64,000 bases of DNA from contig CAIIXF020000005.1 of assembly GCA_903813345.2 (NCBI GenBank), forward strand, positions 14,945,375 to 15,009,374. Reading direction: 5' to 3'. A program made the position numbers and the translations under genes. The number at the start of each line of letters is the position of its first letter. Positions within the stretch are counted from its first letter, which is position 1. Positions 1-64,000 of the stretch are shown in pieces. A model generated the notes under the pieces. That model worked only from the letters and a program-made list of their open reading frames with translations, ran no database searches and had not been told where the DNA came from. Source of the DNA: Owenia fusiformis (Eukaryota; Annelida; Polychaeta; Sabellida; Oweniidae).

Positions 1-2795
1 ATATGTATGTCTTTCTATATTCAGCCATTCTCTCACAAATGTTCCAATATAAATAAATGTCAAAAAATGTCATAAAATTTAATATCTATCTTAAAGAAAT
101 TATGATTTCTCCCATGATTTTTCATTTGTCCAGAATTACTTATTTTCCCATTTTAAAGTGATCATTGTTATCCCACGATTTTTTGAACATATGTTATATA
201 ATTTGTTTTTGTGTGATAATTTGAGTTTTCATATGATCATTTATTTTCCAATGATCATTTCAATTCCTTGGATGATTTATTTTCTAAGGATCATTGAAAT
301 CATTTGTGACAAAATGGCTGATCTATGTACATGATGCAAAGATGACCAACGTCAATGAAACTTAGAAGACCCTTTGTCATGTGACCATGACGTCATTGTC
401 AGTGGTCATCGTTGCACTCGATGTAATCTCTCTACAGCTCTGAAATTAAAGCATTAAAGCAAGTGGGCACAGCACCAATTTTGGACTGAATTGCGAAAAT
501 GAGAATTTTGCACCCACCTGACACAAAATCCTAGGGAGGCCACTGCAAGTTTGAAAAAAAACATATTCTTTTAAAATGGACGCTTTAACAAATTCAAAAC
601 TCAAAGGTATAGTTAACTAAGATCATGCTAAGATATAGCTCTGAGTATAGGGTGGGATAAAAAGAGTAAGATGTCCGCTTCTTAGCTAATATTTCAGAGC
701 TGTATTTTATTTGTATAATCCCCGTCTTTATTTTAGTACCTCCCAAGTGCATCCAAGTATAGACACACAATTAAACACCTATTTATATGTGAATGAGAGT
801 TCTAATCTGGACTCATATTACATGACTACAGTATGTGTCTACTGAAGTAGACACATATTGGTAAATGTGTCTCTATCTTTGATTCATTTGGATTTCTGAT
901 CTTATTTTAGACTTCTGTACTCCTAGCTGTGCCACTGTCACCAAGCCGTCTAATGATCCAAGCTGTCATTTCTGCAGCATCTATTAGAAGTACCTGATCT
1001 TCCCACTCTTTCATTGGTTCCTCATTCATCATAATTCATTATAGGGGTGTTAGGATAGTTTAAATTTTAGGCCATTCTATCACCCCTACTAATTAATGCT
1101 TCGGAGCATGGCTTAAGGTATCATCAAGAATTTTGCTAATACATGTAAACTAAAGGCCTACTCAATTTTCATTGACTGCCAGGTGCTTGCTAAAGAACTG
1201 CAAAAATTATGAGCTATATTTGATATTTTAAGTTTTCCATTCCTCGCTTCGCTATGTCACCTTCCCTCTTCACTGTTATTATTTTACACATCCTTTGCTT
1301 AAATTCCACAAACCCTTTATTTTGATAATAAAGACTACTTCGTCTTTGGATGGGGATTGAGTGTAGTCTTTATGGCTTTAAATTGATATATACTTTATTT
1401 TCAAACGGTCTTAAATCTTAACCCCATACCTTCGTTACCGCTTTTGTTTTTGTGTCTTCTTTATTAACGCTTTGTTTGTCTTTTACTCACCTATGTTCTC
1501 TTCTATTAAGGTAGGACAAGTGGAATGAAGTTTTATTCACTCTACTCTACCCACCTTAATAATATTACATATTGTGTTTTATGATCTTTTTTCTATAATT
1601 TAATCTATAATTTTTCTATATGAAAATATTTACTAAGTAAAACTAATTTATATTAAAATAATGCATTAAAATTTGTTTGTGAGAGAAAGCTGTTAGTTTA
1701 GTCATCATAATTTCCATAGAGATAATGAGAATGTCAGCTGATGCTATGGCAACGTCTACTTTTTATTTTAACATGATATTGTTTTGCTACATTTGATGAT
1801 AATGCTATGTGTACATATTGACCTCAGCAGCTCTTAGGGATATTCTGTTTCAACATCTACTTAAAAATTGCCTAACCAATAATGAAAATATCATCAATTG
1901 CCCTTTAGAAACATCTTTTCTAACACAGGGACAAAAAAAATTCAAAACTTTTTGGACAACCCTTGCATGTAAAGTTTTCATGCTGGAAAAGAAAATATGT
2001 GCACTGTAAGATTAAAATGACTAAAAGAAACAGGACAATGATCTAAAGATATTTTGGAATGTTGGCTTGCATTTTTTAAGTAGATGAGTGGGACAATCAT
2101 GAAATTGAAATCATGAATCTGAAATTAACATTGATATTTCAAGTATTATAGCTGCTCATGGCCTGTACAACAAGGTGCATGGTCTGTACAACAAGATGCA
2201 TGGCCTGCACAATAAGATGCATGGCCTGCACAACAAGATGCATGGCATCTGGACGACAACTAGTGTAGTTAGAAATATTAAACCATTTTTTGTCATCACA
2301 TAAATATGTGCCATGCTATATAGTTTCTCTATATAATATGGTCGACTGATGACAAAGATTGTCATGGTTTATTTCTGTATTTGAGTTTCTCGAATTTGCG
2401 AATCAATTTGAATGTGGAAAGCTATTAATTACAACATAAAGTGTGTGTTTATGAGAAATGCATCTGGAGACAGTTTCTTAAAGATCATTATTAAATGATT
2501 CAGGAACTGTAATGGACAGTTTTTTGAGAAATGGTCCCCAGTTTAACATCGTAGTTGATATAGTTCAGCTAAGCCTATACATCAATTAATATCACAACAT
2601 TCATCTAATATGGAGATCAGGGGGAGGGGGGATTAAGAAGAACTCAGATAAGTGAAGCTAGTCAAAGGTGATTGATGATTCACCATAGCAACCGCATCAG
2701 GAAAACCAGCTGCAGGATAATGCAGTACAGATTAATAAATACACAGAAACATTTCATATTAAGCGATTGATTTATCTTTTTATGTTGAATTTTAG
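1..2795. other. Non-coding stretch before the first recognised exon
   Basis: No reading frame here resembles a known protein. The first recognised light-chain exon (2796) begins in phase 1, so at least one earlier coding exon is required. None is visible here, so this stretch is probably intron of the light-chain gene. It holds short A/T-rich inverted motifs around TGATCATT near 220-300 and a 21-bp tandem repeat near 2160. Confidence 0.5.
2158..2247. repeat. 21-bp tandem repeat, about 4 copies
   Basis: The unit is close to GCATGGCCTGCACAACAAGAT. The GCCTGTAC/GCCTGCAC cores fall at 2161, 2182, 2203 and 2224, an exact 21-bp period with a few substitutions. Confidence 0.85.
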
Positions 2796-2874
2796 GAACC
2801 GACCCCGAAGGAACTATACGTAGTGCATTCGAAATGTTTGATGAAGATGGCAAAAAATACTTAGAAGAAGACTA
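2796..2874 (+). CDS. Light-chain EF-hand exon, alternative a
   Basis: A 79-nt exon between a TTTTAG acceptor and a GTAAGT donor. It enters in phase 1 (GA completes a Gly codon) and leaves with TA of a Tyr codon. It reads TDPEGTIRSAFEMFDEDG then KKYLEED. The calcium loop is DEDGKKYLEEDY: position 12 is not acidic, so it is degenerate as in other regulatory light chains. It has the same length and phases as exons b and c, and they cannot be used together (see findings). Confidence 0.9.
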
Positions 2875-5800
2875 GTAAGTTAACCAGCTTTCCACTGATA
2901 CATAACTATGCGCTGCATGCTTTACTGTTCTTTGCATAATGCATATAATTCTCTCATTAATATTTAGCTCTGGCGCTGGATGACATCACAACTCATAGGG
3001 AGCATTCCATATGTCCAATATCAGTTCCCATCTTGGGAGCACTGTGTATATGGTTTCCAAGTTGGTCCCAAATTGGTATCTATAGCAACCAGAAGTTGCA
3101 ATATTTTAGAATGTTATCTTCACTCCAGGAACCGATCCAGAGGGCACTATATTATCTGCTTTTCAAATGTTTGATGAGGATAATAAGAAATATCTAGAGG
3201 AAGAATAGTAAGTGAAGTGGGTCCTGTCTGCCCGTGTGTAGGGCCATTTTGTTTGTATATGTCTGTAGCTATTTTAAGTCACTCAACACAGAGTCTGCAC
3301 TTTGTTAGAACGCTGTTTAATGGTTTTCTAAAGAAACAGCACAATTTGAGTTCACTTTGAGGCACTTTGAAAACTATTGCCTACTCTCTTATATCCAAAC
3401 ATTGCATGTCTGATGTGATGTACACAGCAACGTGAATATTAAAAAAAATTCGAACTGTTCGAAATATGGTTTCATGTTGATGCCATCGTGTATGACCTCA
3501 TCTCCAAAATCTCCTCATTATACATCAATGATCCCCATTCAACTTTCATTTAAATCAAAACTTGGGTCACTATTGAACAAAAGAAGGGGTATGTTTATGC
3601 GAAATTGTTCTGAATAGCTACAGACACATTTTTCGTCCACATCCTTAGTGACGGCATGGTGGAGCATTTCTGTTTAGTTAATATATAGGATTCAGTTCGT
3701 TCAGTTAATGTCTTCACTAAATTAGGTCATTATTGTGTGTTACTATATATCATATATAGGTTACATAGTTCTAATCATTGGTTCATTGTGTGTCTATATA
3801 GATCTTAACTTAGTCTTAATCCACTTAAATGGATCATTTACGGCTCACTTTGCTCATGCAGAAGAGAAAATAAAAGGTATGTGGGTATCGTTTGTGAATG
3901 TATAAAGTTGGCATGCATATGTAGAATGGGATCTTCACATTTTCTTTGAATATCTTTGGATATGTTTAGAGTGCACATATACATACAGCAGTCTCTCAGT
4001 GTCATTATTTGGTATTGTAGATTTTATTTTTGTTCGTTCAGTTTTTCGAATTAATGTCTATGTTGCATAGCGTAGAATCTTATAGTTAGGAACTCAAAGC
4101 TGCGCTGATTAATTTTTTCAGTTTATAGTAAACTGTTATGTAGTTAGTTGTTCATTTTTATGCAAACATAGATGTAGCTATATATGGTCTCAGAAAGTAG
4201 TGACAATGGAATGTCACCAACTTTGAATGGATCTCATGTGTATTATGTCATAGTTTATTGTCTATTGTTTAGTGATGTCATAATATGTCGCTGTTTGGCT
4301 GCAGGACTCTACGACGTGTCATCATGCACTAATGAATATGCAAAAGTCTCTGGCTGTATTTTAAATGGGCATGTCCTTAAATGGGCATGCCCTTACACGA
4401 AAATAATGTGTATCATTAAAATATCACCACTGGCATTTCACAAAGAAAAAAGCTTGAATCTTACATCTTTGCTTAATTAGACCTTTCATGTAAATTAAAC
4501 AATTACATGTACACACATTACATTGTACATTACATTGTAAAACTGCACTGAAATTCATATGTTAACGAATTCATATTGTCATTCTACTTGGTCAGACCAT
4601 AAGCTTTCTTCTTTCTGCTTATAACTACAGTATTATCATGTATTTTGCATGTCAGTACAATTGCTTATAGATTAATACTGCATAGAACATCATGGCTTGC
4701 TCGTAGTACCATGATTCAGAGATCGTAGAATGGGGAGACGTCACCAGATCGTCATCAGATGCAGAAATTATATTTCAGAAGATATAATATTTGATGTATG
4801 GATAGATGATGACATATCATAGCATAATGAGTATTTCTGCTCAATGTCCATCCAGTGTCAAGTATTTTATGTTAGGTGGTGAGTATGATACAGTCTGTAG
4901 ATAGAGCTGCTTAGGTCTTTTGGGTAGTCGTTCTAAGTCTGTACATGGATGGAGTTATGTGCCAATGTTGGCCAAGTACTTAAAACGACAGTGTCTCTTC
5001 GCTAGTCATGTGACATAGATATTTATGTGATGGTGTTATATTGACCAATAGGAACTGACCCAGAGGGAAGCATTAAAAGCGCATTCGAAATGTTTGATGA
5101 CGACAGAAAGGGTATTCTTGAAGAAGATTAGTAAGTGATGATGTCATAACATGGCGATCCATGGAGCGACTCAATTTTTCTAGTAAATTAGTTTAAATAT
5201 TTAGGGATAGTTTAAATGTGTAGTAAATACATGTATTAAATCAGAAATGAATGCTTAACAATATCTTTTTCAATATTATAAATTGCTTGCTTGCATGCTT
5301 TTTAACTTTAATTTTGCATGCTTTTTTGTGTGACATCACATTTTTATTTGGTGAGTTACTTCCACCAAGATTTAGATTCATTATGAATTTTTAGGCTCGT
5401 AGCCTGGGGTGGGGTGGGGGGGGGGGGTTGTGAATGTGAATCCCCCTGGAATTTTTTAAAAGGTGACCCCCCTTGGATGGCTACGGGCCTGATTTATAAC
5501 TTCTTATGATTATTTACTGTGATCCTAATTGTGTCAGAATATATAAATATGTTAACTTCCCTCTAGTCAAATACATGTAGAACCATTTATACTATTGATG
5601 ATTCTTTCCTGACTTGGTATTTCCTTTATATGCCTTACAAGCTGGGCTATTAAGCCATGAAATGAACACCCTTTGAATACTCCCATAATGCACATTGAAT
5701 ATCCCTAATGCTAATGCCGTGGTCACATTTGCTCCGATTTTCAGCGCTGGCACCTGGCCAATCAGTATTTTGTTCAAAATTGCATTCAGTTTTGAACAAA

Positions 5801-8800
5801 ATACTCATCAGTGTGCACCGATGTTGAAGATCGAAACAAATGTGACCGTGGCATTAGGAGAACATTTGTATTCTTAGTTCACAGATGCTGTGTAAAATCC
5901 TCACATCCCCAAAACCTTGAGCTTTTAGACTCAAAACTTTTTGTGAACCCAGTGATCCTTTTTAAACCTTGAGTGTCGAGATTTTGATTTTCTTTCCCAT
6001 TCTCCTGCTTTTAATCCTTCTTAATTTCCCATACTTTACTTTATTGTTGTGTTGTTTCCAGCATCAAGGACCTTCTAACAAACATGGGAGACAACTTCAC
6101 AAAAGATGAGGTATGTAACCATAGCAACCATTTAAATTGTCATAGCAACCACACATTTCATATCATTAATTGAACATCGTGATTCTTTAAGATTGACAGG
6201 AGATATTGAATACTAATAAATAATAAAATCATTCAATTCTAGATGTTAGTATTGCTCATGCTAATATGTTAGGCTGCTTGTCTCGCATTTTGATAATCTG
6301 TTTGCAAGCTTATATATACTTAGACTTGACTGATGTAGAGATCATGTGAAAGCAAGAGATCATGTTAAAGCAAGAGATCATGTTAAAACAATATACCATG
6401 TTAAAGCATGTTTTCTTCCATCAGTAGCCATTTAGAAAATAATAGCTTTCCATGCTAAGTTGTTGATGCATTTTAAATGTTAAAAGAAAATTTGAGGGCA
6501 TTTATTGAAAGAGTTCAAGAACTAGAAATCATCTTCTGAGGCAAATGTATGTATAATTTTGGAATGCCAAATGTATTGGTATGACTGTATTGGTATGACT
6601 AATGGTTAAGTCAACCATAAACACAAATGTTTAATTAATAGGAAGCCCACACTCCAACATCATTGAAGACTCCTCTTCACTTCCTAAATATTTTTTTCTG
6701 ATGCATCAACCTTTAGCCTGCAAAGTTACATTCAGAGATTAGTCAAAACATTTCTATTTCTAGCTTTGGTAAGCCGGTTACTATAGCAACGTAGATATAG
6801 AATGGCTGTTTTGCTTTTAGTTTCACTTTCAGCAAATCTCTCATGTTAACAAATGAGGATCCTATGGAAATTCTTGTGCAGTACTTTGGGATTTAATGAG
6901 AAGTTTGAATTGAGATAGGAGGGGGTGGGGTTGTAATGAGAAAATAAACTGAGGGTGAAAATGGAGATGAGAGGGTGCAGGCGGGGGGGGGGGGGGGGTG
7001 TAATGAGAAAATAACCTTAGGGTGAAACAAGATATGGGAGAAATTATTTATCAATTCTTTTCAACACTATTTATACATTTGGGGTTCATTTAGAAAAGTT
7101 CAATTTTCTGCTTGTTGGGTTATCCAGAGTATTGCCTGGTTACCATCGTGATGTATCTATAGAAACTGGCTGTCTGAAAGGCTGCAGTGGCTGCTAGTGG
7201 GGATTAGTGTCGCTAGGGGTGACGCATGCTTTGTAGTATTTTTGTTGCTTGTATCTCTAGATTAAGTCTGTCTGGAAGGAGGCCCCCATTCACGACAAGC
7301 AGTTCGATTATGTGCGTTTCACAAAAATGGTGAAAGGATCAGATCAACAGGAATAAATGGTACAGCCGCATGATCTCCCAAGAGACAATAAGGATTTATC
7401 CTATATCCTAAGGATTTATTCCATGCCCAAATCCTATATCCAGCCTGGCTTGCATGGACCATTATAACAAAGCATGAAATAGACTTTTAATGTGAATACT
7501 AAAGAATAGGACATTTTTTATGGGATGTTTTACCAATGTGGTTCACCACTATAGAAGGTTAATTGAAGACACCATAGTTTAGGCAGGGGGACATATTGGT
7601 ACAACATAACCACATTAAAAACAAAATTTCACTTTGAGGAAATTCAGTGCTTTTAAACCTCAATTGTATCATTTTTGAATTTATTCTTCCAGATGTACTT
7701 CCCAAATGTTGAGATTGAGCATGTCAAAATTAAAAAAAAATCAAAAAATGATATTTTCACATTTCTCTGGCAGTGTTTGAATTTTTTTAAATTATTGATC
7801 CTCCAAGAGTCTGACACAACAGTTCAAATTCAAATCCATACTTTTATTAGTGCTTGATGTCGATTTTCTTGTCAAAGCTGAATCTCTCTTTTCATTTCTA
7901 CCATTTTAAAGCTCAATCAAAAATTGTAGAAAATAGCTGCTTGATTATTATTACATAGCTAATATTATTCAAAATACTAACAAATAAGCTCTGATATTTT
8001 TCTTTTTTTCATTCTTGCAACCTTAATGGTTAGTTTATATACCTATGATGTACATATAGATGCAATATTGACTTAAAGGTTATATAGATTTTTTGTCAGT
8101 AAATGTATATCATGTTCAATGCTGATTGTCTAATAAACAATTTTCGATCATTCTAGCCTCAGTAGTCTGTCACTTAAAGTGTGCAATAGTATTTAGTGGA
8201 ATATATCATAAAACAGGGTGACCCGGAAGTTTGACTCATTGTGGTAAAATCTTTGGGTCACCCTGTACTCTCAAAATATCAACATTCACAGTGATGAAAA
8301 TCATAAGTGTTCAATCAAAGAATTAAGAAAAGTAAAGAAAAAAGTTGTTTCACTTCTTCATCTTGAAAGAAATGATTATCACTGTGAGTGTCTGTCATTG
8401 AATTATTAATTTCAATCTGGCTCAGTATTCTTACTTGTACATGTATTGGAGTTACTTGTACATGTTTTTCAGTTAATTGTACATGTTAGTGGTTACTTGT
8501 ACTTGTATAACAGTTACTTGTTCATGTTTTGTAGTTACTTGTACATGTTAGTGGTTACTTGTACTTGTATAACAGATACTTGTACATGTTTTGCAGTTGT
8601 ACATGTTAGTTGTTACGTGTACATGTATAACTGTTACTTGTACATATATTGCATTTACTTGTACACATATTAAAGTTACTTGTAATTGTATTACAGCTAC
8701 TTGTATATGTATTACAGTTACTTGTACATGTCATCCAATAACTTGTACAATGCTATAACTTGTCCATGTATTGACATAAATTGTACATGTTTTGAAAACA

Positions 8801-10710
8801 CTTACTCATGTAGAACAATAATACATGTACATATAAGTAATTTCACTGAGACAGATTGTTACTATCATTGGAAAGGGTCACTTTAGATTGGATGCACCAG
8901 AGAGCTATCTAAGCACCCTGTCCTATCCCTACCCCCACACACCATGGCATGTTGTGACACTTGTGATCCCACGACCATCCCTTTCATGCACAGTAGGGTC
9001 ATCCTAGGGGGAGGGGGGGGGTAAACTGCTGATATATATCTTTATAGGGAAACCTGTATTTGAAGAAAAAAATAGTGCCCTTTGTTGTTAAAGATTGTTT
9101 TCAAAATGGTCCCTGGTATCCTCTAATCGTATACCATAGGGTAAATGGTGAAGAGGATTTAAAGGGCTATATTTGTGTCAATGAGTATTTCATAAATCAG
9201 TTACCTTTACCCAATGCTTGTATCCTAGATCATTTTGTACACCCACCTGGTGTATTGTTGATGAGTATGGGGGGGAATAGAACCTGTATATTGGTGGTAT
9301 CCAGGTTTAACTCACATAGCCATGGTTGTGGGGGGACTAAGACTTGGAGATTACTTCGTGTGAAATGCCTTTACCTTTTCTTACACTACCTGGACCAACC
9401 AATCAATCATTGCAATTTCAAGTAAAACTATTGCCTGTATAATCTCAAAATACACATCAATGTATTCAATTTCATTATGATACCAACTCCTTACGTTGAT
9501 GGGTAAACAACACAAGAGGCTGTGGTACATTCCACCTTGTGTTCGATTTAAGCAAATATTTGTGGGGATTGTGTTTGATTTAAGCGAATATTTGTGGGTT
9601 CCATGCAAGCAAATGATTGGTTCAGGTGTGTAATGACTAACCTACACTGCCTTATTCCATCCTTCTATTTTTCCAAGCTCAAACAAACCTGGAAAGAAGC
9701 CCCAGTGCACGAAGGAAAATTTGACTATGTTCAGTTCACTGCCATGCTGAAGGGCAAGGGAGAGGAAATATAAAAGGTGCCTATGTTGAATTATCTTTCA
9801 AATAGTTCAAAAGATGGCAGTGGGGTATATATCAGTTCAGTGAGTTCAAAGTCAGACATAGTTGCACTCTCTGAATGTCTGATATGCATTGATACAATTT
9901 TCATAGCCAAAAGAAAGAAAGGACACCCTGTAATCTGTGTCTCAAAATAAATCGTAGATCTTAAGTCTCGAATTTTTGTTGTCTTATGATGTAGCATTTG
10001 ACAGTTGAAATTCATGATTTAAAATTCACAATATATTTAAGACACATATATTTCCCCACCATTTAATACTAAACAGTGGTGTATGTATCCACCCTGAGAA
10101 TGCTGTGTTCCTTAATTCATGAACACCATATGTTCCCTCCTCTTTTACCTATACTCTACCCACTGTCATATTTCTCAGTCTACTTGTATAACAACATCTG
10201 CTCTGACTACATCTGTATGAAACATCTGGTATGTATGAACAATATAGAGAATAGCAACACATCACTAGATATACCATAAAAGTATTATTATGTAGATGTT
10301 TAAAATAGAATTGATTATTATAATCATCGATCTTCTTTATCCTGTGATTTCCCCGATCAAAGTGTGTTTTTTTGCATTCACTCCTGACACTTCACTCCTT
10401 TCCTGTTCTACCACTCACGCATTGAAAACACATTTCAACGTAGAAAATATCACTCCGCGTGTTCCCGTCATTATACAAGAAAATTTCATAATTTGAAAGT
10501 AAATATGTAGATTTTAATTCCATCTGTAGTATGTTTGGCACTTATCTATGATGGTACTTTTCTATGTATGGTACTTTTCTATGACACCACAATGTGTTCA
10601 TTATTCATTTTCAGATCAAAGCAGTATGGAAAGAAGCACCAATTCATGACAAAAAATTTGATTATGTAAAGTTTACGGGAATAGTCAAGGGTAAAGACCA
10701 GCAAGATTAA
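2796..10710 (+). CDS. Myosin regulatory light chain gene, 3' part, with alternative exon sets
   Basis: Regulatory light chain of muscle myosin II; it binds the myosin lever arm and, in molluscs, is needed for calcium regulation of contraction. Seven exons are seen: 2796-2874, 3129-3207 and 5052-5130 (alternatives for the third EF-hand), 6062-6110 (shared), then 7261-7356, 9678-9773 and 10615-10710 (alternative last exons). Any one of each set joins in frame to give GTDPEG...AF.MFD, then YIKDLLTNMGDNFTKDE, then WKEAP...FDY..F...KG and a stop. This matches the C-lobe of scallop-type regulatory light chains in order and length. The N-terminal lobe, with the phosphorylation site and first EF-hand, must lie upstream of the window. 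The family assignment is firm; which isoforms are made is inference. Confidence 0.88.
3129..3207 (+). CDS. Light-chain EF-hand exon, alternative b
   Basis: A 79-nt exon, acceptor CTCCAG and donor GTAAGT, with the same phases as alternative a and 254 nt downstream of it. It reads TDPEGTILSAFQMFDEDN then KKYLEEE. It differs from a at four residues (R to L, E to Q, G to N, D to E), mostly by silent or conservative change, so it is an old but constrained duplicate. Confidence 0.9.
5052..5130 (+). CDS. Light-chain EF-hand exon, alternative c
   Basis: A 79-nt exon, acceptor CCAATAG and donor GTAAGT, with the same phases as a and b. It reads TDPEGSIKSAFEMFDDDR then KGILEED. It is the most diverged of the three inside the loop (DDDRKGILEEDY) and has Gly at loop position 6, as in canonical EF-hands. 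The last position is still Tyr, so I do not predict calcium binding. Confidence 0.9.
5131..6061. other. Intron of the light-chain gene
   Basis: No exon-like sequence is seen. It contains a poly-G run near 5410-5427 and the 145-bp inverted-repeat element at 5712-5856. Confidence 0.6.
5712..5856. mobile_element. 145-bp inverted-repeat MITE (GGTCACATTTG family)
   Basis: The ends are TAATGCC..GGTCACATTTG and CAAATGTGACC..GGCATTA. The middle carries a second inverted pair, ATTTTGTTCAAAATTG against TTTTGAACAAAATACT. A relative of the same 145-bp length lies at 54685-54829. There is no coding capacity. Confidence 0.75.
6062..6110 (+). CDS. Light-chain shared exon
   Basis: A 49-nt exon from a TTTCCAG acceptor to a GTATGT donor. 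Its first base completes the Tyr codon (TA + C), and it then reads IKDLLTNMGDNFTKDE, ending in phase 0. This is the helix between EF-hands 3 and 4 in regulatory light chains. Only one version was found, so it is the constant link between the two alternative sets. Confidence 0.88.
6337..6408. repeat. 19-bp tandem repeat, about 4 copies
   Basis: Repeats of AGAGATCATGTTAAAGCA with small changes, in the intron between the shared exon and the first terminal exon. Confidence 0.65.
6912..7028. repeat. Two-copy tandem repeat with long poly-G run
   Basis: Two copies of a block running GAGAT..AGGGGGTG..GTAATGAGAAAATAA..GGGTGAAA. The second carries a run of 16 G at 6983-6998. This is probably slippage of an intronic G-rich repeat. 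Confidence 0.6.
7261..7356 (+). CDS. Light-chain terminal exon, alternative 1
   Basis: After a TATCTCTAG acceptor it opens in phase 0 and reads IKSVWKEAPIHDKQFDYVRF then TKMVKGSDQQE and TAA. This is the fourth EF-hand region and C-terminus of a regulatory light chain (KEAP...FDY..F...KG signature). AATAAA overlaps the stop (7352-7357); another lies at 8132-8137. It has the same coding length (96 nt) as the two later terminal exons. Confidence 0.9.
   Translation: MKSVWKEAPIHDKQFDYVRFTKMVKGSDQQE
8132..8137 (+). promoter_or_regulatory. Candidate poly(A) signal for terminal exon 1
   Basis: AATAAA about 780 nt after the stop of terminal exon 1 and before terminal exon 2. The choice between this and the hexamer overlapping the stop is inference. 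Confidence 0.3.
8213..8267. mobile_element. 55-bp hairpin MITE (ACAGGGTG family)
   Basis: It starts ACAGGGTGACCC and ends GGGTCACCCTGTA, a near-perfect inverted pair around a short loop. Related hairpins occur at 25182, 50877, 54144 and 59113. Confidence 0.75.
8430..8830. repeat. Imperfect 21-bp minisatellite, ACTTGTACATGT core
   Basis: About 17 imperfect copies of GTTACTTGTACATGTATTACA, with drift in the last third of the unit. Frames reading through it give Tyr/Cys/Leu-rich strings that are an artefact of the repeat. Confidence 0.85.
9678..9773 (+). CDS. Light-chain terminal exon, alternative 2
   Basis: After a TTTTTCCAAG acceptor it reads LKQTWKEAPVHEGKFDYVQF then TAMLKGKGEEI and TAA. 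It is the most diverged of the three terminal exons. Its EGKFDYV..F.AM.KG form is closest to what I recall of scallop regulatory light chains (EGGKFDYV). An AATAAA lies 173 nt downstream. Confidence 0.9.
   Translation, partial: LKQTWKEAPVHEGKFDYVQFTAMLKGKGEEI
9946..9951 (+). promoter_or_regulatory. Candidate poly(A) signal for terminal exon 2
   Basis: AATAAA 173 nt after the stop of terminal exon 2, before terminal exon 3. Confidence 0.45.
10615..10710 (+). CDS. Light-chain terminal exon, alternative 3
   Basis: After an ATTTTCAG acceptor it reads IKAVWKEAPIHDKKFDYVKF then TGIVKGKDQQD and TAA. It is closer to terminal exon 1 than to exon 2. An AATAAA follows at 10718-10723, just after the stop, and another at 11005-11010. 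No further terminal exon was found downstream. Confidence 0.9.
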   Translation: MKAVWKEAPIHDKKFDYVKFTGIVKGKDQQD

Positions 10711-11004
10711 AATGGCGAATAAACCATCATCGCTTTAGAAGTGGACAATGTCTTTACAACTCCATGAGCCATTGGTGTTCATCCTCGCACACACTCATCA
10801 AGATCATCAGGGCCTCATTCTCATTTCTAGCAGACGTCACAACCTGGAGAAGCTGTCTCTATATTGTGTATATATATTTATGACTGGTGTGACGCACAGG
10901 GTTGAAACCCCCACCCCGGCTTACCACCTGGTGGCCAATTATATATCCATCTAGGGGATAATTTCTCCAGGGGACAGTTGTACAAACCTTCTCACCAAAG
11001 CATA

Positions 11005-11010
11005 AATAAA
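11005..11010 (+). promoter_or_regulatory. Candidate poly(A) signal for terminal exon 3
   Basis: AATAAA about 295 nt after the stop of terminal exon 3; another copy lies at 10718-10723, very close to the stop. Confidence 0.35.
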
Positions 11011-12083
11011 CAAACAAATAGCAGGAGCTCTTCAAGATATGAACAATAAATGATGGACAAGATTTATGTTTCCCTAAAAATTCGAACATTAATTTTATGG
11101 CAGAAATCATTTAATTAGAAGTGCTTTCTGAGCCTTATTAGCTCATCCTTGTGATATTCATCATATGTTACATGTGATTGTGATGTCAGCACATATTGTG
11201 ATGTCATCATGTCACCCTTTTCTCTTCTCTAAATTCTAAGTGCATGGGATCCAGCTAAATCAACAAATAGGGTTGAGAGGTTCCTAGAATCTCCAATATG
11301 TAGAAAAGGATGAGCTAACAAGTCTACATGTAGTATAGGTCGGCAATGTTGTATGTCAGGTAACAGGCCTACTTAGGCAGGTTGTGCAAGGAGCATTGGC
11401 ATTCCAGTTCTATCTATAGCACTGAGCCGGCAGCCTGTTGGTGCAACTAGACTCTCAGAAGTGCATGTTGCATTAGCAGGTGGTTAGTTGCTTGGTTCTG
11501 CTAGCTGGCTACTTATGCACACACACAGCAACTAGCCTGCCTGCTCAGGTTTCTGTTGCACTAACTGTCTTGGTACACCCGCCTGGCAACACTTGCCCAT
11601 ATTTAGATATGGTTGTTATAGCAACCATGTAGCTCATAACTCAGTACTTGTGTATATGTGGTTGTATGTATGTGAGATGTGGCAAACCTGTACAATATAT
11701 GGGGGGTTGAATAGGGGGTAAAGATCGGGGAGGGTATTTATACATAGCATGCGGTGAATTCCACAACAGGGTGCCTCGAAAACACCTTGATGTGAAATAT
11801 ACTGCTGTTGCTATGGAAACTTTGTGATTTGTTATCATGGGATATATATGACCAAATTGACCTGTCAAATAACATGTATAATTTTCAATGATATAGTTTA
11901 TGTTGGGTTGTATATTGCTAGTAGACCAAGTACTTGCTCTACGTATATCTCCTATATTGCATGGCAGTGACAATGTTGCGGATTGTTGGTAGATTTTATA
12001 ATTAACCATTAAAACCCTGTGCACAGAATTCTGTTTTTTGTTCATTTTTATTCATATAGATGGCATGCCTGTAGAATATTAAG

Positions 12084-12194
12084 GGTAACATATTTTGATT
12101 TTGTTTTGCCAATTTACCTTGGTTTTATGTGATGAGAAACTATAAATCAACAAAACTCTGTCAATCAAATTGGTTTGAAAAGTAATATGTTACC
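12084..12194. mobile_element. About 110-bp MITE with GGTAACATATT ends
   Basis: It begins GGTAACATATT and ends AATATGTTACC, a perfect 11-bp terminal inverted repeat; interior similarity is weaker. There is no coding capacity. Confidence 0.6.
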
Positions 12195-13004
12195 ACCAAA
12201 ATGTTCTACTGACTTGCCTTCTGAAATATGGTATGGGATATAATGTTGAGGTAATTACTTCACCGTGGCATATATCATACTGTATTCACCATAAAAAGTG
12301 CCCAACCACTATGAGCGCCCCCTTTACTTCATTTCTTAGGTTGTGAAATACCCAGTAATTCAGTATACAATCCATGATAGAGTTCTCATGACGTGCAATA
12401 CAATTTTTTGAAGAAGAATTCACAAATGAGCTTTACTTTACAAACTTTGCTCTCTCTTGGCTATCTACCGTATTCCATATATAAAATGCCCCATCAGGAT
12501 GGATACACATCTGCCCACTCTTTCAATTTTCAAGTGTCTACTGTTAAGATCCTTTCTACTTACATTTTGAAAACTAATGGGTGCTCTTTGTGATGGGTTA
12601 CAATGGGGATTTCAATTTCAAATGTGCCATGGGTGCTTTTTATGACGAATATGATATATCATATGCCCTATCCAACAAAAAACAAAGGAAATGAAACAAG
12701 CAGAAATGAAATCATGGTCATTTCAGTCACATTAATTCTCCAAAACACATTAAAATAAACATTTTGAAATTATGTAACTATTTTCCCATCGAAGCAGACT
12801 TCTGAATTAGATGCTATGAATGTAAAAAGAATTTGTTTGACCACCTCAACTATTGAGGGTATCTTCAAATCAAGTCAATTAGAGACATCTTTTCAATTAT
12901 TATTGACTGAAATATTTTCCCAGTAAGCTGACTAAAATGTGGAGCCTCTTTACAGTAAACTTAATAAATTGAAAAACCAAGGCATTTCATCTTTCTATCA
13001 ATTT

Positions 13005-14166
13005 TATGTCACCAAGAAGAAGTGGTGACATATCGTCAGAGCCACTATTTGTTGTGTCCATCACAGCCTTTAGTGTCTGTAACAATTCGTTACAGTATTA
13101 GTAACCATTTGCAAAAAGGTATTTATTGGTGACTATTTATCATTTTAATGCCTGGTCTTTATATCATAGTTAGTTGCAAAACAAAAAGATGTGACAAGTA
13201 TCAGAAAGACACAAGTGTCAGAAAGTGAGTCCAATAACTTCCATAGTTTCAAACTCTTGAATTTGTCAATTTTATTAATGAGCTAACGATAAAACACGTA
13301 CACAATCAATAGACTTGAACATAAATCTTCTGTAATTGTTTGAACAAATCATTCAGATATTTTGTGAATTGATTGCTTATTTGAATCGTTAGGTGCAAGC
13401 AAGCACAAGCAGTTCAATATGGAACTTGTGATACTGTAGAAGAGGAATTTTTACCAGAAATACTAACATGGCTGCCATCTTTATATGATGAGATAAACTT
13501 TATGAAGTCTAAGAGTCTATGATAAAATGTTCTTATGTTGGGTCGTCTGGGGATATAGATATACATATATAAATTTAATCAGATATAATAGATTAAATCT
13601 CATTGATCAAATAATTGGTTGAATATACAGTACATTGTAATTTCAATTTGAAGACAACCAGGTGAATACAATATTTGAGGAAATATCAATTATATTCCCT
13701 GGTAGAAAGTTATTTGGAAAGTAACAAAAACCATGGTATAAAGTTGAACATTAATTGTTATATATTTTTGAGGATTATGATAATTATAAAAAATTATGCA
13801 AAAATCATCACTGTCCCTCTGCAAAGCAAAGCAATCGCATTGTTATCTTATGACATAACCAAAAATTATGAACAAATGCATTTAAATGAAACTGAACGTT
13901 GGAAATTACATAACCTAACGCAAACTGTTGTACTTAAAGATCTTACATCTTTTGAAGCAAAAATGGCTAAACTGTGAAAATATGAAGCCAATAAATAATT
14001 TTCGAAAACAAGGCATTAACATGGAAAAATGTCACCACCTTGTTATTGCAAATTGTTACAGACGCCAAACACCAACCACCAGATGCTAAACACCAAATTT
14101 TGAACACCATCCACAAAAATGTGGGAGACCATAACAATATATCATCACCTCTGGTGACATTAAAAG
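13005..14166. mobile_element. About 1.16-kb element with TGTCACCA inverted ends
   Basis: Left end TGTCACCAAGAAGAAGTGGT; the right end, read on the - strand, is TGTCACCAGAGGTGATGATA. Both ends continue to the word GTCTGTAACAATT. Related fragments lie at 28200-28275 and 43486-43830. No transposase-like frame was recognised, so it is probably non-autonomous. Confidence 0.55.
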
Positions 14167-14244
14167 TTAACAAGTCTTAATATTCAATCTAACCGATTTG
14201 ACCTGATTTAATTCACCTGATATTTGATTTGTTCTAATTGATAT

Positions 14245-14432
14245 ACAGTAAAACCTGTTTCATCTGAATGCCTCGGACACCTCCAGAAGTGTTCAGATTA
14301 GTAGGTGTTCATAATACAAGGTTTTATAAATGTCTAAATCAATGAGAGAAAATAAATTTGAGACCCAAGAAAAAGTGTTCACGTTGAAAGTACTCATATT
14401 GGAGAGGTGTTCGGATATACAGGTTTCACTGA
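14245..14432. mobile_element. About 190-bp MITE, CAGTAAAACCTG family
   Basis: It starts ACAGTAAAACCTG and ends CAGGTTTCACTG, flanked by TA. GTGTTC/GAACAC words recur inside. A second copy is at 18504-18672 in CYP26 intron 1. Confidence 0.65.
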
Positions 14433-15870
14433 AGGTTACATCTCTTGCCAATGATAAGCTTTGCCATGTCCTGATTCTCTGTATGTTGTGTCTGGCAGTG
14501 TTATCTGAGGATTCACCTGTTTACTGAATTATTGCACTTTTTTGAAGTAAACAAGGGAAAGGTTTTTCAAGGTGAATTTTTATTAACTACTGACTATTTC
14601 AAGAAAATACAGAAAGAGTATTTCACATGGTGATCACAATTTTATACATGGAGAAAAATCATGTGTAACTGTTTCTGAGGCAAGATTTTTATGTGTGTCA
14701 TCTATAAAATGCTGAGTTGCTGCTGTTTATGTTGTAGGTTTCCTTTGCCCTTAGGCTATCAGTAGTATGTATTTCTTTTTTGAAGTTTAAGATTTCAAAT
14801 CATTCCACTTGAATTTAACCTGAGACAAACATAAAGTTTAGGTATGTTAGTCTCAGATTTAACTTATATTGAATTAATATATTGTTTACCACTATTTAAG
14901 GTGAGGGATAAATCATGCTTTTGGTTAATTGTTGTTTGATAGTCACTCAGGATAGTCTTTGAAAGGGCCTTGTATTCTTCATTATTGACTTGTATCATAT
15001 GCCATTGCTGTAGATTCTATGGAAAAGTTGACCTTTATTATTAAAGAGAGAATCAGAGATAGCGAGCAGGCTAAACAAAAAATTGTTTCTATTTTAGAAT
15101 ATTTTTGGCTCATGTCATTCCTTGTCATGTCTATTTTCTAAAACTCACAAAAGTGCATACTTTATTCAAGGAAAACGAAAGATTTTTACTATAATGTATT
15201 ATTTGAATCATTAATAACTTCACCAATTTATAACATATTGTGAATCTTGGGAGATATTGTTTTTGAGATGGTAAGGAATAGATTGATAGGTCAATTATGC
15301 ACGTTGCTTGTAATTTTGTCACCCCCTATAGAGCCTATAGATTTGATTCTGCCTTTAACAAGACAACTTCATGGATAATTCTTGGAAAATCTCACAAATG
15401 TACTGAAAACAAGACTCACAGGTGGTCACAAAAGGCAGAAATAACATGTTGTGAAATAAAAACAAGAAATTAGGAATTATTATTAAGGATGTATAAAATG
15501 ACAAATTATCTCCATTGATTGACTTAAAAATGATATACATTTGTAATGATATTACTCACATTAAGTTACATAAACTTGAATAAGGTTGCAGTAAACTATG
15601 AAATATTTCATAATGATAATTTTATTGTTCACTAAAATATGACCTAAACATATTTCATTTAAAGCAAAGTTATACATTGTTATATCACAAATAGGTATCA
15701 ATCCATTAGGGATTACCTCAAAACATTATTACAAGCCAAATAGGGCATATAAAGTTAGTTTCATTCTGAATGAGCCACAACACTCAAAAAGTAACTTATT
15801 TGCTTTTTATACTCTTCTGAAGACATAAAATCAACGTTATTAACCAAACAAATCTTGAAAATAGAAAATA

Positions 15871-16553
15871 AAAGGTCCATGTGCAGTATGGCAAGTGATT
15901 TTAGACGGTCATATCTTTCACCATGAGTACTTTCTGGTCATAAATACAGTGGTTTTTATCAAAACAATATGTTTTCTTTCAATTGAAGTCCCCTTGATGA
16001 TAAAAATATCAATCGAACAATTCGAAAAATTATAAATAGGGACCCCACGTCGACATTTTTTTCAAAATGTTGAACTTATTTGCTCAAAAGAAGATCTTCT
16101 TTTTCTGATTTTTATTGCATGAAAAGATTATTTAACAAGGGGTCTAAAACATCTTCAATAGTAGAATTGTATTGAAAGTCTAGTTTTGAAGATATCAATT
16201 TTCGATGACCAAAATCATGCTGAAAAATAGCATGAGTTTTCCCTATGGGAAAATAACATGGGAAACTTTATCGCGTTATAAATATAGTGTAGAAGAAACT
16301 TTTGATATATTTAAATTGAGAAAAATAAGATCCTCTTTTTTGAAAATAAGCCTTACATTTTTAAAAAAGTGACAAGGTGGGGTCCCAATCCATAGTTTTT
16401 CAGATAGTTGGATTGATATTTTACTATCATGGGAATTTCACTTAAAAGAAAACATATTGTTTGAATAAACACCACTGTATTTACACCCAGAAAGTACTTA
16501 TGGTGAAAGATATGACTGTCTAAAATCACTTGCCATACTGCACATGGACCTTT
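15871..16553. mobile_element. Foldback element with arms of about 180 bp
   Basis: The left arm (15871-16055) begins AAAGGTCCATGTGCAGTATG. The right arm (16370-16553) is its reverse complement with scattered changes, ending CATACTGCACATGGACCTTT. The spacer contains CATGAGTTTTCCCTATGGGA, found again at 37098-37117. Confidence 0.75.
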
Positions 16554-16786
16554 TACATTCTTCTTCCCCTCATACAGAGTTTTGATCTGATCCCTTAAAA
16601 ACCAAGGAAACAAAGTATTATTTGCTTCAAAGCATGCGTCCAATCAAAACCCGGGATCATTACTCAAGTATACATGTAGGTTCCATGTTACGGGTTTAAA
16701 ATAAAAGCAACACATATATTTTAGTTCCGTGCTACAGAATAGTGCACACGTTGAAATTTCAACAAAAGAAGAAGCTAGAGCTGACA

Positions 16787-16806
16787 ATGTCTTTTACAGA
16801 AGCAAG
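16787..16806 (+). CDS. Possible extra first coding exon of CYP26
   Basis: ATG TCT TTT ACA GAA GCA AG is followed by a GTATTT donor. Joined to the acceptor at 17148-17149 it continues in frame (AGC GTA ACA ATG GTG) and would add MSFTEASVT before the main Met. It may instead be a 5' untranslated exon. The ATG at 17157 has the better start context (AACAATGG). Confidence 0.3.
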
Positions 16807-17156
16807 GTATTTTAAAATCTATTTTCATTTTTTTTAAATTAATTTTGCAAGAAATAATGTACATAATAATGTAATATTGATTCGAATCAACAATGCTGTT
16901 TACAGCTTATTTAGTTTTTTAAATAAAAAATATTTTTTCATTTGTAACTTGTGATGGCAAATTAATAAAATTTTGTGTCAAATGAAATGAAAAATCAAAA
17001 CACTGAAATTTAATTTTCAATTTCAGAAATTTCATAATTTGGAGTGTAGAGCTGCAAACAACTTTTACATATGGATATACCTCATTAGAAACAAATACAA
17101 TGTAAAGAAATTCAAAAAAAATTATAATAGTTTTTTCATTACTTTTCAGCGTAACA

Positions 17157-17342
17157 ATGGTGATGGATCTTACGACGAGAGGATTTATAACATTTATTGT
17201 GTCACTTCCTTTACTAATCGCGACATGGAAACTTTGGGAGGCATACATGACTGGAACTAAAGATCAAAATAGCAGCTTACCCCTGCCACCCGGAAGTATG
17301 GGCATTCCATTCCTAGGAGAAACAATTTCATTTGTTTTACAG
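17157..17342 (+). CDS. CYP26: CYP26 coding exon 1 (membrane anchor, proline hinge)
   Basis: 62 codons from ATG in a strong context, ending TTACAG before GTATGA. A TTTTCAG acceptor at 17148-17149, just before the ATG, implies an upstream exon. Confidence 0.88.
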
Positions 17343-20300
17343 GTATGACATTCAATATTGAATACACGTATATACAATTGTTCAATACAGGTATATAATG
17401 AACTAAATGCAAGCAGAAATAATACTGATTTACATAATTTAATATTCAAAATTCAGTCAAGAAGTGATATCATATTTGAAATCTACATGTATAATTAAAT
17501 CTTGAAATGTGGTTTCAAAAAGTGTTTATCAACTTTGAAAATTTTCTTTGAAAATGCGGTTTCTAGTTCGGGTAGATTCCCCATAGACCCCATGTTATAG
17601 AATCACAAAAAGTGAAATATCTTTTCTTGTTTTGGACAGATACTATTTATTTTTACTGGACATATTTTAATTTGTGTAACTATCATATACATAAATGTAA
17701 CACGAAAACTGATCCACTTCAACTGATAAATATTGAGGTTTATGGGAACTTTCTACCATATCTGCCATGTTATTTGACCTGAATTAGCCACCTGGTGGTG
17801 ATACTGGTAACTACCTATTGGCATTGTTCCTAAAGGTGAACTGGATAAATTGTAAACCTCCACAAGATTTATATGTCATTATCAAATAAGTTCAAAAGTT
17901 GACAGAGAAAGATTCTCTCAACTTTTATTTTCTTCGAAAATTCTCTCAGTTATTAGTTATTTCTTGCCCTAAAATCCCATTTTATTTTCACAATTGTAAA
18001 ATCACTTTTTTACATGTATTGTAATGACTTCAGTATGAATGAGATGTCCCTTGGGGTTATGTTCATGGAATGTGATAATGGTACTTGAATGATGGGGAAG
18101 GAGTATTAGACATTGTTTCTCTTTAAGTGAGATCATGGTTTGGGATAGTTGGGGTTTGTTTTCCTTATTACAGGTGTAAAGTCGTGGATGTTTTTCTGGC
18201 TGTGCTCTGTCATGATTTTTGGTCCTTTCCCTGCACTTTTCATACATATTTACATAACCCCGAGTCAAAGTTCATACTTTAAAGCTATTTCTGTTTCTGT
18301 GTATTATGTACTTTGACATAGTTAGCATGTCATTTCCTGAATGTTTGCCAAAAGTATGATGTTTTGTTGCATAAAGTCATAAGCAATAAGCATCCTAAAA
18401 CTTGATGCTGTTTCTAGGACAAAAGTTGATCTAGAGTTGAACTCATAAGGCCAGTTGTGAAAAATTATGTGAAATCGAATTGCACAATGGACATTTTTGA
18501 AATTACAGTAAAACATGGATATCTGAACACTAATCTTATTTGAACACCATTTAATTTGAACACATTTTTTCAGTACCATTTGCCAGATACCTCAAAATGC
18601 AGTAAACACTTGAATATCCAAATACATTAACCTGGTCGCAACAGTGTTTGAATTAGACAGGTTTTAGTGTACTTATTAAATTATGGTCATGCTTTTGGAA
18701 AATAAAATGCCATTTTTATTGTAGACAATTATAACAAATTATATACAAAAAGTTGATTAAAACAGATTCAGCAGACCAATTTTCATCTAACCTTGCTAAA
18801 CAAACAAATCATATGCATGTTCAAAAAAGTGTTCTGTGAATACAAAATATTATCTATCTAAAAAACAAATGTTTGAAATATAAAATGGGTTCATATCACT
18901 GCTACCCACCTAATTACACAGATCGGCATTAATATTGCCAATATTACACTGATATTGGTCGTTCGTCAGTGTAAGAAAAGCGAGGGACTAAATACGTGAA
19001 TTGTGTCTTTGTTAACATATAAAACCTAAAACCATCGACACATTCTCAAACTAGACTATCTTCCTTAACTTCGAGCCAAATTATTATCCACAACGTGACT
19101 TATAACATGTATAAGTAGGTGTAAATCGGGAAATAAAAAAATCTTACCGAAACCTAGTCCCGGAGGAAGTTCTGCCATAATACACCGACGATACGTCTGT
19201 GTAATTAGGTGGGTAGCAGTGCATATGGGAGTATATGGGAATTTCCTGACCTAGGACAATCATATATTTTGAGATCAATGACATATTTTTATAATTTTAA
19301 TATCAAAGCTGCATATAAAGTTACATGAATTTTTATAATTTTAATAACAAATTGTGTTTCTATATTGTAACTTGTTTTTGCTTTGTATGACCCTGTCACC
19401 TTTTGACTTTTGGCACAACCGATCCAAGATGTATATGATTATAATCACACCCCTAAATGAACTCATATTGTATAAGTGGCCTTATAGTGACCTTAGTCAC
19501 TATATTCAAGGTAAAAACATGTCCATTTTGGGGAGGGGTTGGGATATTAGACATTGTTTCCTCATGATTTGGGATAGTTTGGGTTTGTTTTCTTTATGAC
19601 TAGTGTACTTTTAGATGTCTTGTCTAGTGTTTTATTTATCTTGCCGTATTCTGTAATAATTTTTGGTACTTTTCCTTTTGTACTTTTGCATATATTGTCA
19701 ACATGATTTGAACCTTACGTTTTTTGTTGTCTATATATTTTTTTTATCTTATATCTATCAGAAATGAGTGATGTTTGAAAAAATAATATAGTTTTGACAT
19801 TTCTTTCTTTTTCTTAAATAGGGCAGATTGTTTACTTCTTCAAGACGTCAAAGTTATGGGAACGTTTTCAAGACACACATTCTAGGGCGTCCAACAGTTA
19901 GAGTGATTGGTAGTGAAAATGTCCGTAAGATTCTAATGGGAGAACATTCCCTGGTGACTTGCCAGTGGCCTGCAAGTGCAAAGATGATCCTCGGGGAAAA
20001 TGCTCTGGCGATGTTGTCCACTGGTAGCATCCATACATCGCGTCGTAAAGCAGTCTTGAAGGCATTTAATTACGAGGCACTTTCAAGCTATGTTAGACCT
20101 ACGCAACAGATTATTCACGAGTGCATCATGAAATGGCCGGAACGTGACAGAATTCTGGGATACCATGAATGCCAGGGTATGACTTTTGAGGTTGCTGGGA
20201 AGGTCCTTCTCGGGTTCAATTTTGACAAACAGGAAACAACTGACCTAACAAAGACGTTTAAGAGGCTCCAAAATAACCTTTTCTCACTCCCGGTGAACTA

Positions 20301-22631
20301 TCCAGGATCTGGACTTAACAAGGTACAAATTTTGATATTCAAAACAACTAGAAACACTGGCAAAATACCAGATCACGTCATATAACACCACAAAAACAAA
20401 CCTCTAACCTATTGAACCCTTTACAGAGCCAAAAGCAAGGTGTTAAAGATATGTTGAAGTAAGAAGTGAGTCAGTATTACTGCATCATTATGGACTGAAT
20501 AAGTCCAAATACATATTACCAAAACTATGGTTATCCTGTAATATTCAAAGTTCCATGAAAAATGAAAGGCTCTTAAATCTAATTTTACAGGTTTTCATGA
20601 CAATTTCACATTTTTTATATTTCGCATAAATAGGCCAGTGATTTTTTTTATATCACTTTTATATCCCTATAAAAATTTCCCTTATCATAACCCATTATTT
20701 CGGTCAATTTCAAGAAAATCACTCTGCTATGATTAAAAATGATTTTTCACATTGGGCTCAACTATAAAAATGAAATTTCCAAATTTATCATTTTAAAATT
20801 CTATGTGGTGAAAAGTTGCATATTGGGAAGTTCTTTCATGATTATGTGATATCACAAAAGGAATTATATACAGCCAATAAAATGACATTTTAATATACAG
20901 GTTGAGCAAAAAAAGGTAACCCAAACAAATGTTAATAACTCAGTCATCCAGCATGGGTTTAAAGTCATATTTGGCATAATTGAACATTGTTCTGAGATAA
21001 TTATTTAATGAACATTTTAAAATTATATTCAGATCATCCTCTATAAATTTTTAGTCTTCCCATTGGAAAATAAAAATTTGTATAATTTTCTTCATCTTGT
21101 TATGAACATACTATTTATTTACCATGTTATGAATGAGAAGTACATGTATGCGTTCAACATTCCAACTATTACATAATGTTACCAATAATCATCGACAACC
21201 TTTTAAGTACATTCCCATTTAGAAAAATGCCATGGGGTAAAAGTATTATTTTGTGGGTCTAAATTAAAGTGTATTTTTGAAAAGTGCAGTAGTAGTAAAG
21301 TAGTGATGGATCTTAAACCTGTTTCATAAATTCTTGGGAAGAATTTTCTTTTGCTATATTTTGGACATGAATTAAGTTCTGAGAAAGAATTTCGATTGAA
21401 AATATTGGCCCTCTCATGCCTTCGTGGTACAGAGAAATGCATTATATTGAAGAAAACTATCTTTTGTTGCCGAGGTTTAAGCTCCAGAATATGGCCTAGG
21501 TTCGAGTAACCTGAGTGCACTAAATGACAAAAATTCACTACTAACAACAGTAGTCACATTTTTAATATTGACACTAGTGCCATCTTTAAATTAAATATTT
21601 ATGATATTAATATCTATCTATCTGATGTGCTGTTGTGCTTGGCTTGCAGGGGCTGGAAGCGAGAAAGATCCTCATGGAAGCAATAGAGAAGATTATAACA
21701 AAGCGCAAGGAAGACATTGCAAATGGCAGTCACACAGAACATGTGGATGCTTTATCTTTACTAATCCAGAAAAACGTGGATGAAGATGAGGATGAGGTCA
21801 CTATGGACCAATTGAAAGATTCAGCGCTGGAACTACTTTTTGCTGGGCATGAAACTACAGCCAGTGCAGCAAGTTCTATATTACTACACTTATTTAAACA
21901 CCCAAAGGTTATTGACAGAGTAGCGATTGAAATGAACAAGTACAAAATATTGAACAATGACACTACAGAACTTACATATGAAACAATCAACAAAATGACA
22001 TATCTCAACAATGTTGTCAAGGAGATTCTGAGATTATCACCACCTATTGGCGGGGGATTTAGACGAGCGGTCAAAACATTTGAACTTAATGTGAGTTAAA
22101 AAACAAGATCAAAGTCTTTAAATATGCAATAAGTATATTTTTTATAGCTAACTGTCAGTTATTTTATGAACCATGCGATGAAATTGTATATTTTCATTTT
22201 ACCTGATTAATCTTATCTTCATATTGTTGTTTGTTGTATCCGTCAATTATGTGTTTGTATTCTTTTAGGGGTACCAAGTGCCCAAGGACTGGACCATCAT
22301 GTACTCGATCAGGGACACCCAAGACACATCACAAGTATTCCAAAATGTGGATGAATTTGATCCTGGACGTTGGAATGACCTTGACCTCACCACAAACCAA
22401 TCAGATCGTTTCAGCTATATCCCATTTGGTGGAGGTACCAGGGCATGTATCGGCAAAGAATTCGCTAAACTTCTCCTGAAAGTGTTTATTCTAGAGCTGG
22501 TAGGGAATTGTACGTGGAAAATACCTAACCCAAACCCTCGTATGAAATCATTCCCAGTTCCATACCCGGTTGATAAACTCCCAATAGAATTCTCAAAGAA
22601 GGAACACCGTCTGAGGTCATTCACTTTTTAA
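17157..22631 (+). CDS. CYP26: Cytochrome P450 family 26 (retinoic acid hydroxylase type)
   Basis: Endoplasmic-reticulum haem monooxygenase. Characterised CYP26 enzymes hydroxylate and clear all-trans retinoic acid; activity of this one is inferred. Coding exons are 17157-17342, 19822-20322, 21650-22090 and 22269-22631, all joined in phase 0, giving 496 aa, the normal CYP26 size. The N-terminal hydrophobic anchor (residues about 8-24) is followed by LPLPPGSMGIPFLGET, the CYP26-type proline hinge. Exon 2 carries FKTHILGRPTVRVIG..NVR.ILMGEH, a strong CYP26 signature. Helix I has AGHETT (294-299), helix K has EILR (354-357), and the haem loop is FGGGTRACIG with Cys436. No frameshift or stop was found. 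No retinoic-acid response element was recognised upstream by eye. Confidence 0.93.
18504..18672. mobile_element. MITE, CAGTAAAAC family, second copy
   Basis: It starts ACAGTAAAACATG and ends ACAGGTTTTAGTGT, with the same GAACAC-rich interior as the copy at 14245. Confidence 0.6.
18897..19221. mobile_element. 325-bp MITE with 26-bp perfect inverted ends and CATAT target duplication
   Basis: The first 26 bp (from CACTGCTACCCACCTAATTA) are the exact reverse complement of the last 26 bp (19196-19221). CATAT directly flanks both sides (18892-18896 and 19222-19226). No frame of note lies inside; the perfect ends suggest a recent insertion. Confidence 0.85.
19822..20322 (+). CDS. CYP26: CYP26 coding exon 2
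   Basis: 167 codons from a TTAAATAG acceptor to a GTACAA donor. It holds the helix B-C and substrate-recognition region, including WPASAKMILGENAL and RRKAVLKAFNYEAL. Confidence 0.92.
20323..21649. other. CYP26 intron 2
   Basis: About 1.3 kb, AT-rich; nothing recognised in it. Confidence 0.7.
21650..22090 (+). CDS. CYP26: CYP26 coding exon 3 (helix I and helix K)
   Basis: 147 codons from a GGCTTGCAG acceptor to a GTGAGT donor. It contains ELLFAGHETT (oxygen-activation motif) and VVKEILRLSPPIGGGFRRA. Confidence 0.93.
22269..22631 (+). CDS. CYP26: CYP26 coding exon 4 (haem loop, C-terminus)
   Basis: 120 codons and TAA after a CTTTTAG acceptor. It holds DEFDPGRW, FGGGTRACIGKEFAKLLL and a C-terminus ending RSFTF. 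Confidence 0.93.
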   Translation, partial: GYQVPKDWTIMYSIRDTQDTSQVFQNVDEFDPGRWNDLDLTTNQSDRFSYIPFGGGTRACIGKEFAKLLLKVFILELVGNCTWKIPNPNPRMKSFPVPYPVDKLPIEFSKKEHRLRSFTF

Positions 22632-23010
22632 ACCATACATGGTGAAGGAGGATTGGCTCCTAGAGTGCAACATTGATATTTTTGCCATATATCGGCATGT
22701 CTTGATTACAAAATTTGAATTCAAACAGCCATCATTTTGTTCGCTTCAACATTTGAACCATGAATTTTGGTCCTATTTCCAGGCGAAAAAAAGAAATGAT
22801 CGAGATATTGGTTTGAATCTTTTGAAGTGTTTATTTTGAATTTACAGTCAGTTACAATTTCAGAAAATAACATTTCGATGTTTTCATTATTGGAAAATAT
22901 TTTAGATCATGAGAGCCAATCCTCCTTGATACATGGTATTATCCCACCCTAAGTGCTTTATATGATTGTATAATAGCATTGTATAACTGCAATATAAAAC
23001 CAACACTCAT

Positions 23011-23108
23011 CGTATACAACTCTTGAGAACGATATACAACTCCTGGATAGCGTATACAACTCCTGGGCAGCGTATACAACTCTTCGACTTGATATACAAC
23101 TGCTGAAT
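23011..23108. repeat. 20-bp tandem repeat, 5 copies
   Basis: Units of CGTATACAACTCCTGGATAG with changes in the second half; period exactly 20. Confidence 0.85.
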
Positions 23109-23156
23109 TTAGATTAACCTTTTATTGATTAAAGATTAGGGTGGGATAATAAGATC

Positions 23157-23290
23157 ATATAATGGTTGATTCTGTATATCGTTATACTCTCGTGAGTATA
23201 TGATATATTCACTCGTTCCCTTCAGTCACTCGTGAATATATCATATACACACTTGAGTATAAACACGATATACGGAATCAACCATTATAT
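23157..23290. mobile_element. Hairpin element with arms of about 56 bp
   Basis: The left arm begins ATATAATGGTTGATTC and the right arm ends GAATCAACCATTATAT. Similarity runs through almost the whole length, with a loop near 23213-23231. Confidence 0.8.
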
Positions 23291-24314
23291 AACCTCATAA
23301 TACATGCTGCTTATATACACCCAAATAAGGAAGTTAAGCTCAGGAAGAAACTGTTGGGTAGAGATGAAGCAATTTATGAACATTCCTGTAAATCATAATC
23401 CATAAAATGAACCAATATTGAAATCTGCAAATCTGTATATCTATCTGTATAAGTCTTTAAAACCTGTATAAGTAGAATGACCCTTGCAAATCTAAAAAAA
23501 GTGTTCCATTTAGGAAATGTTCCATAAACACAGATTCAATGGACTTTGAAAAGTGATCCACTTATGGAGGTGTTCTACTGGTTATATTAGAAGCTACCAT
23601 GAATTTTATGCAGCGGATATCTTTGTCTTTCTATCGAGTGTTGAAATGATTGTTGGTGTCAACCTGTTTGGTTTCACCCTGTTTATATTCAGACATTTTA
23701 CTACCTCAGTTAATTAGGAGTTATATAGAAGAAGTTAGTTTCAAATGACATGTTTAAAATATACCTCATTCACAGTGTTTATCAATATTTATCATAAATG
23801 TATAGATTTGTATATTTAACCTTATAAAAACACAGTGATACCTCACAAATGTATAGACTTGTAATATATAACCTCATAATTCAAAAACCTCAAAAATATG
23901 TAAGCTTGACAATGTGATATTAAACCTCACAAATATACATGTGATACCTTATATATGATGACTTAATTTTTCATAAATGTATAGACTTCTTATATTGAAC
24001 CTCATTACATGAGAAACCTCATAAATATTATATACTTTAACCTCATAATTATACATTTCAATACCTCATAAAAGTTTTGTAAACTGTATATAATTGCATA
24101 TACCATTTTCGGTTATATTTTTGTAATTATTTACATTAAAAAAATAATAAGGGACAGAAAATGTTGGGAGGCAATTAAATCTTCACAAATCATGCCAATA
24201 TTTTCTTTACAAGTTTATAATCTAAAAATTGGATATCTTGAAAATACTGGTGTACTTTTTATCCAATAGGCCTGACATGGAATAAGTAGAGCAAAAATAT
24301 TGTACAATTGTGAC

Positions 24315-25181
24315 AAACTTACTTTTTACTGTCACTTTACCTTCTCGTCACTTCAAAGCAAATGAATGTAAATGAGATAATTTGCGATAATAATGAGATA
24401 TGTTTGGAGAAGTTGGATTTGACATGTGATATGTGTTTGATGCACCTCTCACTATAGAGTGAATTCATTATATTCATTTATTATATTCAAACTTACTTTT
24501 TACTGTCACTTAACCTTCTCGTCACTTCAAAGCAAATGAATGTAAATGAGATAGTTTGCGATAATAATGAGATAATATGTTTGGAGAAGTTGGATTTGAC
24601 ATGTGATATGTGTTTGATCCACCTCTCACTATAGAGTGAATTCATTATATTTATTTATTATATTCAAACTTACTTTTTACTGTCACTTAAAATTCTTGTC
24701 ACTTCAAAGCAAATGAATGTAAATGAGATAATTTGCGATAATAATGAGATAATATGTTTGGAGAAGTTGGATTTGACATGTGATATGTGTTTGATGCACC
24801 TCTCACTATAGAGTGAATTCATTATATTTATTTATTATATTCAAACTTACCTTTTACTGTCACTTAACCTTCTCGTCACTTCAAAGCAAATGAATGTAAA
24901 TGAGATAGTTTGCGATAATAATGAGATAATATGTTTGGAGAAGTTGGATTTGACATGTGATATGTGTTTGATGCACCTCTCACTATAGAGTGAATTCATT
25001 ATATTTATTTATTATATTCAAACTTACTTTTTACTGTCACTTAAAATTCTTGTCACTTCAAAGCAAATGAATGTAAATGAGATAATTTGCGATAATAATG
25101 AGATAATATGTTTGGAGAAGTTGGATTTGACATGTGTTATGTGTTTGATTCACCTCTCACTATACAGTGAATTCATTATAT
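24315..25181. repeat. 177-bp satellite-like tandem repeat, about 5 copies
   Basis: The landmark AAACTTACTTTTTACTGTCA recurs at 24315, 24489, 24666, 24843 (one base changed) and 25020: periods 174, 177, 177, 177. Copies differ by a few substitutions. The array stops at an ACAGGGTG hairpin at 25182. Confidence 0.92.
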
Positions 25182-25233
25182 TACAGGGTGACTTGGACTG
25201 TTGGAGTTATTGTGTTTTTGGGACACCTTGTAT
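25182..25233. mobile_element. ACAGGGTG-family hairpin MITE next to the 177-bp array
   Basis: It starts TACAGGGTGACTTG and ends GGGACACCTTGTATA, with imperfect inverted ends. Confidence 0.55.
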
Positions 25234-25599
25234 AATCTACTGTATATGAACATACAAAAAGACAAAACATTTTGTAAGTTTGTATGAAAATGAAAAAATA
25301 AAAGTTTATTGGAAAAACTTATAAACAAGATATTTTAATTGCATTGATTGTTTGTCATTTTACCGTTACCAAATTGAGGATAAAAGGGATTTACCAACTG
25401 AATACCACAAATAGAAAATTAAAATGTCTTCAAAACTTTGATTGTCTACGTTCAACCAAAGTCTTTTATTTAGGACACATATGTTACATATCACTTCTAT
25501 ATCGTTTGTATCGTTGTAACAGTGGTTTGTCTGACTTGAAACACATTTTAATATTCTATTAGTTGGAGATGTTGATACATTAACTTGTTAGCACCTGAT

Positions 25600-25850
25600 A
25601 TTACATGGTAACTCTTGATACTATGTGGTAACATTCAACATTATATATGTATAAACGTATATGGTAAGACAAGATATTACATGGTAACACACATTAATAT
25701 ATGGTAACACATATTAATATATGGTAACACATATTAATATATGGTAACACTCAATATTAGACACATGGTATTATCTAAATATATGGTAACATCCAATATT
25801 ACATGGTAATAACATATATTACATGGTAACATCAAATTTACACCAGGTAT
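25600..25850. repeat. 20-bp ATGGTAACACATATTAATAT tandem repeat, partly decayed
   Basis: Exact 20-bp period from 25681 to about 25750, decayed copies on both sides. Confidence 0.75.
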
Positions 25851-26119
25851 TATGTGGAACACCTTATACATATTGTAGCACCATTTAAAACATTTTTGGA
25901 TGAAATATTTTGGATGAAATATTTAGAATGAAACTATTGTTGAAATGAGACTAGGGCCAGAATGCGACAATAGATAAAATGTGACTATAGCTAAATTGGG
26001 ACTGTCTATGACTAGAATAAGCCTAGGGTTAGAATCTGACTATGGCTACTTTGGAAATATGGCAAGATTGGGGACTAGAGCTATTATTAAACAAGGACTA
26101 GATTAGGATGAGGGCTAGA

Positions 26120-26700
26120 TTGTGACTATAAATCAACTGCTATCAACATACTATAAATAAACTGCAACTAGGGCTACATTATGACTATGGATAAACTGGG
26201 GCTAGGGCTATATTATGACTATGGATAAACTGGGGCTAGGGCTATATTATGACTATGGATAAACTGGGGCTAGGGCTAGATTATGACTATGGATAAACTG
26301 CAACTAGGGCTATATTATGACAATGGATAAACTGGGGCTAGGGTTATATTATGACTATGGATAAACTGGGGCTAGGGCTAGATTGGTACTAGGGATAAAC
26401 TGGGGCTAGGGCTAGATTGGGACTTGGGATAAACTGGGGCTAGGGCTAGATTGGGACTATGGATAAACTGGGGCTAGGGCTAGATTGGGACTTGGGATAA
26501 ACTGGGGCTAGGGCTAGATTGGGACTATGGATAAACTGGGGCTAGGGCTAGATTTGGACTAGGGATAAACTGGGACTAGGGATAAATTGGGGCTAGGGCT
26601 AGATTATGACTATGGATAAACTAAGGCTAGGGTTAGATTCGGACTAGGGATATAACTAGACTAGGGTTACAATGAGACTAAGGCTAGATTTGGACTAGGG
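26120..26700. repeat. 34-bp G-rich minisatellite, about 17 copies
   Basis: The core reads GGATAAACTGGGGCTAGGGC then TAGATTGGGACTAT. ATGACT landmarks at 26181, 26215, 26249 and 26283 give an exact 34-bp period. Copies around 26390-26530 carry repeated GGG runs spaced 3-7 nt on the + strand. Confidence 0.9.
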
Positions 26701-28199
26701 GTAGAATGTGACTAGGGCTAGAATGATACAAGGGCTAAAATGAGACTTGGACGTAAATTAAGACTCAGGAGATTTGGCAACTATTTTAACACACGAGATA
26801 TAACATTTATGGTTGGTAGAACAAAATCATAACATTTATCAAGTCAAGAAACTTTAGTTATTTTCAAGCTTTTGTCTGCTTCTAATCTCTTCCTAATATG
26901 GTTTGATCTATTTCTAACAGTGTTTTAACTGCCATTGGTTGGCACTGTTCTACAATTTAATACATATTACTAATTTTTCTTACAACAGCAACATACAACA
27001 TCTACACAGAAATCAAACTAATTGATGTCATATCCTAATATTTATAAGAGATTTCTATCCTAATTCTACATGTATTCCTATTTGGCACAAACCAACTAAC
27101 TTAATTGGACATATATTCAAGAGTTGTGGCCAGACTGCCACAAACACATTGCAACTTGAAGGTATGTGTTGATGCCACACAAACTAGGCAAGCAAGTCAC
27201 ATAAAATACAAAACAACAGAGTTTCCTCTTTAGCATGTCAAAGTGACAGCATCCTTTTGAATACAGTTTTCCAGACATCATCTATTCTGTTCTTGTTCAG
27301 AGTGAATGATGCCTGGAGCAGGAGCTCTTCATTTGGAGGTGACACAAAAATATAACTGCCAAAATTTCTGAGACTATTTGTTTTGAAAAATAAGAATATT
27401 GAAGTAAAAGGTAGTATACATACCATGGTTTAATAAAAATACATAACTCATGATTGCCTTCAACAAAATTACACAACAAAGACATCATATTGCCCCTGAA
27501 TGTCTTACAAAATTGCACACAACTAATTTATAAATTAAGAAGCCTAACCAGGCTCGAATATATGGTGCACATATAGAACAATGTTGTTCGATCATTTTTT
27601 TCAATTTTTCACGAAGAAATGAAGTCAAAATCATCCATTGTGAATAAATGCAACTAAATGAACATAATGAATAAAGAAAGATTATGAAAGATTTTGACAT
27701 CCTTTCAGTTTTTGTATTTTATAGTGATGGTTAGTTTGTTTAAAACAATGTTGTTAGGGAAGCTGTCAAAAGATCAATGTCACCATTTAAAAAAAATTTG
27801 ACTAATTAAGTTTGTGATAGCCATCTACTGTGTTCTTGAAAAGTCCTGTTAATTTTAAGATCTTTTTATGTCTAATCAAATTGACTACAAACAATTGTCG
27901 CATATCATTTACAAGTTTGTAAAACAACACAGAACTTTTGACAGCTTCCTTTACGATACTGAAGCAAGTCTACTACAGTATAATTGCATCTTTGTACTGC
28001 AATACGACACTTGTACTCTTTGTACAACATTTGGCACGCTCTCTAGAACACCTTGGCACGTACCTGTGATAGAGGACAGCAATATTATAGAGTTAAAGGG
28101 TTGCAAGTTGAAACACCCATCACCCGACCCAATGTCTTTACTCGCTAATGAAAACTCTACCTGCCATTTGTTACAGATGCTGACGATGGAACACTATTA

Positions 28200-28275
28200 C
28201 AGATGCCAAACACCTTCCACAAAAAGTTGGAAACTATCAACAATATGTCGCCACTTTTGTCACTGTTGGTGACAT
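28200..28275. mobile_element. Fragment of the TGTCACCA element family
   Basis: Contains TTACAGATGCCAAACACC and ends TGTTGGTGACAT, matching the end of the element at 13005-14166. Confidence 0.45.
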
Positions 28276-29234
28276 AAGAAATAAGTTTCAAAATATAAGG
28301 ATGTTTATTATGAGAAGGCAGGTGGTTTCAAAATGCAACCCTTTAACAAAGTGGGTTCTCTTACACATGGAATACACACCATTAAGTCTCCGCCTTGGAG
28401 AATTAGTAAGTTACACTATATATCTTTAACCTAATAAGCTAATTCTGGCATTTTAGAAATTAGTTACTTCAAAAATATAAACGTAGCTTCTTTAATATGC
28501 AACAACGAAAGTTGTCTCGAAGTTGTCAACATTTTAACTGATATTACACACCACTCACTGGCCTCTTTAGGTATATATGTTTCAACTAAACAAGTACATA
28601 AATGTAAACAATAATACTTAAAATATTGACTTCTCGTCAATGTCAGCTACATGCAGCGATATATCGGTTGTGTCAGAATATTTCTAACTCTTCCATGATT
28701 ATCCGATTGTCAAATTTTAGTCAAATAGCTATCAAACTTTGTTAAGGGATATAAACAAAATCTTTGGTACCTCCAATACAAGGAATAGGTTGAATTAGAA
28801 ATAGTATGACACAACAAAAGACTAGACTATTTGTAACAATAAACGTGTTAAGTTTCTATATACATGTTACATGGAATATTTAAGTCATGGACTGATGGTC
28901 TAATGACCTTATAATACTGGATACTTAAATGCTAATCCTGATGCTATAATATCAATCAAATACTGCTTTATATGCAAATTGAGAAATGATACCAAAGGTT
29001 TGGTGCCATTCTATTTTGAGGACTTTTATCCGACTGCCCCAATACATGAACAACATTTTCAAATATTAAATCAAAAGGCATCATCAGTATGATTAACACA
29101 AATGAATTTGTATTTCTAATGATTGTGATACAAATTGAATGTTCTTCATGGTTTGCAGCATTCATTTTCATGGAATGTTTTTATAAGTTTTCATAAATGC
29201 AGGCAAAACCATCAGCAGTGTGTTAAATTCTTCA

Positions 29235-29240
29235 TTTATT
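29235..29240 (-). promoter_or_regulatory. Candidate poly(A) signal of cyclin J
   Basis: AATAAA on the - strand, about 370 nt after the cyclin J stop. Confidence 0.4.
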
Positions 29241-29607
29241 ACAAGATTTGTGATCAGCAGTTTATCTTTGGAATGTCTCAAATTCACAACATCAGCAGTA
29301 AAGTTCATGACAAGCTTCGGCATCAGTATATTCAATGACAGGCTTGGCCATGACAAGCTTCAGCATATTTGTGGAAAACATTTTACAGCTCTTTTCAGCA
29401 GTTTTACTAGGAATGTTTCTAACTCTACGAAGAAGTATTCTAAATACCACAGAGACAGTCTTTCTCGAAACCATCGTTTCATCAATACAGAATTCAGTGA
29501 CTTATTCATTTTAATCAACCAATCATTTCTGGTGAATTATTCATGGTGGTCCTATTCATTCACTGCATACCTGAAATTTAGGCTTACCTTGACCTTTGAC
29601 TTAATGG

Positions 29608-29782
29608 TCAAGATAGGCGGCCCATGAAGAAGGTTGTCTCATTGAGTGTTGGTGTACTACAGGGGGTCTGGTAGGGGTCATGTGGAATTAGCTTCAATGT
29701 GCTAGTGACAGTCGTAGTGCTGGTGTCCATTGGAACAACGTGGACATCATCCTTAGCAGCGGCCTCATCCATATCATGAGTC
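29608..29782 (-). CDS. CCNJ: Cyclin J coding exon 4 (tail)
   Basis: 175 nt after a TTTTTTTCAG acceptor. It reads THDMDEAAAKDDVHVVPMDT and a Thr/Pro-rich tail ending GRLS and TGA. The tail is not obviously conserved; the exon is supported by phase match and the splice sites. Confidence 0.82.
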
Positions 29783-32700
29783 CTGAAAAAAACACTGTAA
29801 ATATAAAACATGTTATAAAATCAATATTCCCAGTAGAATCTGTTTTTTAAATTTAATGCTTATAAATAATCTTGAATACATTTTATTTGTTTTACAACAG
29901 CTCAATTATAGCCAAAGACGATTTAGTCCAATGCATAAGAATATGGATAATGCATGATGAAATTGTGTTTCGATTGGTCAAAATTGACAATGCATGCTCA
30001 TAGGGGGATACTTACTTAAGCATTATGTTAATGACTGGAGTGATTTGGTTCAGGGCGAACATGGTGACCTTTGACATGAAGTGACTCCAGTGAGGCTTGA
30101 TGTGTAGACAGGTACGAGATGCCGCTACAGCAGCACTTGCTATCAGGGACGGAGAATACTCTTTGTAAACTTGATCTGAAAGTTTGAGAGAAAATGAATA
30201 TAATTTCCAGTTTCAATTTTGAATTTGACCAACTGTGATTGTATCATTGATCTGAAGTGAGTTTTTTAAAATAAAGAAAACTAGTTTTTTTTTTATTTCA
30301 CCTGGTGACGAGAAGTGACTACACAACAGATGTTGAAATTAGGTTTGAATGGCTTTTAAAAACAACACAAAAACCACAACTTAACTAACAACACAAAATT
30401 AGGTCCTTTCACCAACATACAGGGTGTCTGGAAAGTAAAGATGCAAATGCTCTCATTCCAAGAGATTTACCTGTTATGAGATGAAATTACTCCAGAATAT
30501 AAATGACATAATATTCAATTTAAGTTAACATGTTCATTAACAGTTAACATTTTTATTATCAAGCGTTAACAATTTAAGTTCATGCATTCGTTAACAGTTG
30601 ACAATTTCAAATGAATAAATTGATGAACAGTTAACAATTTAGGTTAACACATTTGGCAATAGTCAGCTTTTTATTGTCAACCGTTAACAATTTAAATTAA
30701 CATGTTCATTAACAGTTAACATTTTTATTGTCAAGCGTTAACAATTTAAGTTAATGCATTCGTTAACAGTTGACAATTTCAAATGAATAAATTGATGAAC
30801 AGTTAACAATTTAGGTTAACGCATTCGACAATAGTCAGCATTTTTATTGTCAACCGTTAACAATTTAAGTTAACATGTTCATTAACAGTTAACATTTTTA
30901 TTGTCAAGCGTTAACAATTTAAGTTAATGCATTCGTTAACAGTTGACAATTTCTAATGAATAAATTGATGAACAGTTAACAATTTAGGTTAACGCATTCG
31001 ACAATAGTCAGCATTTTTATTGTCAACCGTTAACAATTTAAGTTAATGTGTTCATTAACAGTTAACATTTTTATTGTCAAGCGTTAACAATTTAAGTTAA
31101 TGCATTCGTTAACAGTTGACAATTTCTAATGAATAAATTGATGAACAGTTAACAATTTAGGTTAACGCATTCGACAATAGTCAGCATTTTTATTGTCAAC
31201 CGTTAACAATTTAAGTTAACGTGTTCATTAACAGTTAACATTTTTATTGTCAAGGGTTAACAATTTAAGTTAATGCATTGGTTAACAGTTGACAATTTCA
31301 AATGAATAAATTGATGAACAGTTAACAATTTCAAATGAATAAATTGATGAACAGTTAACAATTTCAAATGAATAAATTGATGAACAGTTAACAATTTCAA
31401 ATGAATAAATTGATGAACAGTTAACAATTTCAAATGAATAAATTGATGAACAGTTAACAATTTCAAATGAATAAATTGATGAACAGTTAACAATTTCAAA
31501 TAAATAAATTGATGAACAGTTAACAATTTCAAATGAATAAATTGATGAACAGTTAACAATTTCAAATAAATAAATTGATGAACAGTTAACAATTTCAAAT
31601 AAATAAATTGATGAACAGTTAACAATTTCAAATGAATAAATTGATGAACAGTTAACAATTTCAAATGAATAAATTGATGAACAGTTAACAATTTCAAATG
31701 AATAAATTGATGAACAGTTAACAATTTCAAATAAATAAATTGATGAACAGTTAACAATTTCAAATGAATAAATTGATGAACAGTTAACAATTTCAAATAA
31801 ATAAATTGATGAACAGTTAACAATTTCAAATAAATAAATTGATGAACAGTTAACAATTTCAAATGAATAAATTGATGAACAGTTAACAATTTCAAATGAA
31901 TAAATTGATGAACAGTTAACAATTTCAAATGAATAAATTGATGAACAGTTAACAATTTCAAATGAATAAATTGATGAACAGTTAACAATTTCAAATGAAT
32001 AAATTGATGAACAGTTAACAATTTCAAGTTAACACATTTGTCAACAGTTAACATTTTTATTGTTAAAAGTTTCTTGTAGAAACTTTGATCGAATTCTAGT
32101 AATGGTTGTATTAAGGAGAGGGGAAAAGCTGAAGATTGTATTTTAATTTGATTTAACCAATCTGTAATCATATTGGTATTCAGTTTATTTGATTTGCTGA
32201 TCTTTAACTCCAATGAATTTCGGAGCTTCAGTTTACGTAACATTGTCGAAGAGTTCATATACTATGATTAAGTAAGCATTCCAATTGTAAACTCTCATAT
32301 CGTAATTAAGCAAAGTTAATAATCAAATAATCAATTATTTGAAGCTTGGAATGTGGAATTGTGGACAGTAGGAATCAGAGATTATTTTATGAATTTATGA
32401 TATTTTGTTTAACTTATAAGAAATTTTAAAGTCTTTGTCTAATTTATATTGTGACATCATTGATATTTGTTCTCATGAAAAGTGCATCTTAGAATATATT
32501 TCTCATCATTGTATTAACTTAGCGAGAGCTAGAACATTATATTTTCTGGCTGCGACCTTTAGCAACGAGGCGACACTGAGCAAGAGTCCATCGTGGGGGC
32601 ACAGCCAGCCGATTTCATTTCAGAATGTTGAACTTCTCACAAATATTCAGATGGTCATTAAGGTAGAAATCTAAAGAGGCGTCATCAGATGAATATGGGG

Positions 32701-34131
32701 CATTGTAATAAAAGGTTAAATGTCAAGACACTCCATTGTAAGATTTGTTTTCATTGCTTTGTGAATTGTTGTATTGGAGATGCAATATTGGCTTTCCTAC
32801 TAATCCAGGGTCCGTTTTTCTAAGCACTAGTATAATGTTTCTTTGATTAGTAGGTTAGTGACATAAAATAGTTCTGATATGTAACAATGACATCATTATA
32901 TAAAAGAAAAAAAAATACTATGGCAGCAATAATACAAACAACAAACAAAACAACATATTGATAGAAAAGCTGATAAAACACTGCTTCAAATAGTTGTATT
33001 TTAGCAATTTTCACATTTTAGCAATGTTCTGGAGCTGCTCCGCATACCTCTCACCGCAGTAAGCATAACAACCGTATCTTGAACACGTTTAGACTATATG
33101 TGATGAAAATTGGTAGATATTATTGTAATAATATTCCTCTACAATATGTAAGTATTTGTATCTTTACTTTCCCGACTCCCTGTGTAAAATTAACATGCTT
33201 ACTTACCTTGTAAACTAATTTCTAGGAAATATGTCGCATATTTCATGATATACAGCTTAGTTTTTGCACTATGTACAGGCGATTTACATGTCTCCGGGTT
33301 GGACTGGTCATCTGCTACACTCAGTGTTATGTAATAGTCCACAAAATGGGCAGGGGTGGGTAGCCCAATGTTCCATTTAAAGCAGTCTAATAGAGTCAGT
33401 TCCATTTGCTGATATTCCCAGGCTGTGTAACCTTTTGGATTCACATACACATTTAGATCGGTTGATTTTGGAATGTTGATTTCTTGTTCTTCATATTTAG
33501 CTGGAAGTTAGGAGAACAAGACACAGAGTATACATTAATATCATATTTTGAAGACCAAAATGGCAACCACGTAATCTACCCAGCAAGCCCAAAAACTAAT
33601 CAGATCTTGGCACTAATCTGTTCTTCCAACTTTTACAAAAGAAATAATTCGACAGTGTTGATACTCAAATGGCAACAGAACAACAGAAAAATGCATGATC
33701 CACTAACGTAATGATAACTTCTCAATCATTGTGGATTGGTGGAATCATTTAAAGTTTCTTGTGTGTGGTGATTCCTGCATAATATACTATCCTACTGTAC
33801 TCCCAGTATTTTTATGTGCTATTAATTTTCGCCAAATTGTCAAGAACTTACCTGCGACTAGTATACATCCGATGGCCACAAGATACAGTTGAGGTTCCTC
33901 AATGTCAAACTTATCCATGAAATAATCTAATAAATATACAGATAGATGGCGTGCAGTGGTACAGAGTTTGAATTTATCGCAGATGACTGCTAACCAATCT
34001 ACGACGTAACGCCTGAGATGCATTTGTGGAGACCTGGAGAAATATAGAGGCATCTTGGTCTCTTTCAGTTTCAGTGTTTCGTGGATGTCGTTTGCCATTG
34101 GGTTCAACCACCATTCTTTTTCCACCTCCAT
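29608..34131 (-). CDS. CCNJ: Cyclin J
   Basis: Cyclin-box protein related to animal cyclin J; a nuclear CDK-partner role is known for the family, and function here is inferred. Coding exons in order are 34131-33852, 33500-33207, 30175-30016 and 29782-29608, with phases 1, 1 and 2 and GTAAGT-type donors, giving 302 aa. The N-terminus MEVEKEWWLNPMANDIHETL aligns with the start of vertebrate cyclin J. The first cyclin fold runs through RRYVVDWLAVICDKF, ARHLSVYLLDYFMDKFDI and LVAIGCILVAAKYEE; the second through CFKWNIGLPTPAHFVDYY, KLYIMKYATYFLEISLQ and SPSLIASAAVAASRT. ATG 34131 is the first after an in-frame TAA, and a good acceptor at about 34185 implies a non-coding first exon. The tail is shorter than in vertebrates. 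Confidence 0.92.
30016..30175 (-). CDS. CCNJ: Cyclin J coding exon 3
   Basis: 160 nt after a CAAACTTTCAG acceptor. It reads DQVYKEYSPSLIASAAVAAS then RTCLHIKPHWSHFMSKVTMF, the second cyclin fold. Donor GTAAGT. Confidence 0.9.
30500..31285. repeat. 173-bp tandem repeat, about 4.4 copies
   Basis: The landmark TTCATTAACAGTTAACATTT recurs at 30533, 30705, 30878, 31051 and 31224 (periods 172, 173, 173, 173). Each unit is rich in GTTAAC and contains one copy of the 33-bp sequence amplified next door. Confidence 0.9.
31290..32030. repeat. 33-bp minisatellite, 22 copies, with higher-order pattern
   Basis: Unit: AATTTCAAATGAATAAATTG then ATGAACAGTTAAC. Because 33 is a multiple of 3, the - strand stays open and reads an 11-residue repeat (HQFIHLKLLTV). 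It lies inside a cyclin J intron, so I call it an array, not a gene. One G/A site splits units into two types whose order repeats (see findings). Confidence 0.93.
33207..33500 (-). CDS. CCNJ: Cyclin J coding exon 2
   Basis: 294 nt after a CTTCCAG acceptor. It opens by completing Ala, then KYEEQEINIPKSTDLN, and carries the linker and start of the second cyclin fold (LLDCFKWNIGLPTPAHFV). Donor GTAAGT. Confidence 0.92.
33852..34131 (-). CDS. CCNJ: Cyclin J coding exon 1
   Basis: 93 codons plus one base, ending CTAGTCGCAG before GTAAGT. It holds the N-terminus and first half of the cyclin box. The exon probably extends in 5' UTR to 34184, where a TTTTTTCCACTGCAG acceptor ends. Confidence 0.92.
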
Positions 34132-34184
34132 TTTCTTGAATATTTGTTGTCTCAGGTGAACCAATTGTTATGCAGTCAACAAAT

Positions 34185-37100
34185 CTGCAGTGGAAAAAAC
34201 AGAATATATGAGCATTTTTAAGACAGAATAATTGTGTAAAACCCATCTATGAAGTCTACATTTAAGTACTTGAACTTTACAGTTCAAATCAAAATCCCCA
34301 CTGTAACAGCTAGAGAGGGTACATATTTTCTTTGTATGACACTGTACTGATCTTTCCCTATTCATACAATATGCATAACTTGGGGGTCATTAACAGAAAC
34401 TTAGGTTAAGTTTGCCTGAACTGATTAACGTATACATAAAAATATTGGGCGAGACTTGAGATAATGTATGCGGCGCCAGTCAAAATTGAAACTTCTGATT
34501 GGGTTCGAAGCCGAGATGCCCGGATATGACTGAGCAAAAGCCGGAATTCACGTGATTTTTCACGAAGAAGGGGCAGAGTTTAAGCGAGATTCATCGAGAC
34601 TTCTTCGTGTCAATCGTGTCAATCCCTGCATTGGTTATTGTTAACTTCACCTTTTTGCCCATATATGGAGATGCCACTTGTTGTAACCAAAAATATAGTG
34701 CTAATGATATAGTTAAGAAATTCTTTAACTTTTCAAAGTTTGCGAATATAACCCCCTAGCAAATATAACAATTCCAATCATATTTAGGCAATGCCAAGGC
34801 GGTACAAACCCTATCAATCTTACGAACATCAATCTGGGAGGTATTAATATCTCCAATTACAATTTTCCCTGGCAATTTATTCGTCAGTTGAACTTAATCC
34901 CTTCTAAATGAGTTTGTAAATGCATTCAATATAATGCTACAGATAATCCATAGATTATGTATTATGAACAACTTTAGATATTGGTACTTTCACACTCTCA
35001 AAAACTTAAAATATTTCAAGTGATTTCTCCTGTTTTCCAACAATATGGGAAGCATTTTGAATGGATGAAACACTGATCAGGAAAAATAATATTTTCATGT
35101 TCTTTTGCCATACAATGAATGAGAAACACCAAGAGCAAAAATGGTATCATTGTTCAATGGCCACAGATGGTGTCCGATTCATGCTTTCCTTTTCATCTTC
35201 AATTCAATCTTCATAAGTAATTCTTCAAACTTCAATATTCATTAGAAATATTAGATCAATTTTCATACAACAATTGAAAATATGTTCTTAATGAAAATAT
35301 TCCAATACAAGAAAATATATTTCACCTTTCATGATTTCATAACATGGGGTCAATGGGGAATTTCCCCCCCCCAAAAAGGTCATATTTTCTAAAATATAAA
35401 AGTTTACAAACAAACTTTAAAACCATATTTTTAGATGTGATTTTGAATGTAGATTTCAAATTTGATATCACCTTGACTTAAAGATTAATAAAAATCTTAT
35501 GACAAAAACTCACACTGATATTTCTCAACATAATCACAGGATATTTTTTCTGCTTTGGAAAGAATTTAAATGTCCAAAATATTATATTTTCATAACAGGA
35601 AAGCTAATTTCTCCAAAACGGGCCAAAAGTGAGAGTCCCAAGTTATTTTCAGGAACATATAACTCAGCATTCCATATGAGGTACATAAATAAAGCTAGAT
35701 TATTAGTTTTAGGGTTCATATTTTTCTACAATGTGTAAAACTAGACAATATTCAGAGACTGTTTAAACTACAAAAATGTAGTAATACTTAAATGTAGATT
35801 CTGTGAGTTATATATAGCATTTTATCAGACGATTATTATATTGTTAGATCTGGAAAAGTTGTTCGAACATATTGAAATTATACTTATCAGTGATACAGGT
35901 GTAAACATATCAGCAGTGATTGATTTATACAAATATTAGGAGTGAAGCCTAGGAAAGCGGTTATCTTTTATCACTATCGATAAGCCAGCAAAATCTTCTA
36001 AATTCCACTGAATCTCCTCAATTCCTTATGCTATACTACTAGAATGAAATCGCCAGGCCGAAAATATCAAAATTTCTAAGCTGTGATATGGTTATATTGC
36101 ACGATGTAAAAATATTGATATAGCAATATGTGAAATAAGTGTGTAAGAGTCGAACTTCGGCAGACAATTCTGAAATCAAAAATCTGGAATAGAAATACAA
36201 TGTGACATTAGTTCAACAAGTTTAACCCAATACCACGGCTTTCATTTATTAATCTGAATGGTCTTGTTGCCATGGTTGAGGGCAACAAGATATGTCAGAT
36301 AAGAAATAAGGCCCCAGACTAGGTTTAACTTGTTGAACTATGTCGACATGGGCTTTCAATATGATTCATATTGAATTCATTGAATGCCCATGATGTTGAT
36401 GGTCATATTTCGAAGTCATGAATGCAGTCAAAGGCTGACATTTCGTTTATGAAAAATTAGATGATTATTGTGATTTGTATAGCCTACTTGTCCCATCTGG
36501 AGTTCAAATTCATTAACAACCAACATGAAAACAAGACGTTTCAAAATTTGCGGTTCAATTTCAATGATGCATGAAGTTTTCTTTAGGCTCCAATATTGTA
36601 TGCTAGAAACCTTCTATGGAATAAAAAACATCAGCATGAAGTAAAAGTAAAATAAAGAATCATTTAATGATAATTTTTACAAATTCTCAGTAAGAAAAAC
36701 ATGCCTTACTCGGCAAAACCTACCACACATGTGAATTTTTGGAGATGCTGAACTCACAAAATCTTGGATTAGCCAGCGACACCTTTTGACAAAAAACTTG
36801 AACTAAGATTTATGTTCAAAACCAAATAGCTTCACCACCAACAAAAGCATACATCAAATTAACTACTACTACTACTGAACATTTACGGGGCATAATAAAA
36901 TTAATATAATTGCTGTGTAAAACATTATCATCTTATAGTTGCATTTCTAAAAAGGATCCAAGGGGTCTTGGTGACTAAATCCCAATGCGCATGTGCCCAG
37001 CCCTTGCAAAAAGCGTTATGCCCTAATAAATGAACCCCCGGGGGTTTTAAAGATATCTACTATGGGTGACCAAAATTAGCTGAAAGCAATGGATCGCATG

Positions 37101-37690
37101 AGTTTTCCCTATGGGAAAATAACATGGGAAATATTGTTTTCCCCTTTATCTAAAGGGAATCACTTATTCTTTAAAGGGATTAACTGTGTGTCAAAACACA
37201 TGCAAGAAAAATTAAAAAAGCAGGGGTGGAAGGGGTTGAAAATCAGGAAAACATTTCAGAAAAAACATGTGGGTGGGTTGTTTGCGGTTATGTATATTTT
37301 GCAAGTGGATCCTCTTAAGTGGATCCAAGAGACCAAGGGGCATGTCCATTATTTTGCAGGGGTGGCAGGATGCCACATTCCAATTTCCATTAATCGATTG
37401 TCTACCTCTAAAAATGTATTTTTTAATTTTTCTTATTTAGATTTTATTTATTCAGGGATATCTAATAAGAAAAACATATGTTTTCTTGTTTCCATTATAA
37501 CCCTGCAGACAATCATACACACTACAATTAATAAAATATGTGACAATACATATCATGCAATTAGAAATTTCTAAAAACAGTACATTAATATGTGTAAAAA
37601 TAGAATATGGCTAAACTAGTCTATAAAAATAAGCATTTGAAATTTACTGTCACACTTACGTTCATTTGAGCATATTAAGACATGTAAAAT
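34185..37690. other. Upstream of cyclin J; no further gene seen
   Basis: 34480-34640 is the most CpG-containing part and could hold the cyclin J promoter or non-coding first exon; no TATA box or other core element is clear. 34700-36200 and 36350-37690 are AT-rich with no protein-like frame I recognise. Confidence 0.5.
36212..36338. mobile_element. Hairpin element with GTTCAACAAGTTTAACC ends
   Basis: GTTCAACAAGTTTAACC at the left; GGTTTAACTTGTTGAAC at the right, a 17-bp inverted pair with one mismatch around about 90 bp. Confidence 0.6.
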
Positions 37691-37695
37691 TACAA

Positions 37696-38112
37696 TTATT
37701 CACTAATTGAAGCAAGGAATTGCTTTTTTAGATGAACTTTAATAAAAGATTGCACTGTAGCAGATTCCTTTAAATCTAAAGGTGCCTTGTTCCAGAGAAC
37801 AGATGGTCTGTAACTAAAAGTTTGTGTGCCTGCATTATTACAATTTTGTTTAATAAAAATACATTTGTTAGTAGTAGCACGAGTACCATAGTTGTGAGTG
37901 TCCTTAGTTAAGGTAAAACTTTCCTGCATATAAGTGGGAACCAGTCCATTCACTACCTTATACATTAGTGTCAGATTGTGCATGTCCTGCCTCTCTCTTA
38001 TGGATGGCCAATTAAGAGTATTTCTAACATCCTGGGATGGTGTACGTGGGGCACATTTAACTATCAATCTACCAGCACGGTTTTGGAATCTCTGAATGGC
38101 ATGACATGACAT
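37696..38112 (-). pseudogene. 3' end of a non-LTR retrotransposon (LINE) ORF2
   Basis: Open for 138 codons. It reads IQRFQNRAGRLIVK, then LNWPSIRERQDMHNLTLMYK, VVNGLVPTYMQESF, NYGTRATTN, FSYRPSVLWNKAPLDLKES and a final SFIKVHLKKQFL. This order (QNRA...LPI..R......YK...GL.P.YL...R......F......WN.LP......S...FK..L) is the usual C-terminal tail of CR1/Jockey-like LINE polymerases. The polymerase and endonuclease domains are absent, so it is a 5'-truncated dead copy. Confidence 0.75.
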
Positions 38113-38199
38113 GATGAGAAGACAATTGGCCCAAAGAATGGTTACCTGTATTTCACAGTGGTGGTCTTGTAGTGGGGGTCTTTTACAGGGTGACCAGAA

Positions 38200-38984
38200 A
38201 GAAATGTTTATCTACCTTAATTTTCAATATTTTTACTGCAGGTTTTTAGGCACTAGTGCTACTTCTTACCTGGACGGATTAATTAAGTATTTTTGAAGCA
38301 TCCCCATCCTCTTTGTAATGTCCCATACTCACATTGCTTTATTTCATATAAAAACTACCTAATATTGGTAGTCAACTAGATATCAGATCCCTAAATGCTG
38401 AAGTCAGTCGCGAATTCAATAAAAACCAGCTTAGAATGAAGAAACAACTTATTTTCAGTAATGTGTAGTTAATTTGATTTTTTAATAATCTTTTGGATAG
38501 TAAAGGCTTTTATTTCGGACCCGCCCGACAAAAAATGGGAAATAAAAAGGTAGTTTCGTCACCTGGATATACACAAAACCTGTAAGTAATTTATAACTTA
38601 TTCTAGCATTTAAACATTTAAATGTTAAAATTTAGTTAAAATGTTCACAAATAAATGAAATTGATTCAAATATGTTTTTGTGAGGCTGAAGTTCGCCACA
38701 CATTCATGTAAATAAACTTTATACCGAAAGATAGATGTCGTCCAGGCACCAGGGGCAGACATGTTTGCAGATGTAGGCAATGAAGGGGAATATACACACA
38801 TAGTTGGGAGGAGGTCAAGATTAGCGTAAAAATATACGTGTACCTACTACCTATTCCCATCCGTAAGTTTGTTACGGATGCGTATAGGTAATGCCTATTG
38901 CAAAATGAGTTTAAGATGAACGTAAAAGGCTACACGACTGATAATAAAGGACCCACGGTCCTGTGCTCACACAGTTTGGAACCT
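38200..38984. other. No feature recognised
   Basis: AT-rich sequence between LINE debris and a dispersed repeat. An ACAGGGTGACCAGAAAGAAA word at about 38186 looks like a single end of the hairpin family, without a partner nearby. Confidence 0.4.
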
Positions 38985-39755
38985 TCAGAGGAATGTATAT
39001 CCTGACTTTCAAACAAAAATATTGATTTGGATTTATAGTCTCGAACTTTGAGAAACTTAGATAGCACAGTTGTGTGACCTAGTTTGATGACCTTTGACCT
39101 TGAAAATTTTACTTATTCAGAGCTCAGTAAGATCTTTTGTGATTAAGCTGACCTTTACATCCAAAAATCAATTTGAAAAATCAACTTTTTTGACCTTTCG
39201 AAGGTCACTGAAGGTCAAGTAAAGGTCAAATCCTAAAACTAATGTCAGATTTGAACTCCTGGCAACTTGTAGATGATTTTCAAAAAAATTGGTCAAATTG
39301 AAGCAAGTTGAAAAATAACTTATTATGCTGACATATATTGAGCAATATGTAGGGAATGCTTAAATCTAGTAATGATGTAATTCGTTGCAAGAAATTATCA
39401 CGTATAATGCAAACTTTGAGAAACTTTGTCAATCACAAAACCTGCTATTGACTTAAAACATGAGAAAGTTTCCTGAAAATGAGTAAGTCCTACTTTTTGT
39501 CAAATTTTATAGAGTAAACTGAATTGAAAGTTCTACTTCAACAAAGTGTCTAGTATTTACAGAAAATTTGACTTTTTGACATCAAAATCAGCAATTTCTC
39601 GGAAACCGGGCGAAATTGGGCATTATGGATATGCATAAAATGAATGTGGATATCCGAATAGCACTTTTAATTTGTGCAGCCAATGTTGACGGACGGACCA
39701 ACGGACGGACGCCTGGTCGATCCCATAGGCTCACTGTGTGATGGAGCTAAAAATG
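38985..39755 (+). repeat. Dispersed repeat with GACCTTTGACCTTGA and GGACGGACG tail
   Basis: It contains TGATGACCTTTGACCTTGAA, AGGTCACTGAAGGTCAAGTA and a tail GGACGGACCAACGGACGGAC then GCCTGGTCGATCCCATAGGC. Such GGACGG tails with GAGCTAAAAA are familiar from molluscan dispersed repeats. Partly matching, reverse-oriented sequence lies at 44500-45345. Confidence 0.55.
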
Positions 39756-40684
39756 ACATCTAAATCTAATGAAAATCATGTATGGCTTATATGGCATATA
39801 TGGCATATACCAGTACAGTCACCTCCAAGTACTGTTATATACCTCAGAGAGAGAGTGTGGTGTAGCTACTGTAGTTGGGAGGGGTTGCTGCTTGTGGGCA
39901 GGCTAATGGGGCAGTGACTTAAGGCGAAATGTTAAATTTCTAGCATGATCCAGCAATGAGAGTGACCAAATAGTGAAATTAAACAATTAAAACTACACGA
40001 GAAAATAGCTGATTTCTTGCATTTACAATAAGAAAAAGAATGAAGAATGTGTAAATTCAACAATTCATGCATCATCACATGGCATCGTTTATAATTCATC
40101 TGGTAGTTGGTAGATTGTAAATAAACATGAATTAGACTTCACAATTTAGAACAATTGAGTGGTAACCGACACGACAGGCTATAACATAGGGTATTGGGTT
40201 ATGTACGTCAAAAATGAAGTCCCCATCCCTTGATTAACGGCTTGTTTCACCTAGCTTGTAGCGGTAACATTTAATTCCCAAAAAGCAAAGAACATCATTA
40301 AAATATATGTACATATTTCTTAAAAACACATATACCATACTTAAGCACCTTTTGAATTTGATCGTGCTTGTGTGTTCTCATTCACCTGCAGTTAACCTCG
40401 GCAGCAACTTATTTTGTTTATGGATCTCCCGTTGTTCATATTAAAGCAGGCAAAGAAATGTTTTCATACATTTACAATTACTCAGAGGCCGAAGTATCCA
40501 CCCTATGATGAACTAAAAAGTGAAGTATTGGTATAAAACGTGTCATTTTGATACTTGTAATGTGCTTGTTTTTGTATTGCAAAAGGATTTATCGTTCTGA
40601 CAACATGGACGATAGGCGAACAGGCTACAACATAGTATAGGCCTACAACTAAAATGTGTCAGTTTCAACTGAAAATTATAACTT

Positions 40685-41162
40685 TTTGTGAAAGTATTAT
40701 TAACAGAATTCAAGTTTGAAGACTACTTATTTTCACTGCCTCAAAAATATAGAGTCATTTTATCAAAATACAGAATGTCCAACACAAAATTACTTATTGA
40801 GAGGGGTAGGTATAGAAATGTAGAAAGAAATAGAAGATTTTGTGAACTATGTAATAACAATTCATTGGGAGATGAATTTAATTTTATATAGAATGTAAGT
40901 CTGTTAAAAGCATTAGAAAACAATATTTACCCCAATATTTTTGTAAAAACATTAGTACTTTTAAATATGCCAAGCTGTAACAATCTGATAGTAAAGTATT
41001 GTTAGCATTATGTAAGTTGTCTAAATGAAGCTGGGAAGCAATTGTTAATATGTTTGTTATGAAATACTTAATTGTTATATACTTATTTACTGTATGTTCT
41101 TTTGCCTAATACCCTTTATTTGGGTGATGGTATAATAAATAAAATTGAAATTGAAATTGAAT
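40685..41162 (+). pseudogene. LINE 3' end with TTGAAA microsatellite tail
   Basis: It reads FEDYLFSLPQKYRVILSKYR, MSNTKLLIERGRYRNVERN and RRFCELCNNNSLGDEFNFI, then a stop. The C..C...(D)EFHF pattern with the preceding R/K-rich stretch is the zinc-knuckle-like end of a LINE ORF2, shared with 42770-42910. It ends in repeats of TTGAAA, a typical LINE tail. Confidence 0.65.
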
Positions 41163-41745
41163 AAATTGCACGCCCAGGTATTCAGCAATGGGGCAACGAA
41201 ACGCAAAGTTTAAGTTCGGTGCTGGATTCTAGTTGCACAGGGGCAGTCCTGTGTATCAGTGCAAAAATGTTCTTCATCATGTGAAATGGTTTGTTTGGAG
41301 ATATTATGGACGGCACTAGTTTACTCAATTCTTGTAGAACCAAAAGTACCTGTCGCAGACAAGTATGTACAACGAATCCAATAATTAGAGTTTCCAAAAG
41401 TAAACAACAACATTTTCAACATTTTCACGTTTTCCTGAATGCAAATAAAGCAGGTATATCCAGAACTTTGGCAATATCAAAACAATCAAATAAAAAATGA
41501 ATTCCATCAAGACCATGAAACTTTGTCAAAAAGACCATGAATATATGTGTAAAAAAATTAAAAAATGAATTCCATAATACAATAAACTTGTGTGTCATAA
41601 AATAAAAAATCAAATGAATAGATTTAACCCTAACCTTAACCCTTATTCTAAGACCCTAGATATGGGTGTCAAAATAAAAATGGATTTGTATTTCAAAAAA
41701 ATAAAAAAATAAATTTAAACCTAACCTGAACCCTAAGAAATATAT
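41163..41745. other. Spacer between two LINE fragments
   Basis: AT-rich. A phrase of the type CCTAACCCTAA-CCCTTA near 41625-41735 occurs twice in slightly different form; otherwise nothing is seen. Confidence 0.4.
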
Positions 41746-43152
41746 GTGTCAAAAAATGAATTCCATACATACAATAGGTATCAATTGATTAAAAACTGTA
41801 ATATGCATGGTAATACCATAAAGGTGATTAGATCTATGTATGAAAAGTTAAGGTCATGTGTAAGAGTTCCAAAATCTTCTGAGACATTTTCTAACACAAT
41901 GACAGAGTATTTTGCATGTTCTGTTGGCACACGACAGGGCTGTATACTCAGCCCACAGCTATTCATTTTGTATTTAAATCAGTTAATATCAATGATGAAA
42001 GCAAATTGTAATGGAATATATGTAAATGAAAATCATAATAATGTTATGATACTGTTGGTAGATTGCAAGGTCAAATCAGAATTCTTGAGCAGTTTTGTCA
42101 AAACTGGGGTATGAAAGTTAATTTAGGCAAAACAAAAATAATGGTATGTCGAAATGGAGGTGTTCTTTGAAAAAATGAGATGTGGCACCTTGGAAATACT
42201 AAAGTAGAAACTACACCATACTATAAATATCTGGGTTTATTATTTTCTTCAAGATTAAGTTGGTCACCAGCTAAAAGAAATTTAGCATCGCGAGCTAGAA
42301 AGGCAATTTTCAACATTAAAAAAATCAGAGTGAGATGTGGTGATTTACCAATACAACTAGCCTTTGAAATATTTGACAAAACTATTGTACCTATTTTATG
42401 TTACGGCAGTGGAGTTTGAGGGTATGAATATTCTGATATTATTGAAAGAGAGCATGTTCGGTTCTGTAAATATGTTTTATGTTTAGGTGAAAAGGCAAAT
42501 GATGTATGTGCACTTGGTGAATGGTAGGCATCCTTTAAACATTGTATATATGAAACATTGTATGAAATGTTGGCTAAACCTTCTTAAAATGCCGGATGAA
42601 AGATTACCGAAAGCTTCCTATAAAATGTTATATCAATTAGACCAAAGTGGTAGGATAACTTGGGCAACAATAGATTGGAATCATACAGTGATTTTAAAAG
42701 TATATTAGAAGTCGAAACATATTTATCAGTTGTAAATATTGTAAAATATAGAAGAGCTTTAACAAGGTTGAGGTGTTCCAATCATAAACTGAAAATTGAA
42801 ATTGGTAGGCATCAAAATATGCCAAAAGAGGATCGCATATGCCCTCTTTGTGAATTATACCAAGGTATACATATTCTGGAGGATGAATTCCATTTTATTT
42901 TAATCTGCCCGTCATATATTGATCTAAGGGAAGAGTACATCAAAAGGTATTATTATATTTTACCATCACAACAAAAGTTAATGTCTACAAAAGGTGTAAA
43001 TGATTTATGTAACTTAGCTACTTTCTGCTATAAAGCATTTAATTTAAGGCAGGAGATACTAAATTGATGTAAACATGTATTGTTATATTTGTAAAACTAT
43101 GGGCCTGAGGCCTTTTATTTGTTTGAAATAAACTAAACTAAACTAAACTAAA
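41746..43152 (+). pseudogene. Decayed LINE with reverse transcriptase fragment
   Basis: The frame around 41770-42000 contains CSVGTRQGCILSPQLFILYL, the RT fingers/palm signature (GTRQGC.LSP..F.LYLN). After stops and frame changes, 42180-42420 reads YYKYLGLLFSSRLSW and PILCYGSGV, and 42660-43067 reads RICPLCELYQG..ILEDEFHFILICP. Pieces come in the right order but in several frames with stops at 42113, 42417 and elsewhere, so it is dead. A short AAACT repeat tail at 43128-43152 marks the 3' end. Confidence 0.8.
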
Positions 43153-43209
43153 TATGAAAATGAATTTAACCCTTTAAATGATTACCTAACCCTGACCTAC
43201 CCGCTGATG

Positions 43210-43405
43210 ACACAGGACGCGTACCAGACCCTAATGATACAAGACCCACTTGGCAGGAGCGGCGATCGCATACCAGACCCTAATGATACGACAGGGTACA
43301 CTTGGCAGGAGCGGCGTTCGCATACCAGATCCTAATGATACACGACCCACTTGGCAGGAGCGGCGATCGCGGACCAGACCCTAATGATACAGGGTCCGCT
43401 TGGCT
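43210..43405. repeat. 49-52-bp GC-rich tandem repeat, about 3.7 copies
   Basis: ACCAGACCCTAATGATAC (one base changed in one copy) starts at 43223, 43272, 43324 and 43373. Units contain CTTGGCAGGAGCGGCGATCG, making GCGATCGC palindromes. It is much more GC-rich than its surroundings. Confidence 0.88.
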
Positions 43406-43485
43406 TGATATTTTTGATGTTTTGATATTCATTTGACTTTACACGAGTTCTGAATATACCAGTTGTAGATGAAATTAGGGAGGTT

Positions 43486-43830
43486 TGATCGCTTATCAGC
43501 TTTTTGTCACCACCAAAAGCGGTGACATATTTTTATGGTCTCCACTTTTGTGTCGGCGTTTGGCGTTCGGCTGTAACAATCAGGGGCGGATCTGGGAGGG
43601 GGGGGCCCAAACTTCTTGTCTGAGAAAAAAAATTCCGCGCTTTTGGGCCCCAAAAACCCAAAAGTGGGCCCAAATTTTGAAATTTTGAGGCCCATTTGGC
43701 CTTAGAAGGCCAATTTTTGACCAAAAAGGCCTACTTTTTGGGCACAATTTTTTTTTGTGGGCCCACCCAAGGGGGGGGGGGCGGGCCCCTGCAGGTGGTG
43801 ACATTTTGCATGTTAATGCCTTGTTCCAAT
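43486..43830. mobile_element. TGTCACCA-family element with a nested GGGCCC-rich insertion
   Basis: The left end TTGTCACCACCAAAAGCGGT, then GTTTGGCGTTCGGCTGTAAC, matches the family at 13005-14166. After ..CTGTAACAAT the sequence changes abruptly to CAGGGGCGGATCTGGGAGG, and runs to GCGGGCCCCTG at about 43790. Family-like sequence (GGTGGTGACATTTTGCATGT) then resumes. The inner piece has inverted C/G-rich ends. Confidence 0.6.
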
Positions 43831-44499
43831 TGCAGATGCGTACCTGTTGTCTATAGAAAGTACAATCAATTTCCTTCAGTATGCACTTTAAATATAGCAT
43901 TGGCCTCCAAACTTGCTGTGAAACACAATAATTTCTCTAGAGGATAAGGTCAACATTTTTACGTAAATGTTATCTCATTGGTTTATGTAAACAAACAATG
44001 TGCTTCGGAATGATATTTACCAGTAGATGTCTAATGGCTGCAAGAATATCTCAGCACATGCGTTTTATACCTGCAAGTGGCATGTTTATTTTTGGCTGAA
44101 AATAGTTTTGATGTTTACCAATGTTGCAAAATCAAACAGGCCTAGATTTTTGTAAGAAACTCAGACTTCAACAGGCAATAATTTTCATTAAAGCATATAA
44201 TTTACGAAAGTATTCACAAACATCTTACAAATGCGGTTAACGTTAAAGTTGAACCGAAGTACTATTTTATGAGGATTCAAAAGGGATGGTGAGTTAAGTA
44301 TAGCAACATGCTCTGAATACAGTTGATCAGGGGTGGAAACGTCTAATTTTGTTTGGTAAGAGCCAGAGCATAACATTTAACAAAGAAATATAAAGAATTT
44401 TGCGTTATCAAGAATATCAAAAATCTCCATCAACATTTTTTAAAATATAATACGTAGCCTTAAAAGTACACATCAGACAGAAATTCAACATTTTGCTGT

Positions 44500-45345
44500 G
44501 TTTAAACTCTTAAATCTTGAAATTGGTACAACATCTTAGAGATGAATACTTTCCCCGAATTTCAGACAAAAATGTTGATTTCTAGTCTTCAATCTTGAGA
44601 AAATTAAATACGAGCATTTATGACCTTCTTGTGACTTCTATTTTAACATTTGTAGGCTATATTACCTCAATTAAAAAGCACAGAATTGAATTTATTTTTA
44701 AGATTTGACCTTCAGTGACCATTTTTTCTCAAATTCATCTACAAGTTCTCAAAAGTTCAAATCTGACTATATATTTGACCTTTAATCAAAAAATATTTAT
44801 GTTTATTTCCTTTTTTAAATTCACACAAATATATAATGCATGAGTGGGTGACACTTTAAAAAGTGTATATTCCCAACAAATGTTTACAATAAAAGTTGTG
44901 TGTTGTCATACCTGTTAAAGTGCAGTTGGGGACTTGTCTTTGCATTCAACCATACAAATGTTCATGTTTTGCTTGTCACATCTAAGTAGAGACCCATTGA
45001 ATACAAACATACTTAATGAGGGGTTGATAGGTGGACGCTGTAAACAGCAGGCTATGTCAGAAAAAAGAATCAAAACTGTGTTTGATTATTACAATAAGAA
45101 TCTGATAAACTGAGCGATACGTTATGTCCAGTAATAAAAGAGGACAAAAAAGAGAATACACAAGAGAAGGGATGGGAGGGATGGCGAGGGCAGTGAGGAA
45201 AAACAAAACAAATTTGACCTTCAATGACCTTCTCAAAGTCAAAAAGGTATTTTTCAACTTGCTTCAAATTGACATATTTTGTTTTTCAAAATTATCTACA
45301 AGTTCTCAGAAGTTCAAATCTGACTTTAGATTGAACTAATAATAC
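44500..45345. repeat. Partial reverse copies of the 39-kb dispersed repeat
   Basis: CTACAAGTTCTCAGAAGTTC, TTGACCTTCAATGACCTTCT and AACTTGCTTCAAATTGACAT are reverse-strand matches to 39185-39310. A purine-rich stretch at 45135-45210 separates two pieces. Confidence 0.5.
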
Positions 45346-46466
45346 TATTATGAGCAACTAGGTGGTACGGTGACATTTTGTCATGTTAATGCCTTGTTCA
45401 AGGAAGGAACTATTACATTAGATCCGTTTTCGTAATTCGCTAAAGTTCCTCCACAGTGCAAGGGAAAGATCAATACCCGGTGATTTCAGCGGGAAGTGGC
45501 GTTTCGTTCAGTGGATGAGCTGCGCGCGCACGCATAAATGTGATTATCCAATATAATTAGGGGAGGGCTATTTGAAGTAGTTTTTGGTCTCAGGCGCGAC
45601 CCAGGGCTGTTGTCTTAAGGACATTTCGTTGAAAATGAGCCATTCGGCTGATAATTGGTAAGAGTTTGCGATCTTATAATGTATAATTGTTACTCAGACA
45701 CATATTTTGACACGATTCTGTTGGAAATAAGCTTTGAACCGAGAGATATTCACGATTGATATGCACATTTTTGATTGTGCCATTGCTTTTCTATTGCACA
45801 ATCCATGTATTGATAGAAGAAACATTAATAATGCAGATTGGTTTACCTTCAATACATGGCAGACACTACATATCGGTCTATTAATACCAGTTTGTGCCTT
45901 AAATAGTTTTATATTTCCATCCACGGCCTGGAGCCTGGGTGTGTTTGTCTCTTATGTGTATGCTTGTGCATGGACTTCTAATCACTAGCAGAATTTAACA
46001 TGATGCAAACTCGACATTATAACTCATGCTGTAACATTTTGACTTCGCTGGAAAACAATAGGAATTATTTTTCTTGCCAATCAATCATGAATCACAATCA
46101 AAATTTCAGAATGATCAATCAGGCAATGGTCCAAATCAAGTGATAACATTATATGATATTCAGCAAGAAGTCCGGTAGAAATACAGAATATTTAAACATC
46201 AAAGCTGAAAGTTAAAAGCTAATCTGTCAATTTTCTGTCTGCAAAAGAGCGTTTACATTTGACACAATAACAGACTGAGGCTTTGAAATCTAGGATTCCC
46301 CAGGTAAATATGACGTCATACTAATTAGCATAAGGATTTCCCTATTGGTCTGGGTCGTGCCTTGTTCGAAAACACAATCCATAAATACATGCTAATTTCT
46401 AAGGAGATAGGAAGTGTATAACGTGTTTATCAATTTTGTTTAAAGATTTAATCAATTATCAAATTG

Positions 46467-49400
46467 TTTAACATCCATTCTCAATAAGAATGCAAATTCC
46501 AGGTATGAATCTGACGAAAATTAAAGTAGCTTTGAATGGTTTAAAGTTGATGTATTTTTATTTGAATATATGTTAAGTATCTAAAGTCAAAATATCTTCA
46601 TCAATCTCATACCCCTTCATGGAAAAGTCACATGTTGAAGCTTATCTAGTGTTTATTTAAAAAAGTAGGTCTCTGTCATTTACGTTATAGAGGGTTGTCG
46701 TAGCAAGAGACCTATATTTTCATTCAACATATTATTCTCATGTCTGTTTTTGTTTCTAACAATAAGGATATATTTTGTCTTAATACTAAATCATACATCA
46801 AGCATTTTGAAGAGACATAAGTGGAAAGAATTCACATTGAAGTCAACAATTACATGTGACTTATTATTCCTTTTCAGAAACAAAACCTAAGTGCTACATG
46901 TCATTCCAATTTTATAGAAAATCAGTCTGTTAACATTAAATTTATCTTTCTTTTCTGATTCGAAATAGTGTTCAGAATCAATTGATAGCCATATCTTGGT
47001 GTTTGCTATGCCATACAAAATTTATTTGAAATTTGTATATCGTTACACCCTTGGTAACGTATATGATCCAAAAATAGTAACATCGTAGAATGAGTCATAT
47101 CATATGTGATCATGGTGAAACCATCAACTGGTGCTTCTTTTATCATGTTTACACTGCATTTTAACCAATAGTAACATTTAAAACAAACATAGTTCAGTGG
47201 ACCATCAAGTAACGTAAATGATGGAGAAATTGACCAACTTTTGCAATAGAAACATTAAAGCTAACACAAACATTATTTATGCACAAAACACGTAATGAAT
47301 TAATATATTGTCACATACGCTATATGTTGGAATGAATATATACAGGATTAAAGGGACTTAGTCTTTCTTCACACAATTGTAATGCTAAATCCTTTGTAAC
47401 GTAAGTGATTACAAAACTTACAATCGCAAGATCAAAACTATACTATATAATTTGTGATTATCGTCAAAAAGTAACAACATTCAGTGTCTCCCTCTAATAT
47501 CATAGGTACATATGAACTCCTGAAAACGTTACTTAATCCTAGCTTGGACATATAAATCCAATAGAACACGAGTTTGAATCTCAGGACACAGATCTAGAGT
47601 TTAATAGCCCTTTAAACTTCCCTGTTGGAATTGACTCCTCTACTACACACTCAACATCTGAGACTCTCAGCCAAATAACGTAACATTCTAGAGACCATTG
47701 GAGATTCTTCTTTTCTTAAAAAATAGTATTTATTATCATCAGTATCTACATGAAGTGTCTTTTCGGCATACCAACAGTAATTGTAAACTGCAGTGAAAAA
47801 AATCGCCAAGATGTAGCTCTTTATCTCCACTCTCAGTCTGCATGATGGCCCTGTCAGAATACTCTTGGATAGCTATGTTGTCTCTTCTTGTATGTCATTC
47901 CTGGTTTGTTTCACTTTTGTGAGGGGCGCTTTTAACACTGTTTATTTGATTCAACAAATTTATATTCCTTTTCTTGTGGTAAACGTCGAGTACTCATTTC
48001 ATTTTTGTCCAGCCAAGCAAGGCCCTTAAGCTTGTATCACCTTCCATCGCCTTCAGTCATATTATATCAACTAGACTTGAACACTCTTTCAGGCATTTCC
48101 ACGCCAGTCATGTTGCGTCTGCTTCAACTCTTCAACTACGTGTTTTCCTCGTACTAATCTTCTCCTCAACTCTAGGGATATCACTATGTTAAAGTTTGCA
48201 TCGCATCACTTTTCCCCTGCACTCTTTGGTGTTTTGGCGTGCTTGGACCCTTGGTTCTATTTTTCTCTGCTTCTGTAAGATCCTTTGGAATGATTTGTCA
48301 TTGTTTTTTCCATGTTTATCTATGTTCAGGGAGCTTTGTTTTTTTATGGGTACGTACGTCCCCAAGTTCTACTTATCCGTTCTTTAAAGAGCCATGCATG
48401 TCCTCTTGCAAAATTCCAGGCAAAATTTATATGAACTATTAATTGTGTGTTACTTGTACCACTGCCATAAACACGGTCACAATCATTGTTATCGGCATTA
48501 CTTGGGTCATTGCTAACAGTCTCTCTTCTTTTTGATTTGCCTCCTGTATTATTACGCTATCTGAGACTAACATAACATGTCTCGAGCGCAATGCCATAAT
48601 TTTTTCTTTTATGGTCTTTATCTTTTTCAGATAGTGCACTCAGCTATTGAGACAATGCATTTATGAACCCGAGCACGCTCTTTTTGGTGCTTTTTTCCTA
48701 TCACGATAGTCTTTTTGAATTTCAGCAGGATGCTTTCCCATCTACGAAAAGTATACAAGTTGATAAATGAACATACCTGTAAAGATTTGACGACAGAAAA
48801 TGTGTGCAATAGAATTTATCAATTACGTTACCTATGGTAACGTAATTTATGACATAGAAAACGCAAGACTATAGCTTCAATTCAAATTGAATGATAGAAA
48901 AGTGTTTTTATATTCATTTTCACATTTATACTGACTGTCTTTATGCCATAGATAACATCAAATTAACACTACATCTTCGTTTTACAAGAGAGATACTATA
49001 TTAGGTGTGATATATACCTTAAATTGTGTGGATTTACTCTACAAAGGTGGTAGTGTTTCTTTATTCAGATTCAAATGAATATGAATACTCAAATTTCCCG
49101 CTTTATAAACTTTATTCAGAGCTAGGAGTATGGTAACCGTTATTTTCGTACTACTAGGTATCGTAAATGATGGTGTCGTAAATGATGCAAATACCCTTTT
49201 GCTGGCTGTATTAGATTCAAACAATGTCAATTTCGTTAAAAATACTGATCAACAAGGATCACTCCTACCATACAATAAGGTGATATAACATTAATTTGCT
49301 CAGACACTTATTGCCTGTGAAAACTATGATCACGTAAATGATTTTCTTATCTATAACTTCATGAAAAACGGGAATTATAATTTTCTGGCCCCAAAATCTC

Positions 49401-49917
49401 AACGTTTCAAATATCAACTTTTACGACTTTCTATTAAGTATTCAAATTGGAATCCAGATACGTATATGGCACATATGAAACATTAATTTTTCACCAGTTT
49501 TTATTTGATTTATAGTACAGGGGGGTTGATATAAAAAAGTCTGGCGACATTGGTCAAGGAACAGTTTCAACATGGTAAAAATGTCAAAATGATAGTTTCT
49601 GTCATTTAACCAGAAGCTGGGATCGTCTTGTGTATAATACACCACTTTATATGGGATGTTATGCATGAAAAATTCTCTAATGGCACCATACAATCCTGAT
49701 TTTTGATATGGCGACAGTCACGTAACTGATGAATAGCCCTATTCTAGTACATATAATAAAATATGTGTAACTGAGAAATCATATATTACAAACGTGCTAG
49801 GTAGAGGGTCATATATATTATTTATATATACAACAAAAAGTGATGTTGGTAATGTAAATGCTGAGATTGAGCCCTGGGTCACCTATTTTGCATTCTTATT
49901 GAGAATGGGTGTTAAGT
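46467..49917. mobile_element. 3.45-kb block with inverted ends and a recurring CGTAANTGAT word
   Basis: The left end holds CCATTCTCAATAAGAATGCA; its reverse complement lies at the right end (49888-49909). About 28 of 32 bases pair, with 22 perfect. Inside, GTAACGTAWRTGAT occurs at 47054, 47209 and 47396, and shorter CGTAAATGAT/CGTAACTGAT forms near 49161, 49177, 49332 and 49720. A perfect palindrome lies at 48821. No transposase was recognised; frames are short and broken. Confidence 0.4.
48821..48847. repeat. 27-bp palindrome, AATTACGTTACC arms
   Basis: AATTACGTTACC, TAT, GGTAACGTAATT: two perfect 12-bp arms built from the same word that recurs through the surrounding block. Confidence 0.85.
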
Positions 49918-50876
49918 GGATAAAGTGGTCACACTTGCTTCAATTCATAGCGAAATCGACGGAGAGAAACTGACCGAATTCCCGATATCCTACCCCGTAT
50001 TACTGTAGGCTATGAGCACAGTGACCTACAGAGGGCGCTATCACAAACAAGTACTGCACGAACCGATAAATTCTCGGGTATTGTAACGCCCTTGCACAGT
50101 GTAACAGTTTACCAATATATGCAAGATATCGACTCAGCACTATCTGGAACTGGCAAATACTCCATTGAGGATCAAAAAGTTCGGATTTGTTTAACATTTC
50201 GTCAGTATTTTATCTGTTAATTCGCGTTACACAAGAGTCCCTTTTAGTGTTTTTGTCTTTTCAATACGGAAATTGGAAAAATATCGAAATGGCCTTCTTG
50301 ACTGTCTAATTAGCAATAATGATCACCGACGCATGCAATCCAAGGAAACTATCGATTATATTGTCTAGAAAATCAATTTTAATTATAGTAAATGAAAAAT
50401 AGTAGTCGGTATACCATCGTTTCTTGTCATGAATGGAGTTTATCAAGGCCTTGAGCTCCAAATAGTTCATTAAGTATTGATTACGAGCTTGGACCGAGAT
50501 GACTTTCAATTATCTCTTTGTGATCTATACTATGAGGAAACTCTGATTCCAGCTGCTGAACTGCTAAGATATTATGCCCTAGTACAGAAAACATACGATC
50601 TGCATTATGATCCTCGCGATTGGAGAATTTAGTTGAGACATTATATCGATCAATAGAATAATGAAAAGCTGTCAAAGCATAATAGACAGTGCATGAGGGA
50701 TATGCATAAAACATATTCATTGACAAAATGTAAACAAAAAGTAAACAAATTTACTTATGGATTAGAACAGGGTTTATAAGAAGCTCCAGGCACTCACTAA
50801 AGGATCCTAAAAGGAATGTGGCTTCCAGGCAAGACCACTGACTAATCAATGCCCTTTATATTTGATGATGTAGAAA

Positions 50877-50957
50877 TACAGGGTGTCCATAAGTCTCTTT
50901 ACAAGTGTTGGAGGCATTTGATTGTAATTGCAAAGAAACTTTATGGATACCCTGTAT
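50877..50957. mobile_element. 80-bp hairpin MITE (ACAGGGTG family)
   Basis: It starts TACAGGGTGTCCATAAGT and ends CTTTATGGATACCCTGTATA, flanked by TA. GTCTCTTTAC and AAAGAAACTT also pair within it. Confidence 0.75.
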
Positions 50958-52144
50958 AGTAGCATTGTAAATCATAACAGCTGGTAGAAGTATATTATTA
51001 AACATGTTGAAATATTTAGTAAACCAGCAAATATTCCAGAATTGAGCAATGGTGCAATTAACGAACATAGTGACATTTGCATGCAAGGTTGCAAAGTTTG
51101 CGTATATTCGGTTTATTTTCGTAAATATTGGAAACCGACTGCTTTAATAGTCAGGATTCAGCTGTGAAAGTACACAGTGCAAAATCGCACGATCAGAATT
51201 GACCTCAAATAAAAAACACAGTAGTGGTAGTATTAAAACGATGAATATTATATAGGTTTTATGCTGTTTTTTATGCTGGAGAATACCAGTAAGTGTGCAC
51301 AATGCTGACAATAAGGGAATAGGTTAACCATACATGTATTCTTGGAATATTGTTATTGAATATAGCCATCGTCGCTTTCCACTGGGTCTAGAGATAGATA
51401 GGAACATTCGTAAGAGGTAACAATCGAAACCTTGTGAATCAAGATGAAATATAGCGGTGACATAGTTATAGAGGCAAAGAAAGAAGTTAAAGATGATTAT
51501 TTTTCATATCTTTTATAGTGTGACGTTGGTTCCATTTTCAGAGGATATATAGGATAATATTTATATATTTTCAACGTCTATAGGGCCTGGAGTGTTCGTG
51601 ATGTGGAGTTTTAGAAAGACGTCCATGTGAACTAGAGAAACAGTCGACGCCTAGCATATGCTTAGTGACAACGATTAGATGGGTATTCTAAAAATGGACG
51701 ATCTAAGATGGGCATTTCAACAATGGTTTTTCAAATACCCAAGCCCCATTGATTATGAGAAAGTCAACGCAAGGATCACGGAATTTCATTCTTTCATCCT
51801 TCAAATCACACTACTGTATGGTTTTATATTGCAGATATCAACAATGTACGTACAATGGAATAATATGAGTTGTTATTTTGGTGTGTTTTCTTATGTTGCC
51901 ACTTGTGATGTAAGATACATGTAGTAGAGCGTGATAATAAATGGTGACCGAGTGGCAATATTGAAAGAGTGTTTCTACTTTCAAAAAGGACACGTTAAAT
52001 ACAATCACCTATATTTTGAAAACATAGGTCAGAGTGACCTTTTACAATTGATCATTCACGTCCATTCCGTTATCCCATGTACATATATAGTGCTTAAATA
52101 TCAATATTTGGACCATATTCATATTCGTTCCAGGTTCGAAAAAC

Positions 52145-52890
52145 TTATCCCGTTCCAGGACTATAGTCCTGTACGGAGCCAATACATTTGCCTGTACGAT
52201 TACAACTTGGGAGAATTATCTACGCCCCTTCCACTTAAGAAACCTACCTCAATGCATTCTAGAACTCAAAATGTAACTTCTAATATATTGGAACCGCCGA
52301 TTGTCTGGGTTAGTTGGCAGAACGAGGTCTTTTTGTTTCTTATGGCTCTTTTGGTCGAAGTTCGATTAAGATGGCGGTTATAACGGAATTTCCCGAACTC
52401 TTCCGTAATAGCACGAACTTGGTTTTTCGTTACGTCACTTCCGTGTAAAATGGATTTGTTTCGGGTAAGAGGGAATTTCGAAAATTTCGGACAATATTTT
52501 CAATATTTACTGCCATGTCGACATCCTATGCTCTTAACTGTATACCGAATGGTTAAACAATGTTTCTTACCGGAAACAAATCCATTTTACATGGAAGTGA
52601 AGTAACGAAAAACCAAGTTCGTGCTATTACGGAAGAGTTCGGGAAATTCCGTTATAACCGCCATCTTAATCGAACTTCGACCAAAAGAGCCATAAGAAAC
52701 AAAAAGACCTCGTTCTGCCAACTAACCCAGACAATCGGCGGTTCCAATATATTAGAAGTTACATTTTGAGTTCTAGAATGCATTGAGGTAGGTTTCTTAA
52801 GTGGAAGGGGCGTAGATAATTCTCCCAAGTTGTAATCGTACAGGCAAATGTATTGGCTCCGTACAGGACTATAGTCCGGGAACAGGATAA
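52145..52890. mobile_element. 746-bp foldback element with 8-bp target duplication
   Basis: Ends TTATCCCGTTCC and GGAACAGGATAA. The arms pair for over 300 bp each (52145 to about 52465 against 52570-52890), around a loop of about 100 bp. CGAAAAAC flanks both sides (52137-52144, 52891-52898). Copy B of the duplication has one uninterrupted CGAAAAAC at the matching place, so this is an insertion after or at the duplication. An 8-bp duplication fits hAT-like transposition. Confidence 0.9.
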
Positions 52891-53031
52891 CGAAAAACTA
52901 GTACGATCCATTAGACTCAGCATCACATGGCATCGTAAGCTGCACACTGGCCAATTGAAATGAAACGAAAAACGTTCACAAAGTACATGTATGTAATTTT
53001 ACCCTGTACACCGTAAGCTGTTGCATTTACC

Positions 53032-53358
53032 CGGGGGCGAGGGGGTGGGGGGGGGGGGTACTGGTCAAATCTTTATACAGGGGGTGCAGCTGAGACTCAA
53101 AATATCTACAAACTTCTATGGATTTTTTCTGGACCAAAATCTAGGGGTTTTCTTTCAAAAATAGACCCACTTCAAGGTAATTTTGAAAAAACAAGACCCA
53201 CTTCCGGCGATTTTTTCAAAAACAGTACCCAGTTTTAGGATTTTTCAAAAAATTGACTCAGTTCTAGGGAGATTTTTCATCAAAATGGGACCGATATCTA
53301 GTTTTTTTTCTTCAAAATGGGACCCACATCTAGGAATTTTAGTACCCCCCCCCCCGGG
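53032..53358. mobile_element. 327-bp insertion with C/G-run ends and TGCATTTACC target duplication
   Basis: TGCATTTACC stands on both sides (53022-53031 and 53359-53368) but once in copy B. The element starts CGGGGGCGAGGGGG and ends CCCCCCCGGG. Inside are imperfect repeats of the type GACCCAC-TTC-ATTTTTTCAAAA. Confidence 0.8.
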
Positions 53359-53524
53359 TGCATTTACCATGTAACATACGGGTAACACATACAGTTTCAA
53401 ATATAAATACTATGAAATATAACGTAATGTTAATTCATATTATTAATTCATTTGTTAATCCATCATCCATTCATCTTCGTAAACAGATTAAAGCATAACA
53501 CCAAGCAACAAAGAAGGCAGACGA

Positions 53525-53660
53525 TAATACCAAAAGCAGTCGACAACACCGCACTAACGAAAGCAGACGACACCGCACTCATAAAAGCAGACGACACCAT
53601 CGCACTAACAAAAGCAGACAGCACCACACTAACAAAAGCAGACGATACTACTGCTCACAC
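53525..53660 (+). repeat. 24/27-bp minisatellite upstream of transporter A
   Basis: Four units like ACGACACCGCACTCATAAAA GCAG, of 24, 24, 27 and 24 bp. All lengths are multiples of 3, so one frame reads (T)ALTKADD repeats without stop up to 53718. It overlaps the transporter start in another frame. Confidence 0.85.
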
Positions 53661-53668
53661 TGGTAAAG

Positions 53669-53939
53669 ATGAATGGATGTACATGCTGCGGAGCAAAAGA
53701 GGACATATGTCAGAATAATGAAAGAAAGATATTCAGCAATAAAGACAGAGATGGAGACAAAAAAGATGAGGGATACGCATGGATTATTGTGATGTCCTGC
53801 TTTCTGTGTCACACTTTGATATGTGGAATAAGCTTCACGGTTGGTGTGACATTTGTCATATTTCTAGATGCATTCGGGACTTCTAAGGGTGCCACTGCAT
53901 TGGTCGGATCATTAAACACAGCCAGTGTGTATGCAGTTG
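53669..53939 (+). CDS. Transporter A exon 1
   Basis: From ATG (AAAGATGAAT context) to a GTACGT donor. It reads MNGCTCCGAKEDICQNNERK, then GYAWIIVMSCFLCHTLICGI and helix 2 (ATALVGSLNTASVYAV). Confidence 0.87.
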
Positions 53940-56900
53940 GTACGTTATCCTTGACTCTACGTACATGTGTAATTTAACGATTGTCCGATGACCCCACTAA
54001 AGCCACTTTACATCAGTGTCATTTGTAAAATAGGATATACTTCCCACTCACATTTTTATGTGGATGAATGTTGAAATCGATTTTTGTGGATTTGTGTTTT
54101 GATGAATTTTACATTAGAGATAAGTTAATAACACACATTCATATACAGGGTGTCCACATATATAGTTTCTTTAAACTTTACACAGGCTCATTATTATGGA
54201 CACCCTGTATACTAGTCTGCATACATTTTAGGTCCTATAAGCAGTGTGCTGACCAACAGATTTGGCTGTAGACCAGTGGTATTAATGGGGGGCATAATTT
54301 CCTCTATTGGTCTCGGCACAAGCGCATTTGCCACGAACATTTACCATTTGTACATTACATTCGGTATCATAACAGGTAGGAATTTTTCGTTATGCAAACC
54401 AGTTTAAAACAGGTCAAATTATTAAAGAATCTGTCATTAAGCCCTGAGGTCGGAGGATGAAGAATATGTTTTCAGGCAATTCCAAGAGTGTATCATTTCT
54501 TTGCCAAAAGTGTGTACTTTTCTTTTAATTGTCATTTTTCTGAGGCCGAATATATTCACATTCAATTATCTAACAATATCAAGATTTATGCATACCTTAT
54601 AGTTTGGAGGCACTCTAATCTTATATTAATTGGATGCAATCAAATGTGACCTACTTTTTGTACCATGCTGTGTGTGTTTTCACTTATGCCTGGGTCACAT
54701 TTGCTCCGATCCATCGGCCGGCGCCCGGCCGATTGAGTGTTTAGCTCAATATTGTATTCAATTTTGAACAAAATACTCAATCGGCCGGGCGCCGTAGTGA
54801 AAATCGGAGCAAATGTGACCAAGGCATTACTTGATGTATTGAGGCAGACTATATATTTGAATGGTTCATTGCTTCCGCAGGCCTAAGACACTCTTATTTA
54901 TGCCTCAATATAAACAGCATTACCAAGGGCACAATTTAGTGATGAAATTAGTGTGGCTTAGGCCTGCAGAAGCACCGTAAAAGTGAGGTTGAAATTGATA
55001 TATTATATATATCAACTATACCAGCACTTCAAATGTACAAAGTGGATTAAGAATATAACTATACAGTTGAATAATAACATAGGGGAAGTTGGTTTCCTGC
55101 CTAGAATGTCAAGATAAGGCTGTTTAGAAGTAGCATCATCCCCAGTTCATTTGAAATTTTGAACAATGTACTTAACATCAGGATATCATCAAGTCAATGC
55201 ATACAGAATACCACATCATTTTGAGTGATATCATTTTTATCGCCGAGTTGATATCAAATATCAACACGAGTGAGCGAAGCGAATGAGTGTTGATATTTGA
55301 TATCTACGAGGCGATAAAATGATATCACGAGAAATTATGTGATATTGGGTTTATCCCATGATTACAATCACCTTGTGATGTTCTGATCCAATTTCCAGGA
55401 CACTGGCAGACCTATTTTCTCAAAAGAGAATAAATTATCTGACCTATAATTTCCAACAATATTGTGGCGCGAAATGCAAATGTGATATCACACGGATATG
55501 CGTGAGATAAACGATATCACACGCATATGAGTTTGATAAACGATTTTCTGGAAAATATCACACGGATTTCAATGATATCAGAAATATCAATAGCTGTTAT
55601 TGTACAGATAACACATTAATCGTGGGATAAATGATAATATCCACATGCTAGGTCAATGGAACTAAATAAAATAATAAAAACAAAAAATTGAAAGTCTGAC
55701 CTCGTCTTGAAAATCAAAGGTTAAGGTCAGAATTGTCCTTGATAACATTCTTTATCATATTTTTACATTTCATGCACAGATGCATAGGCTAACGGGCAAT
55801 ATAAATGACATTCATTAAAAGATGGCAGTAAAAGCAATCAACCTGTTTGTATTGAGCCATTGAGCCAGCACTATACTGCCATCTTTATACTAGTCTAAAA
55901 TAACGTTGCCACTGTGAATGTTAACCAGTGCCATAAATTCGGGCATAAATTGTGCGAAATTCAATTATATTTGTTATATCTGAGTGATTTACTTGCAGGA
56001 AGTGGGTTGGGGCTAGCGTATCTCCCAGCTATGGTGATAATTAACCAACATTTTGACAAGAAAAAGACATTTGCCTTTGGGATTGCAGTAGCTGGTGTAG
56101 GATGCGGTTCATTTATATACCCGCCATTGATCGAGTTCCTCAATAAGGAATACGGTTGGCGTGGGGCTTTGACCATATTGTCAGCCATTGGATTGAACAT
56201 CTGTGCATGCGGTGCATTTATGCGTCCATTTAGAAATAACCCAACACTGAAAATAAAAAAGGAACATAACATGACAAAAGAGGAAAAACTTTTTAACTTT
56301 TCCATATTTAAATCGTTGGATTTTGATATATTATGCTATAATAATGTAGCAATGTGTTTTGGAATGTCTGTAGTGTACTCGCACCTGTCGGAATACTCCT
56401 TACTAATGGGTATAGGTGGTAACGAAAGTTTCATGTTGTTCTCTGTTATTGGAATTACAAATCTCGCTGGACGATTTATTTTTGGAGCAATTGGCCACCA
56501 TCCATTAACAGATGAAGTGCTACTTTATATATGCACATTTATTATAAGTGGTGCAGTTACATTAGCTGTGCCTCTTCTAACCCAATATGGGGCGCTTCTT
56601 GCATACTCTGCAACATTTGGGTTTTTCAGCGCATCATATGGAGTACTTTTACCAGGAATGATTTGTGAATTCTTAGGAGCCAGTGAATTAGCCAGTGGTC
56701 TTGGTGCGATTCTTCCATTTTGCGCATTAGGAACCATGCTTGGCGGTCCAGCCGCTGGTTTTTTGTACGACAGCCTTCACTCGTATAGCTGGTCTTTCAT
56801 TGTTGGAGGCGGCGTTATTGTTACTAGTGCAATAAGCATAATTGTGCCATTTTGGCGCAAAAAGCACCTTAAAGTAGTTATGGAACTAACAAAGAATAAT

Positions 56901-57047
56901 CCTGATAACCTTCATGAAATTGAATCAAATATTATTCCAACCCCGATAGATAACTGTGAACTTGATATTCTTGATGCTGAAACGGAAGAGAGTGACAACC
57001 TCTTAAAGGTTGATGGCCGTTTTGTGCCTACCGTTGTTGATGTTTGA
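53669..57047 (+). CDS. Monocarboxylate-transporter-like protein (SLC16/MFS), copy A
   Basis: Plasma-membrane carrier of the major facilitator superfamily, 12 predicted membrane helices. Exons 53669-53939, 54232-54375 and 55999-57047, both junctions in phase 1 inside Gly codons, give 487 aa. The hydrophilic N-terminus (about 39 residues, Cys-rich start) leads into DEGYAWIIV, the SLC16 first-helix motif ([DE]G[GS][WF][GA]W type). Exon 3 begins with GSGLGLAYLPAM, then NQHFDKKKTFAFGIA (family motif Y/HF.K+...A.GIA), an RPF..N loop between helices 6 and 7, and LLPGMICEFLG. In helix 8 it has NLAGR where MCT1 has DMVAR: Arg (about 297) kept, Asp replaced by Asn. The substrate cannot be named; it looks closer to the orphan MCT9/12-like members than to lactate carriers. 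Confidence 0.88.
54144..54210. mobile_element. ACAGGGTG-family hairpin in transporter A intron 1
   Basis: TACAGGGTGTCCACA to ATGGACACCCTGTAT. The same element sits at the matching place in copy B (59113-59190), so it predates the duplication. Confidence 0.8.
54232..54375 (+). CDS. Transporter A exon 2
   Basis: 144 nt from an ATTTTAG acceptor to a GTAGGA donor. It reads GPISSVLTNRFGCRPVVLMG then GIISSIGLGTSAFATNIYHL: the helix 2-3 loop with the MFS-type N.FG.R motif, and helices 3-4. Confidence 0.9.
54685..54829. mobile_element. 145-bp MITE (GGTCACATTTG family), second copy
   Basis: Starts TATGCCTGGGTCACATTTG, ends CAAATGTGACCAAGGCATTA. It has a GC-rich inner inverted pair (CGGCCGGCGCCCGGCCGAT). 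It is the same length as the copy at 5712 and lies in A intron 2, absent from B. Confidence 0.8.
55226..55328. mobile_element. Hairpin element, about 42-bp arms
   Basis: GTGATATCATTTTTATCGCC, then ..GATATCAAATATCAACAC, pairs with GTGTTGATATTTGATATC..GGCGATAAAATGATATCAC around a GAGCGAAGCG loop. It is present in A intron 2 only. Confidence 0.8.
55999..57047 (+). CDS. Transporter A exon 3
   Basis: 1,049 nt from a TTACTTGCAG acceptor to TGA: helices 4-12 and the acidic C-terminus (DILDAETEESDNLLKVDGRF). The open frame continues 85 nt into the intron, but that part has no ATG and the acceptor is strong. Confidence 0.92.
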
Positions 57048-57584
57048 TCAAGGACATGAAATCCATGGTCTGATACGGTGTTATACACATTGATGTTGCG
57101 TCATTCTTGTCACTATTTTTATTCTGCATTATCGACCTTTCTTTTATACACTGTAAGTCTTTAAATTATCCCCAGTGTCAACCAAATTTATTGAAAGCAT
57201 TTATTTCACTATAAATCTCTATTTATTAAAAATTGATGTTTCTTCAGGTTGAACAAAACATAGTCTCCAAAGTCAAAACTATTTTTCAAGAAATAACACA
57301 GGAGGCGAAAAGTGATTTTCAAAAATGACTCAAAAATGAAGCTATGTAACCTTTATGTTCACATAGTGATCTAAACATTTAGCATGCAAAAAGTTCAAAA
57401 ATTCAATTTTCGATGTAAATTGTTTTGTTTGTTAATCTATTACTAAATGTAGATATCCTGAAATCTGATTTGCCTATATTTTCCCATTGGTTTATGAACA
57501 TGGAAATGACGATTTTCAAAGTTGTCATAAATTTTTGACCGATTGTAATTGAGAAGAAATTTGGGAATATTTAGAGGTATTGGA

Positions 57585-57595
57585 AATAAAATAAA
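57585..57595 (+). promoter_or_regulatory. Tandem poly(A) signals of transporter A
   Basis: Two overlapping AATAAA hexamers about 540 nt after the stop, conserved in copy B at 63974-63984. Confidence 0.6.
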
Positions 57596-57616
57596 GTTAC
57601 GTTTACACCCCTATTG

Positions 57617-57856
57617 TATTCATTGCAATTTATGTAAAAAAAAGGTTCGAACATTAAAGAGGCTCACGTAGTCCAATTGGCAGGCTAAGGTTGCCTAAAT
57701 TCAAAAATAATCCATGAAACAATGGTGGACATGTTCACCGACTTTATGTGATATAGAGACATCACACGTATCCAGTATGCCACATGAAATCATTCATAAG
57801 TTTGGGTTATTTGCCTTTGAGAATATTTGAGCCTCCAAATCTCATGCCACTAATGG
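57617..57856. other. Junction between duplicated copies A and B
   Basis: 240 bp with no counterpart that I can place. No element ends or simple repeat is seen at the breakpoints. Confidence 0.4.
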
Positions 57857-58534
57857 ATGGTTTTATATTGCAGATAATCAACAATGTACGTACAATGAAA
57901 TGATATGAGTTGCTTTGGTGTGTTCTTATGTTGCCCTTTGTGATGTGCGATACATGTAGTAGAGCGTGATAATAAATAGTTACCGAGTGGCAATATACAC
58001 ACCGTGATATATGTATACCGTGTGAAAGAGTGTTTCTACTTTCAAAAAGGCCACATAATACACGTTAAATACAATGACCTACATTTAAGTATATAGATCA
58101 AAATATACCTGGTGAAAATATAGGTCAGAATGACCTTTTACAATTGATCATTCACTTCCATTCCGTTATCCCAAGTACATATTATAGTGCTAAATATATA
58201 TATATATTTGGACCATGTTCATATTCGTTCCAGGTTCGAAAAACTTGTACAATCCATTAGACTCAGCATCACTTCACATTGTGTAAGCTGCACACTGGCC
58301 AATTGTGAAATGAAATGGAAAACTTGCACAAAGTATGTAGTTTTACCCTGCACACCGTAAACTGTTGCATTTACCATGTAACACACATGTATATGTAACA
58401 CATACATTTTCAAATATAAATACAATGAAATATAACGTAATGTTAATTCATATTGCTAGTTCATTTGTTTACCCATCATCCATTCATCTTCTAACGCATA
58501 ACACCAAGCAACAAAGAAGGCAGACGACAATACA

Positions 58535-58665
58535 AAAAGCAGTCGACAACACCGCACTAACAAAAGCAGACGACACCATCGCACTCATAAAAGCAGATGA
58601 CACCATTGCACTAACAAAAGGAGACGACAGCACCGCACTAACAAAAGCAGACGATACTACTGCTC
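58535..58665 (+). repeat. 24/27-bp minisatellite upstream of transporter B
   Basis: Four units of 24, 27, 27 and 27 bp, homologous to those at 53525-53660. Again all are multiples of 3, and one frame stays open, ending at a TAG at 58698. Confidence 0.85.
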
Positions 58666-58757
58666 ACACTGGTAAAAATGAATGGATGTACATGCTGTAG
58701 AGCAAAAGAGGACAAAAAAATGGAGACAAAAAAGATGAGGGATACGCATGGATTATT

Positions 58758-58908
58758 GTGATGTCCTGCTTTCTGTGTCATACCTTGATATGTGGAATAA
58801 GCTTAACGGTTGGTGTGACGTTTGTCATATTTCTAGATGCATTCGGGACTTCTAAGGGTGCCACTGCATTGGTCGGATCATTAAACACAGCCAGTGTGTA
58901 TGCAGTTG
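58758..58908 (+). CDS. Transporter B exon 1, remaining open part
   Basis: From the first in-frame ATG to a GTACGT donor. It reads MSCFLCHTLICGISLTVGVT and onward, the same as A except Phe to Leu. A protein from here would lack the cytoplasmic N-terminus and half of helix 1. Confidence 0.5.
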
Positions 58909-59112
58909 GTACGTTATCCTTGACTCTATGGACCTGTGTAATTTAACGATTGTTCGATGACCTCACTCAAGCCACTGTTATATCAATGTCATTCGTAAAA
59001 TAGGATATACTTCCCATTCACATTTTCATGTGGATGAATGTTGAAATCGATTTTTGTGAATTTGTGTTTTGATGAATTTTACAATAGAGATAAGTTAATA
59101 ACACACATAATA

Positions 59113-59190
59113 TACAGGGTGTCCATATAGTTTCTTTACACTTTACACAGGCTCGTTGTATTTTAAAGAGATTTTATGGACACCTTGTAT
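59113..59190. mobile_element. ACAGGGTG-family hairpin in transporter B intron 1
   Basis: TACAGGGTGTCCATATAG to ATGGACACCTTGTAT; orthologous to the one at 54144-54210. Confidence 0.75.
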
Positions 59191-59211
59191 ACTAGTCTAC
59201 ATACATTTTAG

Positions 59212-59355
59212 GTCCTATAAGCAGTCTGCTCACCAACAGATTTGGTTGTAGACGAGTAGTATTAATGGGGGGCATAATATCCTCTATTGGTCTCATCACA
59301 AGCGCATTTGCCACGAACATTTACCATTTGTACATTACATTCGGTATCATAACAG
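59212..59355 (+). CDS. Transporter B exon 2
   Basis: 144 nt, same boundaries as A. Residue changes are Val to Leu, Pro to Arg (CRRVV) and Gly to Ile. Confidence 0.85.
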
Positions 59356-59525
59356 GTAGGAGTTTTTCGTAATGCAAACCAATTAAAAATATCTTCAGGC
59401 ACAGATGCATAGACTAAGGGCCAATAGAAGTGACATTCATTAAAAGATGGCAGTGCAATCAACCTGTTTGTATTGAGCCCGTACTATACTGCCATCTTTA
59501 TACTAGTCTAAAATAACGTTGCCAT

Positions 59526-61245
59526 TACCCCATTAGCCCAATTTACAAAACGCGCAGCATTCCAAGACGTTTTGGCTAAAACGTTTTTGAAAAATTAAGT
59601 TGAGTTTACATTTATGACGTGCATGGACCTGGGGACAATTCGGGAAATACGGGGTAATCTCAGCTTTAAGCGTTAATATCTGCCTTATTTAAAAAGCTAA
59701 CTATGTGCATTATATATCATTTTGAAGTATTTTTTATTCGCTTTTCACTGAAATTATTTTTCCATGGAAAGTGTGATAGGATGTACCATATTTTTGAAGT
59801 TAAATGTACTCCGACATCGTCAAATACGCTGTAAGGCGTAACATTTCAAGCTTACACGGTTCGTTGAAATCGGGATAACTTTTGAAATACTGATCAGAAT
59901 TTTACTAAAATTTCACATTTTATTCATTGAAACATGTGCTTTTATGAAGTCACAATTGCCTAGCGGCTACAGTTAAAATCGTCTTATATGAACGCTTTTA
60001 AGATTTTCAAAATTGTGTAAGGTTTTGAAGGCGAAGGAGACAAGCAATAAGTTTACCTTTATTTAACCTTCTAATTTAGGTCTGATTTCAAAAAAAATTT
60101 AACTGCACAATATTGTCATGGCGAAATTTACAAAACAATAACCGATTTCTTTATTTTTCAAATAATAAAAGAATAAGAGTTGCTTTTAGAGACTTGAAAA
60201 AATGTAACGCATCGATTTTTTACCACAAATCCCATACATATCAATTTTTACTAACGCCCCGAGTGGACTTCCTGACCGTTTTTCAAAAATCAAAAACATT
60301 TTAGAAATATTGTCCTCGAGATCTTGTTGCTATGTTAATTCTACCAGGATTGAATAAGAATAAAGCATCTTATTTTTAGGTTGACTAAACTTGACAAAAT
60401 GTATCGCTTGTCGTTTTTGACGTTATAATGCTGATTGCGCCCTATACTGCCCATTGTATTGTTTTGGTATTTTGACGCCATAATGTTACTCTAATTGTCC
60501 CCAGTTTCGTGCGACGTGTAATTATCATTTTCAAAACGTCTGAGGAAATAAGATCGAGTTTACACCTATTTTCCTAAAACGTCTCAGAGATATGTAGGTA
60601 AACATGTAAAATGAAAAGAGCAGTTCAGCACTGGTTGAAGGACGGTTCAGTCAATATAGCTATTCCTTTCCCTCTTCTATACTTTGTACCCGACTTTGTA
60701 CTAAAGAATGTATCAGTTTCAGAAAAATATGTCCTAAAGACAGCTTTGTTACAAGCATGAAAGAGAGCAGGAAGATTTTATGCATAAATTAGGATTATGA
60801 TAAATCGACAGGCAACAATAAGTTCTTCTCAATAATTTGGGGATGGTATTGGGAACAAGGGATAAGACAAAATAAAGGACCATGCGACATATGTAAATGG
60901 AACGTTTCAAATGTTTCATTCGTTCGAGACAAACGCAAAAACCGGGCTAAGAGCTCTTAGTTAAAACCGATGGATTTGCACTCGTTTGTGAAACGTTTTT
61001 ACGCCAAGACGTCTTGGGAATGACTAGGGTCCTAAAACGTTTTAGCTAAGCGCTCTTAGCCGAGAGCTCTTGGGTAAATCTGGATTTATACATTCTGATT
61101 TATCAGAGTCCCTCTTTACATAACGCTTTTGAGAGAACTATTCCAAAAGGATAGTAAAGGCTGTGGATCCCACAATGGATTTATATTACATATGTAAAAC
61201 GTTTTAGCTAAGACGTCTTAGCGCGCTAGTGTAAATCCAACAATT
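59526..61245. mobile_element. About 1.7-kb insertion in transporter B intron 2, palindrome-rich
   Basis: Absent from copy A, where GTTGCCACTGTGAATG is continuous. Ends are loosely inverted: CCCAATTTACAAAACGCGC at the left, GCGCGCTAGTGTAAATCC at the right. It carries recurring palindromes such as CCAAGACGTCTTGG and AAGAGCTCTT near both ends. No protein was recognised and no clear target duplication found. Confidence 0.6.
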
Positions 61246-61330
61246 GTGAATTTTAACCAGTGCCATAAATTCGGGCATAAATTGTGCGAAATTCAATTAT
61301 ATTTGTTATACCTGAGTGATTTACTTGCAG

Positions 61331-62379
61331 GAAGTGGGTTGGGGCTAGCGTATCTCCCAGCTATGGTGATAATTAACCAACATTTTGACAAGAAAAAGAC
61401 ATTTGCCTTTGGGATTGCAGTATCTGGTGTTGGATGCGGTTCATTTATATACCCGCCATTGATCGAGTTCCTCAATAAGGAATACGGTTGGCGTGGGGCT
61501 TTGACCATATTGTCAGCCATTGGATTGAACATCTGTGCATGCGGTGCATTTATGCGTCCATTTAAAAATAACTCAACACTGAAAATAGAAAGGGAATCTA
61601 GCATGACAAAAGAGGAAAAACTTTTTAACTTTGCCATATTTAAATCGTTGGATTTTGATATATTATGCTATAATAATGTAGCAATCTGTTTTGGAATATC
61701 TGTAGTGTATTCGCATCTGTCGGAATACTCCTTACTAATGGGTATAGGTGGTAACGAAAGTTTCATGTTGTTCTCTGTTGTTGGAATTACAAATCTCGCC
61801 GGACGATTTATTTTTGGAGCAATTGGCCACCATCCATTAACAGATGAAGTGCTTCTTTATATATGCACATTTTTTATAAGTGGTGCAGTTACAATAGCTG
61901 TGCCTCTTCTAACCCAATATGGGGCGCTTCTTGCATACTCTGCAACATTTGGATTTTTCAGCGCATCCTATGGAGTACTTTTACCAGGAATGATTTGTGA
62001 ATTCTTGGGAGCCAGTGAATTAGCCAGTGGTCTTGGTGCGATTCTTCCATTTTGCGCATTAGGGACCATGCTTGGGGGCCCAGCCGCTGGTTTCTTGTAC
62101 GACAGCCTTCATTCGTACAACTGGTCATTTATTGTTGGAGGCGGCGTTATTGTTACTAGTGCAATAAGCATAATTGTGCCGTTTTGGCGCAAAAAACACC
62201 TTAAAGTAGCTATGGGAGGAACAAAGAATAATCCAGATAATCATCATGAAATTGAATCAAATATTATTCCAACCCCAATGGACAACTGTGAAGGTGATAT
62301 TCTTGATGCTGAAACGGAAGAGAGTGACAACCTCTTAAAGGTTGATGGCCGTTTTGTGCCTACAGTTGTTGATATTTGA
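61331..62379 (+). CDS. Transporter B exon 3
   Basis: 1,049 nt from TTACTTGCAG to TGA, fully open, colinear with A. Changes cluster in the helix 6-7 loop (KIERESS against KIKKEHN) and the C-terminal tail; membrane helices are nearly identical. Confidence 0.88.
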
Positions 62380-62416
62380 TCCCGGACATGAAATCCATGG
62401 TCTGATACGGTGTCAT

Positions 62417-63465
62417 GGTAACTGGTCAACTCGTACCCAAGACAAGTCGTACCCAAGACAACTCGTACCCAAGACAAGTCGTACCCAAGACAACTCGTAC
62501 CTCAGTATATATTTTGTTTTGAACCAAGCATTGGACTGGGAATGTGTATAGATATACATATTATAATTGTAATATACTGTTCAGAAGTTTGAAGAATTTT
62601 CAGAAGAAATTAATTTAATTTTGTGACATTTTGAGCTTTTGACTATCATTTTATATTGAATGTTCGAGTGAAGAGACATATGTTTATTCCACACATTCAT
62701 AATCATTTTTCAAAATATTGTATGTTTATGAGTTTTTGGAACAAGTGTCAGATTTAATTCATCTTGAAAGATGGTATCATTATAAATGTATAGATTTATC
62801 AAATCTTGGGCCTAATTTCTTATTAAACACTAGATAATCTATTTGTCTAGGATTTCATATTATCAGAAGTCATATTCATGAAATTTAGCAATAAAATATT
62901 TTGAATAATATAATATATATAAAAATTTATAATATTAATATCAAATATTATTTTGGTACTTATTCATACTTGATATATTATTGCACTTAGTATGCATGTG
63001 CTCAAACATAATCCAATTTAGTTCCAATTGGAAAAAAAATTAACAGATTAAACTTCCTTTAAACTTTCTCAATGCACTAAATTAATTGTTTGATTCATTT
63101 GTAGAAAAGTCACTGTTGTAATTATATTCATTTATATATATGTTTGACAAAAAATGTTGAGAACAAGCACTTCAAGCACTTCTTTTATAATAAAAAAGGT
63201 GATTCAAGTTAAATCAAAATGCTTTACTTAATCCATTGAGAAAAAATGTCTTCTAAATTCAAAAAAATATTGACGCTTATTTGAGTCACATTATAACATG
63301 AAAACATTATTATATAAACTCAATTTGTTTTCCTAATATGCACCCATAATACTGGAAATAACTTGAGTACGAGTTATCTTGGGTACGAGTTGTCTTGGGT
63401 ACGAGTTGTCTTGGGTACGAGTTGTCTTGGGTACGACTTGTCTTGGGTACGAGTTGACTAGGAAG
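62417..63465. mobile_element. 1.05-kb insertion in transporter B 3' flank with tandem-repeat inverted ends
   Basis: CGGTGTCAT flanks both sides (62408-62416, 63466-63474) but occurs once in copy A (as CGGTGTTAT). The left end carries 16-bp repeats of TCGTACCCAAGACAAC; the right end carries their reverse complement (GTTGTCTTGGGTACGA). The interior is AT-rich without a coding frame. Confidence 0.88.
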
Positions 63466-63973
63466 CGGTGTCATACACATTGATGTTGCGGAATTCTTGT
63501 CACTATTTTTATTCTGCATTATCGACCTTTCTTTGATAAACTGTAAGTCTTTAAATTATCCCAAGTGTCAACCAAATTTATTGAAAGCATTTATTTCACT
63601 ATAAATCTCTATTTATTAAAAATTTATGTTTCTCCAGGTTGAACAAAATATAGTCTCCAAAGTCAAAATTATTTTTCAAGAAATAACACAGGAGGCGAAA
63701 AGTGCTTTTCAAAAATGACTCAAAATGAAGCTGCGTAACCTTTATGTTCAAAAAGTAAACTAAACATTTAGCATGCAAAAAGTTCAAAAATTCAATTTTC
63801 GATGTAATAATATTTTTTTATTAATCTGTTACTAAATGTAGATATCCTGAAATCTGATTTGCCTATATTTTCCCATTGGTTTATGAACATGGAAATGACG
63901 ATTTTCAAAGTTGTCATAAATTTTGGACCGATTGTAATTGAGAAGAAATTTGAAAACATTAAGAGGTATTGGA

Positions 63974-63984
63974 AATAAAATAAA
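63974..63984 (+). promoter_or_regulatory. Tandem poly(A) signals of transporter B
   Basis: The same overlapping AATAAA pair as in copy A, now about 1.6 kb after the stop because of the 1.05-kb insertion. Confidence 0.5.
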
Positions 63985-64000
63985 GTTTACACTCCTATTG

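Follow-up and report, generated by a model that had tools for sequence, protein, structure and literature searches.

The myosin regulatory light chain (RLC) locus described here raises the question of how far one gene can vary a subunit that, like other light chains, is usually regarded as coming in one or a few fixed forms. The window, a 64,000-nt stretch of Owenia fusiformis contig CAIIXF020000005.1, holds the 3' part of the gene, whose 5' start lies ~10 kb ahead of it. The initial annotation reported three 79-nt EF-hand-3 exons in equal phases, one constant exon and three 96-nt terminal exons, with open frames throughout, and all of these were recovered. The 3 x 3 array of nine C-lobes that it derived from them is real in both of its sets but incomplete, the full array being 3 x 2 x 3 x 3 (54), with the N-terminal phosphorylation exon alternative too. 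The gene order is 1–(N1/N2/N3)–EF1–(E2a/E2b)–(E3a/E3b/E3c)–C–(T1/T2/T3), with alternatives at four of the six coding positions past the start exon (3 N-terminal, 2 EF-hand-2, 3 EF-hand-3 and 3 terminal exons). We consider it very probable, from the sequence, that this is a molluscan-muscle-type myosin RLC gene with four sets of alternative exons, in which each transcript would carry one exon per set and each muscle type would use few coordinated combinations. The exons are as follows, negative coordinates being bases before window position 1:

-9893 to -9877, + strand: exon 1, MAEE (ACAAA ATG GCA GAA GAA), probable start by sequence reading
-4478 to -4356, + strand: N1, alternative N-terminal exon, 123 nt
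-4297 to -4205, + strand: N2, alternative N-terminal exon, 93 nt
-4049 to -3981, + strand: N3, alternative N-terminal exon, 69 nt
-2551 to -2476, + strand: EF1, constant EF-hand-1 exon, 76 nt
-506 to -405, + strand: E2a, alternative EF-hand-2 exon, 102 nt
-232 to -131, + strand: E2b, alternative EF-hand-2 exon, 102 nt
1 to 2795, + strand: E2b–E3a intron, 3' portion
2796 to 2874, + strand: E3a, alternative EF-hand-3 exon, 79 nt, first base G, last bases TA
3129 to 3207, + strand: E3b, alternative EF-hand-3 exon, 79 nt
5052 to 5130, + strand: E3c, alternative EF-hand-3 exon, 79 nt
6062 to 6110, + strand: C, constant exon, 49 nt, IKDLLTNMGDNFTKDE, with the MGD motif (position of scallop residue 117)
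7261 to 7356, + strand: T1, alternative terminal exon, 96 nt with stop; AATAAA at 7352 overlaps the stop, ATTAAA next at 7614
9678 to 9773, + strand: T2, alternative terminal exon, 96 nt with stop; AATAAA at 9946
10615 to 10710, + strand: T3, alternative terminal exon, 96 nt with stop; AATAAA at 10718, 11005 and 11045

Phases are identical within each set (N 123/93/69 nt, E2 102/102, E3 79/79/79, T 96/96/96), and a frame check of all joins found 54 of 54 exon combinations open, giving a light chain of ~160–180 residues of which 73% of the coding length is alternative in the N2 version. These 54 versions exist on paper, and could fit the subunit to different muscles. Internal exons in the window have AG/GT borders and terminal exons have AG acceptors. 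Ranked with a generic weight matrix among the sites of ~94 kb, the E3a acceptor reaches only the top 24% of AG sites and the E3c acceptor the top 29%, both being weak, and the donors of N1, N2, E3b and E3c range from the top 4.5% to the top 8.7% of GT sites; the earlier statement that all splice sites are good is too strong. A 33-nt inverted repeat at 5711–5857 resembles a small mobile element.

That the duplicates might be unspliced relics had been named at the outset as the reading that would overturn the array, and was examined by constraint. The duplicates share 19–23 of 27 residues in the E3 set and 16–24 of 31 in the T set, and synonymous change exceeds non-synonymous change in all ten duplicate pairs of the E2, E3, T and N sets, with pS from 0.63 to saturation, pN of 0.02–0.31 and one-sided Fisher p-values of 0.0044 to 5e-12 (synonymous counts above the site number, in T1-T2, T1-T3 and N2-N3, were capped for these tests). 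The 50-nt flanks of the pairs compared (N1-N3 left out) are 22–48% identical, i.e. unrelated. With synonymous change at or close to saturation, this sharing of residues excludes chance likeness, and because synonymous change lies far above protein change while the flanks are unrelated, we infer that the duplicate exons of every set are under purifying selection and are not relics. A locus in which most duplicates go unspliced and a single RLC is made would accommodate the weak E3a and E3c acceptors, but is very improbable given that frame, phase and sites have been preserved across the duplicates despite strong synonymous divergence, and that relics so old would be expected to contain stops or shifts, which none of the 54 combinations does. 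Even less credible is that several RLC genes in tandem left these exons behind: duplicated units do lie within one region, but the exons are sorted by type (N,N,N – EF1 – E2,E2 – E3,E3,E3 – C – T,T,T), EF1 and C occur once, and tblastn with 13 queries found no second RLC unit in the 30 kb upstream plus the window.

If the exons are used, they might still be chosen independently at the four positions, giving up to 54 isoforms with diversity itself as the purpose, as in Dscam. The open joins and interchangeable phases would suit such free combination, but a structural subunit would have no obvious gain from random diversity, and the known molluscan chains point the other way: the squid mantle RLC resembles E2b + T1/T3 and the scallop RLC resembles E2a + T2, a weak hint of linked choices. 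Independent choice therefore seems rather unlikely, and we retain the reading of a few coordinated combinations for each muscle type.

The RLC identity proposed initially was upheld, the structure matches being RLCs. The closest solved relatives of the C-lobe are from squid (e-value 3.8e-30), scallop (from 9.1e-27) and the vertebrate-type smooth class (5.9e-24), and those of the full N2 version are from scallop (2.9e-58), squid (3.7e-56) and human MYL12B (smooth/non-muscle, 4.2e-56), with calmodulins at ~1e-25; the top three matches of a second full-length version are scallop chains. Because MYL12B equals squid for the full N2 version, it is the C-lobe and the terminal exons that mark the gene as molluscan type. 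A single canonical cation loop, DANRDGFIDVSD, lies in the constant EF1 exon (Pfam EF-hand_1 at residues 32–58), all three versions carry Y at position 12 of the EF3 loop, and EF4 is degenerate. The MGD motif, which works at the contact between RLC, essential light chain and heavy chain (PMC2674065), reads NMGDNF in the alignment with scallop and falls within constant exon C. Tuning of calcium binding through EF-hands 3 and 4, as first suggested, is doubtful and appears unlikely because the cation site and the MGD motif sit in constant exons; likelier targets of exon choice are phosphorylation and the contacts with the heavy chain and the essential light chain. The link to catch-type contraction, raised at the same time, is conjectural. 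A putative phosphorylation serine occurs in an S-N-V-F-A context in every N exon (RAPSNVFA in N1, RATSNVFA in N2 and KAGSNVFA in N3), with the T-S pair (RATS) kept in N2 only. The N exons would thus set the mode of light-chain phosphorylation, and E2, E3 and T would alter the surfaces by which the subunit holds the heavy chain and those turned towards the essential light chain, with the cation site and MGD motif invariant.

Genome searches recovered two more RLC genes on contig C1, with one copy found per exon; these would be the smooth/non-muscle MRLC genes. Among the weaker EF-hand matches, the regions at C9:12.73 Mb and C5:9.73 Mb were read and look like calmodulins; the others lie on C8, C1:47.8-47.9 Mb, C1:50.2 Mb, C10, C6, C12, C3, C7, C2, C246, C9:34.5 Mb and C5:15.37 Mb. 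The array gene itself likely belongs to the striated-type MRLC (ST-MRLC) family of bilaterians, whose separation from smooth MRLC dates to the bilaterian stem (PMC5167519); exon arrays are unmentioned in the available text of that study.

How a transcript would be held to one exon per set appears to differ between the sets. A TAG stop arises wherever one E3 exon is joined to another (3/3 pairs), and the E3 set would therefore be guarded by its frame, with double inclusion leading to TAG and skipping to a frameshift and a stop. With this guard built in, the gene offers a clean system in which to study the coordination of exclusive choices at four positions. The N and E2 exons are symmetric, such that the frame permits skipping or double inclusion; N1 and N2 lie 58 nt apart, which may aid exclusivity in the N set, and T would be an alternative last exon, each version with its own poly(A) site. 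Inspection of frame and sequence found no device against joint inclusion in the E2 set, which would need a regulator because it has no frame guard, and the best candidate is the RBFOX-type word UGCAUG downstream of the alternative exons. Copies of the corresponding TGCATG include the following:

2157 to 2246, + strand: tandem repeat of a 21-nt unit, containing the RBFOX-type word TGCATG four times and lying ~550 nt before E3a; any role in regulation is speculative
2914 to 2919, + strand: TGCATG, candidate RBFOX site 40 nt downstream of the E3a donor
196 nt downstream of the E3b donor, + strand: TGCATG, candidate RBFOX site
5292 to 5320, + strand: two TGCATG, candidate RBFOX sites 162 nt and 185 nt past the E3c donor

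In the 200 nt that follow the alternative exons TGCATG was observed 6 times against 0.64 expected (rank 3 of 4096 hexamers, for a word chosen after the sequence had been read), and it was absent from the 200 nt upstream of them. With 500-nt flanks it ranks 6 of 4096, and upstream copies number 1 (300 nt) and 2 (500 nt). In gene-wide word counts against two flanking comparisons, ACTAAY showed no excess, the MBNL-type word was modestly above both, the PTB-type word was above one and below the other, and TGTTTG was ~twofold above both; these counts are not relied on because the control word TACATG was also 1.5–1.8-fold above both. Competing RNA structures, with docking and selector sites that choose the E3 exon, are an improbable means of selection: one perfect 14-nt complement links the intron before E3a with the E3c acceptor region, but the best common docking site for E3 was matched by 55% of 40 and 26% of 100 shuffles, and the isolated complement was discounted as probably fortuitous.

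For the myosin heavy chain, exon clusters are a documented source of muscle diversity (PMC3912159), with seven mutually exclusive clusters in Capitella teleta Mhc (PMC3912159), six in Lethocerus Mhc (PMC5660136) and catch and striated scallop isoforms that are different cluster combinations (PMC3912159, PMC5660136). There, as in Owenia, duplicate exons encode interchangeable forms of functional parts of one and the same motor, but those clusters belong to the heavy chain, whereas here a light chain gene is 73% alternative (N2 version), so that phosphorylation, neck properties and the myosin off-state could be set per muscle by splicing. The RLC gene would be the light-chain counterpart of the Mhc clusters; the available text of PMC3912159 nowhere uses the term 'light chain'. 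Insect Mhc, TnI, TnT and Tm are alternatively spliced (PMC13322953) and likewise yield muscle-type contractile isoforms from single genes via alternative exons, but alternative RLC splicing is not described in the available part of that article.

Molluscan RLCs offer a comparison for the age of the array. The scallop chains 3pn7_B and 2os8_B are identical at 132 of 132 residues from the EF1-exon start residue and at 12 of 21 before it, with N-terminal versions RATSNVFA and AASGVLT. We take both to be from Placopecten, one catch and one striated. Because everything past the N|EF1 boundary is identical, the pair suggests an alternative N-terminal exon of one gene, as in Owenia, although the N-terminal choice alone is visible in scallop and the Owenia gene also varies EF-hand 2, EF-hand 3 and the C-terminus. 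A second RLC isoform, bearing a phosphorylation site, is reported from catch muscle (PMC12040844). In one-clade tests on the terminal-exon tree, with groups named after the identities were seen, both the T1/T2/T3 trio (p-AU 0.027) and the mollusc trio (0.012) were rejected; both remained rejected without the human row (0.012 and 0.015), where the T2–scallop grouping loses support, and the T1/T2/T3 trio was no longer rejected without squid (p-AU 0.526). The E2 exon tree points in the same direction without significance (E2b with squid, 66/90; p-AU 0.395 for E2a+E2b and 0.379 for the molluscs together), and the residues shared out of 35 (squid–scallop 23, squid–E2b 24, scallop–E2a 21) count against an ancient split. 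E3 showed no ancient-split pattern, squid being closest to the human chain (18/27). The split among the terminal exons may be older than the divergence from molluscs. It is possible, though we hold it tentatively and at somewhat less than even chance, that the muscle RLC gene of the spiralian ancestor was already combinatorial, with squid mantle (E2b-, T1/T3-like) and scallop (E2a-, T2-like) RLCs derived from different choices and an exon code parallel to that of the heavy chain giving a matched set per muscle type. A light-chain gene built like the Owenia one offers an exon-level account of older protein data, namely the two scallop RLCs and the divergent squid RLC.

The seven exons of the myosin regulatory light chain (RLC) gene in the initial annotation, namely three 79-nt EF-hand-3 exons, three 96-nt terminal exons and the constant exon between the two sets, were all present, with exact coordinates and common phases. 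A protein search of the 498 Mb genome and a reading of 30 kb upstream showed that the gene extends upstream beyond the window, which is contig C5:14945375-15009374; exons outside it have negative coordinates.

Exons of the RLC gene
-4478..-4356, + strand, N1, alternative N-terminal (N) exon, upstream of window
-4297..-4205, + strand, N2, alternative N exon, upstream of window
-4049..-3981, + strand, N3, alternative N exon, upstream of window
-2551..-2476, + strand, EF1, constant EF-hand-1 exon, upstream of window
-506..-405, + strand, E2a, EF-hand-2 exon, upstream of window
-232..-131, + strand, E2b, EF-hand-2 exon, upstream of window
2796-2874, + strand, E3a, EF-hand-3 exon, 79 nt
3129-3207, + strand, E3b, EF-hand-3 exon, 79 nt
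5052-5130, + strand, E3c, EF-hand-3 exon, 79 nt
6062-6110, + strand, C, constant exon
7261-7356, + strand, T1, terminal exon, 96 nt
9678-9773, + strand, T2, terminal exon, 96 nt
10615-10710, + strand, T3, terminal exon, 96 nt

Scanning -16000..-4479 for ATG-started pieces of ≤72 nt that run in phase into a good donor produced five candidates, of which one has an RLC-like start, MAEE at -9888..-9877 (context ACAAAATGG). This piece has a pyrimidine-rich acceptor 5' of it and GTAAGT 3', and is the probable but not proven start exon.

While the E3 and T sets behind the nine C-lobes (3 × 3) first proposed are real, the whole gene, with N and E2 sets added upstream, allows 54 one-exon-per-set joins, all 54 with open frames (156, 164 or 174 residues, MAEE not counted), and alternative exons supply 367 of 504 coding bases (73%) in the N2 version. 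In all ten duplicate-exon pairs tested (one E2, three E3, three T and three N, the N pairs over the last 19 codons only), the synonymous proportion ranged from 0.63 to saturation, whereas the non-synonymous lay between 0.02 and 0.31 (p 0.0044 to 5e-12 by one-sided Fisher test, synonymous counts exceeding the number of sites being capped), an excess of synonymous change that makes it very unlikely that the duplicates are relics. Their 50-nt flanks are unrelated (22–48% identical in the pairs compared, all but N1–N3). The locus holds a real alternative-exon array, with four positions and under selection, in a muscle-type RLC gene.

Squid and scallop muscle RLCs are the best solved relatives of the C-lobe, and the terminal exons are clearly apart from the smooth/non-muscle type (branch support 100/100). 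The full N2 version matched a scallop chain first, with squid (3.7e-56) tying with human MYL12B (4.2e-56), probably due to an N2 exon of the RATSNVFAMF kind, and calmodulins far below RLCs; the top three matches of a second version were scallop chains. The striated/smooth split of MRLC is placed in the bilaterian stem (PMC5167519), and we infer that the array gene corresponds to its ST-MRLC. Two further RLC loci on contig C1 (L004 and L005), typed by tblastn per locus with 13 queries (11 exon pieces of the array gene and two mollusc C-lobes), have single exons and are smooth/non-muscle-like. L005 (C1:36898000-36905999) reads RYTSNVFA instead of RATSNVFA, and its C-lobe is diverged. Another two hit regions proved calmodulin-like on reading. 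The gene count is of those found, about a dozen weaker EF-hand hit regions lying outside the reading, and a missing match does not equal absence.

The E3 exons could be kept mutually exclusive by their ends, since each starts with G and ends with TA, giving a TAG stop at the junction of any two (3/3 pairs), and E3 skipping leads to a stop after five shifted codons. The N and E2 exons are symmetric, and the frame is kept on double inclusion of either or on E2 skipping, in the cases tested; the 58-nt N1–N2 gap may be too small for splicing. The T exons would be alternative last exons, and AATAAA or ATTAAA words lie 3' of each. Splice sites were initially described as good throughout, which holds for the strong E3b acceptor but not for those of E3a and E3c, which are weak; these strengths are consistent with E3b as default and E3a and E3c as regulated exons.

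The 1,370 nt of intron that lie up to 200 nt downstream of the eight internal alternative exons hold 6 copies of TGCATG where 0.64 are expected, which ranks the word third of 4096 hexamers behind the donor word GTAAGT and GCGCTG; on the upstream side of the eleven alternative exons, no copy was found in the nearest 200 nt. With 500-nt flanks the counts are 6 against 1.23 downstream (rank 6) and 2 against 1.92 upstream. RBFOX binding to TGCATG downstream of an exon usually favours inclusion. The whole gene holds 16 copies (mean 7.1, maximum 16 in 200 shuffles), an excess due partly to a 21-nt tandem repeat in the intron before E3a (2157-2246, 4.3 copies, four TGCATG words), which could concentrate RBFOX proteins. 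An RNA docking site common to the E3 exons was searched for and not found. The E3c–C intron carries a hairpin (5711-5857; 33-nt inverted arms enclosing a 22-nt inverted repeat) that looks like a small mobile element. Between T1 and T2 (8431-8795), a degenerate 21-nt repeat (TTACTTGTACATGTATTGCAG) is present in some 15 copies.

Tuning of the calcium response had been proposed, but loop position 12 of EF-hand 3 is Y in every version and a 12-residue acidic loop is lacking from EF-hand 4, so the versions of these two hands are unlikely to be alternative calcium sites. Both the MGD motif and the sole canonical cation loop, that of EF1, are encoded by constant exons. In scallop chain numbering the glycine of MGD is residue 117, and work on a single glycine has reportedly been done in scallop. 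The motif reportedly contributes to stabilising the calcium site in the essential light chain (ELC) (PMC2674065). E2, E3 and T choice would instead alter heavy-chain and ELC contacts. The N exons differ in phosphorylation-site context: RAPS plus a charged extension in N1, RATS, with the T-S pair that smooth-type RLCs have, in N2, and KAGS in N3.

Two scallop RLC chains from the PDB, 3pn7_B and 2os8_B, both presumably of Placopecten, are identical at 132/132 residues from that opening the EF1 exon here and at 12/21 before it (the last five all the same), a pattern to be expected if a single gene had alternative N exons. According to a review, a second RLC isoform occurs in catch muscle and carries a phosphorylation site, its role being called unknown (PMC12040844). 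In E2, squid RLC is closer to E2b (24/35) than to E2a (17/35) and scallop RLCs to E2a (21/35 against 17/35), but squid and scallop share 23/35 and the tree does not settle the grouping (p-AU 0.395, 0.379); no such pattern was found in E3. For the terminal exons, scallop RLCs match T2 at 18–21 and T1/T3 at 12–15 of 30–31 residues, and squid matches T1 at 13/26, T3 at 14/26 and T2 at 10/26. The tree (31 columns, groups named after the fact) places T2 with scallops (96/96), and single clades are rejected for T1–T3 (p-AU 0.027) and for the three mollusc sequences (0.012). Both rejections stay without the human row (0.012, 0.015), though T2–scallop support is lost, and without squid the T1–T3 clade is no longer rejected (0.526). 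As a lead, the terminal exons may have split before this lineage and molluscs diverged.

Among the matches listed (open-access titles and abstract starts, most subscription journals lying outside), none announced an RLC gene with alternative or mutually exclusive exons; isoforms of the gene described here may already be in automatic genome annotations. The nearest published case is that of myosin heavy chain (Mhc) exon clusters, with seven in Capitella and cluster choice distinguishing scallop catch from striated Mhc (PMC3912159), whereas the array here lies in a light-chain gene. It has the anatomy and selection of a mutually exclusive exon cluster, and would work like those of the heavy chain.

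Other features of the window
19822-22631, + strand, cytochrome P450 gene exons, 3' of the RLC gene (first long exon by Pfam p450; later exons by eye)
33199-34167, - strand, cyclin-like gene (Pfam Cyclin_N on 33787-34167)
41737-42114, + strand, weak RVT_1 match (28.6 bits, slightly below cut-off), probably a retroelement remnant
55899-57047, + strand, MFS transporter gene 1 (Pfam MFS_1)
61222-62379, + strand, MFS transporter gene 2 (Pfam MFS_1)

The tandem MFS genes share 93% identity across 381 residues (long exons), and repeats coding ALTKADDT-like runs lie near both (53531-53645, 58535-58654). A 33-nt tandem repeat at 31256-32057 (24 copies, 96% matching) leaves two minus-strand frames open, and the 11-residue repeat it would encode is probably a non-coding minisatellite.
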